A stretch of DNA of 48,803 bases from an uncultured Flavobacteriaceae bacterium (GTDB taxonomy: Bacteria > Bacteroidota > Bacteroidia > Flavobacteriales > Flavobacteriaceae): contig CALKEO010000007.1 in the NCBI GenBank assembly GCA_938088195.1, positions 1-48,803 of the forward strand, in the 5' to 3' direction. Made by a program: the position numbers and the translations under genes. Positions 1 through 48,803 of the stretch are shown in pieces. The notes below the pieces were generated by a model. That model did no database searches and was not told where the DNA came from. It worked only from the letters and a program-made list of their open reading frames with translations. Numbering within the stretch: position 1 is the stretch's first letter; each line of letters begins with the position of its first letter.

Positions 1-1
1 T

Positions 2-289
2 CCAACTTTAAAAGATGAAAAGCAAAGTAAACATGAGTACTTGTACTGGGAAATAGCCGCAAAAAGTGGACAACAAGGTATTCGATATGGAAAATGGAAA
101 GGAATAAAAAAGAACTTACAAAATGGTAAGCAGCAATTAAAGCTATATAACCTTGATGAAGATATTTTAGAATTAAATGATATTGCTGAAAAATATCCTG
201 AAATTGTATCAAAGCTTGAGGGATTTTTAATTGAAGCTAGAACAAATCCTCAATTAGATAGGTTTAAAATTAAAGGTTTGGGAGACTAA
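2..289 (+). CDS. Sulfatase, C-terminal fragment (5' end outside window)
   Basis: An open frame enters from the left edge and ends at the TAA at 287-289. The encoded tail resembles the C-terminal end of formylglycine-type sulfatases of Bacteroidetes: an HEYLYWE stretch, then GIRYGKWKGI, then LYNLDEDILELNDIAEKYPEI and a last helix. This is the usual C-terminal subdomain that closes over the substrate pocket. The catalytic C/S-x-P-x-R motif lies outside the window, so substrate and activity cannot be judged. The next gene starts 4 nt downstream, which suggests cotranscription with the amino sugar genes. A sulfated amino sugar polymer is a plausible substrate, but that is inference from context. 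Confidence 0.85.
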   Translation, partial: PTLKDEKQSKHEYLYWEIAAKSGQQGIRYGKWKGIKKNLQNGKQQLKLYNLDEDILELNDIAEKYPEIVSKLEGFLIEARTNPQLDRFKIKGLGD

Positions 290-293
290 TATT

Positions 294-1136
294 ATGACTG
301 AATCAATTGTTATAATGGCGGCGGGAGCTTCTTCAAGAATGAAAAAGTCTACAATTGATAATAGTCTGAGTACTGAAAAAGTTAAAGAAGCCAACAACAA
401 AAGTAAGGCTTTAATAGAATTTGGAAAAAAAAGTATTCCATTTATAAGCTATCTGTTACAAAACATTATTTATTCTGGTTTTAAAAACATTTATATCGTA
501 ACAAGTGAAAATGACACACATTTTAGAAAAAATTTTCAAGATATTTTAAAAATAGATTTAAGTAAATCAAATATTTTTTTTTCCATACAATATATTCCTA
601 TCAATCGAAAAAAACCCTTAGGAACAGCGGATGCGATTTTACAGACGATGAATCAATTTCCTGAGTTAAAGACCAATTTATTTTGTGTCTGTAACGGAGA
701 CAATTTGTATTCAAAACAAGCCTTAACAACAATAAGAAAAACGAAATTTAAAAATGCTTTTATTGCTTATGATAGGGAAGGATTAAAATTTTCGAAAAAA
801 AGAATTTCTTCTTTTGCGATTGTTAAAATTGATGACGAAAACAACTTAATTGATATTATCGAAAAACCAGTTAAACAAACGATCAATGAATCTAAAGACT
901 CATTGGGTAAAATCAGAGTTAGTATGAATCTTTTAAAATTTGACGGTAAACATTCTTACATCTATTTTAATAATTGTAGTATAAATAAAAACAGAAATGA
1001 GAAAGAAATTCCAGATGTTATTAAAAAAATGACTAGTGAAGGGAAAATAAATGTTAATGGGATTCTAATGTCAGAAAATGTTCTTGACTTAACTTCTAAA
1101 ACAGATATAGCTAAAGTTCAGAAATACATTTTTTAA
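294..1136 (+). CDS. NTP-transferase family sugar nucleotidyltransferase
   Basis: The 280-residue protein has the fold signature of nucleoside-diphosphate-sugar pyrophosphorylases. It has an N-terminal MAAGASSRM loop (residues 8-16), a Lys-containing segment KSKALIEFG that matches the usual PK motif, GTADAI, and VCNGDN, whose Asp is the expected metal ligand. About 20 residues rich in Lys, Ser and Asn separate the first loop from the Lys motif, longer than in most members. It probably couples a sugar phosphate to a nucleotide, but the sugar is unknown. It lies 4 nt after the sulfatase and 88 nt before a sodium symporter, in an operon that otherwise looks catabolic, so its job there is unclear. 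ATG start at 294; no Shine-Dalgarno is visible. Confidence 0.75.
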   Translation: MTESIVIMAAGASSRMKKSTIDNSLSTEKVKEANNKSKALIEFGKKSIPFISYLLQNIIYSGFKNIYIVTSENDTHFRKNFQDILKIDLSKSNIFFSIQYIPINRKKPLGTADAILQTMNQFPELKTNLFCVCNGDNLYSKQALTTIRKTKFKNAFIAYDREGLKFSKKRISSFAIVKIDDENNLIDIIEKPVKQTINESKDSLGKIRVSMNLLKFDGKHSYIYFNNCSINKNRNEKEIPDVIKKMTSEGKINVNGILMSENVLDLTSKTDIAKVQKYIF

Positions 1137-1224
1137 TATTCTTTATCTATATAAATATGTGCTTAAGCTATTAATTATGTAAATTTATAAGACATTGACT
1201 TAAATTCACATAATTATTTACCAT

Positions 1225-3033
1225 ATGATTGAATTATCTTCATTTGACTACACTATAATAGCTTGTTTTTTTTCTATAACATTAATCATAGGTTTTTTAG
1301 TATCAAAAAAATCTTCCTCCAGTTCCTCTGAATATTTTTTGTCAGGAAGAAATATGCCTTGGTGGTTATTAGGTATTTCAATGGTAGCCACAACTTTTTC
1401 CACTGATACGCCAAATCTTGTAACAGATATCGTTAGAACAAGTGGCGTTTCTGGTAATTGGGTTTGGTGGGCATTTTTATTAACTGGTTTACTAACAGTT
1501 TTTGTTTATGCCAAACTGTGGAGAAGGTCAAATGTTAATACTGATATGGAATTTTATGAACTTAGATACAGTGGTTGGGGAGGTAGATTTTTAAGAGGAT
1601 TTCGGGCTATTTATTTGGGAGTTATTTTTAATGTAATGGCTATGTCAGGTGTGACACTTGCAGCAATCAAAATTGGTGAGATAATGCTTGGTCTTTCTCC
1701 CATTGATACAATATTATATGCAGGAACTATTACAGTAGTTTTTAGTACTGTAGGAGGATTTAGAGGCGTGGTTTACACTGATTTTATATTATTTTTTGCA
1801 GCGATGGTAGGATCTGTAGGAGCAGCATATTATTTGGTAAACATTCCTGAGGTTGGTGGAATGGCTAATTTAATTGCCAATACACCTAAAGATATGCTCT
1901 ATTTAACCCCTAGTTTTGATGATCCAGATATCTATATCCCTTTACTAATTGTTCCATTAGCTGTGCAGTGGTGGAGTTCATGGTATCCTGGTGCTGAACC
2001 AGGAGGAGGAGGATATATTGCTCAAAGAATGTTAGCTGCAAAGGATGAAAACCATGCAATAGGTGCTACATTTTTCTTTAACGTAATGCATTATGCTTTA
2101 AGACCATGGCCATGGATTATTGTTGCTTTAGCTTCTTTAATTGTTTTTCCAGATTTAGCTAGTATTCAAGAGGCCTTTCCTAATGTTTCTGATGATAAAC
2201 TTGGACATGATTTAGCATATCCAGCTATGTTAACAATGTTACCCTCTGGGTTATTAGGTCTTGTTGTTGCTTCTCTAGTAGCGGCTTACATGTCGACGAT
2301 TTCTACTCATCTCAATTGGGGATCTTCTTACATTGTTAATGATTTTTACAAACAACAAATTAAAAAGAATGCGTCTGAAAAAGAACTTGTAAATATTGGT
2401 AGAATTTCTACAATAATTTTGTTTTTGTTAAGCGCATCTTTTGCGTTATTGTTAACTAATGCTCTTCAACTCTTCGATGTTATTTTAATGTTTGGGGCTG
2501 GTACAGGACTAATTTTTATTTTGAGATGGTTTTGGTGGAGAATTAATGCATGGAGTGAAATTACAGCAATGTTTGTTTCAGGATTTGTGTCTATAATTTT
2601 AAATTTTACAACTTTAGGGCCACTATTATTTTCTGAAACTGGAATTTTACCCTCTTATTACAAGTTTCCAATGGTTGTTTTATTCACTACTGTGATATGG
2701 GTATTAGTTACATTGTTTACTAATCCAGATTCCAGTGAAACTTTAATTAATTTTTGTAAAAAAACAAATCCTGGCGGTCCAGGTTGGAAAAAAATTAAAA
2801 ATGAAGCTTTGAAAAAAAATATTGTTTTTAATGACGAATCTGAAAAAGGATGGTCGGTGCCACTTGGAATAATTTGTATGATGTTAGGATGTTTTGCTGT
2901 TTATTCTATTTTATTTTCTACAGGATATTTTATTTATGGAGAAATAAATAATGGAATTACTTTTTTAGTTATTGGTTTATCATTTGCAATTTTCCTTAAA
3001 CATAATTGGAATAAATTAAAAAAATTAAAATGA
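1225..3033 (+). CDS. Sodium:solute symporter (SSS family)
   Basis: A 602-residue membrane protein with about 13-14 hydrophobic segments. The N-terminal region reads SEYFLSGRNMPWWLLG followed by SMVATTFSTDTP, typical of the SSS family (sodium/glucose and sodium/proline type). The length fits the longer SSS members, with an extra helix near the C-terminus around residues 545-590. It should import a solute with sodium across the inner membrane. The stop overlaps the ATG of the NagB/PIG-L gene by 4 nt (ATGA), so the two are almost surely translated together. An amino sugar such as N-acetylglucosamine is the likely substrate, inferred only from this coupling. Confidence 0.9.
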   Translation: MIELSSFDYTIIACFFSITLIIGFLVSKKSSSSSSEYFLSGRNMPWWLLGISMVATTFSTDTPNLVTDIVRTSGVSGNWVWWAFLLTGLLTVFVYAKLWRRSNVNTDMEFYELRYSGWGGRFLRGFRAIYLGVIFNVMAMSGVTLAAIKIGEIMLGLSPIDTILYAGTITVVFSTVGGFRGVVYTDFILFFAAMVGSVGAAYYLVNIPEVGGMANLIANTPKDMLYLTPSFDDPDIYIPLLIVPLAVQWWSSWYPGAEPGGGGYIAQRMLAAKDENHAIGATFFFNVMHYALRPWPWIIVALASLIVFPDLASIQEAFPNVSDDKLGHDLAYPAMLTMLPSGLLGLVVASLVAAYMSTISTHLNWGSSYIVNDFYKQQIKKNASEKELVNIGRISTIILFLLSASFALLLTNALQLFDVILMFGAGTGLIFILRWFWWRINAWSEITAMFVSGFVSIILNFTTLGPLLFSETGILPSYYKFPMVVLFTTVIWVLVTLFTNPDSSETLINFCKKTNPGGPGWKKIKNEALKKNIVFNDESEKGWSVPLGIICMMLGCFAVYSILFSTGYFIYGEINNGITFLVIGLSFAIFLKHNWNKLKKLK

Positions 3034-4931
3034 TTATAAGTTACAAATCACCGGGAACCTTAGAAGCAACAAGATTTGAAAAAATTCATAGTGTTATTTT
3101 TAAAGAATCCAAAGAGGCATCAAAAATCGTAGCCAACGAAATAGCAGATTTGATACGAAAAAAACAAAAAGAAAATAAAAATTGTGTCTTAGGTTTGGCT
3201 ACTGGTTCTTCTCCAATTTCTGTTTACAATGAACTAGTAAGAATACACAAGGAGGAAGGTTTAAGCTTTTCAAATGTTGTTTCATACAATTTGGATGAAT
3301 ACTTTCCAATGTCCAAGGTTGATCTTCAGAGTTATGTTTATTTTATGAAAATTCATTTGTTTGATCATATTGATATCAAGAAAGAAAACATTCATATCCC
3401 TGATGGTTCCATAGCAAGTGATAAAATAAATGAATATTGCGCTAGTTATGAAAAATCTATTTCAGATTCAGGCGGAATTGATTTTCAACTTTTGGGAATA
3501 GGAAGAACTGGACATATTGGTTTTAACGAGCCAGGATCTAATTATGATTCTTCAACAAGGTTAGTTCATCTTGATTACTTAACTAGAAACGATGCAAGAA
3601 AAGCATTTGTAGGCATTGAAAATGTACCAACAACAGCTATCACTATGGGCATTAGAACTATTAGAAAGTCTAAAAGAGTAGTTCTTATGGCTTGGGGAAA
3701 TAATAAGTCTTTAGTAGTAAGTAAAGCGATTGAAGGTGAAATTGATTCAAATATTCCTGCTAGTTTTCTTCAAAAACATAAAAACGCAACATTTGTTTTA
3801 GATCAATCTGCTTCTGAAGAATTGACTAGAGTTAAAACTCCGTGGAGAACAGGTCAAGCTAACTGGAATGAAGAATTAAAAGCTAAAGCGGTTGCTTGGT
3901 TGTGTCAAAAAACAAATAAATCTGTCTTGAACTTAACAGAGTCTGATTATAATGAAAATAATCTATCAGAACTCTTACTTGAAAAATCATATTATGATTT
4001 AAATTTAGATTTCTATAAACGAATTTTTAGATCAATAACTGGTTGGCCTGGAGGAAAACCAAATTCTGATGATAATGGAAGGCCAGAGAGATCAAAACCG
4101 TCAAAAAAGAGAGTTTTAATATTTAGTCCACATCCAGATGATGACGTGATTTCAATGGGAGGGACTTTTGACAGGCTTGTTTCACAAGGCCACGAAGTAC
4201 ATGTTGTTTATCAAACATCAGGAAATATTGCTGTTAGCAACTCAGATGTTTTAAAATTTTTAGAAGTAATCAACTCTACATTTCCAGATTGTAAATGTAA
4301 AAACGAAGAGTTAATTGGTTTATTAAAAAACAGTACTGAAATTATTAATAACCCAAGAGTTAGAGAAATTGCAGCTACAATTAGAGAAAAAGAATCTTTA
4401 GCCGCTACAAGATTTATTGGAATTTCCGATCATAATGTACATTTTTTAAAATTACCATTTTATGAAACCGGTGGTATAAAAAAGTCAACTCCAACTGAAT
4501 TAGATTTAAAATTAACAAACGAAATAATTTCTAAAATTAAACCACATCAAATTTACGCAGCTGGAGATCTTGCTGATCCGCATGGAACCCACAAGGTTTG
4601 TTTAGATATTCTATTTGATGCTATTGAGAAATTAAAGAATGAATCATTTATGAAAGACTGTTGGGTTTGGTTATATAGAGGCGCATGGCACGAGTGGCCT
4701 ATTCATGAAATTGATATGGCAGTTCCGATGAGTCCATTTCAAGTTTTAAGAAAAAGAAAAGCAATTTTTTATCACCAAACACAAAAAGATAATGTTATGT
4801 TTCAAGGAGATGACAACAGAGAATTTTGGGTCAGAACAGAAGATAGAAATAGAGCAATTGCAAAAAAGTTTAGAGACATTGGAATGTCTGATTACTCAGC
4901 AATTGAGACTTTTAAAAGATACTATTTTTAG
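3030..4931 (+). CDS. nagB: Glucosamine-6-phosphate deaminase-like protein fused to PIG-L (LmbE) deacetylase domain
   Basis: A two-domain protein of 633 residues. Residues 1 to about 290 match NagB: GLATGSSPISVYNEL (55-69), SYNLDEYFPM (85-94) and GIGRTGHIGFNEPGS (156-170). Residues from about 360 are a PIG-L/LmbE zinc deacetylase: SPHPDDD (366-372) and a second metal site ADPHGTH (515-521). Such a protein could remove the acetyl group of an N-acetyl amino sugar and deaminate glucosamine 6-phosphate to fructose 6-phosphate. The fusion is known in Bacteroidetes. In E. coli NagB the segment reads NDGH, with Asp141 in the active site; here it reads RTGH, so that Asp is Thr160 while His162 and Glu167 remain. 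It overlaps the symporter gene by 4 nt. Confidence 0.88.
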   Translation: MIISYKSPGTLEATRFEKIHSVIFKESKEASKIVANEIADLIRKKQKENKNCVLGLATGSSPISVYNELVRIHKEEGLSFSNVVSYNLDEYFPMSKVDLQSYVYFMKIHLFDHIDIKKENIHIPDGSIASDKINEYCASYEKSISDSGGIDFQLLGIGRTGHIGFNEPGSNYDSSTRLVHLDYLTRNDARKAFVGIENVPTTAITMGIRTIRKSKRVVLMAWGNNKSLVVSKAIEGEIDSNIPASFLQKHKNATFVLDQSASEELTRVKTPWRTGQANWNEELKAKAVAWLCQKTNKSVLNLTESDYNENNLSELLLEKSYYDLNLDFYKRIFRSITGWPGGKPNSDDNGRPERSKPSKKRVLIFSPHPDDDVISMGGTFDRLVSQGHEVHVVYQTSGNIAVSNSDVLKFLEVINSTFPDCKCKNEELIGLLKNSTEIINNPRVREIAATIREKESLAATRFIGISDHNVHFLKLPFYETGGIKKSTPTELDLKLTNEIISKIKPHQIYAAGDLADPHGTHKVCLDILFDAIEKLKNESFMKDCWVWLYRGAWHEWPIHEIDMAVPMSPFQVLRKRKAIFYHQTQKDNVMFQGDDNREFWVRTEDRNRAIAKKFRDIGMSDYSAIETFKRYYF

Positions 4932-4944
4932 GTATATTACTACA

Positions 4945-5571
4945 ATGCTAATTATTAAAGAGGTATGTGTTGATTCTTTAAATGACGCAATGAGCGCTGA
5001 AAAAAATGGTGCAAACAGAATAGAGTTGTGTTCTAGACTTGATAAAGATGGGTTAACACCCTCAAGAAAACTAATACGAGATTCATTTAAGTTATTAAAA
5101 ATTCCTATTAGGGTCATGATAAGGCCAAAACACCCTTCTTTTGTTTACTCTGAAAATGAAATTTCTGAGATGATAAAAGAAATTAATTATTGTAAAAAAA
5201 TCGGAGTAGATGGAGTAGTCTTTGGATGTTTAGACAACAACTTTAATTTTAATATGAGTCAAATTAATTTACTTTCTGAAATTGCAAAACCATTAAATGT
5301 TATAATTCATAAATCCATCGATAGCACTAATTCTGTAACGGAATCACTTTCTAAAATAATTAAAAATAAAAATATTAATGGAGTGTTGTCATCTGGTGGG
5401 TACCGCTTTGCTAAAGATGCTGTAAAAACTCTAAAAAAAATGTTAGATTTGAGTCCTGAAAATTTCGAAATTATTTGTGCAGGTGGTATAACATTTGAAA
5501 ATTTCAATTTTTTGCACAAAAAAATTAATGCAAAACATTATCATGGAAAAAAAATAATTAACATAAATTAA
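4945..5571 (+). CDS. cutC: CutC family protein, short
   Basis: The protein starts MLIIKEVCVDSLNDA and carries CutC family landmarks: ANRIELCSRLDKDGLTPS, RVMIRPKHPSFVYSENEI, DGVVFGCL, IIHKSID, LSSGG and CAGGITFENF. CutC is a TIM-barrel protein linked historically to copper tolerance; its biochemical role is uncertain. The frame is open upstream of 4945 inside nagB, but homology begins at the ATG at 4945, 13 nt after the nagB stop. It gives 208 residues, about 35-40 shorter than E. coli CutC, because it stops just after the AKHYHGKK stretch that matches the last barrel strand. The last helix is therefore missing. The next gene follows after 4 nt. Confidence 0.82.
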   Translation: MLIIKEVCVDSLNDAMSAEKNGANRIELCSRLDKDGLTPSRKLIRDSFKLLKIPIRVMIRPKHPSFVYSENEISEMIKEINYCKKIGVDGVVFGCLDNNFNFNMSQINLLSEIAKPLNVIIHKSIDSTNSVTESLSKIIKNKNINGVLSSGGYRFAKDAVKTLKKMLDLSPENFEIICAGGITFENFNFLHKKINAKHYHGKKIININ

Positions 5572-5575
5572 AAAA

Positions 5576-7081
5576 ATGACTGATCAAACTATTACTGCCT
5601 TGAGTAAAACATTTTTTGGACATCCAATAGGTTTATTCGTACTTTTCTTTACTGAACTTTGGGAACGGTTTAGTTATTATGGGATGAGAGCTATTCTTGT
5701 TCTTTATTTGGTCTCTGAAACATCTGGTGATAATCCTGGGATGGGATGGAGTGATAGTTCAGCTATTGCGCTTTATGGTTGGTACACTATGTTTGTGTAT
5801 TTAGCAACAATCCCCGGTGGAATTTTGGCTGACAGGTATTTGGGTCAAAGGAAGTCTGTTATGCTTGGAGGTCTTTTATTATGTTTTGGCCATGGTATAT
5901 TAGCCGTCGAAGCATTATGGGCATTTTATACTGGATTAGCTTTTATTGTTTTGGGTGTTGGATGTTTAAAAGGAAATATATCCACAATGGTTGGAGGACT
6001 TTATTCAAAAAATGATAACAACAAGCGAGATATGGGTTTTTATATTTTTTATATGGGAATCAATATTGGTGCAGCAGTTGCAGCACTAGTTGTGGGTTAT
6101 ATTGGTGAAACGTATAATTGGCATTATGGATTTGGATTAGCGGGTATTGGAATGGCAATAGGACAATTTGGATATTGGAAAGGTCAAAAGTATTTGTCCC
6201 ATGTCGGTAATTTAATTAAAATAGAATCAACAAATAAAAGTAATACGGAAAATTTATTTTTACAAATATTTAAAAAAACCAATTCACTTATAGGGTTTTC
6301 TTTAATGGCTCTTTTGGGAGTTTATGTTGGATTATATATCGATTGGAGCTACGGACTCTTATTAATAGCAATCGCTTTTGCAGTAGGGTTTGCAATAGTA
6401 GTGTATAATGATGGAAATAAAGTTGAAAAGGATCGAATATTAGTTACATATTTAGCCTTTCTAATCGTTATAGTTTTTTGGGGATCATTTGAGCAGGCTG
6501 GTGGTTTAATGAATTTATATGCTTCACAAAAAACAGATTTATCTTTAGGATCCTTCATGGTACCTGCAAGTTGGTTTCAGTCTGTAAATGCAATTTTTAT
6601 TTTAATTTTTGCAACAGCTATTGGCTCTTTTTGGATTTGGTGGAAAAAATCAGGATACGAGCATTCCTCTTTATTTAAAATGGCCTTAGGAGTAATCATT
6701 ATGGGGTTTGGTTTCTTTTTCATGTCAATGGCTGCCAATGAGGTTGTTTATAATGAATCAGGTGAAATCACAAAAAAATCAGCAATGTATTGGTTGGTAT
6801 TAGCTTATTTATTTCATACAATCGGTGAGTTGTGTGCTTCTCCTGTTGCACTTTCTTTTATCACAAAATTAGCGCCAGCAAGGTGGGGTGCTTTTATGAT
6901 GGGAGCTTATTTTGCGGCTACTGGACTTGGAAATAAAGTGGCAGGACTAATTGGTGAAAATGCAAGTGAAGTTGGAGATTACGAAACATTTGTTGGGATA
7001 ACTATTTTTTGTACAATTTTTGGACTTTTAGTTATTTTAATATTGAAACCATTAAAAAGACTTGTTCATAATGCAGAATAA
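5576..7081 (+). CDS. POT/PTR2 family proton-dependent oligopeptide transporter
   Basis: A 501-residue major facilitator protein of the POT family. The defining ExxER motif lies in helix 1 (ELWERFSYYG, residues 27-36), followed by a typical AILVLYLV and the PGGILADRYLGQRKS loop between helices 2 and 3. A later GELCASPVALSF stretch also fits POT signatures. It imports di- and tripeptides with protons; sugar-peptide uptake cannot be excluded. About 12-14 membrane segments are visible. It starts 4 nt after cutC and its last 11 nt overlap the start of the thioredoxin-like gene, so it belongs to the same operon as the amino sugar genes. Confidence 0.92.
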   Translation: MTDQTITALSKTFFGHPIGLFVLFFTELWERFSYYGMRAILVLYLVSETSGDNPGMGWSDSSAIALYGWYTMFVYLATIPGGILADRYLGQRKSVMLGGLLLCFGHGILAVEALWAFYTGLAFIVLGVGCLKGNISTMVGGLYSKNDNNKRDMGFYIFYMGINIGAAVAALVVGYIGETYNWHYGFGLAGIGMAIGQFGYWKGQKYLSHVGNLIKIESTNKSNTENLFLQIFKKTNSLIGFSLMALLGVYVGLYIDWSYGLLLIAIAFAVGFAIVVYNDGNKVEKDRILVTYLAFLIVIVFWGSFEQAGGLMNLYASQKTDLSLGSFMVPASWFQSVNAIFILIFATAIGSFWIWWKKSGYEHSSLFKMALGVIIMGFGFFFMSMAANEVVYNESGEITKKSAMYWLVLAYLFHTIGELCASPVALSFITKLAPARWGAFMMGAYFAATGLGNKVAGLIGENASEVGDYETFVGITIFCTIFGLLVILILKPLKRLVHNAE

Positions 7082-7637
7082 TTTCTATAAAGTGAAATTT
7101 TTTCTAATAAAATTTATTTTTATTTTTTTTATTTCAAATTCTTACTCACAAGAAATAAATTGGATAAGTTTGGATGAAGCTTTTAAGGCGCAAAAGGAAA
7201 ATCCAAAGAATATAATACTCGATGTGTATACCAATTGGTGTGGTCCATGTAAGTTGATGGAAAAAAATACTTTTAAAAACAAAGTAATAGCTCAATTTAT
7301 TAATCAACATTACTACGCTGTAAAATTTAATGCAGAGGGTAATGAAACAATAAGTTTTAAGGGAAGGAAGTTTGAAAATGAAGGTTACGATAAAAGCAGA
7401 TCTCAATCAAGAAATTCTACTCATATGTTTGCTAGATTTTTAGGAGTAAATGCGTATCCTACGACTGTTTTTTTTGATGATAAAATGAATTTAATTACGC
7501 CCATTCGTGGATATCTAGTTCCCCAACAACTGGAAATTTATCTAGAATTATTTAAAAACGACCAATACAAATCTGTTAAATCCCAGAGTGAATTTGATGA
7601 TTTTATTAAAAATTTTAAAAGTAAATTAAAGGTATAA
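7071..7637 (+). CDS. Exported thioredoxin-family protein
   Basis: From the ATG at 7071 the protein has 188 residues, with an N-terminal signal peptide (Lys-rich, then FFLIKFIFIFFISNSYSQ) and a thioredoxin domain with WCGPC at 56-60. A cis-Pro segment follows in VNAYPTTVFF. It is probably a periplasmic thiol reductase or oxidase acting on exported proteins. A TTG at 7062 could add three residues, but the ATG gives the better signal peptide. It overlaps the POT gene by 11 nt. Its 3' end lies 1 nt from the 3' end of the convergent hemD gene, leaving no room for a terminator hairpin. Confidence 0.88.
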   Translation: MQNNFYKVKFFLIKFIFIFFISNSYSQEINWISLDEAFKAQKENPKNIILDVYTNWCGPCKLMEKNTFKNKVIAQFINQHYYAVKFNAEGNETISFKGRKFENEGYDKSRSQSRNSTHMFARFLGVNAYPTTVFFDDKMNLITPIRGYLVPQQLEIYLELFKNDQYKSVKSQSEFDDFIKNFKSKLKV

Positions 7638-7638
7638 T

Positions 7639-8385
7639 TTATTTTTTATTTGCTTTCTCTATATAAAGATCTAAAGCCTTTGACATTGAAGGCACCTTTG
7701 GTGATGGGGCCGAAATATCAATTCTGAGCCCTGCTTTTTCAGCAGCTTTTACCGTTGTTTTGCCATAAACAGCTATCCTTGTGTCATTTTGTTTAAAATC
7801 CGGAAAGTTTGAAATTAAAGATTCGATTCCAGAGGGGCTAAAAAAAACTAAAACATCATAAAAAACATTTTTCAAACTAGACAGGTCGCTTATAACTGTT
7901 CGGTAAAATGTACCCTGAACCCATTTAACGCCTAGTTCGTCTAGTTTTTCAGGGATGGCAGGTGAAAGTACATCTGACGAAGGAATTAAATAACTTTCTT
8001 CGTTGTATTTAGCAATTTGAACAGATAAATCGTCAAAAGTTCTTCCGCCAACGTATATTTTTCTTTTTCTATAAACCACATATTTTTGTAAATAAAAGGC
8101 GACAGCTTCAGATAAACAGAAATATTTTAATGCATTTGGAATTGGGAATCTCATTTCCTCAGCAACTCTAAAGAAATGATCTACTGCGTTTCTACTAGTT
8201 AGAATTATTGCAGAAAATTTACCTAAATCAATTTTTTGATGCCTAACTTCACGCGCTCCTAATCCTTCAACGTGTATAAAGGGAATGAAATCAATTTTAA
8301 CTTTTCTTTTAGATTTTAATTGAGAATATGGTGAATTTTCAATTGTGGGTTTAGGCTGAGAAATTAAAATAGTTTTTACTTTCAT
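7639..8385 (-). CDS. hemD: Uroporphyrinogen-III synthase
   Basis: The 248-residue protein fits HemD, the poorly conserved enzyme that closes hydroxymethylbilane into uroporphyrinogen III in haem synthesis. Visible landmarks are the N-terminal TILISQPKP, the AIILTSRNAVDHFF segment, YLIPSSDVLSPAIPEKL in the middle, and the C-terminal FFSPSGIESLI followed by RIAVYGKTTVKAAEKAG. These are the usual blocks of the two-lobed HemD fold. The gene starts 4 nt downstream of the DUF4271 gene, a pairing commonly seen in flavobacteria. No other haem synthesis gene is nearby; HemW at 38955 is a haem chaperone-type protein. Confidence 0.87.
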   Translation of the reverse strand: MKVKTILISQPKPTIENSPYSQLKSKRKVKIDFIPFIHVEGLGAREVRHQKIDLGKFSAIILTSRNAVDHFFRVAEEMRFPIPNALKYFCLSEAVAFYLQKYVVYRKRKIYVGGRTFDDLSVQIAKYNEESYLIPSSDVLSPAIPEKLDELGVKWVQGTFYRTVISDLSSLKNVFYDVLVFFSPSGIESLISNFPDFKQNDTRIAVYGKTTVKAAEKAGLRIDISAPSPKVPSMSKALDLYIEKANKK

Positions 8386-8389
8386 ATTG

Positions 8390-9049
8390 CTAAAATTTAA
8401 ATGCGTGCCACATAACAGTTAATGCAGGTCCTAATTCGAACGTGCAAAGATACAAAATAAAATAAAGAATACCCTTAGGACTTTTATTGTGATATTTTTT
8501 ATAAATAACACTTGAACATAAAAACAGATAGATTAGGTATAATATAAATCCAACAATAATTATATTTTTGATGGAAATTGGGTTGAAAATTATAATTAGC
8601 ATATAAATATAAAAGTGTAAAGAAATAAGATTTTTTAGTCCAGTTCTTAATCTGCTTACTTCGTTAAAATAGATTCTATAATTAAATATTATCGCAAAGA
8701 TATTTTCAATTAGATACTTTATTGTTATATAGATTGTAATAATTAATGAAAAAAATAAAAAATTTTGACTTTGAGATTCATCAAATTTGTTTGGAAAAAT
8801 GTATAAAGTAAAAGAAAGTGAAAAAACAATAATTCTTAAAAAAAACATTAAAGAATTAAAAATTGTAAAAAGAGGAATAGAGGATTTAGCTTCAAAAAAA
8901 AAATATTTATGAAGGTTCCAAAATTTTATTAAATAAATAATTTTATTTCCTCCTACTGCTCTGGCCCAAAGTATTAATATTGAAGTAATAATCAATAATA
9001 ATTTTACCCAATTATAAACTAATTCTTCACTGTATAAAATTTGATTCAC
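8390..9049 (-). CDS. DUF4271 integral membrane protein
   Basis: A 219-residue membrane protein with about five to six hydrophobic segments, an N-terminal helix (VKLLLIITSILILWARA), and a C-terminal tail FELGPALTVMWHAFKF. Both the pattern and its place directly before hemD fit DUF4271 of Bacteroidetes; the function of the family is not known. It lies 4 nt upstream of hemD on the same strand, so the two are probably cotranscribed. A link to haem handling at the membrane is a guess from this pairing only. Confidence 0.75.
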   Translation of the reverse strand: MNQILYSEELVYNWVKLLLIITSILILWARAVGGNKIIYLIKFWNLHKYFFFEAKSSIPLFTIFNSLMFFLRIIVFSLSFTLYIFPNKFDESQSQNFLFFSLIITIYITIKYLIENIFAIIFNYRIYFNEVSRLRTGLKNLISLHFYIYMLIIIFNPISIKNIIIVGFILYLIYLFLCSSVIYKKYHNKSPKGILYFILYLCTFELGPALTVMWHAFKF

Positions 9050-9112
9050 ACCCCAAAATTAATATAATTAAAGAAGTTAAAATGTAAATATAATTTTAGT
9101 TTATTAAATCTG

Positions 9113-9120
9113 TATTTTTG
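9113..9120 (+). promoter_or_regulatory. Candidate -7 element (TATTTTTG) upstream of the mannosyltransferase-like gene
   Basis: The octamer fits the Bacteroidetes -7 consensus TAnnTTTG and lies 14 nt before the ATG at 9135. No clear -33 TTG is visible at the right distance, so support is moderate. Confidence 0.4.
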
Positions 9121-9134
9121 CTTAAAATTAAATA

Positions 9135-9854
9135 ATGCTTAAAGCTGTAGTTATAATTCCAACTTATAATGAAATTGACAATATTTCTATTGCGATAGAG
9201 AAAGTTCTTAGTCTTGGTGAAAATTTTGATATTTTGGTTGTTGATGATAATTCCCCAGATGGAACAGCTGAAGTTGTTAAGGGTTTCGTTTCAAAATATT
9301 CAAATAGAGTTTTTCTTGAGATTAAAAAAATTAAAGAAGGATTAGGAAAGGCTTACACTTTGGGATTCAGTTGGGCAATGGCGAGAAACTATGAATATAT
9401 TTTCGAAATGGATGCAGATCTTTCACATGATCCTAATGATTTAGTTAGGATGTATAACGAACTACAAAATATTAATTGTGATGTAGTAATAGGGTCAAGG
9501 TATATTAATGGAATTAATGTTGTTAATTGGCCATTAAGTAGAATTATTTTATCATATTTTGCTTCAATATATTCAAGAGTAATTACTGGTCTTCCTGTTA
9601 AAGATGCTACATCTGGTTTTGTAGGATTCAAAAGAGAGGTATTAGAAAAAATGAATTTAAGTTCAATTTTATTTAATGGTTATGCTTTCCAAATTGAGCT
9701 TAAGTTCAAAGCCTTTAAAAATAATTTTAAAATTTTAGAAATCCCCATAATTTTTAGAGATAGAGTTCATGGAGAATCCAAAATGAGTGGAAATATTATT
9801 TTTGAAGCTGTTTTTGGTTTAATTAAATTAAAAATTAAAAGTTTTTTAAAATAA
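9135..9854 (+). CDS. GT2 family glycosyltransferase, polyprenol monophosphomannose synthase type
   Basis: A 239-residue GT-A fold enzyme with only the catalytic domain. It shows VVIIPTYNE near the N-terminus, VVDDNSPDGT (35-44), the DxD metal motif in EMDADLSHDP (91-100), SRYINGINVVNWPLSR, and FRDRVHGESKMSG near the end. These match dolichol/polyprenol-phosphate mannosyltransferases, which move a sugar from GDP-mannose (or a related nucleotide sugar) to a polyprenyl phosphate at the cytoplasmic face of the membrane. No C-terminal membrane domain is present. The dihydroorotase gene follows after 6 nt. The donor sugar is not certain from sequence alone. Confidence 0.87.
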   Translation: MLKAVVIIPTYNEIDNISIAIEKVLSLGENFDILVVDDNSPDGTAEVVKGFVSKYSNRVFLEIKKIKEGLGKAYTLGFSWAMARNYEYIFEMDADLSHDPNDLVRMYNELQNINCDVVIGSRYINGINVVNWPLSRIILSYFASIYSRVITGLPVKDATSGFVGFKREVLEKMNLSSILFNGYAFQIELKFKAFKNNFKILEIPIIFRDRVHGESKMSGNIIFEAVFGLIKLKIKSFLK

Positions 9855-9860
9855 ACAGTT

Positions 9861-11198
9861 ATGTCTGATATTTTAATAAAAAATGCTAAAATCGTAAATG
9901 AGGGAAATATCTTTAAGTCCGATGTATTAATAAGTGGGGATGTAATTGTTGATATTGCTGAAAATATTTTGGAAAAGAATACAGATATTTTAATTAATGC
10001 TGAAAATAAATTTTTAATACCTGGTGCTATTGATGACCAGGTTCATTTTAGAGAACCAGGATTGACGCACAAAGCAACTATTAAATCTGAATCAAAAGCA
10101 GCTGTTGCCGGAGGCATTACATCATTTATTGAGATGCCAAATACACTTCCACAAACTACAACATTAAAAGAGTTAGACAAAAAATTTGATTTAGCTAAAA
10201 AAAATTCTTTTGCTAATTATTCTTTTATGTTTGGCGGAACTAACACCAATATTAAGGAAATTAAGAAACTGGATAATAAAAGAGTAGCTGCACTTAAACT
10301 TTTCCTAGGTTCATCAACAGGAAATATGTTAGTTGATAATCAAAAAGTTTTAAAAGAAATTTTTGAAAGCACTAATCTTTTGATTGCTGTTCATAGTGAA
10401 GATGAGAAAATAATAAATAATAATTTAAATGCCTTTAAATTAAAATATGGCAATGATATTCCATTTGAATGTCACCCCAAAATTAGATCAGAGGAAGCAT
10501 GCTTAAAATCAACAAAAAAAATAATAGCTCTTGCTAAAAAAACAAATGCTAGATTGCATGTTTTTCATTTATCTACCAAAAGTGAATCACTTTTATTTGA
10601 TAATTCAGTAAAGTTGAAAGATAAAAAAATTACTTCTGAAGTCTGTGTTCACCATCTATGGTTTTCGGATATTGATTACACAAAAAAACAATCATTAATC
10701 AAATGGAACCCAGCTATAAAATCTGTAGAAGATAAGAATGCTTTATGGGATGCATTAAATAATGATAGGATTGACGTAATAGCTACCGATCACGCTCCTC
10801 ACACAATTAAGGAGAAATCAAAAAAATATTTAGAATGTCCCTCTGGTGGACCGTTAGTTCAGCACGGTTTAGTTTCAATGGTTCAACATTTTTTAAACAA
10901 TAAAATTAGTCTTCAAAAAATTGTAACCAAAATGTGTCATAACCCAGCTGATTTGTTCCAAGTAGAGAGAAGAGGGTATATTAGGAAAGGTTATTATGCT
11001 GATATTGTATTATTAGACCTAAACAGTCCCTGGAAAGTTGAAAAAAAGAATATTCTTTACAAATGTAAATGGTCACCTTTTGAAGGAATCACATTTGATT
11101 CCAAAGTAACACATACGTTTATAAATGGTAAATTAGTTTTTGAAAACGGAAAATTTGATGATAGTTTTAGAGGGAGAGAAATAACTTTTAACAGATGA
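9861..11198 (+). CDS. pyrC: Dihydroorotase, type I, with altered metal site
   Basis: A 445-residue amidohydrolase of the dihydroorotase class, the third step of pyrimidine synthesis. Seen motifs: IPGAIDDQVHFREPGLTH (53-70), EMPNT (91-95), AVHSED (176-181), HVFHLST (233-239) and IATDHAPH (307-314). In canonical enzymes the first motif is HxHxR with two zinc-binding His; here the first His is Gln60, while His62, His178, His236 and Asp310 remain. I recall similar Gln-bearing sequences in other Bacteroidetes annotated as dihydroorotase, so this may be a lineage form. Its stop overlaps the next start by 4 nt. Confidence 0.85.
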   Translation: MSDILIKNAKIVNEGNIFKSDVLISGDVIVDIAENILEKNTDILINAENKFLIPGAIDDQVHFREPGLTHKATIKSESKAAVAGGITSFIEMPNTLPQTTTLKELDKKFDLAKKNSFANYSFMFGGTNTNIKEIKKLDNKRVAALKLFLGSSTGNMLVDNQKVLKEIFESTNLLIAVHSEDEKIINNNLNAFKLKYGNDIPFECHPKIRSEEACLKSTKKIIALAKKTNARLHVFHLSTKSESLLFDNSVKLKDKKITSEVCVHHLWFSDIDYTKKQSLIKWNPAIKSVEDKNALWDALNNDRIDVIATDHAPHTIKEKSKKYLECPSGGPLVQHGLVSMVQHFLNNKISLQKIVTKMCHNPADLFQVERRGYIRKGYYADIVLLDLNSPWKVEKKNILYKCKWSPFEGITFDSKVTHTFINGKLVFENGKFDDSFRGREITFNR

Positions 11199-11563
11199 AA
11201 AAAATAATTCTAATTATTAGTTTCTCTATTTTATTTTCATGTTCAAACTCAACTGAAAATAAACCTGAAAATATTATGTCTGAAGATGAAATGGTTGATT
11301 TTTTAGTTGATATTAATATAATTAACTCAAGTAGGTCTTTTAAAAACAATTCAAAAATAAATTATTATAATATCAAAGATTCTTTATTATACCGAAAGCA
11401 TAAAATAGATTCAGCAATGTTTGCTCGAAGTAATTTTTTTTATTCCTCAAAACCAAAAGCTTATTTAAAAATTTATTCAAAATTGGAATTAAAATTGAAT
11501 AAAATTAAAGATTCTTTAAACAAAGAGTTTAAAAACAATTCTAACAAAGACAAACCTATTTAA
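11195..11563 (+). CDS. DUF4296 lipoprotein
   Basis: A 122-residue protein with a lipoprotein signal: MKKIILIISFSILFSC, lipidated Cys at 16. After it comes the DUF4296-like core MSEDEMVDFLVDINII, then a Lys/Asn-rich tail with SMFARSNFFYSSKPKAYLKIYSKLE. The family is typical of Bacteroidetes and has no known function. It overlaps the dihydroorotase gene by 4 nt, so translation is likely coupled. It converges on the epimerase gene with a 9-nt gap. Confidence 0.75.
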   Translation: MKKIILIISFSILFSCSNSTENKPENIMSEDEMVDFLVDINIINSSRSFKNNSKINYYNIKDSLLYRKHKIDSAMFARSNFFYSSKPKAYLKIYSKLELKLNKIKDSLNKEFKNNSNKDKPI

Positions 11564-11572
11564 AAAATTATT

Positions 11573-12568
11573 TTACTTTTTTAAAAACACATTACAAGTA
11601 TCTTCGACAGAACTATCAATTTTAATAAAATTGTATTTTAATTTTTTTAAGATTTTATCGTTGGAGTAATGACTGGTTGAGATAGATGATTTCACAGAAG
11701 CGCTATTCAATTTTCTTTTTTTTCCAAAAATTAAACTATTTAAAAAATCTATTATTAATGCAAAATACATTAATGCCTTACCAGCTTGTTTTTTGGGTGG
11801 AGGTAAATTTAAAGATTTACTGACTTTATAAAAAAATCTTTTGAATGACCAGTTTTCAGCAACCAGAATAAACCTTTCAGAAAAAATATTTTTTTCCATT
11901 AATTGATGCATGATATTAACAACATCTTTCACACAAATAAATCCAGTTTTTCCAGATGGATAATAATTCATTCCTCTACTAATTTGTGTAAAAAAAGCTC
12001 CACTTCCTCTTTTCCAAAAACCACTTCCAATTATTACGCCAGGGTTAACTATAGTAGCATTTAATCCCTCAGATATTCCTCTCCAAACTTCCATTTCAGC
12101 ATTTTTTTTGGTTAGAGAATATGGATTAGAATTATCTAGCCACTCTGTTTCTTCGTTTGTGAATTTGTTAGTACTCAAACCAATAGCCGCTATTGTACTC
12201 ACATAGCAGAATTTTTTTACATTAAAGTCAATAGAAAAATTAACCATATTGGCTGTTCCCTCGACATTAATTTTATTCATCGCTTTTAAATCTTTTTTAT
12301 CAAATGAAATAAATGCGGCACAATGGTAGACCTCTTCAATATCATTAAAAATATTTTTAAGACTTTCCAGATCATTAATATCCCCTTCCACCCATTTAAT
12401 TTTAGAAAAAATTTCTTGAGAATTTTTAGAATAAGTTGAAAATACTTTTTTAACCTTTTCAAGGTTGCTATTTTTTCTGTAAAGTGCTACAACTTTTTTA
12501 TTTTTGTTTACTAATAAATTCAACAAGTGACATCCAACTAGTCCTGTTCCTCCTGTTACTAAAATCAT
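11573..12568 (-). CDS. NAD-dependent epimerase/dehydratase (extended SDR)
   Basis: A 331-residue extended short-chain dehydrogenase. The nucleotide-binding loop is TGGTGLVG at 5-12, an acidic dinucleotide-binding region follows, and the catalytic YxxxK is YSLTK at 150-154, with ST at 124-125 as the Ser/Thr partner. The C-terminal half (GKTGFICVKDVVNIM) resembles the dihydroflavonol reductase/3-beta-HSD subgroup more than UDP-sugar epimerases. The substrate is unknown. The upstream region (12569-12641) is shared with the divergent tyrS gene. Confidence 0.83.
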   Translation of the reverse strand: MILVTGGTGLVGCHLLNLLVNKNKKVVALYRKNSNLEKVKKVFSTYSKNSQEIFSKIKWVEGDINDLESLKNIFNDIEEVYHCAAFISFDKKDLKAMNKINVEGTANMVNFSIDFNVKKFCYVSTIAAIGLSTNKFTNEETEWLDNSNPYSLTKKNAEMEVWRGISEGLNATIVNPGVIIGSGFWKRGSGAFFTQISRGMNYYPSGKTGFICVKDVVNIMHQLMEKNIFSERFILVAENWSFKRFFYKVSKSLNLPPPKKQAGKALMYFALIIDFLNSLIFGKKRKLNSASVKSSISTSHYSNDKILKKLKYNFIKIDSSVEDTCNVFLKK

Positions 12569-12619
12569 GATGCTAATGTACTATTTTTTGATTTACTTTT
12601 TTCTTTAATACAAGAGGTA

Positions 12620-12627
12620 TATATTTG
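12620..12627 (+). promoter_or_regulatory. Candidate -7 element (TATATTTG) for tyrS
   Basis: Exact match to TAnnTTTG, 14 nt before the tyrS ATG, which implies a very short leader. The closest upstream TTG (12588-12590) leaves 29 nt, longer than the usual spacing, so the -33 box is weak or absent. Confidence 0.45.
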
Positions 12628-12641
12628 TTAAAATTAGTGTA

Positions 12642-13934
12642 ATGTCAAAAAACTTTATTAATGAACTCCGCTGGAGAGGAATGTTACAGGACATTGTTCC
12701 TGGGTGTGAGGAAAAGTTATTAGAAGAATCCGTTTCAGGTTACATCGGATTTGATCCCACAGCAGATTCGTTACACATTGGAAGTTTAGTTCAAATTTTA
12801 ATATTAATGCATTTCCAAAACTCAGGACATAAACCAATTGTTTTAATTGGAGGTGCTACAGGTATGATAGGAGACCCATCTGGCAAATCATCAGAAAGAA
12901 ATTTATTATCAAAATCTGAATTAGAAAAGAATATTAAAGGAATTAAATCTCAGCTTTCTAAATTTTTAGATTTTGACTCAAATGAAAAAAATTCTGCACT
13001 AATATGTGACAATAATGATTGGTTTAGCGATATTAATTTAATTGATTTTATTAGAGATACAGGGAAGCATTTGACTGTTAATTATATGGTTGCAAAAGAT
13101 TCGGTAAAAAAAAGATTAAAAAAAGATTCAAAAGAAGGTATGTCTTTCACTGAATTTACCTATCAAATAATTCAGGCATATGATTTTTATCATTTATTTA
13201 AAAATCAAAATTGTGTTTTACAAATGGGAGGAAGTGATCAATGGGGAAATATTACTAGCGGCACGGAACTAATTAGAAAAAAAACTGGTGAAAAAGCTTT
13301 TGCTATGACTTGCCCTCTTATTACTAAGGCCGATGGAAGTAAATTTGGAAAGACAGAAGATGGTAATGTTTGGCTGGATCCAGAAAGAACATCGCCATAT
13401 AAATTTTATCAGTACTGGCTTAATATCTCTGATGAAGATGCAATAAAATACATAAAGATTTTTACTTTTTACTCTAAAGATCAAATTGAGGAATTTATTT
13501 TAGTTCATAAAAAATCTCCTCACCTTAGGTCGCTTCAAAAAATTATTTCATCTGATTTAACTAAACTTGTTCACTCAACTGACGACTTAGAAAAGGCGAT
13601 TTCAGCCTCAAACATATTATTCGGTAAATCAACTTCAAAAGATTTAGCATCTTTAGATGAAAACACCTTTCTAGATATTTTTAAAGGAGTTCCAAAAGTT
13701 GAATTATCTTCTACTATTTTTAATTCTAAATTGAGCATAATTGATTTTCTTCATAAATCCGGGTTTTTATCATCTAAATCTGAAATTAATAGAGGAATTA
13801 AAGAAAACTCAATATCAATTAATAAAGAAAAGATAAATGCAGATTTTTCTATCTCTAAATCAAATTTAATTTGTAAAAGATATATTTTAGCGCAGAGAGG
13901 AAAAAAGAATTATTATTTAATAATAATTAATTAA
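12642..13934 (+). CDS. tyrS: Tyrosyl-tRNA synthetase
   Basis: A 430-residue class I aminoacyl-tRNA synthetase. YIGFDPTADSLHIGSL (34-49) contains the HIGH-type signature HIGS; GGSDQWGNI is the Tyr-specific region, and KADGSKFGKTEDG (about residues 225-240) is the KMSKS-type loop in its TyrS form KFGKT. The C-terminal portion is an S4 RNA-binding domain. The length is normal. The 3' end overlaps the convergent LuxE-like gene by 8 nt. Confidence 0.97.
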   Translation: MSKNFINELRWRGMLQDIVPGCEEKLLEESVSGYIGFDPTADSLHIGSLVQILILMHFQNSGHKPIVLIGGATGMIGDPSGKSSERNLLSKSELEKNIKGIKSQLSKFLDFDSNEKNSALICDNNDWFSDINLIDFIRDTGKHLTVNYMVAKDSVKKRLKKDSKEGMSFTEFTYQIIQAYDFYHLFKNQNCVLQMGGSDQWGNITSGTELIRKKTGEKAFAMTCPLITKADGSKFGKTEDGNVWLDPERTSPYKFYQYWLNISDEDAIKYIKIFTFYSKDQIEEFILVHKKSPHLRSLQKIISSDLTKLVHSTDDLEKAISASNILFGKSTSKDLASLDENTFLDIFKGVPKVELSSTIFNSKLSIIDFLHKSGFLSSKSEINRGIKENSISINKEKINADFSISKSNLICKRYILAQRGKKNYYLIIIN

Positions 13935-14883
13935 ACATTTGATTGCATCCCCTTATTTCTGACTCATTAAGCCTTCCTGAAATTGTATAAGTTTCATTTT
14001 CAAAAACCTGACCAATATCATCAGTAGCTATAAAAGCAATTGAATGTTCATTTGCTAAATCAATAATATTAATTGCGCCTTTTCCACAGTTGTTGACTGC
14101 CAATGGATTATTAATATCTCTAACAAATGTTTTCATCCATGGTGGATTTTTAAATAACCCTTTTTCTTTTGAGTATGCCTGTGAAAATAATTCAGTCATT
14201 CCATATTCAGAATGAATATTTTTTGTTCCATAGCCTGCTTTTAGTTTTTTATGTAATTCATCTCTGCTAATTTCTTTTTTTCTTCCCTTCATACCTCCAG
14301 TTTCTACAATAATTAAATCACTATTAACAATTGTGTATTTTTCTATAAAATCCAATAAAGCAAAGCTGACACCAAATAAAATTACTTTTGAGTTATTAAC
14401 TTTTTTCAAAGTGTCGTATAATTCCGAATAATTATTCAAGTAAAATTTACTTTCATCAAAACAGGATGTTTTAATAAAATCGTCAATCATGTAGACTAAA
14501 GAAGAATGTTTTTGTTCTAGATAAGAGGGTAGAAGAGCTAAAAAAATATAATCTTTAATTGGGCCATAAAAAATTTCAAATGATTTTCTAAAACTTTGGA
14601 TATATTTATTAATATCGCTAACGTGATTTATACTTCTTTCTCCTCCAGTTCCACTACTTTTAAAAACATGTGTAATTTTTTTTTTATTAGAGATGACTTT
14701 ATGAGTTTTAAAAAATTGAATTGGCAAGAAAGGGATTTGATTTAATTCTTTAACGTCACTTGGTATAATTTTCAATAACTTACAGTATTGATTATAAATT
14801 AAATTTTTGTTGAATTGATTATTAAATAAAGCAATAGCTTTTTTTTTAAACTCTAGTTCAGAATTAATATTGAATGGATTCAA
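13927..14883 (-). CDS. LuxE-like acyl-protein synthetase/acyltransferase
   Basis: A 318-residue protein of the adenylate-forming family related to LuxE, the acyl-protein synthetase of bioluminescence. Landmarks are IPFLPIQFFKTHKV near residue 50, FKSSGTGG (adenylate-binding Ser/Thr-Gly loop), VETGGMKGRKKEISR and the EYGMTELFSQAY segment that fits the A5 motif of this superfamily. No luxC, luxD, luxA or luxB gene lies nearby, so light production is not suggested. It probably activates a carboxylic acid as an acyl-adenylate for an unknown acceptor. It is a single-gene unit on the minus strand. Confidence 0.78.
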   Translation of the reverse strand: MNPFNINSELEFKKKAIALFNNQFNKNLIYNQYCKLLKIIPSDVKELNQIPFLPIQFFKTHKVISNKKKITHVFKSSGTGGERSINHVSDINKYIQSFRKSFEIFYGPIKDYIFLALLPSYLEQKHSSLVYMIDDFIKTSCFDESKFYLNNYSELYDTLKKVNNSKVILFGVSFALLDFIEKYTIVNSDLIIVETGGMKGRKKEISRDELHKKLKAGYGTKNIHSEYGMTELFSQAYSKEKGLFKNPPWMKTFVRDINNPLAVNNCGKGAINIIDLANEHSIAFIATDDIGQVFENETYTISGRLNESEIRGCNQMFN

Positions 14884-15006
14884 TTTTTATTTCAAATTTA
14901 ATCAAAACCTTATTAAAATACTTTGTTAGTTTATTGCTAATTCTAGTATTAATTAATTGTTAAGTAAGACCATTAAAAAATTAAGATTGATTAGTTTTAA
15001 AAAAAA

Positions 15007-15687
15007 ATGTCAAGTATGATCAAGATTTTAGTGGTTGATGATGATCCAGATATCATTGAAATTTTAAGATATAATCTTTCTCTTGCCGGATATCAGGTTA
15101 AAACTGCTTTTAATGGAAAAGAAGCGGTAAAAAAAGCTAAATTATTTTTGCCTGAAATTATTTTATTAGACATAATGATGCCAGAAATGGACGGAATCGA
15201 AGCGTGCACTCAAATAAAATCGTTACCATCTTTAAATAAAACAATGATTATATTTTTAAGTGCTAGAAGTGAAGATTTTACTCAAATTGCTGCTTTTGAT
15301 GCAGGAGGAGACGATTATATATCAAAACCTGTTAAACCTAAAATCTTATTAAGGAAAATACGATCTGTTGTTAAAAGAATACATTCGAGTGTAAACGAAA
15401 ACACAAGAATTGAATTAGATAATATCGTAATTGACAGAAATGAATATTTAGTAAAAATTGATAACAATAATATTAAATTACCTAGAAAAGAATTTGAATT
15501 ATTTTTTTTATTAGCTTCTAAACCTAGAAAAGTATTTACCAGAGATGAGATCATGAGTAAAGTTTGGGGAATCAATGTTGTGGTAGGGGACAGAACAATT
15601 GATGTTCATATTAGAAAATTAAGAGAAAAAATCGGAGATTTACGTTTTAAAACAGTAAAAGGGGTAGGCTATAAGTTTGTCCAATAA
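15007..15687 (+). CDS. OmpR/PhoB-family response regulator
   Basis: A 226-residue regulator. The receiver domain has the acidic pair DDD (11-13), the phosphorylation site Asp55 in LLDIMMPEMDG, and the conserved Lys in YISKPVKP. The C-terminal winged-helix domain has FELFFLLASKPRKVFTRDEIM and VVGDRTIDVHIRKLREKIG, the OmpR/PhoB DNA-binding signature. It forms a pair with the histidine kinase that starts within or just after its last codons. ATG at 15007; a second in-frame ATG at 15016 would remove three residues. The 123-nt upstream gap shows no clear promoter. Confidence 0.93.
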   Translation: MSSMIKILVVDDDPDIIEILRYNLSLAGYQVKTAFNGKEAVKKAKLFLPEIILLDIMMPEMDGIEACTQIKSLPSLNKTMIIFLSARSEDFTQIAAFDAGGDDYISKPVKPKILLRKIRSVVKRIHSSVNENTRIELDNIVIDRNEYLVKIDNNNIKLPRKEFELFFLLASKPRKVFTRDEIMSKVWGINVVVGDRTIDVHIRKLREKIGDLRFKTVKGVGYKFVQ

Positions 15688-15691
15688 TTTT

Positions 15692-16723
15692 ATGCCTTTG
15701 TTCAATAAATCTAAAGTTCAGTCATTATTTATTTCAATTATTCTTAGTTTTCTATTGATAACAAGCCTTTTGGTTTATAACTATTTTTCTGACGATGATA
15801 TAAAGCATTTACTAGTTCTTGTTATCCCATTGTTTGTATTTTCCTTTTTGATAGTTTATATATATTTAGAATTCTACGTATTTAAAAAAATAAAAAATCT
15901 TTATCGTGATTTAATTCCTGAAAATAATGAAGAAGAGAACTCGTTAGTTTCAACAAGCATGGATCAATTAATTGATGACCTCAAAAAATTTTCTAAAGAA
16001 AGTCAAACTGAAATCAAATCCATGCAAGAAAAAGAAAACTTCAGAAGAGATTTTATTGGAAATTTAGCTCATGAATTAAAAACCCCTTTATTTACTTCCC
16101 AAAGCTATATTTTAACTTTGGTTGATGGAGCTTTAAAAGACAAAAATGTTAATTTAAAATACTTAAAGATTGCTGAAAAAGCTATAGAAAGATTAATTTT
16201 TATTGTTAAAGATTTAGATTTGATAACAAAGTTAGAATCCGAAGGTCTAAAACTAGATAAATCAAAGTTTAATATAATTTCTTTAATAAATAATGTATTT
16301 GAAATGTTAGAACTTCAAGCTAGTAAAAAGAAAATCACGTTAGCTTTAGGTTCAAAAAATATAAGAGTAAATGTTAATGGAGATGAAGAGAAAATACATC
16401 AAGTATTAACTAATTTAATTGAAAATTCTGTTAAATATGGAAGAGAATCTGGAACAACTGAGGTTTCAGTTGAAAATATAGTAGAAAATAAAGTTATAGT
16501 TAGAATAACAGATAATGGTAATGGAATTCAAAAAGCAAATTTAAAAAGGTTATTTGAAAGGTTTTTTAGAATTGAAAATTCTGGTAGCAGGTCCACCGGA
16601 GGGTCAGGATTAGGTCTGGCTATTGTTAAACATATAATTGATGCTCACAACGAGAAAATATATGTTGAAAGTGATTATGGTGTAGGTTCTGAATTCTCAT
16701 TTACTTTAGAAAAATCAAATTAA
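15692..16723 (+). CDS. Membrane sensor histidine kinase
   Basis: From the ATG at 15692 the protein has 343 residues. Two membrane helices (about 11-30 and 40-60) with almost no periplasmic loop are followed by a short linker, the H-box NLAHELKTPLF with His127, then the N, G1 and G2 boxes (NLIENSVKYG, ITDNGNGI, GGSGLGLAIVKHI). No HAMP domain is evident. With so small an outside loop it probably senses a membrane state or a partner protein. A TTG at 15677 overlapping the regulator stop is an alternative start. The cognate regulator lies directly upstream. Confidence 0.9.
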   Translation: MPLFNKSKVQSLFISIILSFLLITSLLVYNYFSDDDIKHLLVLVIPLFVFSFLIVYIYLEFYVFKKIKNLYRDLIPENNEEENSLVSTSMDQLIDDLKKFSKESQTEIKSMQEKENFRRDFIGNLAHELKTPLFTSQSYILTLVDGALKDKNVNLKYLKIAEKAIERLIFIVKDLDLITKLESEGLKLDKSKFNIISLINNVFEMLELQASKKKITLALGSKNIRVNVNGDEEKIHQVLTNLIENSVKYGRESGTTEVSVENIVENKVIVRITDNGNGIQKANLKRLFERFFRIENSGSRSTGGSGLGLAIVKHIIDAHNEKIYVESDYGVGSEFSFTLEKSN

Positions 16724-16760
16724 TTATTTTAAGTTTGTTTTATTCTTAAAAAACTAATTC

Positions 16761-17441
16761 TTGGGAAGTAAAAACAAATTAAAAAGATTCATTGAAAATG
16801 AAACTTTTTCTAATGTAATTCAACCTACAAGAGAAGAATTAATTTCTAATAAATTTCATTACAAAGGAAATTGGAATAATCTTTATTTTAAAAACAAAAA
16901 TCCTATTGTAGTTGAGCTAGGTTGTGGAAAAGGTGAGTACACTGTAAGTTTAGCAAAATCAAACCCCAAAACAAATTATATCGGAATAGATATAAAGGGA
17001 GCTAGATTTTGGAGAGGAGCAAAGACTTCGCTAAAAGAAAAATTAGATAATGTTGTTTTTTTGAGAACTCAGATTGAATTAATTGACTTAGTTTTTGAAA
17101 AAAATGAAGTACAAGAAATTTGGTTAACTTTTCCAGATCCTCAGATCAAATTTCAAAGGTTAAAGCATAGACTGACAAATCCTTTTTTTTTGAAACTTTA
17201 TAAAAAAATCTTAAGACAAGAAGGATTAGTTCATCTTAAAACGGATAGTGAATTTCTTCATGGTTATACTTTGGGAGTTTTAGAGAGTTTTAATATAAAG
17301 CCAATATTTTCAAATCATAATATATACAAAAATAATAACGCACCCTTTGATGTAATTAATATCAAAACTCATTATGAAAAGATGTTTTTAGAATCGAATA
17401 AAAATATTTCATATTTATGCTTTAATTTTTTTAATGAATAA
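16761..17441 (+). CDS. trmB: tRNA (guanine-N7-)-methyltransferase, TTG start
   Basis: A 226-residue SAM-dependent methyltransferase for G46 of tRNA. VELGCGKGEY (51-60) is the SAM-binding motif I, and WLTFPDPQIKFQRLKHRLTN is the family signature near the active site. The N-terminus MGSKNKLKRFIENETF matches flavobacterial TrmB closely, which fixes the start at the TTG at 16761; no in-frame ATG is available there. The gene overlaps the next one by 8 nt. Confidence 0.93.
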   Translation: MGSKNKLKRFIENETFSNVIQPTREELISNKFHYKGNWNNLYFKNKNPIVVELGCGKGEYTVSLAKSNPKTNYIGIDIKGARFWRGAKTSLKEKLDNVVFLRTQIELIDLVFEKNEVQEIWLTFPDPQIKFQRLKHRLTNPFFLKLYKKILRQEGLVHLKTDSEFLHGYTLGVLESFNIKPIFSNHNIYKNNNAPFDVINIKTHYEKMFLESNKNISYLCFNFFNE

Positions 17442-17766
17442 AAAATTAGATTTTTTTGAACGTATTTATGATGTGGTTTCTAAAATTCCAAGTGGTCGAG
17501 TTTCTACCTACGGTGCGATAGCTAGTTTTTTGGGCACTAAAAATAGCGCAAGAGTGGTAGGATGGGCCATGAACGCTTCTCATTTGAAAGGAAATATTCC
17601 TGCTCACAGAGTTGTGAACCGAATTGGTTTATTAACGGGAAAAAATCACTTTTTTGGAACTAATTTAATGCAACAACTATTACAAAATGAAGGTATTGAG
17701 GTGAAAAATAATCAAGTCACTAATTTTAAAAATATTTTTTGGGATCCATCCTTAGAATTACAATAA
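17434..17766 (+). CDS. Alkyltransferase-like protein (MGMT fold without catalytic Cys)
   Basis: A 110-residue protein with only the DNA-binding domain of O6-methylguanine-DNA methyltransferase. It has IPSGRVSTYGAIA (18-30), ARVVGWAMN, and PAHRV at 56-60. Active methyltransferases have PCHR; Ala57 replaces the acceptor Cys, so it cannot take up an alkyl group. Alkyltransferase-like proteins of this kind bind O6-alkylguanine lesions and hand them to nucleotide excision repair, a known role that I infer here. It overlaps trmB by 8 nt. Confidence 0.88.
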   Translation: MNKKLDFFERIYDVVSKIPSGRVSTYGAIASFLGTKNSARVVGWAMNASHLKGNIPAHRVVNRIGLLTGKNHFFGTNLMQQLLQNEGIEVKNNQVTNFKNIFWDPSLELQ

Positions 17767-17782
17767 ATTACACACTTAAGCT

Positions 17783-17790
17783 TATATTTG
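17783..17790 (+). promoter_or_regulatory. Candidate -7 element (TATATTTG) for the Mrp ATPase gene
   Basis: Exact TAnnTTTG match in the 42-nt gap before the Mrp ATPase gene. It leaves 18 nt to the TTG start at 17809, consistent with a short leader. No good -33 TTG is visible. Confidence 0.45.
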
Positions 17791-17808
17791 TATTTTAATT
17801 TATATTGA

Positions 17809-18936
17809 TTGAAACCAAGCAAAGACATTATATTATCGCTTTTAAAAACTATTTATTTAGAAAATGGTAAAAACGACATTGTTTCTAATAAATGTATAAC
17901 AAATGTTATCGTTTTTGAAAACGAAGTAATTATTGATTTAGAAATTAATAATCCTACGTTACAGTCAAAGAATAAAATTAAAGCATCAATTAACGATGTC
18001 TTAAAATCAAAATTTAATCAAATTGACGTAAAAGTTAATTTTAAAATTACCAAAACAACTAGTAAAACAATTTTAAATGATTCCAGAGTTTTAGAAAATG
18101 TTCAAAATATCATCGCTGTTAGTTCTGGAAAAGGGGGCGTTGGTAAATCTACAGTAACTGCTAATCTTGCAATTTCATTACAAAAAATGGGATTTTCAGT
18201 TGGAGTTTTAGATGCAGATATTTATGGACCCTCCATTCCTATGATGTTTGATGTGGTTGATAAAAAGCCTTTAGCAGTTAATTTAAATGGGAAATCTAAA
18301 ATGAAGCCCATTGAAAATTTTGGTATTAAAATTTTATCTATAGGTTTTTTTACCAAAATGGATCAAGCTGTTATATGGAGAGGGCCAATGGCCTCTAAAG
18401 CATTGAATCAAATGATATTTGATTCTGAATGGGGAAATTTAGATTTTTTGTTAATTGATCTCCCACCAGGGACTGGAGACATCCATTTAAGTATTATGCA
18501 AGCTTTACCAATTTCAGGGTCAATAGTTGTTAGTACACCACAAAATGTAGCTTTAATTGATGCTAGAAAAGGAGTTTCTATGTTTAAACAAGAAAATATT
18601 AATGTTCCTGTCTTAGGTATAATTGAAAATATGGCATATTTTTCTCCAAGCGAGCTTCCTGGTAAAAAATATTATTTATTTGGAAAAGAGGGTGCAAAAA
18701 ATTTATCAAAGGACTTAGGTGTTCCTTTTTTGGGTGAAGTTCCACTGGTTCAAAGCTTAAGAGAAGCCGGAGATATTGGAAGACCTGCGGCGCTCCAAGA
18801 TGAATCAGAAATAAAAGATGCATTTAATTTAATTTCAAAAAATATGATATCAGAATTATTATTACGAAATAAAAAACTCCCAGTTACTGAGGTCATAAAA
18901 ATAAAAACAATGTCTGGGTGTTCAGCAATAAATTAA
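17809..18936 (+). CDS. apbC: Mrp/ApbC-type Fe-S carrier ATPase, TTG start
   Basis: A 375-residue P-loop protein with an N-terminal MIP18/DUF59 domain (about residues 1-85) and a MinD-like ATPase domain. The deviant Walker A is SSGKGGVGKST at 105-115; DADIYGPSIPMMF and LLIDLPPGTGD follow. Mrp proteins carry or insert Fe-S clusters. The C-terminal CxxC found in many homologues is not present in the usual place; ENMAYFSPSELPGKKYYLFG occupies that area. The start is TTG at 17809: no in-frame ATG fits and the domain begins there. The NifU-like gene follows after 5 nt. Confidence 0.9.
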   Translation: MKPSKDIILSLLKTIYLENGKNDIVSNKCITNVIVFENEVIIDLEINNPTLQSKNKIKASINDVLKSKFNQIDVKVNFKITKTTSKTILNDSRVLENVQNIIAVSSGKGGVGKSTVTANLAISLQKMGFSVGVLDADIYGPSIPMMFDVVDKKPLAVNLNGKSKMKPIENFGIKILSIGFFTKMDQAVIWRGPMASKALNQMIFDSEWGNLDFLLIDLPPGTGDIHLSIMQALPISGSIVVSTPQNVALIDARKGVSMFKQENINVPVLGIIENMAYFSPSELPGKKYYLFGKEGAKNLSKDLGVPFLGEVPLVQSLREAGDIGRPAALQDESEIKDAFNLISKNMISELLLRNKKLPVTEVIKIKTMSGCSAIN

Positions 18937-18941
18937 TTATT

Positions 18942-19178
18942 ATGAAAAAAGATTTATTAACTAAAAAAGTAGAATTAGCTCTTGATGAAATTAGACCTTT
19001 TTTAATTTCTGACGGAGGAGATATCTCGTTAATTTCAATTGATAAAAATATTGTAAAAGTTCAGTTGATGGGAAATTGTGTAAGCTGTTCAGTCAATCAA
19101 ATGACTTTGAAAAATGGTGTTGAAATGACTATTAAAAAGCATGCTCCGGAAATTCAAGAAGTTGTCAGTATTGAGTAA
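18942..19178 (+). CDS. NifU C-terminal domain Fe-S scaffold protein
   Basis: A 78-residue protein consisting only of the NifU C-terminal domain, with the cluster-binding CxxC at Cys46 and Cys49 (GNCVSCS). This family (Nfu type) holds a 4Fe-4S cluster and passes it to target enzymes. It lies 5 nt after the Mrp ATPase gene, a sensible functional pair. The start is the ATG at 18942, and the protein begins MKKDLLTKKVELALDEIRPF. The frame is open upstream inside apbC but homology is not. Confidence 0.92.
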   Translation: MKKDLLTKKVELALDEIRPFLISDGGDISLISIDKNIVKVQLMGNCVSCSVNQMTLKNGVEMTIKKHAPEIQEVVSIE

Positions 19179-19182
19179 CCAA

Positions 19183-20241
19183 ATGAAAATAATTAAAACA
19201 GATATTTTAATAATCGGTGGAGGGCCTACGGGGCTATTTACTGTATTTGAAGCAGGATTATTAGGTCTAAAATGTCATATAATTGATGCATTAACAAAGC
19301 CTGGTGGACAGTGTGCCGAATTATACCCTAAAAAACCAATTTTTGATATTCCTGGAATTCCAGAAATTTTAGCAGGAAATTTAGTAGACGATTTATTAGA
19401 ACAGATTAAGCCATTTAGTCCAGGTTATACACTGATGGAATCTGCTGAAAAATTAGAAAAACAAAAAGATGGATCTTTTAACGTAATTACCAATAAAGGT
19501 ACAATACATAATTCAAAAGTAGTTGCAATTGCAGGAGGGTTAGGAAGTTTTGAACCTAGAAAACCAAACATTAGTAATTTAGAAATATTTGAGGGCAAAG
19601 GTGTAGAGTATATGATAAAAGACCCTAATTTCTTTAAAAATAAAAACGTTATTATTTCTGGTGGAGGTGATTCAGCTTTAGATTGGACCATTGAATTACA
19701 AAAAATTTCTAATAAAGTTACCCTTATTCATAGACGTAAAGAGTTTAGAGGAGCTATAGATTCTGTTGAAAAAGTACAAGTTTTAAAAAATGATAACTTA
19801 ATTGATGTAATAACTCCTGCAGAAGTTACAGGTCTAATTGGACTAGATACTTTGGAAAGTGTAAAGGTTTCAGTTGATAATGAAGAAAAAATAATTAACG
19901 CCGATTATTTTATTCCTCTATTTGGATTGATTCCTAAATTAGGAGCTATATCAAATTGGGGATTAGATATTAAAAAAAATTCAATTTGTGTAAACAATTC
20001 TTTGGATTATCAAACTAATATTCCAGGTGTGTTTGCGATTGGAGATGTAAACACTTACCCCGGAAAATTAAAATTAATTTTATGTGGTTTTCACGAGGCT
20101 ACATTGATGTGCCAAGCTGCTTTTAAAATAATATATCCCGAAAAAAAGAATATTTTAAAATATACAACAGTTTCTGGCGTAAATGGTTTTGATGGATCAA
20201 AAAGAGAATCTGAGGCATCAACAATAAAGTCAATTCGATGA
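19183..20241 (+). CDS. Ferredoxin--NADP reductase, thioredoxin-reductase-like type
   Basis: A 352-residue flavoprotein of the YumC/TrxR-like ferredoxin-NADP reductase group. The FAD motif is GGGPTG (12-17), then PGGQCAELYPKKPIFDIPG, a second nucleotide motif SGGGDSALDW, and GVFAIGDVNTYPGK for the FAD ribityl region. It lacks the CxxC redox pair of thioredoxin reductases, as expected for this group. It passes electrons between NADPH and ferredoxin or flavodoxin, and it sits just after two Fe-S assembly genes. The start is the ATG at 19183. The stop overlaps mvaD by 4 nt. Confidence 0.9.
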   Translation: MKIIKTDILIIGGGPTGLFTVFEAGLLGLKCHIIDALTKPGGQCAELYPKKPIFDIPGIPEILAGNLVDDLLEQIKPFSPGYTLMESAEKLEKQKDGSFNVITNKGTIHNSKVVAIAGGLGSFEPRKPNISNLEIFEGKGVEYMIKDPNFFKNKNVIISGGGDSALDWTIELQKISNKVTLIHRRKEFRGAIDSVEKVQVLKNDNLIDVITPAEVTGLIGLDTLESVKVSVDNEEKIINADYFIPLFGLIPKLGAISNWGLDIKKNSICVNNSLDYQTNIPGVFAIGDVNTYPGKLKLILCGFHEATLMCQAAFKIIYPEKKNILKYTTVSGVNGFDGSKRESEASTIKSIR

Positions 20242-21305
20242 TCAATGATTTTGTTTTTAATAAAATTAAGAAGGTTGAAGGAATTTCAGAATGGAGGTCC
20301 CCAAGTAATATTGCCCTTATAAAATATTGGGGAAAAAAAGAAAATCAAATCCCATTAAATTCTTCACTGAGTATAACATTAAGTAAATGTTTTACTCAGA
20401 CCAAGCTTACATACAGACCGAAAATAAATAACGAACAAGATTTTATTTTTTTATTTGAAGAAGCAGAGAATATAAGTTTTGAGCCAAAATTATCTCAATT
20501 TTTCAAAAGAATCGAAAAATATTGTCCTTATCTAAACTATTTACAATTGAAAATTGAATCTCGTAATTCATTTCCGCACAGTAGCGGGATTGCTTCATCC
20601 GCTTCTTCTTACAGTGCATTAGCTTTATGTATTATGGATATTGAAAAAAAAATCAATCCCCAATTAGATGATAAATTTTTTCTAAAAAAAGCTTCTTTTT
20701 TAGCAAGGTTAGGTTCTGGAAGTGCATCAAGAAGCGTGATTGGATCTTTTTCAATATGGGGTAAATCTAAACATTTTGAAAAAAGTACAGATTTGTTTGC
20801 AATAAAATATTCTGATCAAATCCATGAAACTTTTAGTGATATTTGCGATACAGTACTCATAGTAGATAAAAATAAAAAAGAGGTTTCTAGCACTGTTGGT
20901 CATAAATTAATGGATAATCATCCTTTTTCATTTAATCGGCTAATTCAAGCTGAAAATAATATGGGTTCTTTAAAAAATGCTCTAAAAAACGGAAATTACG
21001 ATTCATTTATTGAGCTAGTAGAACTGGAAGCATTGACTTTACACGCCATGATGCTGACATCGAAACCGTATTTTATATTAATGAAACCAAACACCCTAGA
21101 AATAATAAATTTAATTTGGAATTACAGAAAAAAAAATTTATCAAAAGTTTGCTTTACTTTAGATGCAGGAGCTAATATTCATCTGCTTTATCCAAAAAGA
21201 GAATTTATCAAAATACAAGAGTTTATAAAAAATGAATTATCCATTTTTTGCGATTCCAACAGATTTATAAATGACAAGATTGGTAATGGACCATTTAAAT
21301 TGTAA
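20238..21305 (+). CDS. mvaD: Diphosphomevalonate decarboxylase
   Basis: A 355-residue GHMP-family enzyme. SPSNIALIKYWGKKE near residue 22 is the classic MvaD N-terminal signature, NSSLSITL follows, and SSGIASSASSYSALA is the ATP-binding GHMP loop. It makes isopentenyl diphosphate from mevalonate diphosphate, showing that this organism uses the mevalonate route. Its ATG overlaps the reductase stop (ATGA). The mevalonate kinase-like gene begins 9 nt later. Confidence 0.95.
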   Translation: MINDFVFNKIKKVEGISEWRSPSNIALIKYWGKKENQIPLNSSLSITLSKCFTQTKLTYRPKINNEQDFIFLFEEAENISFEPKLSQFFKRIEKYCPYLNYLQLKIESRNSFPHSSGIASSASSYSALALCIMDIEKKINPQLDDKFFLKKASFLARLGSGSASRSVIGSFSIWGKSKHFEKSTDLFAIKYSDQIHETFSDICDTVLIVDKNKKEVSSTVGHKLMDNHPFSFNRLIQAENNMGSLKNALKNGNYDSFIELVELEALTLHAMMLTSKPYFILMKPNTLEIINLIWNYRKKNLSKVCFTLDAGANIHLLYPKREFIKIQEFIKNELSIFCDSNRFINDKIGNGPFKL

Positions 21306-21314
21306 TTTTGTAAT

Positions 21315-22244
21315 ATGAAGGCACCTTTATTTTATTCCAAAATTCTACTTTTTGGAGAATATGGTATTATAAAAAACTCTAAAGGACTATCAATCCCCTA
21401 TAATTCTTTTAAGGGTGGATTAAAAATAGGAGATATTAACTCAAAAATTGTTGATCAATCGAACAGAAATCTTCAATTATTTAGAGACTTTTTATCTGAT
21501 ATTGACAGCTCAATTGTAGCTTTTGATTTAAAAAAAATGAATAATGATCTTTCTAACGGAATGTATTTTGACAGCACAATCCCACAAGGATATGGTGTAG
21601 GAAGTAGTGGTGCTTTAGTGGCGGCCTTTTATGATCGTTATGCAATTAATAAATTTACTGTTTTAGAAAATTTAACCAGAGATAAAATATTGCATTTAAA
21701 AAATATTTTTTCATCAATGGAATCTTTTTTTCATGGTAAATCATCAGGGCTTGACCCACTTAATAGTTATTTGAGTCTTCCTATTTTAATTCATTCCAAA
21801 GATCAAATTGAAACAACAGGAATTCCACTTCAATCTTCTAATGGTAAAGGAGCAGTTTTTTTAATTGATAGCGGAGAGTCTAGTGAGACTGCTCCAATGG
21901 TTGATATTTTTTTTAAATCAATGAAAAACACTAATTACAATAGAGTAATCAGAGAGGATTTTATTAGAATAACCGATTCGTGTGTTGATAATTTTTTAGC
22001 AGGAGATTTCAAATCTTTATTTTTTGATATCAAAAATTTATCAAAGGTTGTTTTAGAAAATTTCAAGCCTATGATACCTCTAAATTTTCATAAAATATGG
22101 GCTAAAGGGATTGAATCAAATGATTATTTTTTAAAGCTTTGTGGTTCTGGCGGCGGCGGTTATATTTTAGGTTTTTCAGAGGATTTTGAAAAAGCTAAAT
22201 CTGCTTTAAAAGGTTATAAATTACAAGTTGTTTATAATTTTTAA
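21315..22244 (+). CDS. GHMP kinase, probable mevalonate kinase
   Basis: A 309-residue GHMP kinase. The start APLFYSKILLFGEYGII matches mevalonate kinase, and the ATP loop is PQGYGVGSSGALVAA (about 90-104). A Lys/Ser/Asp region (HGKSSGLDPLNSYLS) matches the catalytic Asp segment, and CGSGGGGYILGF is the C-terminal Gly-rich motif 3. Position between mvaD and the prenyltransferase supports mevalonate kinase rather than phosphomevalonate kinase, but a phosphomevalonate role cannot be fully ruled out by eye. Confidence 0.85.
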   Translation: MKAPLFYSKILLFGEYGIIKNSKGLSIPYNSFKGGLKIGDINSKIVDQSNRNLQLFRDFLSDIDSSIVAFDLKKMNNDLSNGMYFDSTIPQGYGVGSSGALVAAFYDRYAINKFTVLENLTRDKILHLKNIFSSMESFFHGKSSGLDPLNSYLSLPILIHSKDQIETTGIPLQSSNGKGAVFLIDSGESSETAPMVDIFFKSMKNTNYNRVIREDFIRITDSCVDNFLAGDFKSLFFDIKNLSKVVLENFKPMIPLNFHKIWAKGIESNDYFLKLCGSGGGGYILGFSEDFEKAKSALKGYKLQVVYNF

Positions 22245-22249
22245 TTTCA

Positions 22250-23134
22250 ATGGCTTCTTCTAAGACAAGCAATAATTTTTTAATAAAAATTTTGAGCTTG
22301 TTTTCATTAGTTAGGGGATACAACATTATATTTATAATTATTGCCCAAATCGTTTCTTCAATTTTTATTTTCTCTGGGTATCAAAATATTTATAAAGTGA
22401 TTTTTGATTTAAATATTTGGTTAATAATTTTATCCACATCTACATCTATTTCCGCTGGATACATTATAAATAACTTTTATGATTCTGGAAAGGATTTAAT
22501 AAATCGACCATTAAAAACGTTTTTAGAATATGAAATTTCCGGATCCACTAAGTTGTCTGCTTACGTTATTTTAAATTTTTTAACATTATTTTTTTCTTTA
22601 TTAGTTTCATTGAAAGCTTTTATTTTTTTTGGTATATACTCAATGGGAATTTTTCTTTATTCAATTAAAATTAGTAAATACCTTTTTTTAAGAAATTTTC
22701 TTTCTGTAATGTTAGTCGTTACACCCTTCTTCGCTATTACCGTTTATTATAAAAACTTTTCTTTGGAAATTCTCACTCATGCTATCTTTCTTTTTTTTGT
22801 CATATTAATCAAAGAATTAATTAAAGATCTTGAAAATATTAAAGGAGATTTCACAATGAATTATAAAACAGTCCCTGTTGTCTATGGAGAAAAATGGACA
22901 AAAATTTATATAAGTTTATATATTTTTTTTGTAATTGGAATTTCAATCAATTTGATATTTAATTATGAAATTTTTATGATGAAATATTTTTATTTTGTTT
23001 CTATTCCATTTTTTATTGCTTTTAGTTATTTACTTTGGAAATACAACAATAAAAAATACTATGAAACTCTTCATAATTTAATAAAAACACTTATTACTGT
23101 GGGGATATTTAGTATTATATTACGTGGACTTTAA
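22250..23134 (+). CDS. UbiA-family prenyltransferase, geranylgeranylglyceryl-phosphate type
   Basis: A 294-residue integral membrane protein with about eight to nine helices. The first Asp-rich motif is NNFYDSGKD with Asn75, Asp78 and Asp82; the second is KELIKDLENIKGD. These bind the prenyl diphosphate through magnesium. The gene resembles flavobacterial proteins annotated as geranylgeranylglycerol-phosphate geranylgeranyltransferase, and lies 5 nt after the mevalonate kinase-like gene, so its substrate comes from the same operon. The acceptor in Bacteroidetes is not settled. Confidence 0.83.
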   Translation: MASSKTSNNFLIKILSLFSLVRGYNIIFIIIAQIVSSIFIFSGYQNIYKVIFDLNIWLIILSTSTSISAGYIINNFYDSGKDLINRPLKTFLEYEISGSTKLSAYVILNFLTLFFSLLVSLKAFIFFGIYSMGIFLYSIKISKYLFLRNFLSVMLVVTPFFAITVYYKNFSLEILTHAIFLFFVILIKELIKDLENIKGDFTMNYKTVPVVYGEKWTKIYISLYIFFVIGISINLIFNYEIFMMKYFYFVSIPFFIAFSYLLWKYNNKKYYETLHNLIKTLITVGIFSIILRGL

Positions 23135-23142
23135 TAATTTTT

Positions 23143-23856
23143 ATGTTTGAAAGTGTATTAATTAGACTAAATAAGTTTATCTCTAATTCTGGAATTTGTA
23201 ACAGAAGACAAGCAGATGAATATATTGTGCAAGGTAGAGTTCGGGTAAACGGAAAAATCCTAAATACACTAGGCTCTAAAATATCATTAAAAGATGTTGT
23301 AGAACTTGATGGAAAAAAAATTATTCCAACAAAAATGGAATATATAATTTTAAATAAACCAAAAGGGTTTCATTGTGTGCACTCAAAATCTAATGTTAAA
23401 ACTATTTTTTCTTTGATATCGTCTCTAGAGGATGTAAGTAGATTTACTTCTTTAGATTTTTTGAGAGATAATTATACTGGACTTATTGTTATATCAAATG
23501 ACACTAAATTTATTAACCAGATGCACAATAAATTACAATCATTGATACAAATTTTTCATTTAAAACTAAATATTGATTTTTTAAAAAAAGACTTAAAAAT
23601 CATCAAGGATTTTGATTCAAAATATAATTTAAAAATTAAGTCAATAAATTTTGTTGATGGAGCTAATAAAAATGAAATTGGATTAGAAACTAGTGCTTGC
23701 TCTATAAAGGACATAGAAAAAATTTTTTTGAAATTTGATTACAAAATAATTTCTTGCGACAGGGTTCTTTTTTCCAACTTAACTAAAAAAGATTTGTCGA
23801 GAGGGCAATGGAGGAGGATGAATAAACAAGAACTTATAAATTTAAAATCTTTTTAA
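23143..23856 (+). CDS. RsuA/RluB-family pseudouridine synthase homologue with degraded active site
   Basis: A 237-residue protein with an intact S4 RNA-binding domain (about residues 8-55: RLNKFISNSGICNRRQADEY) and the fold landmark ILNKPKG (69-75). The catalytic signature of this family, GRLDxxTxGL, is replaced by TSLDFLRDNYTGL (102-114): the Gly-Arg pair is lost and three extra residues sit between LD and GL. The second conserved block, usually a Gly-rich NRxVRR segment, reads ETSACSIKDIEKIF (182-195). The ending CDRVLFSNLTKKDLSRGQWRRM is well kept. The frame is whole, so this may be a pseudoenzyme kept for RNA binding. Confidence 0.82.
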   Translation: MFESVLIRLNKFISNSGICNRRQADEYIVQGRVRVNGKILNTLGSKISLKDVVELDGKKIIPTKMEYIILNKPKGFHCVHSKSNVKTIFSLISSLEDVSRFTSLDFLRDNYTGLIVISNDTKFINQMHNKLQSLIQIFHLKLNIDFLKKDLKIIKDFDSKYNLKIKSINFVDGANKNEIGLETSACSIKDIEKIFLKFDYKIISCDRVLFSNLTKKDLSRGQWRRMNKQELINLKSF

Positions 23857-24575
23857 TTTCTACAAGCCCACACAAATCCTCTTGTTAACAATTTCCAACC
23901 GTCAGGATATCTAATAAATTCGTTAGGATCATGTCCAATTGAAATATAAAAAACTTTTCCTTTTCCATATTTTTTTTTCCATGCAACTGGCATGACCACA
24001 CCATCAATCCATGAGTAAAATTTATTGTCAAATGTGGTATCAGCTATAATTTCAATATTAGGGTCGAAGTGCATATAATATTGTTCTGTGAAAATTTTAA
24101 AATTATTAAGTCCCTCAGTTAATGGATCATTTAACATATTAACCTCAAAATTTACTTTTCCACCTGGATGAGCAACAAATTGACCACCTATCATAAACTG
24201 ATAATTGGTTTTGGTTCTATATGAATCCGCAAGACCACCATGAGCACCAGCAATTCCAACACCATTATTAATGGCTTTTACTAAGTTATCTGCTTGATTG
24301 TTAGAAATATCTGAAAGAGTAACAGACTGAATTATCAAATCAAATTTTGTTAATGAGTCATAATTATCATATACCTCGAAATTATTAGATTCAGTGATTT
24401 TTGCATTTTGAGATATCAACCATTTAATTACATTATCAGCAAAAACCTTTGGTTGATGTCCTTTCCACCCCCCCCATACAACCAATATATTTTTATTTTC
24501 TAATGATTGACTGAAATTAAGATTATTCGATAAAATTAAAATTAGAAAAACCAATAAAACTTTTTTGATTTTCAT
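23853..24575 (-). CDS. Exported ThuA-domain protein
   Basis: From the ATG at 24575 the protein has 240 residues with a clear signal peptide (MKIKKVLLVFLILILSNNLNFSQ). The ThuA domain, a glutamine-amidotransferase-like fold, follows: ILVVWGGWKGHQP (30-42), GIAGAHGG, and YGKGKVFYISIGHDPNEF. A longer version from 24614 would put 13 polar residues before the signal peptide and is less likely. ThuA proteins occur with oxidative sugar genes; some act on 3-keto sugars. It is divergent from the Gfo/Idh gene, and its stop overlaps that of the pseudouridine synthase homologue. Confidence 0.88.
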   Translation of the reverse strand: MKIKKVLLVFLILILSNNLNFSQSLENKNILVVWGGWKGHQPKVFADNVIKWLISQNAKITESNNFEVYDNYDSLTKFDLIIQSVTLSDISNNQADNLVKAINNGVGIAGAHGGLADSYRTKTNYQFMIGGQFVAHPGGKVNFEVNMLNDPLTEGLNNFKIFTEQYYMHFDPNIEIIADTTFDNKFYSWIDGVVMPVAWKKKYGKGKVFYISIGHDPNEFIRYPDGWKLLTRGFVWACRN

Positions 24576-24701
24576 GGGTTTTAAATAGTAATCAAATTCA
24601 TGAAATTTATTCATCTATCTTTTTTTAATTTTTAAAGATTAACTTTAAAATTACGTCTATTTTAATTATTTTAAAATAAGTTATTACTTATATTTAATTA
24701 A

Positions 24702-26177
24702 ATGAAAAAAAAGTCAAGAAGAAATTTTTTAAAAAAATCATCGGTGTTTGGCGCAGGTGTTTTTATAGTTCCAAGAAATGTTTTGGGAGGTATAGGGTTT
24801 ACGGCACCAAGTGATCAATTAAACATTGCTGCTATTGGTGCAGGCGGAAAGGGCTCAGATATTCAAGATTCATGGGTTTCAAATGAAAGAGTTATTGCCT
24901 TGTGTGACGTTCATTTAGATGGTAAGCATGGAGTTATACAATCAATTCAAAAATACCCAAATGCGAGACTTTATGAAGATTTTAGAGAAATGCTTGATAA
25001 AGAGAAGGATTTAGATGCGGTTACTATTAGTACTCCAGACCACACTCATGGTGTAATTGCAAATAATGCTATGAACAGGGGCTTACATGTTTATGTCCAA
25101 AAACCTCTTACTCATAACATTGAAGAAGCTAGGCAATTAACTTTAACAGCAAAAAAAAATAAAGTTGTTACTCAGATGGGAAACCAAGGTGGTTCGAGTG
25201 TTGGGGTACAAAAAATTCAAGAGTGGGTTGACAATAAAATGATTGGTAAAATAAATAAAATTTATGCTTGGACCAATCGTCCTGTTTGGCCTCAAGGATT
25301 TCAAATGCCTAACAATGATTCAGATAAACCTAAAAATTTAAATTGGAATTTATGGTTGGGTCCTGCATCATATACGAACTATTCGTCTAATTTACACCCA
25401 TTTAATTGGAGAGGTTGGTGGGATTATGGTACTGGTGCGCTTGGGGATATGGGTTGCCATATTCTAGATGCTCCCTACAAAACACTTGGATTACATTACC
25501 CAACTGATGTTGAGTGCAGTGTTGGTGCAGTTTTTCAAAAACCATGGAGTTACAACTATGTTCCCAAAGGTTGTCCTTCTTCATCAATTGTAACTCTTCA
25601 TTTTGATAAAACAAAAAAAAATGACTCAAGAATTGAACTGGTTTGGATGGATGGAGGATTGAAACCCAGTCATCCAGATTTAATTCCAGCTGAGGATTAT
25701 TTAGGTGAAAAAAATAGTACAAATGGTATTTTGATGATTGGTGAAAAAGGTGTTATTGCATGCGGAGTTTATGGACTAAATGCTAAGCTTTATAGAAAAG
25801 GAAAAGAAACAATTCACTTAAATACTGATTTAATTTATAATAAAAGAAATAATCTCGATACAATTCACCATAAACAATGGATTGATGCTTGTAAAGAAGG
25901 ATACGGAAGTGACTCATTTCATAAACTTACTGCATCTTTTGATTATGCAGGACCATTTACTGAAACTGTTTTAATGGGTAATTTGGCAATTAGATCTTAT
26001 ATGGATATTGGTTCTCAGAAGTTAAAGTATTCGGACAATTACGTTCATATTAATGAGTACGATGTTTTCAAGGGAAGAAAAAAGCTGTTATGGGACGGCG
26101 ATAACATGAAAATTACAAATTTTGATACAGCTAATCGTTTTGTCGGCAGAGAAAGAAGACCTGGTTGGGAATTATAA
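24702..26177 (+). CDS. Tat-exported Gfo/Idh/MocA oxidoreductase
   Basis: A 491-residue protein. It begins with a twin-arginine signal (SRRNFLKKSSVFGAGVF, residues 5-21), then an NAD(P)-binding domain NIAAIGAGGKGSD (41-53) and the QKPLTHNI segment that replaces the usual EKP motif in this exported subfamily. The C-terminal half is the substrate domain, with GWWDYGTGALGDMGCHILD. It should be folded with its cofactor in the cytoplasm and then exported by the Tat system. It heads a group with a DUF1080 lipoprotein and a GMC enzyme; 3-keto-glycoside chemistry is likely. Confidence 0.9.
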   Translation: MKKKSRRNFLKKSSVFGAGVFIVPRNVLGGIGFTAPSDQLNIAAIGAGGKGSDIQDSWVSNERVIALCDVHLDGKHGVIQSIQKYPNARLYEDFREMLDKEKDLDAVTISTPDHTHGVIANNAMNRGLHVYVQKPLTHNIEEARQLTLTAKKNKVVTQMGNQGGSSVGVQKIQEWVDNKMIGKINKIYAWTNRPVWPQGFQMPNNDSDKPKNLNWNLWLGPASYTNYSSNLHPFNWRGWWDYGTGALGDMGCHILDAPYKTLGLHYPTDVECSVGAVFQKPWSYNYVPKGCPSSSIVTLHFDKTKKNDSRIELVWMDGGLKPSHPDLIPAEDYLGEKNSTNGILMIGEKGVIACGVYGLNAKLYRKGKETIHLNTDLIYNKRNNLDTIHHKQWIDACKEGYGSDSFHKLTASFDYAGPFTETVLMGNLAIRSYMDIGSQKLKYSDNYVHINEYDVFKGRKKLLWDGDNMKITNFDTANRFVGRERRPGWEL

Positions 26178-26253
26178 TTTATTTTTAGAGATATAATTTT
26201 ATGATTCGTCTAAAATTTTAATTAACTTTTGATTAAATCAATAAATTAGTTTC

Positions 26254-27006
26254 ATGAAAAAAATCTTTTATATTTTAATATTTTCTTCTCTATTCATTGC
26301 AGGTTGTAATAATCCGAAAAAAAATTCAAAAACTGTTAATTTAGAAAACGATATGGGTTCAAACCCTGAAGATAATTGGGTGTCATTAATTCAAGAAAAT
26401 TCTATGGATGGTTGGCACTACTTTCAGGATAACGGTAAAAAAACCGGTTGGGATATTAAGGATGGTGTTTTAACTTTCACATCTGCAAATGCAACTGGCG
26501 AGGGAGACAAAAGTCTTGTTAGTGATAAAGATTACACAAGTTTTAAAATTCATTTAGAATGGAAAGTAAGCTCAGGATCAAATAGTGGCTTTTTCTGGGG
26601 AGTAAAAGAGGATTTGAAATATGAGTTTCCATATGTTACCGGGCCAGAAATTCAAATTCTTGATCCAGCTGTTCCAGACCCACCTTTAACCCAAGCAGGT
26701 GCGCTGTATGGTATGGTAGTTCCATCAAAATGGGTTACTAAACCTGCAGGTGAGTGGAACAGTTATGATATAACAATTGATCATAATTCTAATCAAGGAA
26801 TAGTTGTTCACAATGGCACAAAAATTGTTGAGTTTCCGCTGAGTGGAGTCGAATGGGACAAGATGGTTGAACCAACGAAATTTAATAATTGTGACCAAAA
26901 GCCATGGCAAAATTGTGATTTTGGAAAATTTAAAACAGGTAAAATTTCTATTCAAGATCATCCTGGTGTTATTTCATTTAGAAATATCAAAATTTTAGAA
27001 TTATAG
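26254..27006 (+). CDS. DUF1080 (3-keto-disaccharide hydrolase-like) lipoprotein
   Basis: A 250-residue lipoprotein, with the lipidated Cys at 18 (SSLFIAGC). The DUF1080 domain is a concanavalin-like beta sandwich: WVSLIQENSMDGWHYF, then DKDYTSFKIHLEWKVSSGSN, SGFFWGV, GPEIQILD, AGALYGM, WNSYDITI and a C-terminal GKISIQDHPGVISFRNIKI. Members split 3-keto-glycosides made by sugar dehydrogenases. It lies 76 nt after the Gfo/Idh gene and 89 nt before the GMC gene. Confidence 0.9.
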   Translation: MKKIFYILIFSSLFIAGCNNPKKNSKTVNLENDMGSNPEDNWVSLIQENSMDGWHYFQDNGKKTGWDIKDGVLTFTSANATGEGDKSLVSDKDYTSFKIHLEWKVSSGSNSGFFWGVKEDLKYEFPYVTGPEIQILDPAVPDPPLTQAGALYGMVVPSKWVTKPAGEWNSYDITIDHNSNQGIVVHNGTKIVEFPLSGVEWDKMVEPTKFNNCDQKPWQNCDFGKFKTGKISIQDHPGVISFRNIKILEL

Positions 27007-27095
27007 ATTATTCACATCTAATTATAGATATAAGTAATTGATATAGTTCATGTTTCTAATAATGCTTTTATAATTTTAATTTTCAAAGAATAAAT

Positions 27096-28814
27096 ATGCA
27101 GATCAAAGAAAACTTAAAAGAATACGATGTTATAATTGTTGGTTCTGGTGCTGGAGGGGGAATGGCAACTAAAATTTTATCTGAAGCTGGTTTGTCAATA
27201 GCTATTGTTGAGGCTGGGCCTTATTTTGATCCTGCTAATCCTGATCAAATGACTCAAATGAAATGGGCTTATGATTCCCCAAGACGTGGAAGAGGAACAA
27301 CAAGACCTTTTGGAGATTTTGATCAAGCCTACGGAGGTTGGGATATAGAGGGAGAGCCATATTCTCAAGTTGGTGAAACACAATTTAGATGGTTTCGATC
27401 TAGAATGTTAGGAGGAAGAACCAACCATTGGGGAAGAATATCTTTGAGATTTGGACCTGATGATTTTAGAAAAAAATCTATAGATGGGCTCGGAGAGGAT
27501 TGGCCTATAACCTATGATGATATTAAACCTTATTACGATAAAGTAGATAAACTTATAGGTGTTTTTGGAAGTAAGGAAAATCTACCTAATGATCCTGATG
27601 GATTTTTTCTTCCTCCACCCAAGCCAAGACTTCATGAAATGTTTTATATAAAAGGAGCACGAAAAAGTAATGTGAAAGTTATGCCGTCCAGGTTGTCTAT
27701 ATTAACTAAAAGAATTAATAATGAAAGAGGAGTTTGTTTTTATTGTAGACAGTGTGCAAGAAGTTGTATGGCCTACGCTGATTTTTCGTCTGGATCATGT
27801 TTAATTTTTCCTGCTCAAAAATCTGGAGGTCAGATTGATATGTTTGTTAATTCTATGGTTAGATCAGTCACCACAAATGAAGAGGGTAAAGCAACAGGTG
27901 TATCTTACATAAATAAAGACGATAAAAAAGAATATAAATTAAAAGGAAAAGTTGTAGTTCTTGCAGCGTCAGCATGTAGTTCTGCCAGAATATTATTAAA
28001 CTCAAAAAGCAAACAACACCCCAATGGTTTAGGAAACAGTAGTGATATTGTTGGGAAGTATTTACATGACTCAACCGGCGGTGGAAGAATGGCATTTATA
28101 CCTGATTTGATGGACAGGAAAATTTATAATGAAGATGGTGTTGGAGGAATGCATGTATATTCTCCTTGGTGGTTGGATAATAAAAAGCTTAATTTTCCCA
28201 GAGGCTATCATATTGAAGTTTGGGGTGGCATGGGCGCTCCATCCTATGGGACAGGTTTTAATGTTAATGCTTTTAATAAATTCTTTGGAATTCCAGTTGG
28301 AGGTTATGGTGATGTCTTGAGAAAAGACATGCGAAAATATTATGGATCGTTAATCGGAATGGATGGTAGAGGTGAGTCAGTTGCTATGAAAAGTAATTAC
28401 TGTGAAATTGACCCTAATCAAGTTGATGAGTATGGTGTCCCTACTTTAAGATTCAATTATAAATGGACAGAGCACGAAGTTAAGCAAGCTGAACACATGC
28501 AAAATACTTTTGAAGAGATTATACATAATATGGGAGCAATAGCTTTGGGAAATAAGGCTGACAAAAGCTCTAATTTTGGATTAACTAAACCAGGTGAAAT
28601 TATTCATGAAGTTGGTACAACTAGAATGGGTAATGATTCTAAAACATCAGTTGTTAATGAGTTTGAACAGCTTCATGACGTTTCCAATGTCTTTGTTGTT
28701 GATGCTGGGCCGTTTGTCTCTCAAGCAGATAAAAATCCAACTTGGACAATTATGGCTCTAGCTTGGAGGAGCTCTGATTATATTATAGACCAGTTCAAAA
28801 AACAAAATTTTTAA
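27096..28814 (+). CDS. GMC oxidoreductase with ferredoxin-like Cys motif
   Basis: A 572-residue FAD-dependent dehydrogenase of the GMC family. FAD motif: DVIIVGSGAGGGMATKIL (11-28). GGRTNHWGRIS (107-117) is the second FAD region. The C-terminal domain has HEVGTTRMG with the catalytic His area and NVFVVDAGPF. Residues 214-224 read CFYCRQCARSC (CxxCxxCxxxC), as in related enzymes where Cys residues bind an Fe-S cluster. The protein has no signal peptide; the next gene encodes a small subunit with one. It probably oxidises sugar C3 or similar hydroxyls in the periplasm. Confidence 0.9.
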   Translation: MQIKENLKEYDVIIVGSGAGGGMATKILSEAGLSIAIVEAGPYFDPANPDQMTQMKWAYDSPRRGRGTTRPFGDFDQAYGGWDIEGEPYSQVGETQFRWFRSRMLGGRTNHWGRISLRFGPDDFRKKSIDGLGEDWPITYDDIKPYYDKVDKLIGVFGSKENLPNDPDGFFLPPPKPRLHEMFYIKGARKSNVKVMPSRLSILTKRINNERGVCFYCRQCARSCMAYADFSSGSCLIFPAQKSGGQIDMFVNSMVRSVTTNEEGKATGVSYINKDDKKEYKLKGKVVVLAASACSSARILLNSKSKQHPNGLGNSSDIVGKYLHDSTGGGRMAFIPDLMDRKIYNEDGVGGMHVYSPWWLDNKKLNFPRGYHIEVWGGMGAPSYGTGFNVNAFNKFFGIPVGGYGDVLRKDMRKYYGSLIGMDGRGESVAMKSNYCEIDPNQVDEYGVPTLRFNYKWTEHEVKQAEHMQNTFEEIIHNMGAIALGNKADKSSNFGLTKPGEIIHEVGTTRMGNDSKTSVVNEFEQLHDVSNVFVVDAGPFVSQADKNPTWTIMALAWRSSDYIIDQFKKQNF

Positions 28815-28819
28815 TTCAA

Positions 28820-29527
28820 ATGGATAGAAGAGATAGTATAAAGTCAATTATGTTAGGCTCCATTGGAGTTGGAGTTCTTTTTGAAAGTTGTGTAAACGGA
28901 GTTAGTAACGAGGAGATAAAAAAAACTATCTCCAAATTTCAATATGGTAGAACTGAAAAAGAAAAAGCTTATGATAAAAAACTTTTTTCTATTCAATGTT
29001 TTAATAAAAAAGAAATGAAAACAATTACACAATTATGTAATTTAATTTTACCACCCAATGAATTTGGATCTATTATTGACGCAGAAGTTCCAGAGTTAAT
29101 AGAGTTTATGGCAAAGGACATTCCAAGTTATGAAACAACTATTAAAAATGGTTTGTCTCTTTTAAATCAATTTTCAATTAAGAATTATTCAAAGTCTTTC
29201 ATTGATTGTAATGAAAATCAACAAAAAGAATTTCTTGATGAAATGGCATATCCAGACCCAGATTTATCTAGCTCTGAACAAAAAGAAGAAGTGCAATGGT
29301 TTAGTTTGATGAGAAATTTAACTATGACAGGTTATTATACTTCTAAAGTAGGAATCAAAGAATTGGGTTATGTTGGTAATACACCTAATGTATGGGATGG
29401 TGTTCCAAAAGATGTTTTAGATCAATATGGTTTATCTTATGAAAAAGAATGGATTGATAAGTGTGTTGATCAATCTAAAAGAAATGAAACTGCCGTTTGG
29501 GATAATGATGGCAATCTCTTAACATAA
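28820..29527 (+). CDS. Gluconate 2-dehydrogenase subunit 3-like small subunit
   Basis: A 235-residue partner of the GMC enzyme, starting 5 nt after it. The N-terminus MDRRDSIKSIMLGSIGVGVLFESC has a twin-Arg pair and a hydrophobic stretch ending in Cys24, which looks like a Tat signal that may also be lipidated. The core contains TQLCNLILPPNEFGS and later LMRNLTMTGYYTSKVG, typical for the subunit 3 family. In gluconate and FAD glucose dehydrogenases this subunit carries the Tat signal for the complex. Its stop codon lies in the tRNA-Phe terminator stem. Confidence 0.88.
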   Translation: MDRRDSIKSIMLGSIGVGVLFESCVNGVSNEEIKKTISKFQYGRTEKEKAYDKKLFSIQCFNKKEMKTITQLCNLILPPNEFGSIIDAEVPELIEFMAKDIPSYETTIKNGLSLLNQFSIKNYSKSFIDCNENQQKEFLDEMAYPDPDLSSSEQKEEVQWFSLMRNLTMTGYYTSKVGIKELGYVGNTPNVWDGVPKDVLDQYGLSYEKEWIDKCVDQSKRNETAVWDNDGNLLT

Positions 29528-29562
29528 AAAAAGCCCCAATTAAATTATATAATTGGGACTTT
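29526..29562 (-). terminator. Intrinsic terminator of tRNA-Phe
   Basis: A 13-bp stem (29530-29542 with 29550-29562) with a 7-nt loop, followed on the minus strand by a run of seven U. One pair is G-U on the minus strand but C-A on the plus strand, so the stem favours minus-strand RNA. It also overlaps the stop codon of the plus-strand dehydrogenase subunit gene. Confidence 0.8.
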
Positions 29563-29565
29563 ATG

Positions 29566-29638
29566 TGGTACCTCGCAGAATCGAACTGCGGACACAAGGA
29601 TTTTCAGTCCTTTGCTCTACCAACTGAGCTAAGGTACC
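29566..29638 (-). tRNA. tRNA-Phe (GAA)
   Basis: On the minus strand the sequence folds as a full cloverleaf. The acceptor GGTACCT pairs with AGGTACC, the D arm is AGCTCAGTTGGTAGAGC, and the anticodon stem GGA/TCC closes a CTGAAAA loop with anticodon GAA. The T arm is CGCAG-TTCGATT-CTGCG and the discriminator is A. The 3' CCA is not encoded. 73 nt. Confidence 0.97.
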
Positions 29639-29659
29639 ATAGTTAGTTTTTTTGCAGAG

Positions 29660-29689
29660 CAAATATAATCTGTTTTATTAGAGCAGCAA
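29660..29689 (-). promoter_or_regulatory. Bacteroidetes-type promoter of tRNA-Phe
   Basis: On the minus strand TATATTTG (29660-29667) lies 21 nt before the tRNA. A TTG (29687-29689) lies exactly 19 nt upstream of it, matching TTG-N19-TAnnTTTG. This is the best promoter match that I found in the window. Confidence 0.75.
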
Positions 29690-29738
29690 AAAATCATGTA
29701 AAAAATCTTCTGTATTTTTATCTCAAATATTTTAAGTT

Positions 29739-30461
29739 TTGAATGTAGTATTGGATATTGGTAATACACTTTTAAAAGCAGGTCTGTTTAAAAATAACAA
29801 ACTTGTTAAGAAATATGATTTTGAGGTTGACTATTATAAAAATATTAAAAACTTATTAGATTCATATGATGTTTCATGTTCAATAGTATCTAACGTTTCA
29901 AATCCCAACAAGAAGTTAATTAATCTATTAGATTCACGGACCAAATTAATAAAATTTAATACTGACTTAAATGTTCCTTTTATTAATAAATACAAAACTA
30001 AAAAAACTTTAGGAGACGATCGTGTAGCTCTAATAACGTCAGCATTAATACAATATCCAGATGAAAATGTATTAATTATTGACTTAGGTTCTTGTATCAC
30101 CTATGATTTAATAAAAAGTAATAAAGAATATGTTGGTGGAGCTATTTCGCCTGGACTAAAAATGAGGTATAAATCTCTCAATACTTTCACCTCAAATCTT
30201 CCATTGCTCGAACCAAAAGATGCAAATTATTTAATTGGAAAAAACACAAAAGAATCAATTCACTCGGGTATTATTAACGGAATAATAGGAGAACTTAATC
30301 ACTTAATTAGTCAATATAAAAGTGATCATAAAGAAATTAAGATAATTTTAACAGGCGGAGACTCTAAATTCTTGTTCAATAAGATAAAAAATAGCATCTT
30401 TGCCACTTCGAATTTCCTACTTTTGGGTTTAAACTTTTTAATAGAACTGAATAAAAAATAA
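29739..30461 (+). CDS. coaX: Type III pantothenate kinase, TTG start
   Basis: A 240-residue kinase of the ASKHA fold that makes 4'-phosphopantothenate for coenzyme A. MNVVLDIGNTLLKAGLF holds the first phosphate motif (DIGNT, 6-10); then TLGDDRVALI, LIIDLGSCITYDLI and YVGGAISPGLKMRYKSL follow, and LTGGDSKFLF near the end. The start is TTG at 29739; the nearby ATG at 29743 is out of frame. The next gene's ATG overlaps the last base of the stop. Confidence 0.93.
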   Translation: MNVVLDIGNTLLKAGLFKNNKLVKKYDFEVDYYKNIKNLLDSYDVSCSIVSNVSNPNKKLINLLDSRTKLIKFNTDLNVPFINKYKTKKTLGDDRVALITSALIQYPDENVLIIDLGSCITYDLIKSNKEYVGGAISPGLKMRYKSLNTFTSNLPLLEPKDANYLIGKNTKESIHSGIINGIIGELNHLISQYKSDHKEIKIILTGGDSKFLFNKIKNSIFATSNFLLLGLNFLIELNKK

Positions 30462-31717
30462 TGAAAAAAATTTTTCTATCTATTTTTTTAATTTTCAATA
30501 CCACTCTTTGTAATGCTCAATCAGGAAGTCTATCACCATATTCCTTTTATGGAGTCGGTGAAAATACATTTAAAGGTTCAATGGAAAACAGATCAATGGG
30601 AGGGTTGAGTGTTTACAGTGACAGTACATCTATTAATTTAACTAATCCAGCTGCTTACTCAGAATTAAAGCTTGTAAATTATTCTGTTGGAATAAATTAT
30701 AGTAATATAAATCTTAAATCTGAAAATTCTAATGAAAAGGCCACTACTGCGAGTATAAATTATTTATCCGTTGCTGTACCAACGAAACATTTTGTTTTTG
30801 GTTTTGGAATAATTCCAAAATCCTCAGTTGGATACCTCTTAGAATCTAATGATGATTCTAAATTACCAAACGAAATCAACAGATATGAAGGAAATGGTGG
30901 AGTTAATACTACTTTTTTGACCATGGGTTTTAAAATTCTTAAAAAAATTAGATTTGGTATTTCTGCTAATTATGATTTTGGAAGTTTGGAACATTCCAAC
31001 TCTCGTTTTCTTGATGGAGTAGAGTTATACACTAGGGTTCAAAGTAATTCCTCCTTGAGTGGTCTTAGTTTTGATTATTCCTTATTGTTTAGAGAAGAAA
31101 TTTCTAAAAATATAACAATACACGCAACTTATGGTATAAAACCAAGTTCAAAACTCAGCTCAAATAATTCCCAAATTTTATCTACAATTCCAGTAAATGG
31201 AGGTTATGGAGGTGATAGTGAGGATATTGATTTAACTGCTTTGAATTTAGATAAAACAAAAATCTTAATTCCTACTCATACAACTTTTGGATTTGGAATT
31301 GGAAAAGATACTAAATGGTTTATTGGAATGGACTATTCTTACGGTGGTGCTGGAGGATATGAAAATAAATTATTTAATTTAGAAAACGTTGAGTATAAAA
31401 AAGCATCCAAATTTGCTATTGGAGGTTTATTTGTTCCAAGTTATAACTCGTTTACTAGTTATGTAAGCAGAATTGTTTATAGAGCCGGAATTAGGATAGA
31501 AAAGTCAGGATTACATATTCAAGACCAATCTATTAATGAATATGGAATTAATTTTGGTATAGGTTTACCATTTCAAGGATTTCAAAATTTAAACCTGGGT
31601 GTCGAGATCGGTAAAAGAGGAACTAAGAAAGGCGGCTTAATAGAGGAGAATTTCGTCAGTTTTAGGCTTGGTATCTCCTTAAATGATAGGTGGTTTGTAA
31701 AAAACAAGTATAATTAA
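30461..31717 (+). CDS. Outer-membrane beta-barrel protein, function unknown
   Basis: A 418-residue protein with a signal peptide (MKKIFLSIFLIFNTTLCNAQ) followed by SPYSFYGVGENTFKGSMENRSMGG. Many alternating hydrophobic strands and Gly-Gly-rich turns point to an outer-membrane barrel of the OmpP1/FadL-like type common in flavobacteria. Aromatic residues and a final strand ending in FRLGISLNDRWFVKNKYN support membrane insertion. It begins at the end of coaX (1-nt overlap) and precedes a TPR protein and lptC. Ligand or role is unknown. Confidence 0.78.
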   Translation: MKKIFLSIFLIFNTTLCNAQSGSLSPYSFYGVGENTFKGSMENRSMGGLSVYSDSTSINLTNPAAYSELKLVNYSVGINYSNINLKSENSNEKATTASINYLSVAVPTKHFVFGFGIIPKSSVGYLLESNDDSKLPNEINRYEGNGGVNTTFLTMGFKILKKIRFGISANYDFGSLEHSNSRFLDGVELYTRVQSNSSLSGLSFDYSLLFREEISKNITIHATYGIKPSSKLSSNNSQILSTIPVNGGYGGDSEDIDLTALNLDKTKILIPTHTTFGFGIGKDTKWFIGMDYSYGGAGGYENKLFNLENVEYKKASKFAIGGLFVPSYNSFTSYVSRIVYRAGIRIEKSGLHIQDQSINEYGINFGIGLPFQGFQNLNLGVEIGKRGTKKGGLIEENFVSFRLGISLNDRWFVKNKYN

Positions 31718-31792
31718 TAAATTTGGCTTCGTTTTTGATAAATTTATTCATAACCATCTAATTATCAAACGCTAATTTTTGATACATACAAA

Positions 31793-33181
31793 ATGAACAA
31801 AACATTTTTTTATTTTCTGTTTATAATATTAAGTTTTAATTTATATAGCCAATCCAAAGAAGATTGTTTGTCTAATCTCTCAATTTTTGCTGAATATGCC
31901 AAAGTAAAAAATTATGATGCTGCTTATGAACCATGGTTAAAACTGAAAGGAGAATGTCCAGATTTGAATTCTGCGATTTATGTATATGGAGAAAGAATTT
32001 TAAAAGATTTCATTAAAAAAAATGAAGGCGATTCAAAAAAGAAATTCGAATCAGACTTGTTGGGCCTTTATGACGAATGGCTAAAGTATTTCCCAAAATC
32101 GAAAAAGACAGGTAAAAATGAAATCGGTAAAATTTTAGCTATTAAAGCTCAATCTATGATTGATTACAAGCTTGCTGAAAATAAAGAAATATATGATGTT
32201 TACGATTTAGCTTACAAAACCGACCCCCAGAGTTTTACATCTCCGAAGGGTTTATATAATTATTTTAAAATTTACTTCAATTTGTACAAGGAAAATAATT
32301 CATCAGTAAGCTTAGAATCTGTTTTCGAAAAATACGAAGAACTTTCTGAGAAGTTTGAACTTGAGATGGGCGTTTATTCTTCAAAATTAGATGTTCTTTT
32401 GAAAAAAGAAGAGAGTGATATTCCTATCACCGGAAGAGAATCTAGAAATAAAAGGGTATATGAAGTTAATATGGTTGCTTGTTCAACGTATTTAAGAAAT
32501 TTGAATGCTATAATAGCTAAAGAGGCAACATGTGAAAATTTAATTCCTCTCTACAGAAAAAACTTTGATAAATTTAAAACTGATAGTGTTTGGCTTAATA
32601 GAGCAGCCAGTAGAATGGATAGTAAAGATTGTTCAGACGATCCATTATTTGTCGAACTAGTTGAGGCCTTACATCAATTAAATCCTTCTGCTAATTCAGC
32701 TTATTACTTGGGTCTTTTAAATGATAAGAAAGGTAATGCTAGTGAGGCTATTAAATATTACACTGAATCAATTGATTTGGAAAATGACAACCTTAAAAAA
32801 GCCAAAACTTTATATAAAATTGCATTAAAATTTAAAAAATCAGGTCAATTTAGTAAATCAAGGAGTTATGCTAACCAAGCTTTGAGTTTTCAACCCTCAC
32901 TTGGCGGAGCATATTTGTTAATTTCAAATTTATATGCAGCCAGTGCGAATAACTGTGGAACTACTCAGTTCGAGAAGAGAGCAGTATATTGGTTAGCAGA
33001 AAAACAAGCAAGAAAAGCTGGTTCTGTTGATGCTTCTGTGAGAAAGACTGCTATTAGAACCGCTGTAAGTTATGCAGGAAGAGCACCATCTAAAACAGAC
33101 ATCTTTACTGAGGGTAGAGCTGGCGAAACTATTTCAATCAAATGTTGGATAGGTAAAAATATCACGGTTCCTTCACTCTAA
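31793..33181 (+). CDS. Exported TPR protein
   Basis: A 462-residue protein with a signal peptide (MNKTFFYFLFIILSFNLYSQ) and helical repeat structure. At least two TPR units are clear: NSAYYLGLLNDKKGNASEA and TLYKIALKFKKSGQFSKSRS, about residues 300-365. The C-terminal end carries AVYWLAEKQARKAG and ends with GKNITVPSL. It is likely periplasmic and holds other envelope proteins. It sits between a barrel protein and lptC, an arrangement I recall as usual in flavobacteria. Its exact function is unknown. Confidence 0.8.
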   Translation: MNKTFFYFLFIILSFNLYSQSKEDCLSNLSIFAEYAKVKNYDAAYEPWLKLKGECPDLNSAIYVYGERILKDFIKKNEGDSKKKFESDLLGLYDEWLKYFPKSKKTGKNEIGKILAIKAQSMIDYKLAENKEIYDVYDLAYKTDPQSFTSPKGLYNYFKIYFNLYKENNSSVSLESVFEKYEELSEKFELEMGVYSSKLDVLLKKEESDIPITGRESRNKRVYEVNMVACSTYLRNLNAIIAKEATCENLIPLYRKNFDKFKTDSVWLNRAASRMDSKDCSDDPLFVELVEALHQLNPSANSAYYLGLLNDKKGNASEAIKYYTESIDLENDNLKKAKTLYKIALKFKKSGQFSKSRSYANQALSFQPSLGGAYLLISNLYAASANNCGTTQFEKRAVYWLAEKQARKAGSVDASVRKTAIRTAVSYAGRAPSKTDIFTEGRAGETISIKCWIGKNITVPSL

Positions 33182-33188
33182 ACGATTA

Positions 33189-33719
33189 ATGTATAGAACG
33201 ATAATTATAATTTTAATTTTTTTTATTTCTTGTGAGGATAATTTTCAAGAAATTAAAAATATAAATTCTGATGATAGGTTTCCAGTTGGAATTGCTGAAG
33301 ATATTAAATTAATTTATACTGATTCTTCAAAGGTTAAAGCTGTTTTAACTGCCCCTCTTAATAAGGATTTTACAAACCAAGATTTCCCTTTTTCAGAATT
33401 TCCTAATGGAATTAATATTACTTTTTTCGATGAAAATAAAAATGCTACCTTGGTTAAAGCCAATTATGCAATAACATACAATAAAACTAATATTGTTGAC
33501 TTAAAAGGTGATGTTATTATTAATGTTCATGATGGATCTATCTTGAAGACTTCTCAATTATTTTGGGATCCTGAACAAGAATGGTTATTTACAGAAGAAA
33601 AGTTTAGTTTTAAAAATGATGATTATGACATTATCGCTAAAAGGTTAGATGCAAATAGATCATTTACTGTTTTTAATACAGGTAAACTAGACGGAAAAGT
33701 TCTGGTTGAAGAAAATTAA
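33189..33719 (+). CDS. lptC: LptC-like lipopolysaccharide export lipoprotein
   Basis: A 176-residue lipoprotein with lipidated Cys at 15 (IIIILIFFISC). The remaining protein fits the LptC beta-jellyroll: an FPNGINITFFDEN segment, VKANYAITYNKTNIVDLKGDV, TSQLFWDPEQEWLFTEEKF and GKLDGKVLVEE at the end. The family collects LPS from the LptB2FG transporter and passes it to LptA. In most proteobacteria LptC has a membrane helix rather than a lipid anchor; lipid-anchored forms are usual in Bacteroidetes. It overlaps the next start by 1 nt. Confidence 0.83.
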   Translation: MYRTIIIILIFFISCEDNFQEIKNINSDDRFPVGIAEDIKLIYTDSSKVKAVLTAPLNKDFTNQDFPFSEFPNGINITFFDENKNATLVKANYAITYNKTNIVDLKGDVIINVHDGSILKTSQLFWDPEQEWLFTEEKFSFKNDDYDIIAKRLDANRSFTVFNTGKLDGKVLVEEN

Positions 33720-33916
33720 TGATAATTATGAAAATTAGAAAAATTTCTGAGATTACTTATTTAGTAATATTTATTATTGCCTCTTATGAATATTTGTTTG
33801 GAACAAATATTGATCAAGACAGAAAAAACATACTGCTTGTTTTTGCTGTTGTTTCTGTTTTTATGTTTTTCTTTAGAAGATATTTTAGAAAAAAATTTGA
33901 AAGCAGGAAAAAATAA
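33719..33916 (+). CDS. Small membrane protein, 65 residues
   Basis: A 65-residue protein with two hydrophobic segments (about 14-28 and 37-52) and a strongly basic tail, RRYFRKKFESRKK. The ATG overlaps the stop of lptC (TAATG); another ATG at 33728 is possible. I recall similar short two-helix proteins at this place in flavobacteria, between lptC and the CNNM gene, but their function is unknown. The 5-nt gap to the next gene suggests one operon. Confidence 0.7.
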   Translation: MIIMKIRKISEITYLVIFIIASYEYLFGTNIDQDRKNILLVFAVVSVFMFFFRRYFRKKFESRKK

Positions 33917-33921
33917 ATTTA

Positions 33922-35190
33922 ATGGGCACTCAATTAACCATTATTTTAATTTCTATTCTTTTTTCTGCTTTTTTCTCTGGGATGGAAATAGCTTTTGTCT
34001 CATCAAATAAAATATATTTAGAATTAGAAAAAAAACAACATGGATTTTTTTCTAATTTTTTGAAGAAAATAACAAAAAGTCCGTCCAAATTTATTGCAAC
34101 CATGCTACTGGGTAATAATATTGCTTTAGTTGTATATGGACTTTATTCTGGAAAACTGATATTAGAATTATTATTTCCAGAAGTTGATAATTCTAAATCG
34201 TTAGAATTTAGTTATATTTTTTATCAAACCTTAATTTCAACCTTTATTATTTTAATATCTGCCGAATTTTTACCAAAAGTTTTATTTCAGATTTATGCTA
34301 ACATATTATTAAAATATTTGTCTTTTCCATCATATATTTTTTATTTTCTATTTAGTCCGATCACTTATCTCTTGAATCTTATATCGAACAGTGTTTTAAG
34401 TAAATATTTTAAAACTAAAGAAGACGAACTTAGAATTGTTTTTAGTAAAGATGAACTAGGTGATTATATCAACGAAGAATTAGCAAACGATGTTCTAAGT
34501 TCAGAAATGGATTCCGAAATTCAAATTTTTCAAAATGCTTTAGACTTTTCTAATGTTAGAGCTAGAGAAGTTATGGTTCCAAGAGCTGAAATTATTTCCA
34601 TTGATAGATATAGTGTTTCAAAAAACTTAAATAAAGTATTTGTAGAAAATGGATTATCTAAAATTTTAATACACAGGGAAAATATTGATCATGTGGTTGG
34701 ATATGTTAGTCTTTTTGATATGTTTAATCATCCTAAAAATATCAAATCAATTATACACCCGGTTGAATTTATCCCCGAATCAATGTTAATTAATGACGTT
34801 TTGAATTTATTGACAAAAAAAAGAAGAGGAATAGCGGTAGTAATTGACGAATATGGAGGGACATCTGGCTTAATAACTAGAGAAGACATAATGGAAGAAT
34901 TATTTGGTGAAATTGAAGATGAACATGATTCTCTTAGTTATTTGGAAGAAAAATTAGATTCACATTCATTTCTTTTTTCAGCTAGATTAAAATTAGATTA
35001 TTTAAACACAAAATTTAAATTAAATATTCCACTGAGTGATCAGTACGAAACCCTTGGTGGATTCTTAGTTCACAACACACAAGATATTCTAATTACTGGT
35101 GAAGTACTTACAATATTATCATTTGAATTTACAGTTAAGGAGGTTACTAATACTAGAATAGAAACAATAGAGTTAAAAATTCTTAATTAA
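33922..35190 (+). CDS. CNNM/CorC-type membrane protein with CBS pair
   Basis: A 422-residue protein with an N-terminal DUF21 (CNNM) membrane domain of about four segments, a tandem CBS region starting near residue 211 (VRAREVMVPRAEI) and passing RGIAVVIDEYGGTSGLIT, and a C-terminal CorC/HlyC domain (YETLGGFLVHN). The EYGGTSGLIT and IMEELFGEIEDEHD segments are strong family marks. Such proteins act in magnesium or cobalt homeostasis; GldE of gliding motility belongs to the same family, so this assignment stays general. Confidence 0.87.
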   Translation: MGTQLTIILISILFSAFFSGMEIAFVSSNKIYLELEKKQHGFFSNFLKKITKSPSKFIATMLLGNNIALVVYGLYSGKLILELLFPEVDNSKSLEFSYIFYQTLISTFIILISAEFLPKVLFQIYANILLKYLSFPSYIFYFLFSPITYLLNLISNSVLSKYFKTKEDELRIVFSKDELGDYINEELANDVLSSEMDSEIQIFQNALDFSNVRAREVMVPRAEIISIDRYSVSKNLNKVFVENGLSKILIHRENIDHVVGYVSLFDMFNHPKNIKSIIHPVEFIPESMLINDVLNLLTKKRRGIAVVIDEYGGTSGLITREDIMEELFGEIEDEHDSLSYLEEKLDSHSFLFSARLKLDYLNTKFKLNIPLSDQYETLGGFLVHNTQDILITGEVLTILSFEFTVKEVTNTRIETIELKILN

Positions 35191-35256
35191 ATGTAACTCA
35201 GGTCTTTTTTTAATTGATAAGGATATCGTATTTTCGTTTGCTACAAAAAAAAAAAT

Positions 35257-37380
35257 ATGGCGATTTTAGGAAAAATTAGAGATTTGGGTCCTGCAGCATT
35301 AATTTCAGTCATCGGTTTAGCTCTATTTGCATTTGTTTTTTCAACAGGAAGTGGAAGTATTACTGATATTTTTGACGAACCAAATCAATCTCCCGTAGGA
35401 AGTGTTAATGGTGAGAAAGTTTCAATAGAGGAATTTAGAAATCAAGTAGATTTTTTGGAAAGATCATATAATCTTACTGGAATGACTGCTGTAAATAATG
35501 TTTGGGATCAAACATTAAGAACATTAATTTTAAAAAATCAATTTGAATTAAGCGGTATAGGATCTGGAAAAGATCATATTGAAAATATTTTATCCCAAAA
35601 TCCCAGTTTCAATTCTGATCCAAGATTTTTAAATGATGCAGGGATTTTTGATATTGAAAAATTTGTAGAACTGATAGTTGAATTTAAAACTACCAATCCA
35701 CAAGCTTACGAGCAATGGCAAAGTCAAGAATTAGTTTTTCAAGGTCAGGCTAATGAAAAAATTTATTCAGATTTAATTAAATCTGGCTTGAATTTTTCAT
35801 ACAAAGATGGAGAATTCGAATATTTATTACAAAATGATAGAGTGGATATTGAATATGTACAAATTCCATATAGTTCAATTCCTGATAGTTTGATCAAGCT
35901 TAAAAATTCTGATGTAGAAAAATATATTAATGCTAATAATTTAGATTTTAAAGTAGACGCCACCAGAAGTATTGAATATGTAGTATTTGAAGAAAATCCC
36001 TCTGAAGATGATGAAAAAGAAACAAAAAAAATATTACAAAATTTCCTATTAGAAAAAAAGGAATATAATGATGTTTCCAAATTAGAAGAAACTTATCCAA
36101 GTTTATTATCTACAAAAAATATCGCGGAATTTGTAAATGAGAACTCTGAAATTAAATTTGATTCGATATATCAACCCAAGGGTGCTCTTCCAACTGACCA
36201 TGCGAACCTATTATTTAATTTAGATAAAAATCAAACGTATGGTCCATATTTAGATGGAGATTTTTTCAAGATTTCCAGAATGTTAGATAAAAAAAATGGT
36301 GGAAATGTTCGAGCCAGTCATATACTAATAGCTTATGATGGTTCAAGAGATGCTTCACCTGTTATTAAAAGATCTAAAATTGAAGCTAAAAATGAAGCAA
36401 ACAGAATTTTAAGATTGGTTAGAAAAAATCGAGATTCTTTTTCTTCACTTGCTTTTGAATTTTCGGATGGACCATCAAAATCTAGAGGAGGTGATTTAGG
36501 ATTTTTTCAAGAGGGAGCCATGATCAAACCTTTTAATGATTTTGTTTTTTCTAAAAGAATCGGTTCAATTGGAGTGGTTGAAACTGATTTTGGTTTTCAT
36601 GTTATAAATGTTGTTGCAAAGGAAGATGTCGTTTTATTAGCTTCTATAGCTATTAAAAATATTCCATCAGATAAAACAAGTGATAATACATTTAATTTAG
36701 CGACAAAATTTGAAATTAATCTATCTAAAAATGAAGATTTAAATTCTTTAGCAAAGGAAAATGATTATGAGATTAAGTATGCCAGTGGAATTAAAATATT
36801 AGATGATAATTTACCTGGACTCACGAATCAAAGAAGGGTGGTTCAGTGGTTGTTTTCCGATGATATTAAAGTAAATTCTTTTAAAAGGTTTGATTTATCA
36901 AAGGGTGGATATTTAATTGCTCAAGTCACTTCAATAAAAAATGAAGGGTTGTCATCTGTGAAAGATGCATCATTAACAGCAGTTCCTAAGGTAAGAAATA
37001 ACAAGAAAGCTGAAATGATTATCAAAGAGAATAAATCACTATCATCTCTAGAGGATTTGGCAATGAATAATAATACGGAAATTAAGAAAGCTTTAGCAAT
37101 TAATCAGAAAAACGCAGTAATTAGCCAAGCAGGTAGAGAGCCTTTAGTTATTGGATATGCTTTTGGGCTTGATGTAAATGAAACCTCTGACTTTATTATT
37201 GGTGAGAATGGAGTTTATAAACTGAAAGTTCTGAAAAAAGATAAAGCTGAAGTACTTGAAAATTACTCTTCTTATTCTAATCAATTATTACAGCCCTCAA
37301 GAGCAAATGCCCAAAGTGGTGTTTTTAATTCTTTAAAAGAATCAGCGCAAATTGATGATAATAGATTTAAGTATTACTAA
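35257..37380 (+). CDS. PpiD/SurA-like periplasmic peptidyl-prolyl isomerase
   Basis: A 707-residue protein with an N-terminal membrane anchor (ALISVIGLALFAFVFSTG, about 14-31), a SurA N-like chaperone region, and a parvulin domain from about residue 351: VRASHILIAYDG, then SFSSLAFEFSDGPSKSRGGDLGFF and GFHVINVV. The long remaining part is helical and ends in the SESAQ-type tail with FKYY. It should hold and isomerise newly exported outer-membrane proteins. It is the last gene of the envelope block; its stop overlaps the DUF456 stop by 4 nt. Confidence 0.88.
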   Translation: MAILGKIRDLGPAALISVIGLALFAFVFSTGSGSITDIFDEPNQSPVGSVNGEKVSIEEFRNQVDFLERSYNLTGMTAVNNVWDQTLRTLILKNQFELSGIGSGKDHIENILSQNPSFNSDPRFLNDAGIFDIEKFVELIVEFKTTNPQAYEQWQSQELVFQGQANEKIYSDLIKSGLNFSYKDGEFEYLLQNDRVDIEYVQIPYSSIPDSLIKLKNSDVEKYINANNLDFKVDATRSIEYVVFEENPSEDDEKETKKILQNFLLEKKEYNDVSKLEETYPSLLSTKNIAEFVNENSEIKFDSIYQPKGALPTDHANLLFNLDKNQTYGPYLDGDFFKISRMLDKKNGGNVRASHILIAYDGSRDASPVIKRSKIEAKNEANRILRLVRKNRDSFSSLAFEFSDGPSKSRGGDLGFFQEGAMIKPFNDFVFSKRIGSIGVVETDFGFHVINVVAKEDVVLLASIAIKNIPSDKTSDNTFNLATKFEINLSKNEDLNSLAKENDYEIKYASGIKILDDNLPGLTNQRRVVQWLFSDDIKVNSFKRFDLSKGGYLIAQVTSIKNEGLSSVKDASLTAVPKVRNNKKAEMIIKENKSLSSLEDLAMNNNTEIKKALAINQKNAVISQAGREPLVIGYAFGLDVNETSDFIIGENGVYKLKVLKKDKAEVLENYSSYSNQLLQPSRANAQSGVFNSLKESAQIDDNRFKYY

Positions 37381-37862
37381 AGTATAATTGTTAAAATTTC
37401 TCTGACGTAAATTGAAAGAAAAATAAAGGATACAGTAAATTTCATTACAACTCCAGCTAAAAATCCAATTAAAGTTCCTAAAGAAGCTTTTAAAGCTTTT
37501 TTCAATACTAAGTTGTTCATTAATTCACCTGAAAGAGCCCCTATAAATGGGCCAATCAATATTCCAAGAGGACCAATAAAAACACCTAATAACAATCCAA
37601 TTGATGCTCCAATAATTCCTTTTTTTGTCCCACCTAGTTTTTTTAAACCAATTACTGGTATTATTAGATCTAATATAAAAACAGAAATTGCTATTAAAAA
37701 TGTAGCGGAAATAAAAGAAAAGTTAAAATTAACAAATGAAGTAAAGTTTAAAAAAAGCAGCCCTACCCAGCTAGTAATTGGACCAGGAATTATTGGAATA
37801 AAACTTCCAATTAATCCAATAATACATAATATTAGTCCAATTACTAAAAAAAATACGTCCAT
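37377..37862 (-). CDS. DUF456 membrane protein
   Basis: A 161-residue protein with about four hydrophobic segments and Gly/Pro-rich turns: LIGSFIPIIPGPITSWVGL near the N-terminus and GVFIGPLGILIGPFIGA near the middle, which fit DUF456. The family has no known biochemical role. It is a single minus-strand gene whose upstream region (37863-37917) is shared with the divergent lipoprotein gene. Confidence 0.82.
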   Translation of the reverse strand: MDVFFLVIGLILCIIGLIGSFIPIIPGPITSWVGLLFLNFTSFVNFNFSFISATFLIAISVFILDLIIPVIGLKKLGGTKKGIIGASIGLLLGVFIGPLGILIGPFIGALSGELMNNLVLKKALKASLGTLIGFLAGVVMKFTVSFIFLSIYVREILTIIL

Positions 37863-37885
37863 TAATTAATTAAAATTTTAAAATA

Positions 37886-37893
37886 TAAATTTG
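37886..37893 (+). promoter_or_regulatory. Candidate -7 element (TAAATTTG)
   Basis: Matches TAnnTTTG, 24 nt before the ATG at 37918, in a 55-nt divergent gap. No -33 TTG is visible. Confidence 0.35.
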
Positions 37894-37917
37894 AATTTTT
37901 TGTAATTTACAAGAATC

Positions 37918-38385
37918 ATGAAATTAGTGAATATTTTTCTTTTATTTTTTTTTGTTTTGGGTTGTAATAATCATATTGTAAAAAGAGAAATAGAAATTCC
38001 CTCCTCATCAATTGAATGGGGCGTTAAAGACGAACCACCCTCTATCTCACAATGTGATGAATTGAGTACTGATGTTCAGAGAAAAACTTGCTTTCAAGAA
38101 AAACTAGTAGAATTAATTTATAATAATATAGATTTTAGTAAAATTATTGTTGAAAAGCAGTTGCATGATACTTTATTGGTTTCTCTTTTAGTCGATAAAA
38201 ATGGTAAGATTTTTTATTCTGGTTTAGAAATTAGCTTAGAAATAAAAAATCAACTTCCAAAGATTGATTCAATATTAATAAAAGCTATTAATAATCTCCC
38301 TAAGATTCTTCCTGCTACAAAAACCAATATTGGAGTTCAGGTTAGTGCTAGTTTCGATTTACCTTTAATCTTAAAAACAAATTAA
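37918..38385 (+). CDS. Lipoprotein with TonB C-terminal-like domain
   Basis: A 155-residue lipoprotein (MKLVNIFLLFFFVLGC, Cys16). Its start after the lipid site, PPSISQCDELSTDVQRKTCFQEKL, resembles the short segment that precedes TonB C-terminal domains in flavobacterial TonB-like proteins; a strand-rich domain follows (LVSLLVDKNGKIFYSGL, AINNLPKILPATK). It has no TonB membrane anchor or Pro-rich spacer, so it is not a working energy transducer. The function is unknown. The ruvC gene starts 2 nt after it. Confidence 0.72.
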   Translation: MKLVNIFLLFFFVLGCNNHIVKREIEIPSSSIEWGVKDEPPSISQCDELSTDVQRKTCFQEKLVELIYNNIDFSKIIVEKQLHDTLLVSLLVDKNGKIFYSGLEISLEIKNQLPKIDSILIKAINNLPKILPATKTNIGVQVSASFDLPLILKTN

Positions 38386-38387
38386 TT

Positions 38388-38948
38388 TTGGTAAGTGAAA
38401 AAAATGAAAAAATTATTTTAGGAATTGATCCAGGAACTACTATTATGGGCTTTGGATTAATAAAGGTTGTCAATAAAAAGATGTCCTTTATTCAGTTGAA
38501 TGAACTAATACTAAAAAAATACGATAATCATTATTTAAGACTCAAATATATTTTTGAAAGAACAATTGAATTAATTGATAAGTATAGCCCAGACGAAATT
38601 GCAATTGAGGCACCTTTTTTTGGTAAAAACGTTCAATCTATGTTAAAGCTTGGTCGAGCGCAAGGAGTTGCCATGGCTGCTGGTTTATCAAGGGAGATTT
38701 CAATAACTGAATATTCCCCAAAAAAAATTAAAATGGCCATTACCGGCAATGGAAACGCTTCAAAAGAACAAGTAGCAAGAATGCTTCAAAGTTTACTATC
38801 TATCAAGGAACTACCAAAAAATTTAGATTCTACAGACGGATTAGCTGCAGCAGTCTGTCATTTTTATAATTCTAATATTGTTATTTCTGGAAATAAATAT
38901 AGTGACTGGTCATCTTTTGTAAAAAAAAACCCTAAAAGATTAAAATAA
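38388..38948 (+). CDS. ruvC: Holliday junction resolvase RuvC, TTG start
   Basis: A 186-residue nuclease of the RNase H fold that cuts Holliday junctions. Catalytic acidic residues are seen at Asp14 (LGIDPGTT), Glu74 (IAIEAPFFG), and Asp147/Asp150 (DSTDGLAAAVCHFY). The start is taken at TTG 38388, since the ATG at 38404 is out of frame and the conserved GIDPGT block begins only about 10 residues in. It follows the lipoprotein gene by 2 nt and precedes hemW by 6 nt. Confidence 0.93.
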   Translation: MVSEKNEKIILGIDPGTTIMGFGLIKVVNKKMSFIQLNELILKKYDNHYLRLKYIFERTIELIDKYSPDEIAIEAPFFGKNVQSMLKLGRAQGVAMAAGLSREISITEYSPKKIKMAITGNGNASKEQVARMLQSLLSIKELPKNLDSTDGLAAAVCHFYNSNIVISGNKYSDWSSFVKKNPKRLK

Positions 38949-38954
38949 TACAAT

Positions 38955-40088
38955 TTGTCCGGAATATACATTCATATACCTTACTGTAAGCAAGCTTGTC
39001 ATTATTGTAATTTCCACTTTTCAACCTCAACTAAAAATAAAAGTGGTTTAATTTTATCAATGTTGAGAGAAATAGAAATTAAATCTAAGAATTATAATGA
39101 ATTAATTGAAACTATTTATTTTGGCGGGGGTACACCTTCATTATTAGAGATTAATGAAATAAATTCTTTTATTGATTTAATTTGTAGAAATTTTAACACC
39201 AAATTAGATTTAGAAATTACTTTAGAAGCAAACCCTGATGACTTAACAAATAAAAAATTAAAAGAGCTATCTAAGAGTAAAATAAATAGATTAAGTATAG
39301 GAATACAATCTTTTAATGATAAAGAATTAAAAATAATGAATCGAGTTCATAATTCCTTAGATTCAAAAAAATGTATTGAGCGTTCAAAAAAATATTTTAA
39401 CAATATTTCAATTGATTTGATGTATGGAATGCCCGAAAGCAACCTTGCAACGTGGGAGAACAATTTAGATATTGCAATTTCTTATGATATTAATCATATC
39501 TCAGCTTATGCTTTGACCGTTGAACCAAAAACTGTACTTGAGAGTTATATAAAAAAGGGATTAATAAATTTATTAGATGAAGAATTAGTTTTTAAACAGT
39601 ATAAATTATTATATAAAAAGTTAACCGATTGTAGTTATATTAACTATGAACTATCTAGTTTTTGTAAAGAGGGTTATTACTCTAAAAATAATTCTGCTTA
39701 TTGGTTACGAAAAAAATATTTGGGTATTGGACCTTCAGCTCACAGTTTTAATGGATCATCGAGAAGTTGGAATATTTCCAATAATAATTTATATGTAAAA
39801 GCTTTAAGCAATAATGAGATTTATTTTGAATCTGAGAAATTAACAAAAACAGATCTTTATAATGAGTACGTAATGACGGGATTAAGAACAATTTGGGGAA
39901 TTTCTGAAGATTTTTTAGAAAATAATTTTGGATTAAAATATAAAAATCACTTTTTAGAAAAATCAAAAAACTTTATTAAATCAGGGCATTTAAAAAATGA
40001 AAATAAAACTTTTAAAACAACCGTTGACGGCATGTTTCTTGCAGATGGAATTGCTACAGAATTTTTTATTATTAATCTTGGAAATTAG
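38955..40088 (+). CDS. hemW: HemW-type radical SAM protein, TTG start
   Basis: A 377-residue radical SAM protein. The cluster motif CxxxCxxC is C11-C15-C18 in HIPYCKQACHYCNF; FGGGTPSLL and LEANPDD are the next family motifs, and YEIS-like segments and the C-terminal HemN domain follow. HemW is a haem chaperone related to oxygen-independent coproporphyrinogen oxidase but not the oxidase itself. The start is TTG at 38955, where the conserved SGIYIHIPYC begins. Its stop overlaps that of the M20 peptidase by 4 nt. Confidence 0.93.
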   Translation: MSGIYIHIPYCKQACHYCNFHFSTSTKNKSGLILSMLREIEIKSKNYNELIETIYFGGGTPSLLEINEINSFIDLICRNFNTKLDLEITLEANPDDLTNKKLKELSKSKINRLSIGIQSFNDKELKIMNRVHNSLDSKKCIERSKKYFNNISIDLMYGMPESNLATWENNLDIAISYDINHISAYALTVEPKTVLESYIKKGLINLLDEELVFKQYKLLYKKLTDCSYINYELSSFCKEGYYSKNNSAYWLRKKYLGIGPSAHSFNGSSRSWNISNNNLYVKALSNNEIYFESEKLTKTDLYNEYVMTGLRTIWGISEDFLENNFGLKYKNHFLEKSKNFIKSGHLKNENKTFKTTVDGMFLADGIATEFFIINLGN

Positions 40089-41476
40089 CCTCTAAAAAGT
40101 TTAGAGTAATGAAAATAAAATTTTGAAATTGTTTCTATTCCCATTAAAAAGTTAGAGACCCCATAATGTTCATTAGGAGAATGAATAGCATCACTGTCTA
40201 AACCAAACCCCATTAGAATTGTTTTACTATTAAGTTCTTTTTCAAATAATGCAATGATAGGGATACTACCCCCATCTCTTGTTGGAATAGGCTTCAAATT
40301 AAAAACTTCTTGATAGGCTTTACTAGCTGCTTGAAAACCTATGGTATTTGTTGGTGCTACATAAGGCTCTCCCCCGTGATGTTCTGTTACTTTTGAAGAG
40401 ACTCCATTTGGAGTAATATTTTTAATGTGTTGTGAAAATAGAGAACTTATTTCCCTCCAGTTTTGTCCTGGCACTAATCTCATTGAAATTTTTGCATAAG
40501 CTTTTGATGGTAAAACAGTTTTTGAACCCTCCTCTGTGTAACCTCCCCAAATTCCGTTAACATCTAGTGCAGGTCTAATTGATTGCCTTTCAATAGTAGA
40601 ATACCCAGTTTCTCCGTGAACAGAATTTATCCCTATAGATTCTTCAAATTCATCTAGGTTAAATGGAATTCTTGAACTTGCTTTTTTTTCTTCTTCTGAC
40701 GACTCTAAAACTTTATCATAAAAGCCTGGTATGGTAATTTTATTATTTGAATCATGTAACGATGCGATCATTGACGCTAATATATTTATTGGATTAGCTA
40801 CAGTCCCGCCATAATGTCCTGAGTGTAAATCTCTGTTTGGACCGGTAATTTCAACTTCCATATATGAAAGACCCCTCAGGCCTGTTGTTATGGATGGGAT
40901 GGTTTTACTAATCATTCCTGTATCTGAAACTAAAATAATATCGTTGGAAAGCTTTTCTTTATTTTCTTTTACAAATATTTCAAGATTATCACTACCAACC
41001 TCCTCTTCACCTTCAATCATGAACTTAACATTACAAGGAAGATCTCCGTGTTCTAGCATAGTCTCTAGAGCTTTAATATGCATAAACATTTGCCCTTTAT
41101 CATCGCAAGCTCCGCGGGCAAATATAGCTCCCTCAGGGTGTACTTTAGTTTTTTTAATGTAAGGTTTAAAAGGATCTTTGTCCCAAAGATTTAAGGGATC
41201 AACTGGTTGAACATCATAATGCCCATATACAAGAACAGTGGGAAGATTAGCATCTATTATTTTTTCACCATATACAATTGGATGCCCTGGTGTTTCGCAA
41301 ATTTCACAATTACTTAGACCTAAATCCACAAGATGTTTTTTAATTAGTTCAGCTGCTAATCTGGTATCAGGACTATTCTCTTTAAGTGCACTTATTGATG
41401 GTATCTTCAGTAGTTCAAATAACTCAGTTAAAAATCTTTCTGAATTTGTTTTTATGTAATTACTTAAATTTTTCAA
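40085..41476 (-). CDS. M20-family dipeptidase
   Basis: A 463-residue zinc peptidase of the M20 family (CNDP-like). The metal and catalytic residues are visible: GHYDVQP (85-91), ARGACDDKG (120-128), EGEEEVGS (155-162), and HSGHYGG further on in the lid domain. It splits dipeptides or related amides in the cytoplasm, since there is no signal peptide. It could process the peptides taken up by the POT transporter, but the two genes are far apart. It is a single-gene minus-strand unit divergent from tRNA-Leu. Confidence 0.92.
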   Translation of the reverse strand: MKNLSNYIKTNSERFLTELFELLKIPSISALKENSPDTRLAAELIKKHLVDLGLSNCEICETPGHPIVYGEKIIDANLPTVLVYGHYDVQPVDPLNLWDKDPFKPYIKKTKVHPEGAIFARGACDDKGQMFMHIKALETMLEHGDLPCNVKFMIEGEEEVGSDNLEIFVKENKEKLSNDIILVSDTGMISKTIPSITTGLRGLSYMEVEITGPNRDLHSGHYGGTVANPINILASMIASLHDSNNKITIPGFYDKVLESSEEEKKASSRIPFNLDEFEESIGINSVHGETGYSTIERQSIRPALDVNGIWGGYTEEGSKTVLPSKAYAKISMRLVPGQNWREISSLFSQHIKNITPNGVSSKVTEHHGGEPYVAPTNTIGFQAASKAYQEVFNLKPIPTRDGGSIPIIALFEKELNSKTILMGFGLDSDAIHSPNEHYGVSNFLMGIETISKFYFHYSKLFRG

Positions 41477-41553
41477 TCTTTTTTATTGTAAAAGTAATTA
41501 AATATGTTTTTTTGACATAGTTATTTCTTTAGGGATATTTTAATAATGTTGCT

Positions 41554-41561
41554 TATATTTG
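41554..41561 (+). promoter_or_regulatory. Candidate -7 element (TATATTTG) of tRNA-Leu
   Basis: Exact TAnnTTTG match, 10 nt before the tRNA-Leu gene. No TTG lies at the 17-23 nt spacing; the closest, in TTTGACA at 41511-41517, is 39 nt away. Confidence 0.5.
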
Positions 41562-41571
41562 CATGCCTTTT

Positions 41572-41653
41572 GCGGGTGTGGTGAAATTGGTAGACACGCT
41601 AGACTTAGGATCTAGTGCTTCGCGGCTTGGGGGTTCGAGTCCCTTCACCCGCA
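41572..41653 (+). tRNA. tRNA-Leu (TAG)
   Basis: A class II tRNA of 82 nt. Acceptor GCGGGTG pairs with CACCCGC; the anticodon stem CTAGA/TCTAG closes a CTTAGGA loop with anticodon TAG. A variable arm follows (TGCTTCGCGGCT), then the T arm GGGGG-TTCGAGT-CCCTT and discriminator A. CCA is not encoded. Confidence 0.97.
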
Positions 41654-41655
41654 CA

Positions 41656-41690
41656 AAAAAAAGACCTCAACTAACTGTTGGGGTTTTTTT
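41656..41690 (+). terminator. Terminator after tRNA-Leu, probably bidirectional
   Basis: An 11-bp stem (41661-41671 with 41777-style numbering avoided: right arm 41677-41687) with a 5-nt loop and a run of T downstream. The opposite strand also shows a U run after the hairpin, so it may also end the minus-strand transcript of waaA and the two small genes. A T-G pair on the plus strand becomes an A-C mismatch on the minus strand. Confidence 0.75.
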
Positions 41691-41882
41691 ATTTATAATT
41701 TGAAATGTAATGATTTTCTCTCTCTTTTTTAGCATTCCAATTGTTTCGTCCATAAATTTATTTCTTTCAACCCTATTTCTAAAAACCCAAATACATACAG
41801 AATCTTTACAATGATAAATCGCCTTTAGCTCATCATTTATTTCACATATTTCTAATGGGATTTTAGTTTTTATACAAATCAT
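41667..41882 (-). CDS. Small hypothetical protein, 71 residues
   Basis: A 71-residue frame in a place with no other gene, 5 nt after the secreted-protein gene on the same strand. It has three Cys (positions 3, 13 and 25), then CIWVFRNRVERNKFMDETIG and a basic middle. I do not recognise it. It has no signal peptide or membrane helix. Its last codons lie within the tRNA-Leu terminator. The tight spacing to the upstream gene favours a real gene, but a chance frame cannot be excluded. Confidence 0.5.
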   Translation of the reverse strand: MICIKTKIPLEICEINDELKAIYHCKDSVCIWVFRNRVERNKFMDETIGMLKKREKIITFQIINKKTPTVS

Positions 41883-41887
41883 TCTAA

Positions 41888-42595
41888 TTATCTAGAAATC
41901 CAAATTTCATGTAAAGGATCTCCTTTACTACTAAATCCTTTATGATTCCATTGATTATCAATAATTTCATAATCAAATTTTAACTTTAGTCCAGATTTTG
42001 AATTATCTCTGGAAAAGAATTCTATATTTTCATTATAATTTCCGTTTTTGGTAGTATAAGTTCCACCTCCAGTACCCATAAATTTTTGAGTTTCTGTATT
42101 GTATGCAATCCATTGAAATCTTGTACCAGATAAAATTTTCATAGTTTTTCTTGGTCTATTAGTATCTCTAAGTTGTTTTTGACCATTTCTTACTCTTCCA
42201 GACATTAACCATGCTCCACTGAGATTTCCTGGAGATCCATCATCAATTTTTTTGAACTCCATCTCACTTCCAATTATTGAAAGTGAATTGTTGTTAAGAT
42301 TTATTTGAAATTTTATCTCAGAACCAACACGCTCAGAATTTTTAGTATCAAATTCTACTATTTCGGTCATATTATTTCCTTCCAATTTCCAAGTTCCCCC
42401 ATTAGAATAAATAAATTTACCAGTTTTTGATTCATAAGTACTTATAGCTTGAAATCCATCAGAAAAAATCACTACACTTTTCAAATCTGTTCCATTTTCT
42501 GAAACATGATTTCTTTCCCAAGCCCCAATTAGACTTTGCGAATTATTAATATTAATCAAGAAAATATAAATAATTAAAAAGAGAATTTTTTTCAT
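41888..42595 (-). CDS. Secreted protein with two related lipocalin-like repeats
   Basis: A 235-residue protein with a signal peptide (MKKILFLIIYIFLININNSQS). The mature part holds two related units: GAW at 24-26 with TGKFIYSNGGTW at 58-69, and GAW at 127-129 with TQKFMGTGGGTY at 169-180. The spacing between these landmarks is similar in both units, which suggests an internal duplication of a small beta-barrel domain. I recall flavobacterial homologues annotated only as membrane or secreted protein. It overlaps waaA by 4 nt. Function is unknown. Confidence 0.78.
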   Translation of the reverse strand: MKKILFLIIYIFLININNSQSLIGAWERNHVSENGTDLKSVVIFSDGFQAISTYESKTGKFIYSNGGTWKLEGNNMTEIVEFDTKNSERVGSEIKFQINLNNNSLSIIGSEMEFKKIDDGSPGNLSGAWLMSGRVRNGQKQLRDTNRPRKTMKILSGTRFQWIAYNTETQKFMGTGGGTYTTKNGNYNENIEFFSRDNSKSGLKLKFDYEIIDNQWNHKGFSSKGDPLHEIWISR

Positions 42596-43833
42596 TTTTT
42601 TTGTTTTAAATATGACATAACTTTTTTTGTTGCTCCTAAGTTTTTATTAATATAATTATAATTAATTTGACCCATTTCTTTTCTAATCTTATTATTTTCT
42701 AATAAAAAATTCATTTGACTTTTAAAAGACCTAGCATTTTTAATACTAATAAAACCTTTTAAATTAACAAGTTCAGAAACCTCAGGAAATTTATCAAAAT
42801 TTTTTCCAATAATTACAGGGATTTTAAAAACAGCAGGTTCTAAAGTGTTATGAAGGCCTGTTTTCCCCATACCTCCCCCTACATATCCAATATCAGCGTA
42901 ATTGTAAACAGAATTTAGCAATCCAATAGAATCAATTATAATAACGGAACATTTTTTAGCACTTTTCTTATTTAAATTAGACATTAAAACAGTTTCTTTA
43001 TTAATAAGACTTTTTGTTTTATTTATTTTATTAAAATCAATTTGATGTGGCGCTATTATAAAACAGGTATCGTTTTTTTTGTAGGAGTTTATAAATTCTA
43101 TAATTATTTTTTCATCTTCAGGCCATGTACTGCCAGCTACCAAACATTTTTTTGAATTTTTAAATTCATTGAGGTATTCGATTTCTTTTATTTGCTTTGG
43201 CAGTTCAATAACTCTTTCAAATCTTGAATCACCCATAATGCTGCAATTAAAAAAATTATTTTTATTTAAGATTTTTTTAGAAGTTTGATTTTGAACAAAG
43301 AAATGCTCAAAAGCTTTTAAATTATCTTTCATCCAACAACCATAAGGCTTAAAAAACCAATGATTTTCTCTGAAATTTCCAGCTAATAAATACGTTGGAA
43401 CACATTTTTTCTTAAGGCATTTCAAAAAATTTGGCCAAAATTCGTATTTAACAAATACTGCAATAGTTGGATTTATTAAATTAATAAATCTATGGGCGTT
43501 ATATAAAGAATCTATTGGCAAGTAAATCGTTATATCCCCTACAGGATTATCTTTTCTTAAATCATAACCTGAAGAGGAAAAAAATGAAAGTACTATTTTA
43601 TGATTACTGTATAGTGATTTGATTTCTTTAAATACTGGTAATCCTTGCTCATATTCTCCCAACGAAGCAACGTGAATCCATATATATTTCTCTTTTTTGG
43701 AAATAGTAGATTCTAATTTTTTAAATATATCTTTTCTATCATTTAAATATTTAAAAATTTTTTTGTTAAAAAATTTTAAAAAATTTAAAAAAAATAAGAT
43801 TTTATAAACAAGTATGTTATAGAGGATATTCAT
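42592..43833 (-). CDS. waaA: 3-deoxy-D-manno-octulosonic-acid transferase
   Basis: A 413-residue GT30 glycosyltransferase with an N-terminal membrane anchor (about 5-22). IWIHVASLGEYEQGLP (51-66) includes Glu60, the expected catalytic base. GYVGGGMGKTGLHNTLEP is the C-terminal nucleotide-sugar binding segment, and the central CLVAGSTWPEDE is also typical. It adds Kdo to lipid A at the inner membrane, so it works in the same pathway as LptC (33189-33719). The gene is divergent from the DegT aminotransferase. Confidence 0.93.
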   Translation of the reverse strand: MNILYNILVYKILFFLNFLKFFNKKIFKYLNDRKDIFKKLESTISKKEKYIWIHVASLGEYEQGLPVFKEIKSLYSNHKIVLSFFSSSGYDLRKDNPVGDITIYLPIDSLYNAHRFINLINPTIAVFVKYEFWPNFLKCLKKKCVPTYLLAGNFRENHWFFKPYGCWMKDNLKAFEHFFVQNQTSKKILNKNNFFNCSIMGDSRFERVIELPKQIKEIEYLNEFKNSKKCLVAGSTWPEDEKIIIEFINSYKKNDTCFIIAPHQIDFNKINKTKSLINKETVLMSNLNKKSAKKCSVIIIDSIGLLNSVYNYADIGYVGGGMGKTGLHNTLEPAVFKIPVIIGKNFDKFPEVSELVNLKGFISIKNARSFKSQMNFLLENNKIRKEMGQINYNYINKNLGATKKVMSYLKQKK

Positions 43834-43916
43834 TATAATTATACTAAAGTAGTATTTTGTAAATACAATTAATTATTTAAGCTTTACAATTATTTATTTT
43901 TACTTAAAATTGCAAC

Positions 43917-45068
43917 ATGAAAAAAATTCAGATGGTTGATTTACAAAGTCAGTATAGACATATAAAATCTAAAGTAGACTTTGATGTAATTAATGTTATT
44001 GAAAATGCATCATTTATTAATGGTCCCTCAGTAAAAAGTTTTCAGAAAAATCTAGAAGATTATTTAAATGTTAAGCATGTAATTCCATGTGCAAATGGTA
44101 CTGATGCTTTACAAATAGCAATGATGGGGTTGAATTTAAAACCTGGTGATGAAGTAATTACCGCTGATTTTACATTTGCAGCAACAGTGGAGGTTATAGC
44201 ACTATTGAATTTGACACCAGTATTAGTTGATGTTGATTTAGATAATTTTAATATTGATTGCAATATGATCCGAAAAGCAATCACATCAAAAACTAAAGCT
44301 ATTGTTCCAGTCCATTTGTTTGGACAAGCAGCTAATATGCAAGAAATAATGAAAATAGCCAAAGAGTTCAATCTTTATGTTATTGAAGATAATGCACAAG
44401 CCATTGGTTCAAAAATTGAATTTCAAACAGGGGAAAAAGTAAAAACCGGAACGATTGGAGATGTAGGAACTACTTCTTTTTTTCCTTCAAAAAATTTGGG
44501 TTGCTATGGTGATGGTGGAGCTATTTTTACCAACGATGATAATCTTGCTCATAAAATTAGAGGAATAGTAAATCATGGTATGTATGAGCGCTATCACCAC
44601 GATGTTGTTGGGGTTAACTCAAGGTTAGATTCTATTCAAGCAGCAATTCTTAACGCTAAGTTGCCTCACCTTAATTCTTATAACAAGGCTAGACAAACAG
44701 CAGCTCGAAGCTACACATCAGCTTTGAGTAATATAAAAGATTTGTTAACTCCAAACGGCGGTAAATTATGTTCTACAATATGTGATAATTGTGATTGTCA
44801 TGTTTTTCATCAATACACTTTAAGAATTTTGAATAACAAAAGGGATGGTCTAGCTAAATATTTTTCTGACTTAAATATCCCATTTGGAATTTACTATCCA
44901 ATTCCTTTACATAAACAAAAAGCTTATAAGGATTCTAGATACATTGAAGATGATTTTAGAAATACAAATCTGTTGTGTAAAGAAGTGATTTCACTTCCGA
45001 TGCATACCGAACTGGATGAAGATCAAATTAATTTTATTTGTGAAAAAATACGCGATTTTTTAGAGTAA
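43917..45068 (+). CDS. DegT/DnrJ/EryC1/StrS aminotransferase with a Cys-rich segment
   Basis: A 383-residue PLP enzyme of the sugar aminotransferase family. The PLP Lys is Lys192 in FFPSKNLGCYGDGGA; IEDNAQAIGS and NGTDALQIAM are further family marks. It aminates a keto-sugar nucleotide for surface polysaccharides, as suggested by its place beside waaA. Residues 285-295 read CSTICDNCDCH, four Cys and a His just before VFHQYTL; in relatives this loop is short and often lacks Cys. The 3' end overlaps the convergent fabD by 9 nt. Confidence 0.9.
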   Translation: MKKIQMVDLQSQYRHIKSKVDFDVINVIENASFINGPSVKSFQKNLEDYLNVKHVIPCANGTDALQIAMMGLNLKPGDEVITADFTFAATVEVIALLNLTPVLVDVDLDNFNIDCNMIRKAITSKTKAIVPVHLFGQAANMQEIMKIAKEFNLYVIEDNAQAIGSKIEFQTGEKVKTGTIGDVGTTSFFPSKNLGCYGDGGAIFTNDDNLAHKIRGIVNHGMYERYHHDVVGVNSRLDSIQAAILNAKLPHLNSYNKARQTAARSYTSALSNIKDLLTPNGGKLCSTICDNCDCHVFHQYTLRILNNKRDGLAKYFSDLNIPFGIYYPIPLHKQKAYKDSRYIEDDFRNTNLLCKEVISLPMHTELDEDQINFICEKIRDFLE

Positions 45069-45941
45069 AGGGGAACTAGTAATCATCTCTCGATTAATTT
45101 TTTTTATAAGACCCTGTAATACTTTTCCAGGTCCAATTTCAATAAATTCTGTAGCACCATCATTAATCATTTGATTGATGCTCTGAGTCCATTTAACTGG
45201 CGAGGTTAATTGTAAAATTAAATTTTCCTTTATTTTTTCAACAGAGGTCTCACCAATTCCATTCACATTTTGATAAATTGGACAAATAGGCTTATTAAAT
45301 GATGTTTCATCAATTGCTTTGGAAAGTTCGACTCTAGCCTCACTCATCAAACTAGAATGGAAAGCGCCACTAACAGGAAGAATTAACGCTCTTCGTGCGC
45401 CCTTTTCAGTAAGAATTTCACATGCTCTTGTAACAGATTGTAATTCACCAGAAATTACAACTTGGCCAGGACAATTGTAGTTAGCTGCTAATACTACACC
45501 TTCAACATTTTTACAAACTTTTTCAATGATTTCGTTTTCTAGTGTAAGTATTGCAGCCATTGTTCCATTAGAATTCTCACATGCTTTTTGCATAGCTTTT
45601 GCTCTAATGGAAACTAAATTTAAGCCCTCTTCAAAACTTAAAACTTTAGCAGCAACAAGAGCTGAAAATTCTCCTAGAGAATGACCAGCTACTTGATCAG
45701 GTTTAAAGGATTCTCCCATTACCTTTAAAATTGCCATTGAATGAATAAATATTGCAGGTTGAGTTACTTTTGTTTGCATTAATTCATCTTTAGAACCATC
45801 AAACATTACTTTTGAAATATCAAATCCTAGAATTTCTTCGGCATTTTTAAACAATTCATTTAATATTGGATAGTTTTGGGATAGGTCATTGCACATTCCA
45901 CAAAATTGGGAGCCTTGGCCAGGGAAAACGTATGATTTCAT
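45060..45941 (-). CDS. fabD: Malonyl-CoA:ACP transacylase
   Basis: A 293-residue transacylase that starts fatty acid synthesis by moving malonyl from CoA to ACP. FPGQGSQ (6-12), the nucleophile Ser88 in GHSLGE (86-91), Arg113, and His195 in VSGAFHSSLM give the full catalytic set. The gene lies 3 nt downstream of the DHFR fusion gene on the same strand; no other fab gene is nearby. Confidence 0.96.
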   Translation of the reverse strand: MKSYVFPGQGSQFCGMCNDLSQNYPILNELFKNAEEILGFDISKVMFDGSKDELMQTKVTQPAIFIHSMAILKVMGESFKPDQVAGHSLGEFSALVAAKVLSFEEGLNLVSIRAKAMQKACENSNGTMAAILTLENEIIEKVCKNVEGVVLAANYNCPGQVVISGELQSVTRACEILTEKGARRALILPVSGAFHSSLMSEARVELSKAIDETSFNKPICPIYQNVNGIGETSVEKIKENLILQLTSPVKWTQSINQMINDGATEFIEIGPGKVLQGLIKKINREMITSSPLL

Positions 45942-45944
45942 GAG

Positions 45945-46844
45945 TTATTTTTTATTGTATCTAATGAAAGTAAAATTAAATTCGTTTTTTTCATTTTTAA
46001 ATTTTTCTTCTCTGCTAACTTCATTCCAAATTTTTAAATCTATTTTTGGGAAATAGGCGTCACCATTAACCTCAGTGTGAACTCTGGTTAGTTCAATTCT
46101 GTCAGCCAATAAAATACTTTGACTGTAAATTTCACCTCCTCCAATGATAAAAGGTTGCTTGTCGTTATTAGCTTTTTCTAACGCCTCATGGATAGAATGA
46201 ACTACGATAGCATTTTTTGCTGTGTAATCATGTTTTCTTGTTATAACTATATTAGTTCGGTTTGGTAATGCCTTAGGCATGGATTCAAAAGTTTTTCTAC
46301 CCATAATCACACAATGCCCTTTAGTTAAATCTTTGAAATGTTTTAAATCATCAGAAAGATGCCAAATTAGTTTATTGTCATTACCAATGACATCATTTTC
46401 AGATGCAGCGGCTATTAAAGTTATACACTTTCCAGAATTATTTTGATTAAATAGTTCAGATTCAGCTTTAATTCTTGCTTCTTTTTCAAATTCCATTTTC
46501 AATTTAGAAATTTTAATTTCTTGTAAAGAAACCAGTTTTTTAATCTGATTTTCTTCCCATTTCTTTCCCATAAATTTATTGGTTATAAAAACATTATAAA
46601 GATGTATTGTGAACAATAAAATCCAAATGGCTATAGTTAAATACGACCACGGATATTCAAAAAAGACAATCTCTTTTTTATATTCAAATAATAAATTAAT
46701 TGTTAGTAAAGAAATTGCTCCAAAAATTAAAAAAGTAAAATGGTAAAACAGTCTTTTTTTTTGTTTTACTCTTTTTTGAGCAGCTTCAATAAGTTTTATT
46801 TGGTCGTCGTTAATATCACTGCCATTTTTCTTTTTAAAAAACAT
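45945..46844 (-). CDS. folA: 2TM domain fused to dihydrofolate reductase
   Basis: A 299-residue protein. Residues 1 to about 100 form a 2TM domain with helices near 34-52 and 67-87 and the closing NVFITNKFMGKKWEENQIKK. A basic, charged linker (about 104-138) leads to a full dihydrofolate reductase: LIAAASENDVIGNDNKLIWHLSDDLKHF (143-170), VIMGRKTFESMPKALPNRTNIVIT and FIIGGGEIYSQSI. The fold reduces dihydrofolate with NADPH for thymidylate and purine synthesis. The enzyme would be tethered to the inner membrane facing the cytoplasm. In other flavobacteria 2TM proteins are often separate; a fusion may be shared by part of the group. Confidence 0.9.
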   Translation of the reverse strand: MFFKKKNGSDINDDQIKLIEAAQKRVKQKKRLFYHFTFLIFGAISLLTINLLFEYKKEIVFFEYPWSYLTIAIWILLFTIHLYNVFITNKFMGKKWEENQIKKLVSLQEIKISKLKMEFEKEARIKAESELFNQNNSGKCITLIAAASENDVIGNDNKLIWHLSDDLKHFKDLTKGHCVIMGRKTFESMPKALPNRTNIVITRKHDYTAKNAIVVHSIHEALEKANNDKQPFIIGGGEIYSQSILLADRIELTRVHTEVNGDAYFPKIDLKIWNEVSREEKFKNEKNEFNFTFIRYNKK

Positions 46845-46913
46845 AAAAATTTAAATATTAAAAAAGTAAAAATAAGGTTTTAAAATAAAATATAGGTTTC
46901 TTAGTTTTATATT

Positions 46914-47948
46914 ATGAATTTCTCTACTTACAACAAACATATTTACTTAGATACAGCTAGATCCTCGGGATTGTATCAAGAACTTTTGGATTGGAGAAAC
47001 AATCACGATAAAAAGTTATATAAAAGTGGAAGTCAATTTAGAAACAACAATGATCTTTTTATTAAAAATTTAAAAAATTCGATTGCTAGATTTTTTCACA
47101 CCAAACAATCAAGCGTTTATCTAACCCAAAGTTTTTCTTCAGGTTTTAAATCGCTATTGAGTATTTTAAATCCAAATCTTAAATTTTTATTAATTAATAA
47201 TGATTATCCATCCATAATTCAACAAGTGAAAATTAATGGATTTGATTATAAGTTAATTAACAATGATTATAATATTGAACAATTACTTCTTGAGTCGATT
47301 GAAACGTCAAAGCCTCAGGTTCTAGTACTTTCTATTGTTCAATATATTGATGGGCTATTAATTAATTTAGAATTCTTAAAAATTATTAAGAAAAAATTTC
47401 CTGAACTTTTAATTATAGCAGACGGTACACAATTTTGTGGAACGACTGATTTTAATTTTGAAAATTCAGCAATTGATGTTTTAGTTTCCAGTGGATATAA
47501 ATGGCTTTATAGCGGATATGGTAATGGCCTTATATTAATTAAAAGAAAATTTGTTCAGAATTTTGTAAAGAAAAAAATCATGGTAATGGACAGTAGTTCA
47601 TTTATTTCAGCTTTTGAACCAGGGAATATAGATACTCTTAACTTTGGAAGCCTTTTATTCTCTATTAATCTGATTTCTAAAATTGGAATTGGTAATATCG
47701 AAAAAACTATTAAAAAATTATCAAATTATGCAAAGGAAAGATTTGTTTCATATGATTTATTAGAAAAAAAAATATTAAAAAGAAAAGATCATTCCAATAT
47801 TTTCAATTTAAAAGGAAATGATCTTTTACATAAAAAACTAATTAAAAAAAATATTATCTGCTCTAAAAGAGGTGATGGAATTAGAGTGAGCTTCAGTTTT
47901 TTAAATAAAAAAAAAGAAATTGATATGTTAACAAATTACTTTAATTAG
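46914..47948 (+). CDS. Class V aminotransferase-fold protein
   Basis: A 344-residue PLP-dependent protein. The cofactor-binding Asp170 lies in LLIIADGTQFCG, and the Lys196 in VSSGYKWLYSGYGNGLI should form the Schiff base. It fits the class V family that includes cysteine desulfurases and kynureninases; the loop with a catalytic Cys expected for a desulfurase is not evident, so the reaction is open. It is divergent from the DHFR fusion gene and ends directly against the convergent lipoprotein gene with no gap. Confidence 0.8.
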   Translation: MNFSTYNKHIYLDTARSSGLYQELLDWRNNHDKKLYKSGSQFRNNNDLFIKNLKNSIARFFHTKQSSVYLTQSFSSGFKSLLSILNPNLKFLLINNDYPSIIQQVKINGFDYKLINNDYNIEQLLLESIETSKPQVLVLSIVQYIDGLLINLEFLKIIKKKFPELLIIADGTQFCGTTDFNFENSAIDVLVSSGYKWLYSGYGNGLILIKRKFVQNFVKKKIMVMDSSSFISAFEPGNIDTLNFGSLLFSINLISKIGIGNIEKTIKKLSNYAKERFVSYDLLEKKILKRKDHSNIFNLKGNDLLHKKLIKKNIICSKRGDGIRVSFSFLNKKKEIDMLTNYFN

Positions 47949-48656
47949 TTATTCAACCAAAATGAAAGTCGAAACGCCAGAATCTGAGGTGCTTCCAATA
48001 TTATCTTTGGTCACAATTCTCCAATAATATTTTCCAGGATTATTTAAAACGACACTTCGTTTTGTCGCTGTACGATTGGATACATTTAGAGTACTTCCAT
48101 CTTTATTGTCCAAATAGATATCAAATCTAAGGGTATCAGAAGAGTCAACATCACTTGCCGACCAAGATAATTCAATTGTGCCAACTTCTAATGTAGCTCC
48201 TGGCTTAGGTGCTATAATATCTGCAGGAAATGGAGCATGATTTTTTTGAGGAGTTCCAGATAAATAAAATTTCCACTTTGCACTAGTAGCAGTTGAACTA
48301 CTTGTATTAGAAGAAATAATATGCCATGAGTATGGGAAACCTTTTGTTAGTGTAATTTCTGCAGATGTTTCAGTAGTTGTTTGTGAAATACTTTCTTGAG
48401 TTGAGAGATTTTTTATTACGATAGTGTAGGATGTTGTATCATCAGATTTGTTCCATTCAAACTTGACTGCATCAACTTGTAAACATTCTGAATTGTTATC
48501 AGGTTTTGAAAGGGTAGCGGCTTTAGGAGCAACCGGGCCAGGTTCATTTCCTCCACCATCACCTGAGTTGTTAGATTCATCTCCACCACTTCCTCCACAA
48601 GAGATTAGTAAAATTGAAAAAAATAGGATTATTGATGTTAATTTTAAATTTCTCAT
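47949..48656 (-). CDS. Lipoprotein with two fibronectin/Ig-like domains
   Basis: A 235-residue lipoprotein (MRNLKLTSIILFFSILLISC, Cys20). A Gly/Ser/Asp/Asn linker (about 21-40) follows. Then come two similar beta-sandwich units: one with VKFEWNKSDDTTSYTIVI, the other with IELSWSASDVDSSDTLRFDIYL and YYWRIVTKDN. These look like fibronectin type III-like carbohydrate- or protein-binding modules on the outer cell surface. Its ATG overlaps the stop of the upstream gene (ATGA), a type IX-secreted protein, so the two are coupled. Confidence 0.78.
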   Translation of the reverse strand: MRNLKLTSIILFFSILLISCGGSGGDESNNSGDGGGNEPGPVAPKAATLSKPDNNSECLQVDAVKFEWNKSDDTTSYTIVIKNLSTQESISQTTTETSAEITLTKGFPYSWHIISSNTSSSTATSAKWKFYLSGTPQKNHAPFPADIIAPKPGATLEVGTIELSWSASDVDSSDTLRFDIYLDNKDGSTLNVSNRTATKRSVVLNNPGKYYWRIVTKDNIGSTSDSGVSTFILVE

Positions 48657-48802
48657 TCTCTTATTACTTTAATTGATTTTTTTATTGTTTCTGAGTCTAC
48701 TTTCAGAATGTACATTCCAGCTTTTACATCAGAGAAAGGCACGTTTAGTGATCTGGAGTAAGGGACTTTATCGTTTCTGGTCCATATAACTCTTCCAGTA
48801 AT
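48653..48802 (-). CDS. Type IX-secreted protein, C-terminal sorting domain (5' part outside window)
   Basis: A minus-strand frame enters at the right edge and ends at TGA 48653-48655, overlapping the lipoprotein ATG. It encodes ITGRVIWTRNDKVPYSRSL, then VPFSDVKAGMYILKVDSE and ends KSIKVIRE. The pattern of G-x-V early, a SLNVPFSDVKAGMY turn, and a final KxIKVI strand fits a type A type IX secretion signal. The passenger domain is outside the window. This shows that the organism has a type IX secretion system. Confidence 0.75.
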   Translation of the reverse strand: MTGRVIWTRNDKVPYSRSLNVPFSDVKAGMYILKVDSETIKKSIKVIRE

Positions 48803-48803
48803 A

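Follow-up and report, generated by a model that had tools for sequence, protein, structure and literature searches.

A conserved flavobacterial gene cluster with a four-cysteine GMC flavoprotein: probable front end of a glycosidase-independent 3-keto-glycoside pathway

Introduction

Published genetics connects the LacABC proteins, together with a DUF1080 protein, with the use of lactose (PMC9007349, available text). The same text describes BT2157 as a 3-ketotrehalose hydrolase, and BT2158 is described as a periplasmic glycoside 3-dehydrogenase in the available text of a second paper (PMC11300592).

The stretch of DNA analysed here (the window) consists of 48,803 nucleotides from an uncultured Flavobacteriaceae bacterium of marine type. 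An original prediction, made from its sequence, had proposed that five neighbouring genes form a complete set for periplasmic redox attack on glycosides, and had pointed to a 3-keto route linked to related gene sets in Bacteroidetes. The cluster was compared with the systems above and with related loci in other genomes.

The five-gene cluster and its conservation

Five adjoining open reading frames at positions 23853–29527 encode ThuA, Gfo/Idh/MocA, DUF1080, GMC and Gluconate_2-dh3 (SUB3) proteins, as read from the window translations. A Pfam profile search confirms the five genes where they had been predicted, with every protein above its gathering score.

The complete set, in identical order and with ThuA divergent, is present in 12 of 17 loci of the genus; the other five are truncated by a contig end. 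The same arrangement is found in L097 and L098, both from a neighbouring genus, and in two named contigs (L120 and L121) counted irrespective of genus. Wherever a genus locus is uncut at that point, its GMC-SUB3 pair adjoins DUF1080. As ThuA is divergent, it does not form one transcription unit with the other four genes. Retention of the set in draft genomes of about 1.4–1.9 Mb suggests that the set serves a common substrate.

A consensus scan shows a terminator-like inverted repeat 3′ of the cluster (29530–29562, no strand assigned). The region has 5 terminator-like sites, with 3.1 expected in shuffled sequences, which is weak evidence for this repeat. A sigma-70 promoter scan of the region was uninformative (26 sites, 27.5 expected), and an Rfam scan of the window gave two tRNAs and nothing else.

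Export signals

Four of the proteins had been said to carry their own export signal. This holds at the level of motifs for ThuA, Gfo, DUF1080 and SUB3, and the motifs recur in orthologs; the calls are a motif reading of the translations combined with ortholog comparison. ThuA has a hydrophobic N-terminal leader. Gfo has the Tat-type motif SRRNFLKK in its translation (codons at 24714–24737, forward strand), and an RR-type start is kept in the compared orthologs. The DUF1080 protein has a lipobox ending at Cys18, apparently lost in L121. SUB3 displays RR followed by Cys24, by motif a Tat signal and a lipoprotein cysteine, and the Cys24 codon (28889–28891, forward strand) is the predicted lipidation site. 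All 44 aligned SUB3 sequences have M1, R3, R4 and C24; they comprise the window sequence and 43 picked from 80 listed, mostly for a clean start. The GMC protein is without a leader of its own.

Gfo, DUF1080 and ThuA proteins

The Gfo/Idh/MocA oxidoreductase (24702–26177, forward strand) is 491 aa in length and is Tat-exported by motif. It scores 62.9 bits with GFO_IDH_MocA in Pfam (gathering score 24). It aligns with the structures 8tdf and 8tdh across about 400 residues, including the DHTH and KPLTH motifs (8tdf_A, E-value = 2.3e-96). The NCBIfam model of the BT_2158 glycoside 3-dehydrogenase, NF058561, gives 464 bits, below its curated cut-off of 750. At this cut-off Gfo does not qualify as a BT_2158 equivalent, and by its score it is only a sub-threshold relative of that family.

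It is possible, though unlikely, that Gfo alone is the glycoside 3-dehydrogenase and that the GMC protein acts after cleavage on a different product, e.g. by re-oxidising the released sugar. The long alignment with its two motifs and the BT_2158 family match both agree with such a division of labour. The family score is, however, below the curated value, and the lacABC complex, whose GMC large subunit is of another subfamily, is reported in the available text of PMC9007349 as the Caulobacter lactose 3-dehydrogenase. In addition, a Pseudoalteromonas operon described below has GMC, SUB3 and DUF1080 genes and, in the part seen, no gene closely related to the exported Gfo.

The DUF1080 gene (26254–27006, forward strand) encodes a 250 aa lipoprotein of the 3-keto-disaccharide hydrolase family (PF06439, 3keto-disac_hyd), with a score of 130.3 bits (gathering score 26.8). 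Matches in the PDB are 3h3l (E-value = 2.3e-26), 8rr2 (5.5e-19) and 8tda (6e-19).

The ThuA-domain protein (23853–24614, reverse strand) has a chain length of 253 aa and scores 130.5 bits with PF06283 (gathering score 33.4). A sequence search of the PDB gave no match. Its AlphaFold model (mean pLDDT 84.0) matches the ThuA-like structures 4jqs, 1t0b and 4e5v, with a Foldseek E-value of 9.6e-12 for 4jqs_A. His and Gly positions are invariant in 8 of 8 aligned sequences.

The GMC flavoprotein and its small subunit

The GMC flavoprotein (27096–28814, forward strand) has 572 aa and both the N- and C-terminal Pfam GMC domains (GMC_oxred_C, 77.5 bits, gathering score 24.6). Its closest solved relatives are an FAD-dependent glucose dehydrogenase (FAD-GDH, 6a2u) and fructose dehydrogenase (7w2j). 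The protein is not of the LacA-like type known from the characterised LacABC system and belongs to another subfamily, here termed window-type. Identity to a LacA-like GMC group is 33%–35%, this group being named by inference, with Caulobacter LacA absent from the tree. Window-type and LacA-like proteins form separate groups in the tree (support 97/98 and 100/100). Membership of the window GMC in the LacA-like group is ruled out by the identity and the tree together. A LacA-like GMC is encoded by a separate gene in the same genome.

Alignments show a four-cysteine motif, C214-x2-C217-x2-C220-x3-C224 (27735–27767, forward strand), a predicted site of an iron-sulfur cluster. CxxCxxCxxxC is present in all 117 window-type GMC open reading frames and, in phylum-wide loci, in 17 of 17 that were called and 2 of 2 read by coordinate. 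It is found in none of 14 LacA-like rows. Three cluster cysteines are present in the LacA-like proteins and in the glucose dehydrogenase of known structure; C214, C220 and C224 align with Cys212, Cys218 and Cys222 of the dehydrogenase, and C217 is the added fourth. The presence of four cysteines in place of three predicts a [4Fe-4S] cluster instead of [3Fe-4S] in the window GMC. No description of a four-cysteine GMC dehydrogenase is present among the literature matches listed, a set whose scope leaves most subscription papers outside.

Other residues of the solved enzymes can be placed by alignment. His111 (codon at 27426–27428, forward strand), invariant in alignment A2, aligns with His105 of the Burkholderia cepacia glucose dehydrogenase, described in the accessible part of its source as the residue of covalent FAD attachment. 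His504 (28605–28607) and Asn547 (28734–28736), both on the forward strand, are the first and second residues of the His/Asn catalytic pair.

The window-type GMC is found in 121 of 397 sampled genomes of the family and in 98 of 395 of the phylum. It represents a widespread, apparently uncharacterised subfamily across the Bacteroidota. Cultured relatives with this GMC include Zobellia, Cellulophaga and Maribacter.

The Gluconate_2-dh3 family small subunit, SUB3 (28820–29527, forward strand, 235 aa), follows the GMC gene after a gap of 5 bases and scores 96.9 bits in Pfam (gathering score 23.4). LacC is presumably a member of a Gluconate_2-dh3-like family as well. SUB3 is the next gene after 114 of the 115 window-type GMC open reading frames that have a neighbour, and of 17 distant phylum loci, 12 have a recognisable SUB3 next to GMC. 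The best PDB match of the single sequence was Nop56 (E-value = 0.069), taken as chance, and a profile search reached 0.13. The AlphaFold model, of moderate quality (mean pLDDT 76.3), had no Foldseek match in the PDB at E-values up to 0.001. A structural relationship of SUB3 to the gamma subunit of GDH or the small subunit of fructose dehydrogenase is thus unsupported by sequence, profile and fold searches, the last with a model of only moderate quality.

Linked genes in outside operons and on contig C64

Pseudoalteromonas donghaensis has, on one strand, the gene order Gfo-TIM-MFS-DUF1080-GMC-SUB3-TIM. The GMC is on the window side, with 43% identity to the window GMC among the matches listed. 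In two flavobacterial loci, L145 and L155, one strand carries genes for Gfo, TIM, window-type GMC, SUB3 and DUF1080, preceded by an MFS-like gene and with a LacA-like GMC nearby. ThuA is absent from the stretches seen of these operons, and their Gfo resembles not the exported Gfo of the window but a leaderless Gfo on another contig of this genome (C64). There, homologs of the Pseudoalteromonas MFS, Gfo and TIM genes (61%, 40% and 67% identity, among the matches listed) are consecutive. By homology, this row provides candidate genes for an importer and a cytoplasmic reductase and isomerase.

The original prediction had noted that no transporter or glycoside hydrolase gene is in the cluster; this is true of the five genes, and a matching importer gene is present elsewhere, on C64. 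The cluster cannot be termed a complete set, given the importer, leaderless Gfo and TIM genes on C64; a whole-genome search for Cytochrom_C (PF00034) gave three matches, all on contigs other than the window's own (C7).

In the 87 loci compared outside the genus, a gene of the largest DUF1080 group occurs no more than six genes from GMC in 5, and one of the main exported-type Gfo group in 16; a few further DUF1080 and Gfo genes are not members of these groups (e.g. in L100 and L171). ThuA was seen outside the genus in two named loci. In the 397 family genomes, window-type GMC and relatives of the Gfo (E-value up to 1e-120) occur together in 87, GMC alone in 34, Gfo alone in 42 and neither in 234 (Fisher odds ratio 14, uncorrected for phylogeny and genome size).

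These data bear on an unlikely alternative, that GMC-SUB3 serves in the periplasm as a general dehydrogenase of aldoses or polyols, similar to FAD-glucose or fructose dehydrogenase, and feeds electrons to the respiratory chain. Gfo, DUF1080 and ThuA would then constitute a separate 3-keto pathway as in Bacteroides, where the available text of PMC11300592 describes the Gfo-type glycoside 3-dehydrogenase BT2158. Such an enzyme would fit the closest solved relatives and the observation that GMC and SUB3 stay together outside the genus, where few other genes accompany them regularly. It does not explain why Pseudoalteromonas and several flavobacteria have the pair in the midst of DUF1080, Gfo, TIM and MFS genes, or the adjacency of DUF1080 in all genus loci uncut there.

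Glycerol genes near GMC-SUB3 pairs

In 9 of the 87 loci outside the genus, window-type GMC-SUB3 is followed on its own strand by genes for a kinase of the FGGY family and for GlpD- and GlpF-like proteins. The kinase of L133 passes the glycerol kinase equivalog (703.8, cut-off 590.35). In this genome, the strand that encodes the LacA-like GMC-SUB3 also carries glpK, glpD and glpF, four genes further downstream; in 9 of 12 congeneric loci, too, glpK is no more than a few genes away from the LacA-like pair. Of the remainder, L235 has full flanks but no glpK and two are cut by contig ends. No description of this linkage was found among the literature matches listed, most subscription papers being outside their scope.

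The presence of glp genes near both types of pair makes glycosyl-glycerols candidate substrates. The cluster, or at least GMC-SUB3, might be specialised for glucosylglycerol, galactosylglycerol or algal glycolipid head groups, with 3-oxidation and cleavage freeing glycerol for GlpF, GlpK and GlpD. The linkage near both types of pair points this way, yet the specialisation is improbable. No glp gene adjoins the cluster in the window, the nine loci may stem from one or two lineages, and the middle gene is called short in L175 and L178. For the LacA-like pairs, glpK is missing in L235, an opposite-strand gene intervenes in 4 of the 9 glpK loci (L237, L242, L247 and L250), and four LacA-like loci outside the genus have no glpK. 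Adjacency may also mean shared regulation only.

Chance assembly of unrelated genes is excluded by the synteny (12 complete and five cut genus loci, and four further loci).

Proposed pathway

The cluster probably forms the periplasmic first part of a 3-keto-glycoside pathway that needs no glycosidase. This reading is based on the family assignments, the fixed synteny in the genus, and the outside operons in which DUF1080-GMC-SUB3 stands together with other genes of the pathway. The 3-keto-glycoside route originally predicted is to this extent upheld; against it are a GMC that is not LacA-like, a Gfo below the BT_2158 cut-off, and outside operons that share DUF1080, GMC and SUB3 but have neither ThuA, in the stretches seen, nor an exported-type Gfo. 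The low counts of DUF1080, exported-type Gfo and ThuA near GMC outside the genus, the recognition of SUB3 in no more than 12 of 17 distant phylum loci, and the lack of a Cytochrom_C match on contig C7 also speak against it. The GMC could also oxidise free sugars at C1, as its solved relatives do. Two published results count against the reading as well: according to the available text of PMC9007349, none of ten DUF1080 genes in one Pedobacter gave a lactose phenotype, and according to that of PMC11501099, deletion of BT2157 or BT2158 caused no raffinose-family defect.

What is observed here is the protein families, their export motifs, the synteny, the GMC subfamily and the linked genes; the individual reactions, their order and the substrate are inferred. 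In the 3-keto-glycoside pathway, GMC would fold in the cytoplasm with FAD and its Fe-S cluster and then bind SUB3, whose Tat signal would carry the pair out and which, as a lipoprotein, would anchor it. GMC may then oxidise a ring hydroxyl (C3) of the glycoside, its electrons being handed on via FAD and the Fe-S cluster to a periplasmic acceptor, and the DUF1080 lipoprotein may cleave the 3-keto-glycoside. The Tat-exported Gfo, with bound NAD, would perform keto/hydroxyl exchange or serve as a second 3-dehydrogenase, and ThuA may act on the keto sugar. Products would be taken up by the MFS importer and be reduced and isomerised by the Gfo-TIM pair of contig C64.

If this is true, a GMC type with the spread given above would be a glycoside opener missed by glycosidase-based surveys. 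The fourth cysteine bears on how the Fe-S relay varies in a family whose enzymes are employed in glucose sensors, and the glpK-glpD-glpF linkage points to a concrete substrate class. A wider proposal is unlikely to hold, namely that a Bacteroidota-wide GMC subfamily, with [4Fe-4S] replacing [3Fe-4S], dispenses with a glycosidase and opens small glycosides, among them the glycosyl-glycerols of phytoplankton, at C3, glycerol being freed in the periplasm.

Comparison with known systems

Comparison with characterised 3-keto-glycoside clusters, suggested originally as a check, shows DUF1080, the small subunit and the Gfo-type family to be shared; a LacA-like GMC, a Cytochrom_C (PF00034) match on the same contig and a score at the BT_2158 cut-off are not.

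LacABC with DUF1080 of Caulobacter crescentus and Bacteroidetes is similar in that a multi-subunit periplasmic dehydrogenase is encoded near a signal-peptide DUF1080 protein (PMC9007349, available text). GMC and small subunit are together in the LacA-like loci seen here, and the window large subunit is likewise adjoined by a Gluconate_2-dh3-like small subunit. The window differs in its GMC subfamily (33%–35% identity to the LacA-like group, Caulobacter LacA being absent from the tree), in having no Cytochrom_C (PF00034) match on its contig, and in the addition of exported Gfo and ThuA.

The direct-electron-transfer FAD-GDH of B. cepacia and fructose dehydrogenase share with the window the GMC fold, the His/Asn pair, the FAD-carrying His and a small partner subunit, and the three Fe-S cysteines of FAD-GDH are at matching positions. 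In contrast, the window GMC has a fourth cysteine completing CxxCxxCxxxC, the SUB3 model has no PDB fold match, and the cluster has no multi-heme cytochrome gene (no PF00034 match on the contig).

BT2156–BT2160 of Bacteroides thetaiotaomicron differs from the window in that no GMC is named there in the available texts of PMC9007349, PMC11300592 and PMC11501099, and the window Gfo is below the curated BT_2158 family cut-off. Both have a periplasmic Gfo-type dehydrogenase and a DUF1080 3-keto hydrolase, as far as those texts describe the Bacteroides system.

The P. donghaensis plasmid operon (D0907_RS17095–RS17125) carries MFS, two TIM genes and a Gfo related to that of C64, has no ThuA in the stretch seen, and its GMC (43% identity, among the matches listed) has only three Fe-S cysteines. 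Like the window, it has DUF1080, a window-side GMC and SUB3 in one run.

Cluster layout and export motifs

The window is the entire contig G000:C7 (48,803 bases) of a draft genome of 1.53 Mb that is about 80% complete. The five genes of the original prediction (positions 23853–29527) were all found where it had placed them, and all five proteins exceed the Pfam gathering scores. On the plus strand, the Gfo, DUF1080, GMC and SUB3 genes are separated by gaps of 76 (Gfo–DUF1080), 89 (DUF1080–GMC) and 5 bases (GMC–SUB3); the ThuA gene is divergent, with an intervening gap of 87 bases. A minus strand tRNA gene (positions 29566–29638) is directly downstream of SUB3 and is a possible cluster boundary. 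A 106 amino acid antisense open reading frame within the Gfo gene (positions 25402–25722) displays no sign of being a real gene.

Export motifs were read in four of the five proteins, the number given in the original prediction: a Tat signal in Gfo, a lipobox in DUF1080, a Tat signal and then a lipoprotein cysteine in SUB3, and a hydrophobic leader in ThuA. These are kept in the orthologs inspected, the exception being the DUF1080 lipobox, apparently lost in L121. An alignment of 44 SUB3 proteins (that of the window and 43 picked from 80) shows M1, R3, R4 and C24 in every sequence. Motif reading gave no export motif for the GMC itself. By analogy with the hitchhiker arrangement of the Burkholderia cepacia glucose dehydrogenase (PMC6719666, available text), the GMC may be carried out by SUB3.

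Conservation in the genus

Of 22 genus genomes, 18 carry the window-type GMC (the window's own and 17 of 21 relatives); completeness is 51%–80% in the other four. All five genes are found in identical order at 12 of the 17 genus loci; the other five loci end at a contig edge. The same five genes are found at L097 and L098 of a neighboring genus, and at L120 and L121 on named contigs. Three congeneric genomes (G010, G006, G001) are metagenome-assembled Flavobacteriaceae/Cryomorphaceae and apparently marine, judged by sample names.

Twelve genes were compared over genus loci L040–L054. The GMC has the highest median identity to the window, 88% (15 loci), followed by DUF1080 (78%, 15 loci), Gfo (70%, 14), SUB3 (68%, 14) and ThuA (58%, 13); for the seven flanking genes the values are 54%–78%.

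The GMC subfamily and its cysteine motif

Two further GMC genes are found in this genome, one paired with a SUB3 on contig C2 and the other on C40. Among the best 20 of 683 plasmid matches, the C2 GMC shows 45%–60% identity, including 53% to Halomonas and Xanthomonas proteins. Among the best 30 of 630 for the window GMC, Hymenobacter gives 59%, Pseudoalteromonas 43% and the others 34% or less. In a maximum likelihood tree of 41 hand-picked rows, which did not include Caulobacter LacA, 26 four-cysteine rows and 14 rows of the second group are separate (support 97/98 and 100/100). We infer the name LacA-like for the second group from its distribution and the available text of PMC9007349. Membership of the window GMC in that group is ruled out by the separate tree groups and the pattern of plasmid matches. 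The Pseudoalteromonas GMC is on the window side, on a long branch that makes its placement less sure. In G374 and G192 (the genomes of L097 and L098; 85%–87% complete) a LacA-like query matched the window-type GMC alone.

The B. cepacia glucose dehydrogenase holds a [3Fe-4S] cluster by Cys212, Cys218 and Cys222 and has covalent FAD at His105 (PMC6719666, in the part available). In a HMMER alignment these correspond to C214, C220, C224 and H111 of the window GMC. Compared with that enzyme, the window GMC has an extra cysteine, C217, which gives CxxCxxCxxxC, a ferredoxin-type spacing. The motif is found in 117 of 117 window-type open reading frames of at least 540 residues (108 distinct) and at 19 of 19 sampled phylum-wide loci (17 by open reading frame call, two by coordinate). 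Among the tree rows it is in none of the 14 LacA-like rows nor in the Pseudoalteromonas row; C-x5-C-x3-C is kept in all. H111 is found in 26 of 26 four-cysteine rows, the Pseudoalteromonas row and 1 of 14 LacA-like rows. All of 16 aligned sequences keep the His/Asn pair H504 and N547. From its sequence, the window GMC is predicted to hold a [4Fe-4S] cluster.

Neighbors outside the genus

The window-type GMC is found in 121 of 397 family genomes (E-value up to 1e-100) and 98 of 395 phylum genomes (up to 1e-110). SUB3 is present at 86 of 87 non-genus loci, and 25 have an AP_endonuc_2 protein at +2. A Gfo gene of the main exported-type group is six genes away or less in 16 of 87 and a DUF1080 gene of the largest such group in 5, counts of single groups outside which some further Gfo and DUF1080 genes lie. 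ThuA was found at L137 and L192; SusC-like receptors, sulfatases and FGGY kinases are further common neighbors. SUB3 was recognized alongside the GMC at 12 of 17 distant phylum loci with a GMC open reading frame, and at the other five is absent or was missed by the open reading frame caller and BLAST cut-off. With such varied neighbors, the GMC-SUB3 pair therefore serves several carbohydrate settings.

Four flavobacterial loci (L145, L155, L161, L164) have window-type GMC, SUB3 and DUF1080 plus a second GMC, about 30%–33% identical; the latter is LacA-like in the tree at the first three, and that of L164 was not included.

A possible link to glycerol

Window-type GMC-SUB3 is followed, at 9 of the 87 non-genus loci, by three genes of the same strand: those for an FGGY kinase, a GlpD-like dehydrogenase and a GlpF-like channel. 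With 703.8 bits, the kinase of L133 clears the cut-off of the glycerol kinase equivalog (590.35); the L110 GlpD-like protein is under its own (308.3 against 360), and the middle gene is called shorter at L175 and L178. In the window's own genome, the LacA-like pair is followed on its strand, after four intervening genes, by glpK (708.3 bits, glycerol kinase profile), glpD and glpF. glpK is in the same stretch as this pair at 9 of 12 congeneric loci, four of them with an intervening opposite-strand gene; two are cut at contig ends and one is without glpK. It was not found at four LacA-like loci outside the genus.

Two GMC subfamilies are near the same glycerol genes, which suggests that glycerol can be a product. 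On this hypothesis glycosyl-glycerols would be candidate substrates; the glp-linked loci may stem from few events.

The LacA-like pair is in a second sugar-dehydrogenase cluster, L057 (positions 7130–17979 of G000:C2:8000-27000), with genes for Gfo, LacA-like GMC, SUB3, esterase, a YceI-like protein, sulfatase, glpK, glpD and glpF.

Candidate pathway genes in other organisms and elsewhere in the genome

Pseudoalteromonas donghaensis (L198) has a row of Gfo, TIM barrel, MFS, DUF1080, GMC, SUB3 and TIM barrel genes. In Xanthomonas sacchari (L200), SUB3 and DUF1080 accompany a GMC of the LacA-like group; cytochrome c, TIM barrels, Gfo and a nucleoside permease are encoded on the opposite strand. 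At flavobacterial loci L145 and L155, Gfo, TIM, window-type GMC, SUB3 and DUF1080 are on one strand, preceded by an MFS-like gene, with the LacA-like GMC nearby on the opposite strand. What these outside operons have in common with the window is DUF1080, GMC and SUB3; ThuA is missing from the stretches inspected. Contig C64 (L231) of the window's genome has MFS, Gfo and TIM in a row (61%, 40% and 67% identity to the Pseudoalteromonas homologs), candidates by homology for an importer and cytoplasmic half. The Gfo of the outside operons is like the leaderless C64 Gfo, unlike the Tat-exported Gfo of the window.

The exported Gfo is tied to the window-type GMC by genus synteny and co-occurrence. 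Among 397 family genomes, 87 have both (Gfo relatives at E-value up to 1e-120), 34 GMC only, 42 Gfo only and 234 neither; the odds ratio is 14, from raw genome counts uncorrected for phylogeny and genome size. In G182 (L219) a Gfo relative (60%) is about 8 kb upstream of the GMC. TIM-barrel neighbors are plausible pathway members, since an enzyme with the annotation putative sugar phosphate isomerase is described as carrying out beta-elimination on a 3-keto-glycoside (PMC10628242, in part).

A second Gfo, about 56%–60% identical to that of the window, is at L215 (G000:C50, positions 1–1350), where the contig end truncates it. Relatives of this second Gfo are widespread in the family, and at L218 and L219 such a relative has a TIM-barrel protein gene a few genes away. 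L059 (G000:C30, positions 37–7136) has an exported TIM-barrel protein, sulfatase-modifying factor, Gfo, DUF1080, a GH109-type protein and a weakly sulfatase-like protein. This set could be a further glycosidase-independent route, acting on a sulfated glycan. At L232 (G000:C1, positions 8714–10245) a small cytochrome c with a leader adjoins a glucose/sorbosone dehydrogenase; it is a possible candidate for the electron acceptor of the GMC pairs.

Comparison with known 3-keto-glycoside systems

Gfo aligns to the solved dehydrogenases 8tdf and 8tdh across about 400 residues. With 464 bits it falls short of the 750-bit cut-off of the curated BT_2158 glycoside 3-dehydrogenase family (NCBIfam NF058561) and was rejected as a member. 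Several solved structures with sugar hydrolase annotation are relatives of DUF1080, among them 8rr2, named a 3-keto-disaccharide hydrolase domain protein. ThuA has a predicted ThuA-like fold, and searches of the PDB by sequence, profile and fold detected no solved relative of SUB3.

In the available text of PMC9007349, LacABC and a DUF1080 protein act in lactose use by Caulobacter, BT2157 is named a 3-ketotrehalose hydrolase, Bacteroidetes have LacABC-like genes adjoining DUF1080, and a Pedobacter with ten DUF1080 genes shows a lactose phenotype for none. BT2158 is described as a periplasmic glycoside 3-dehydrogenase; growth on trehalose, leucrose and palatinose is lost in the mutant (PMC11300592, in part). 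Deletion of BT2157 or BT2158 gave no defect on raffinose-family sugars in the portion available of PMC11501099.

The five-gene cluster probably works like these systems, which partly supports the original prediction, but its GMC is outside the LacA-like group and its Gfo outside the curated BT_2158 family. With these two differences from the known systems, the cluster yields a testable iron-sulfur prediction and a candidate substrate class.
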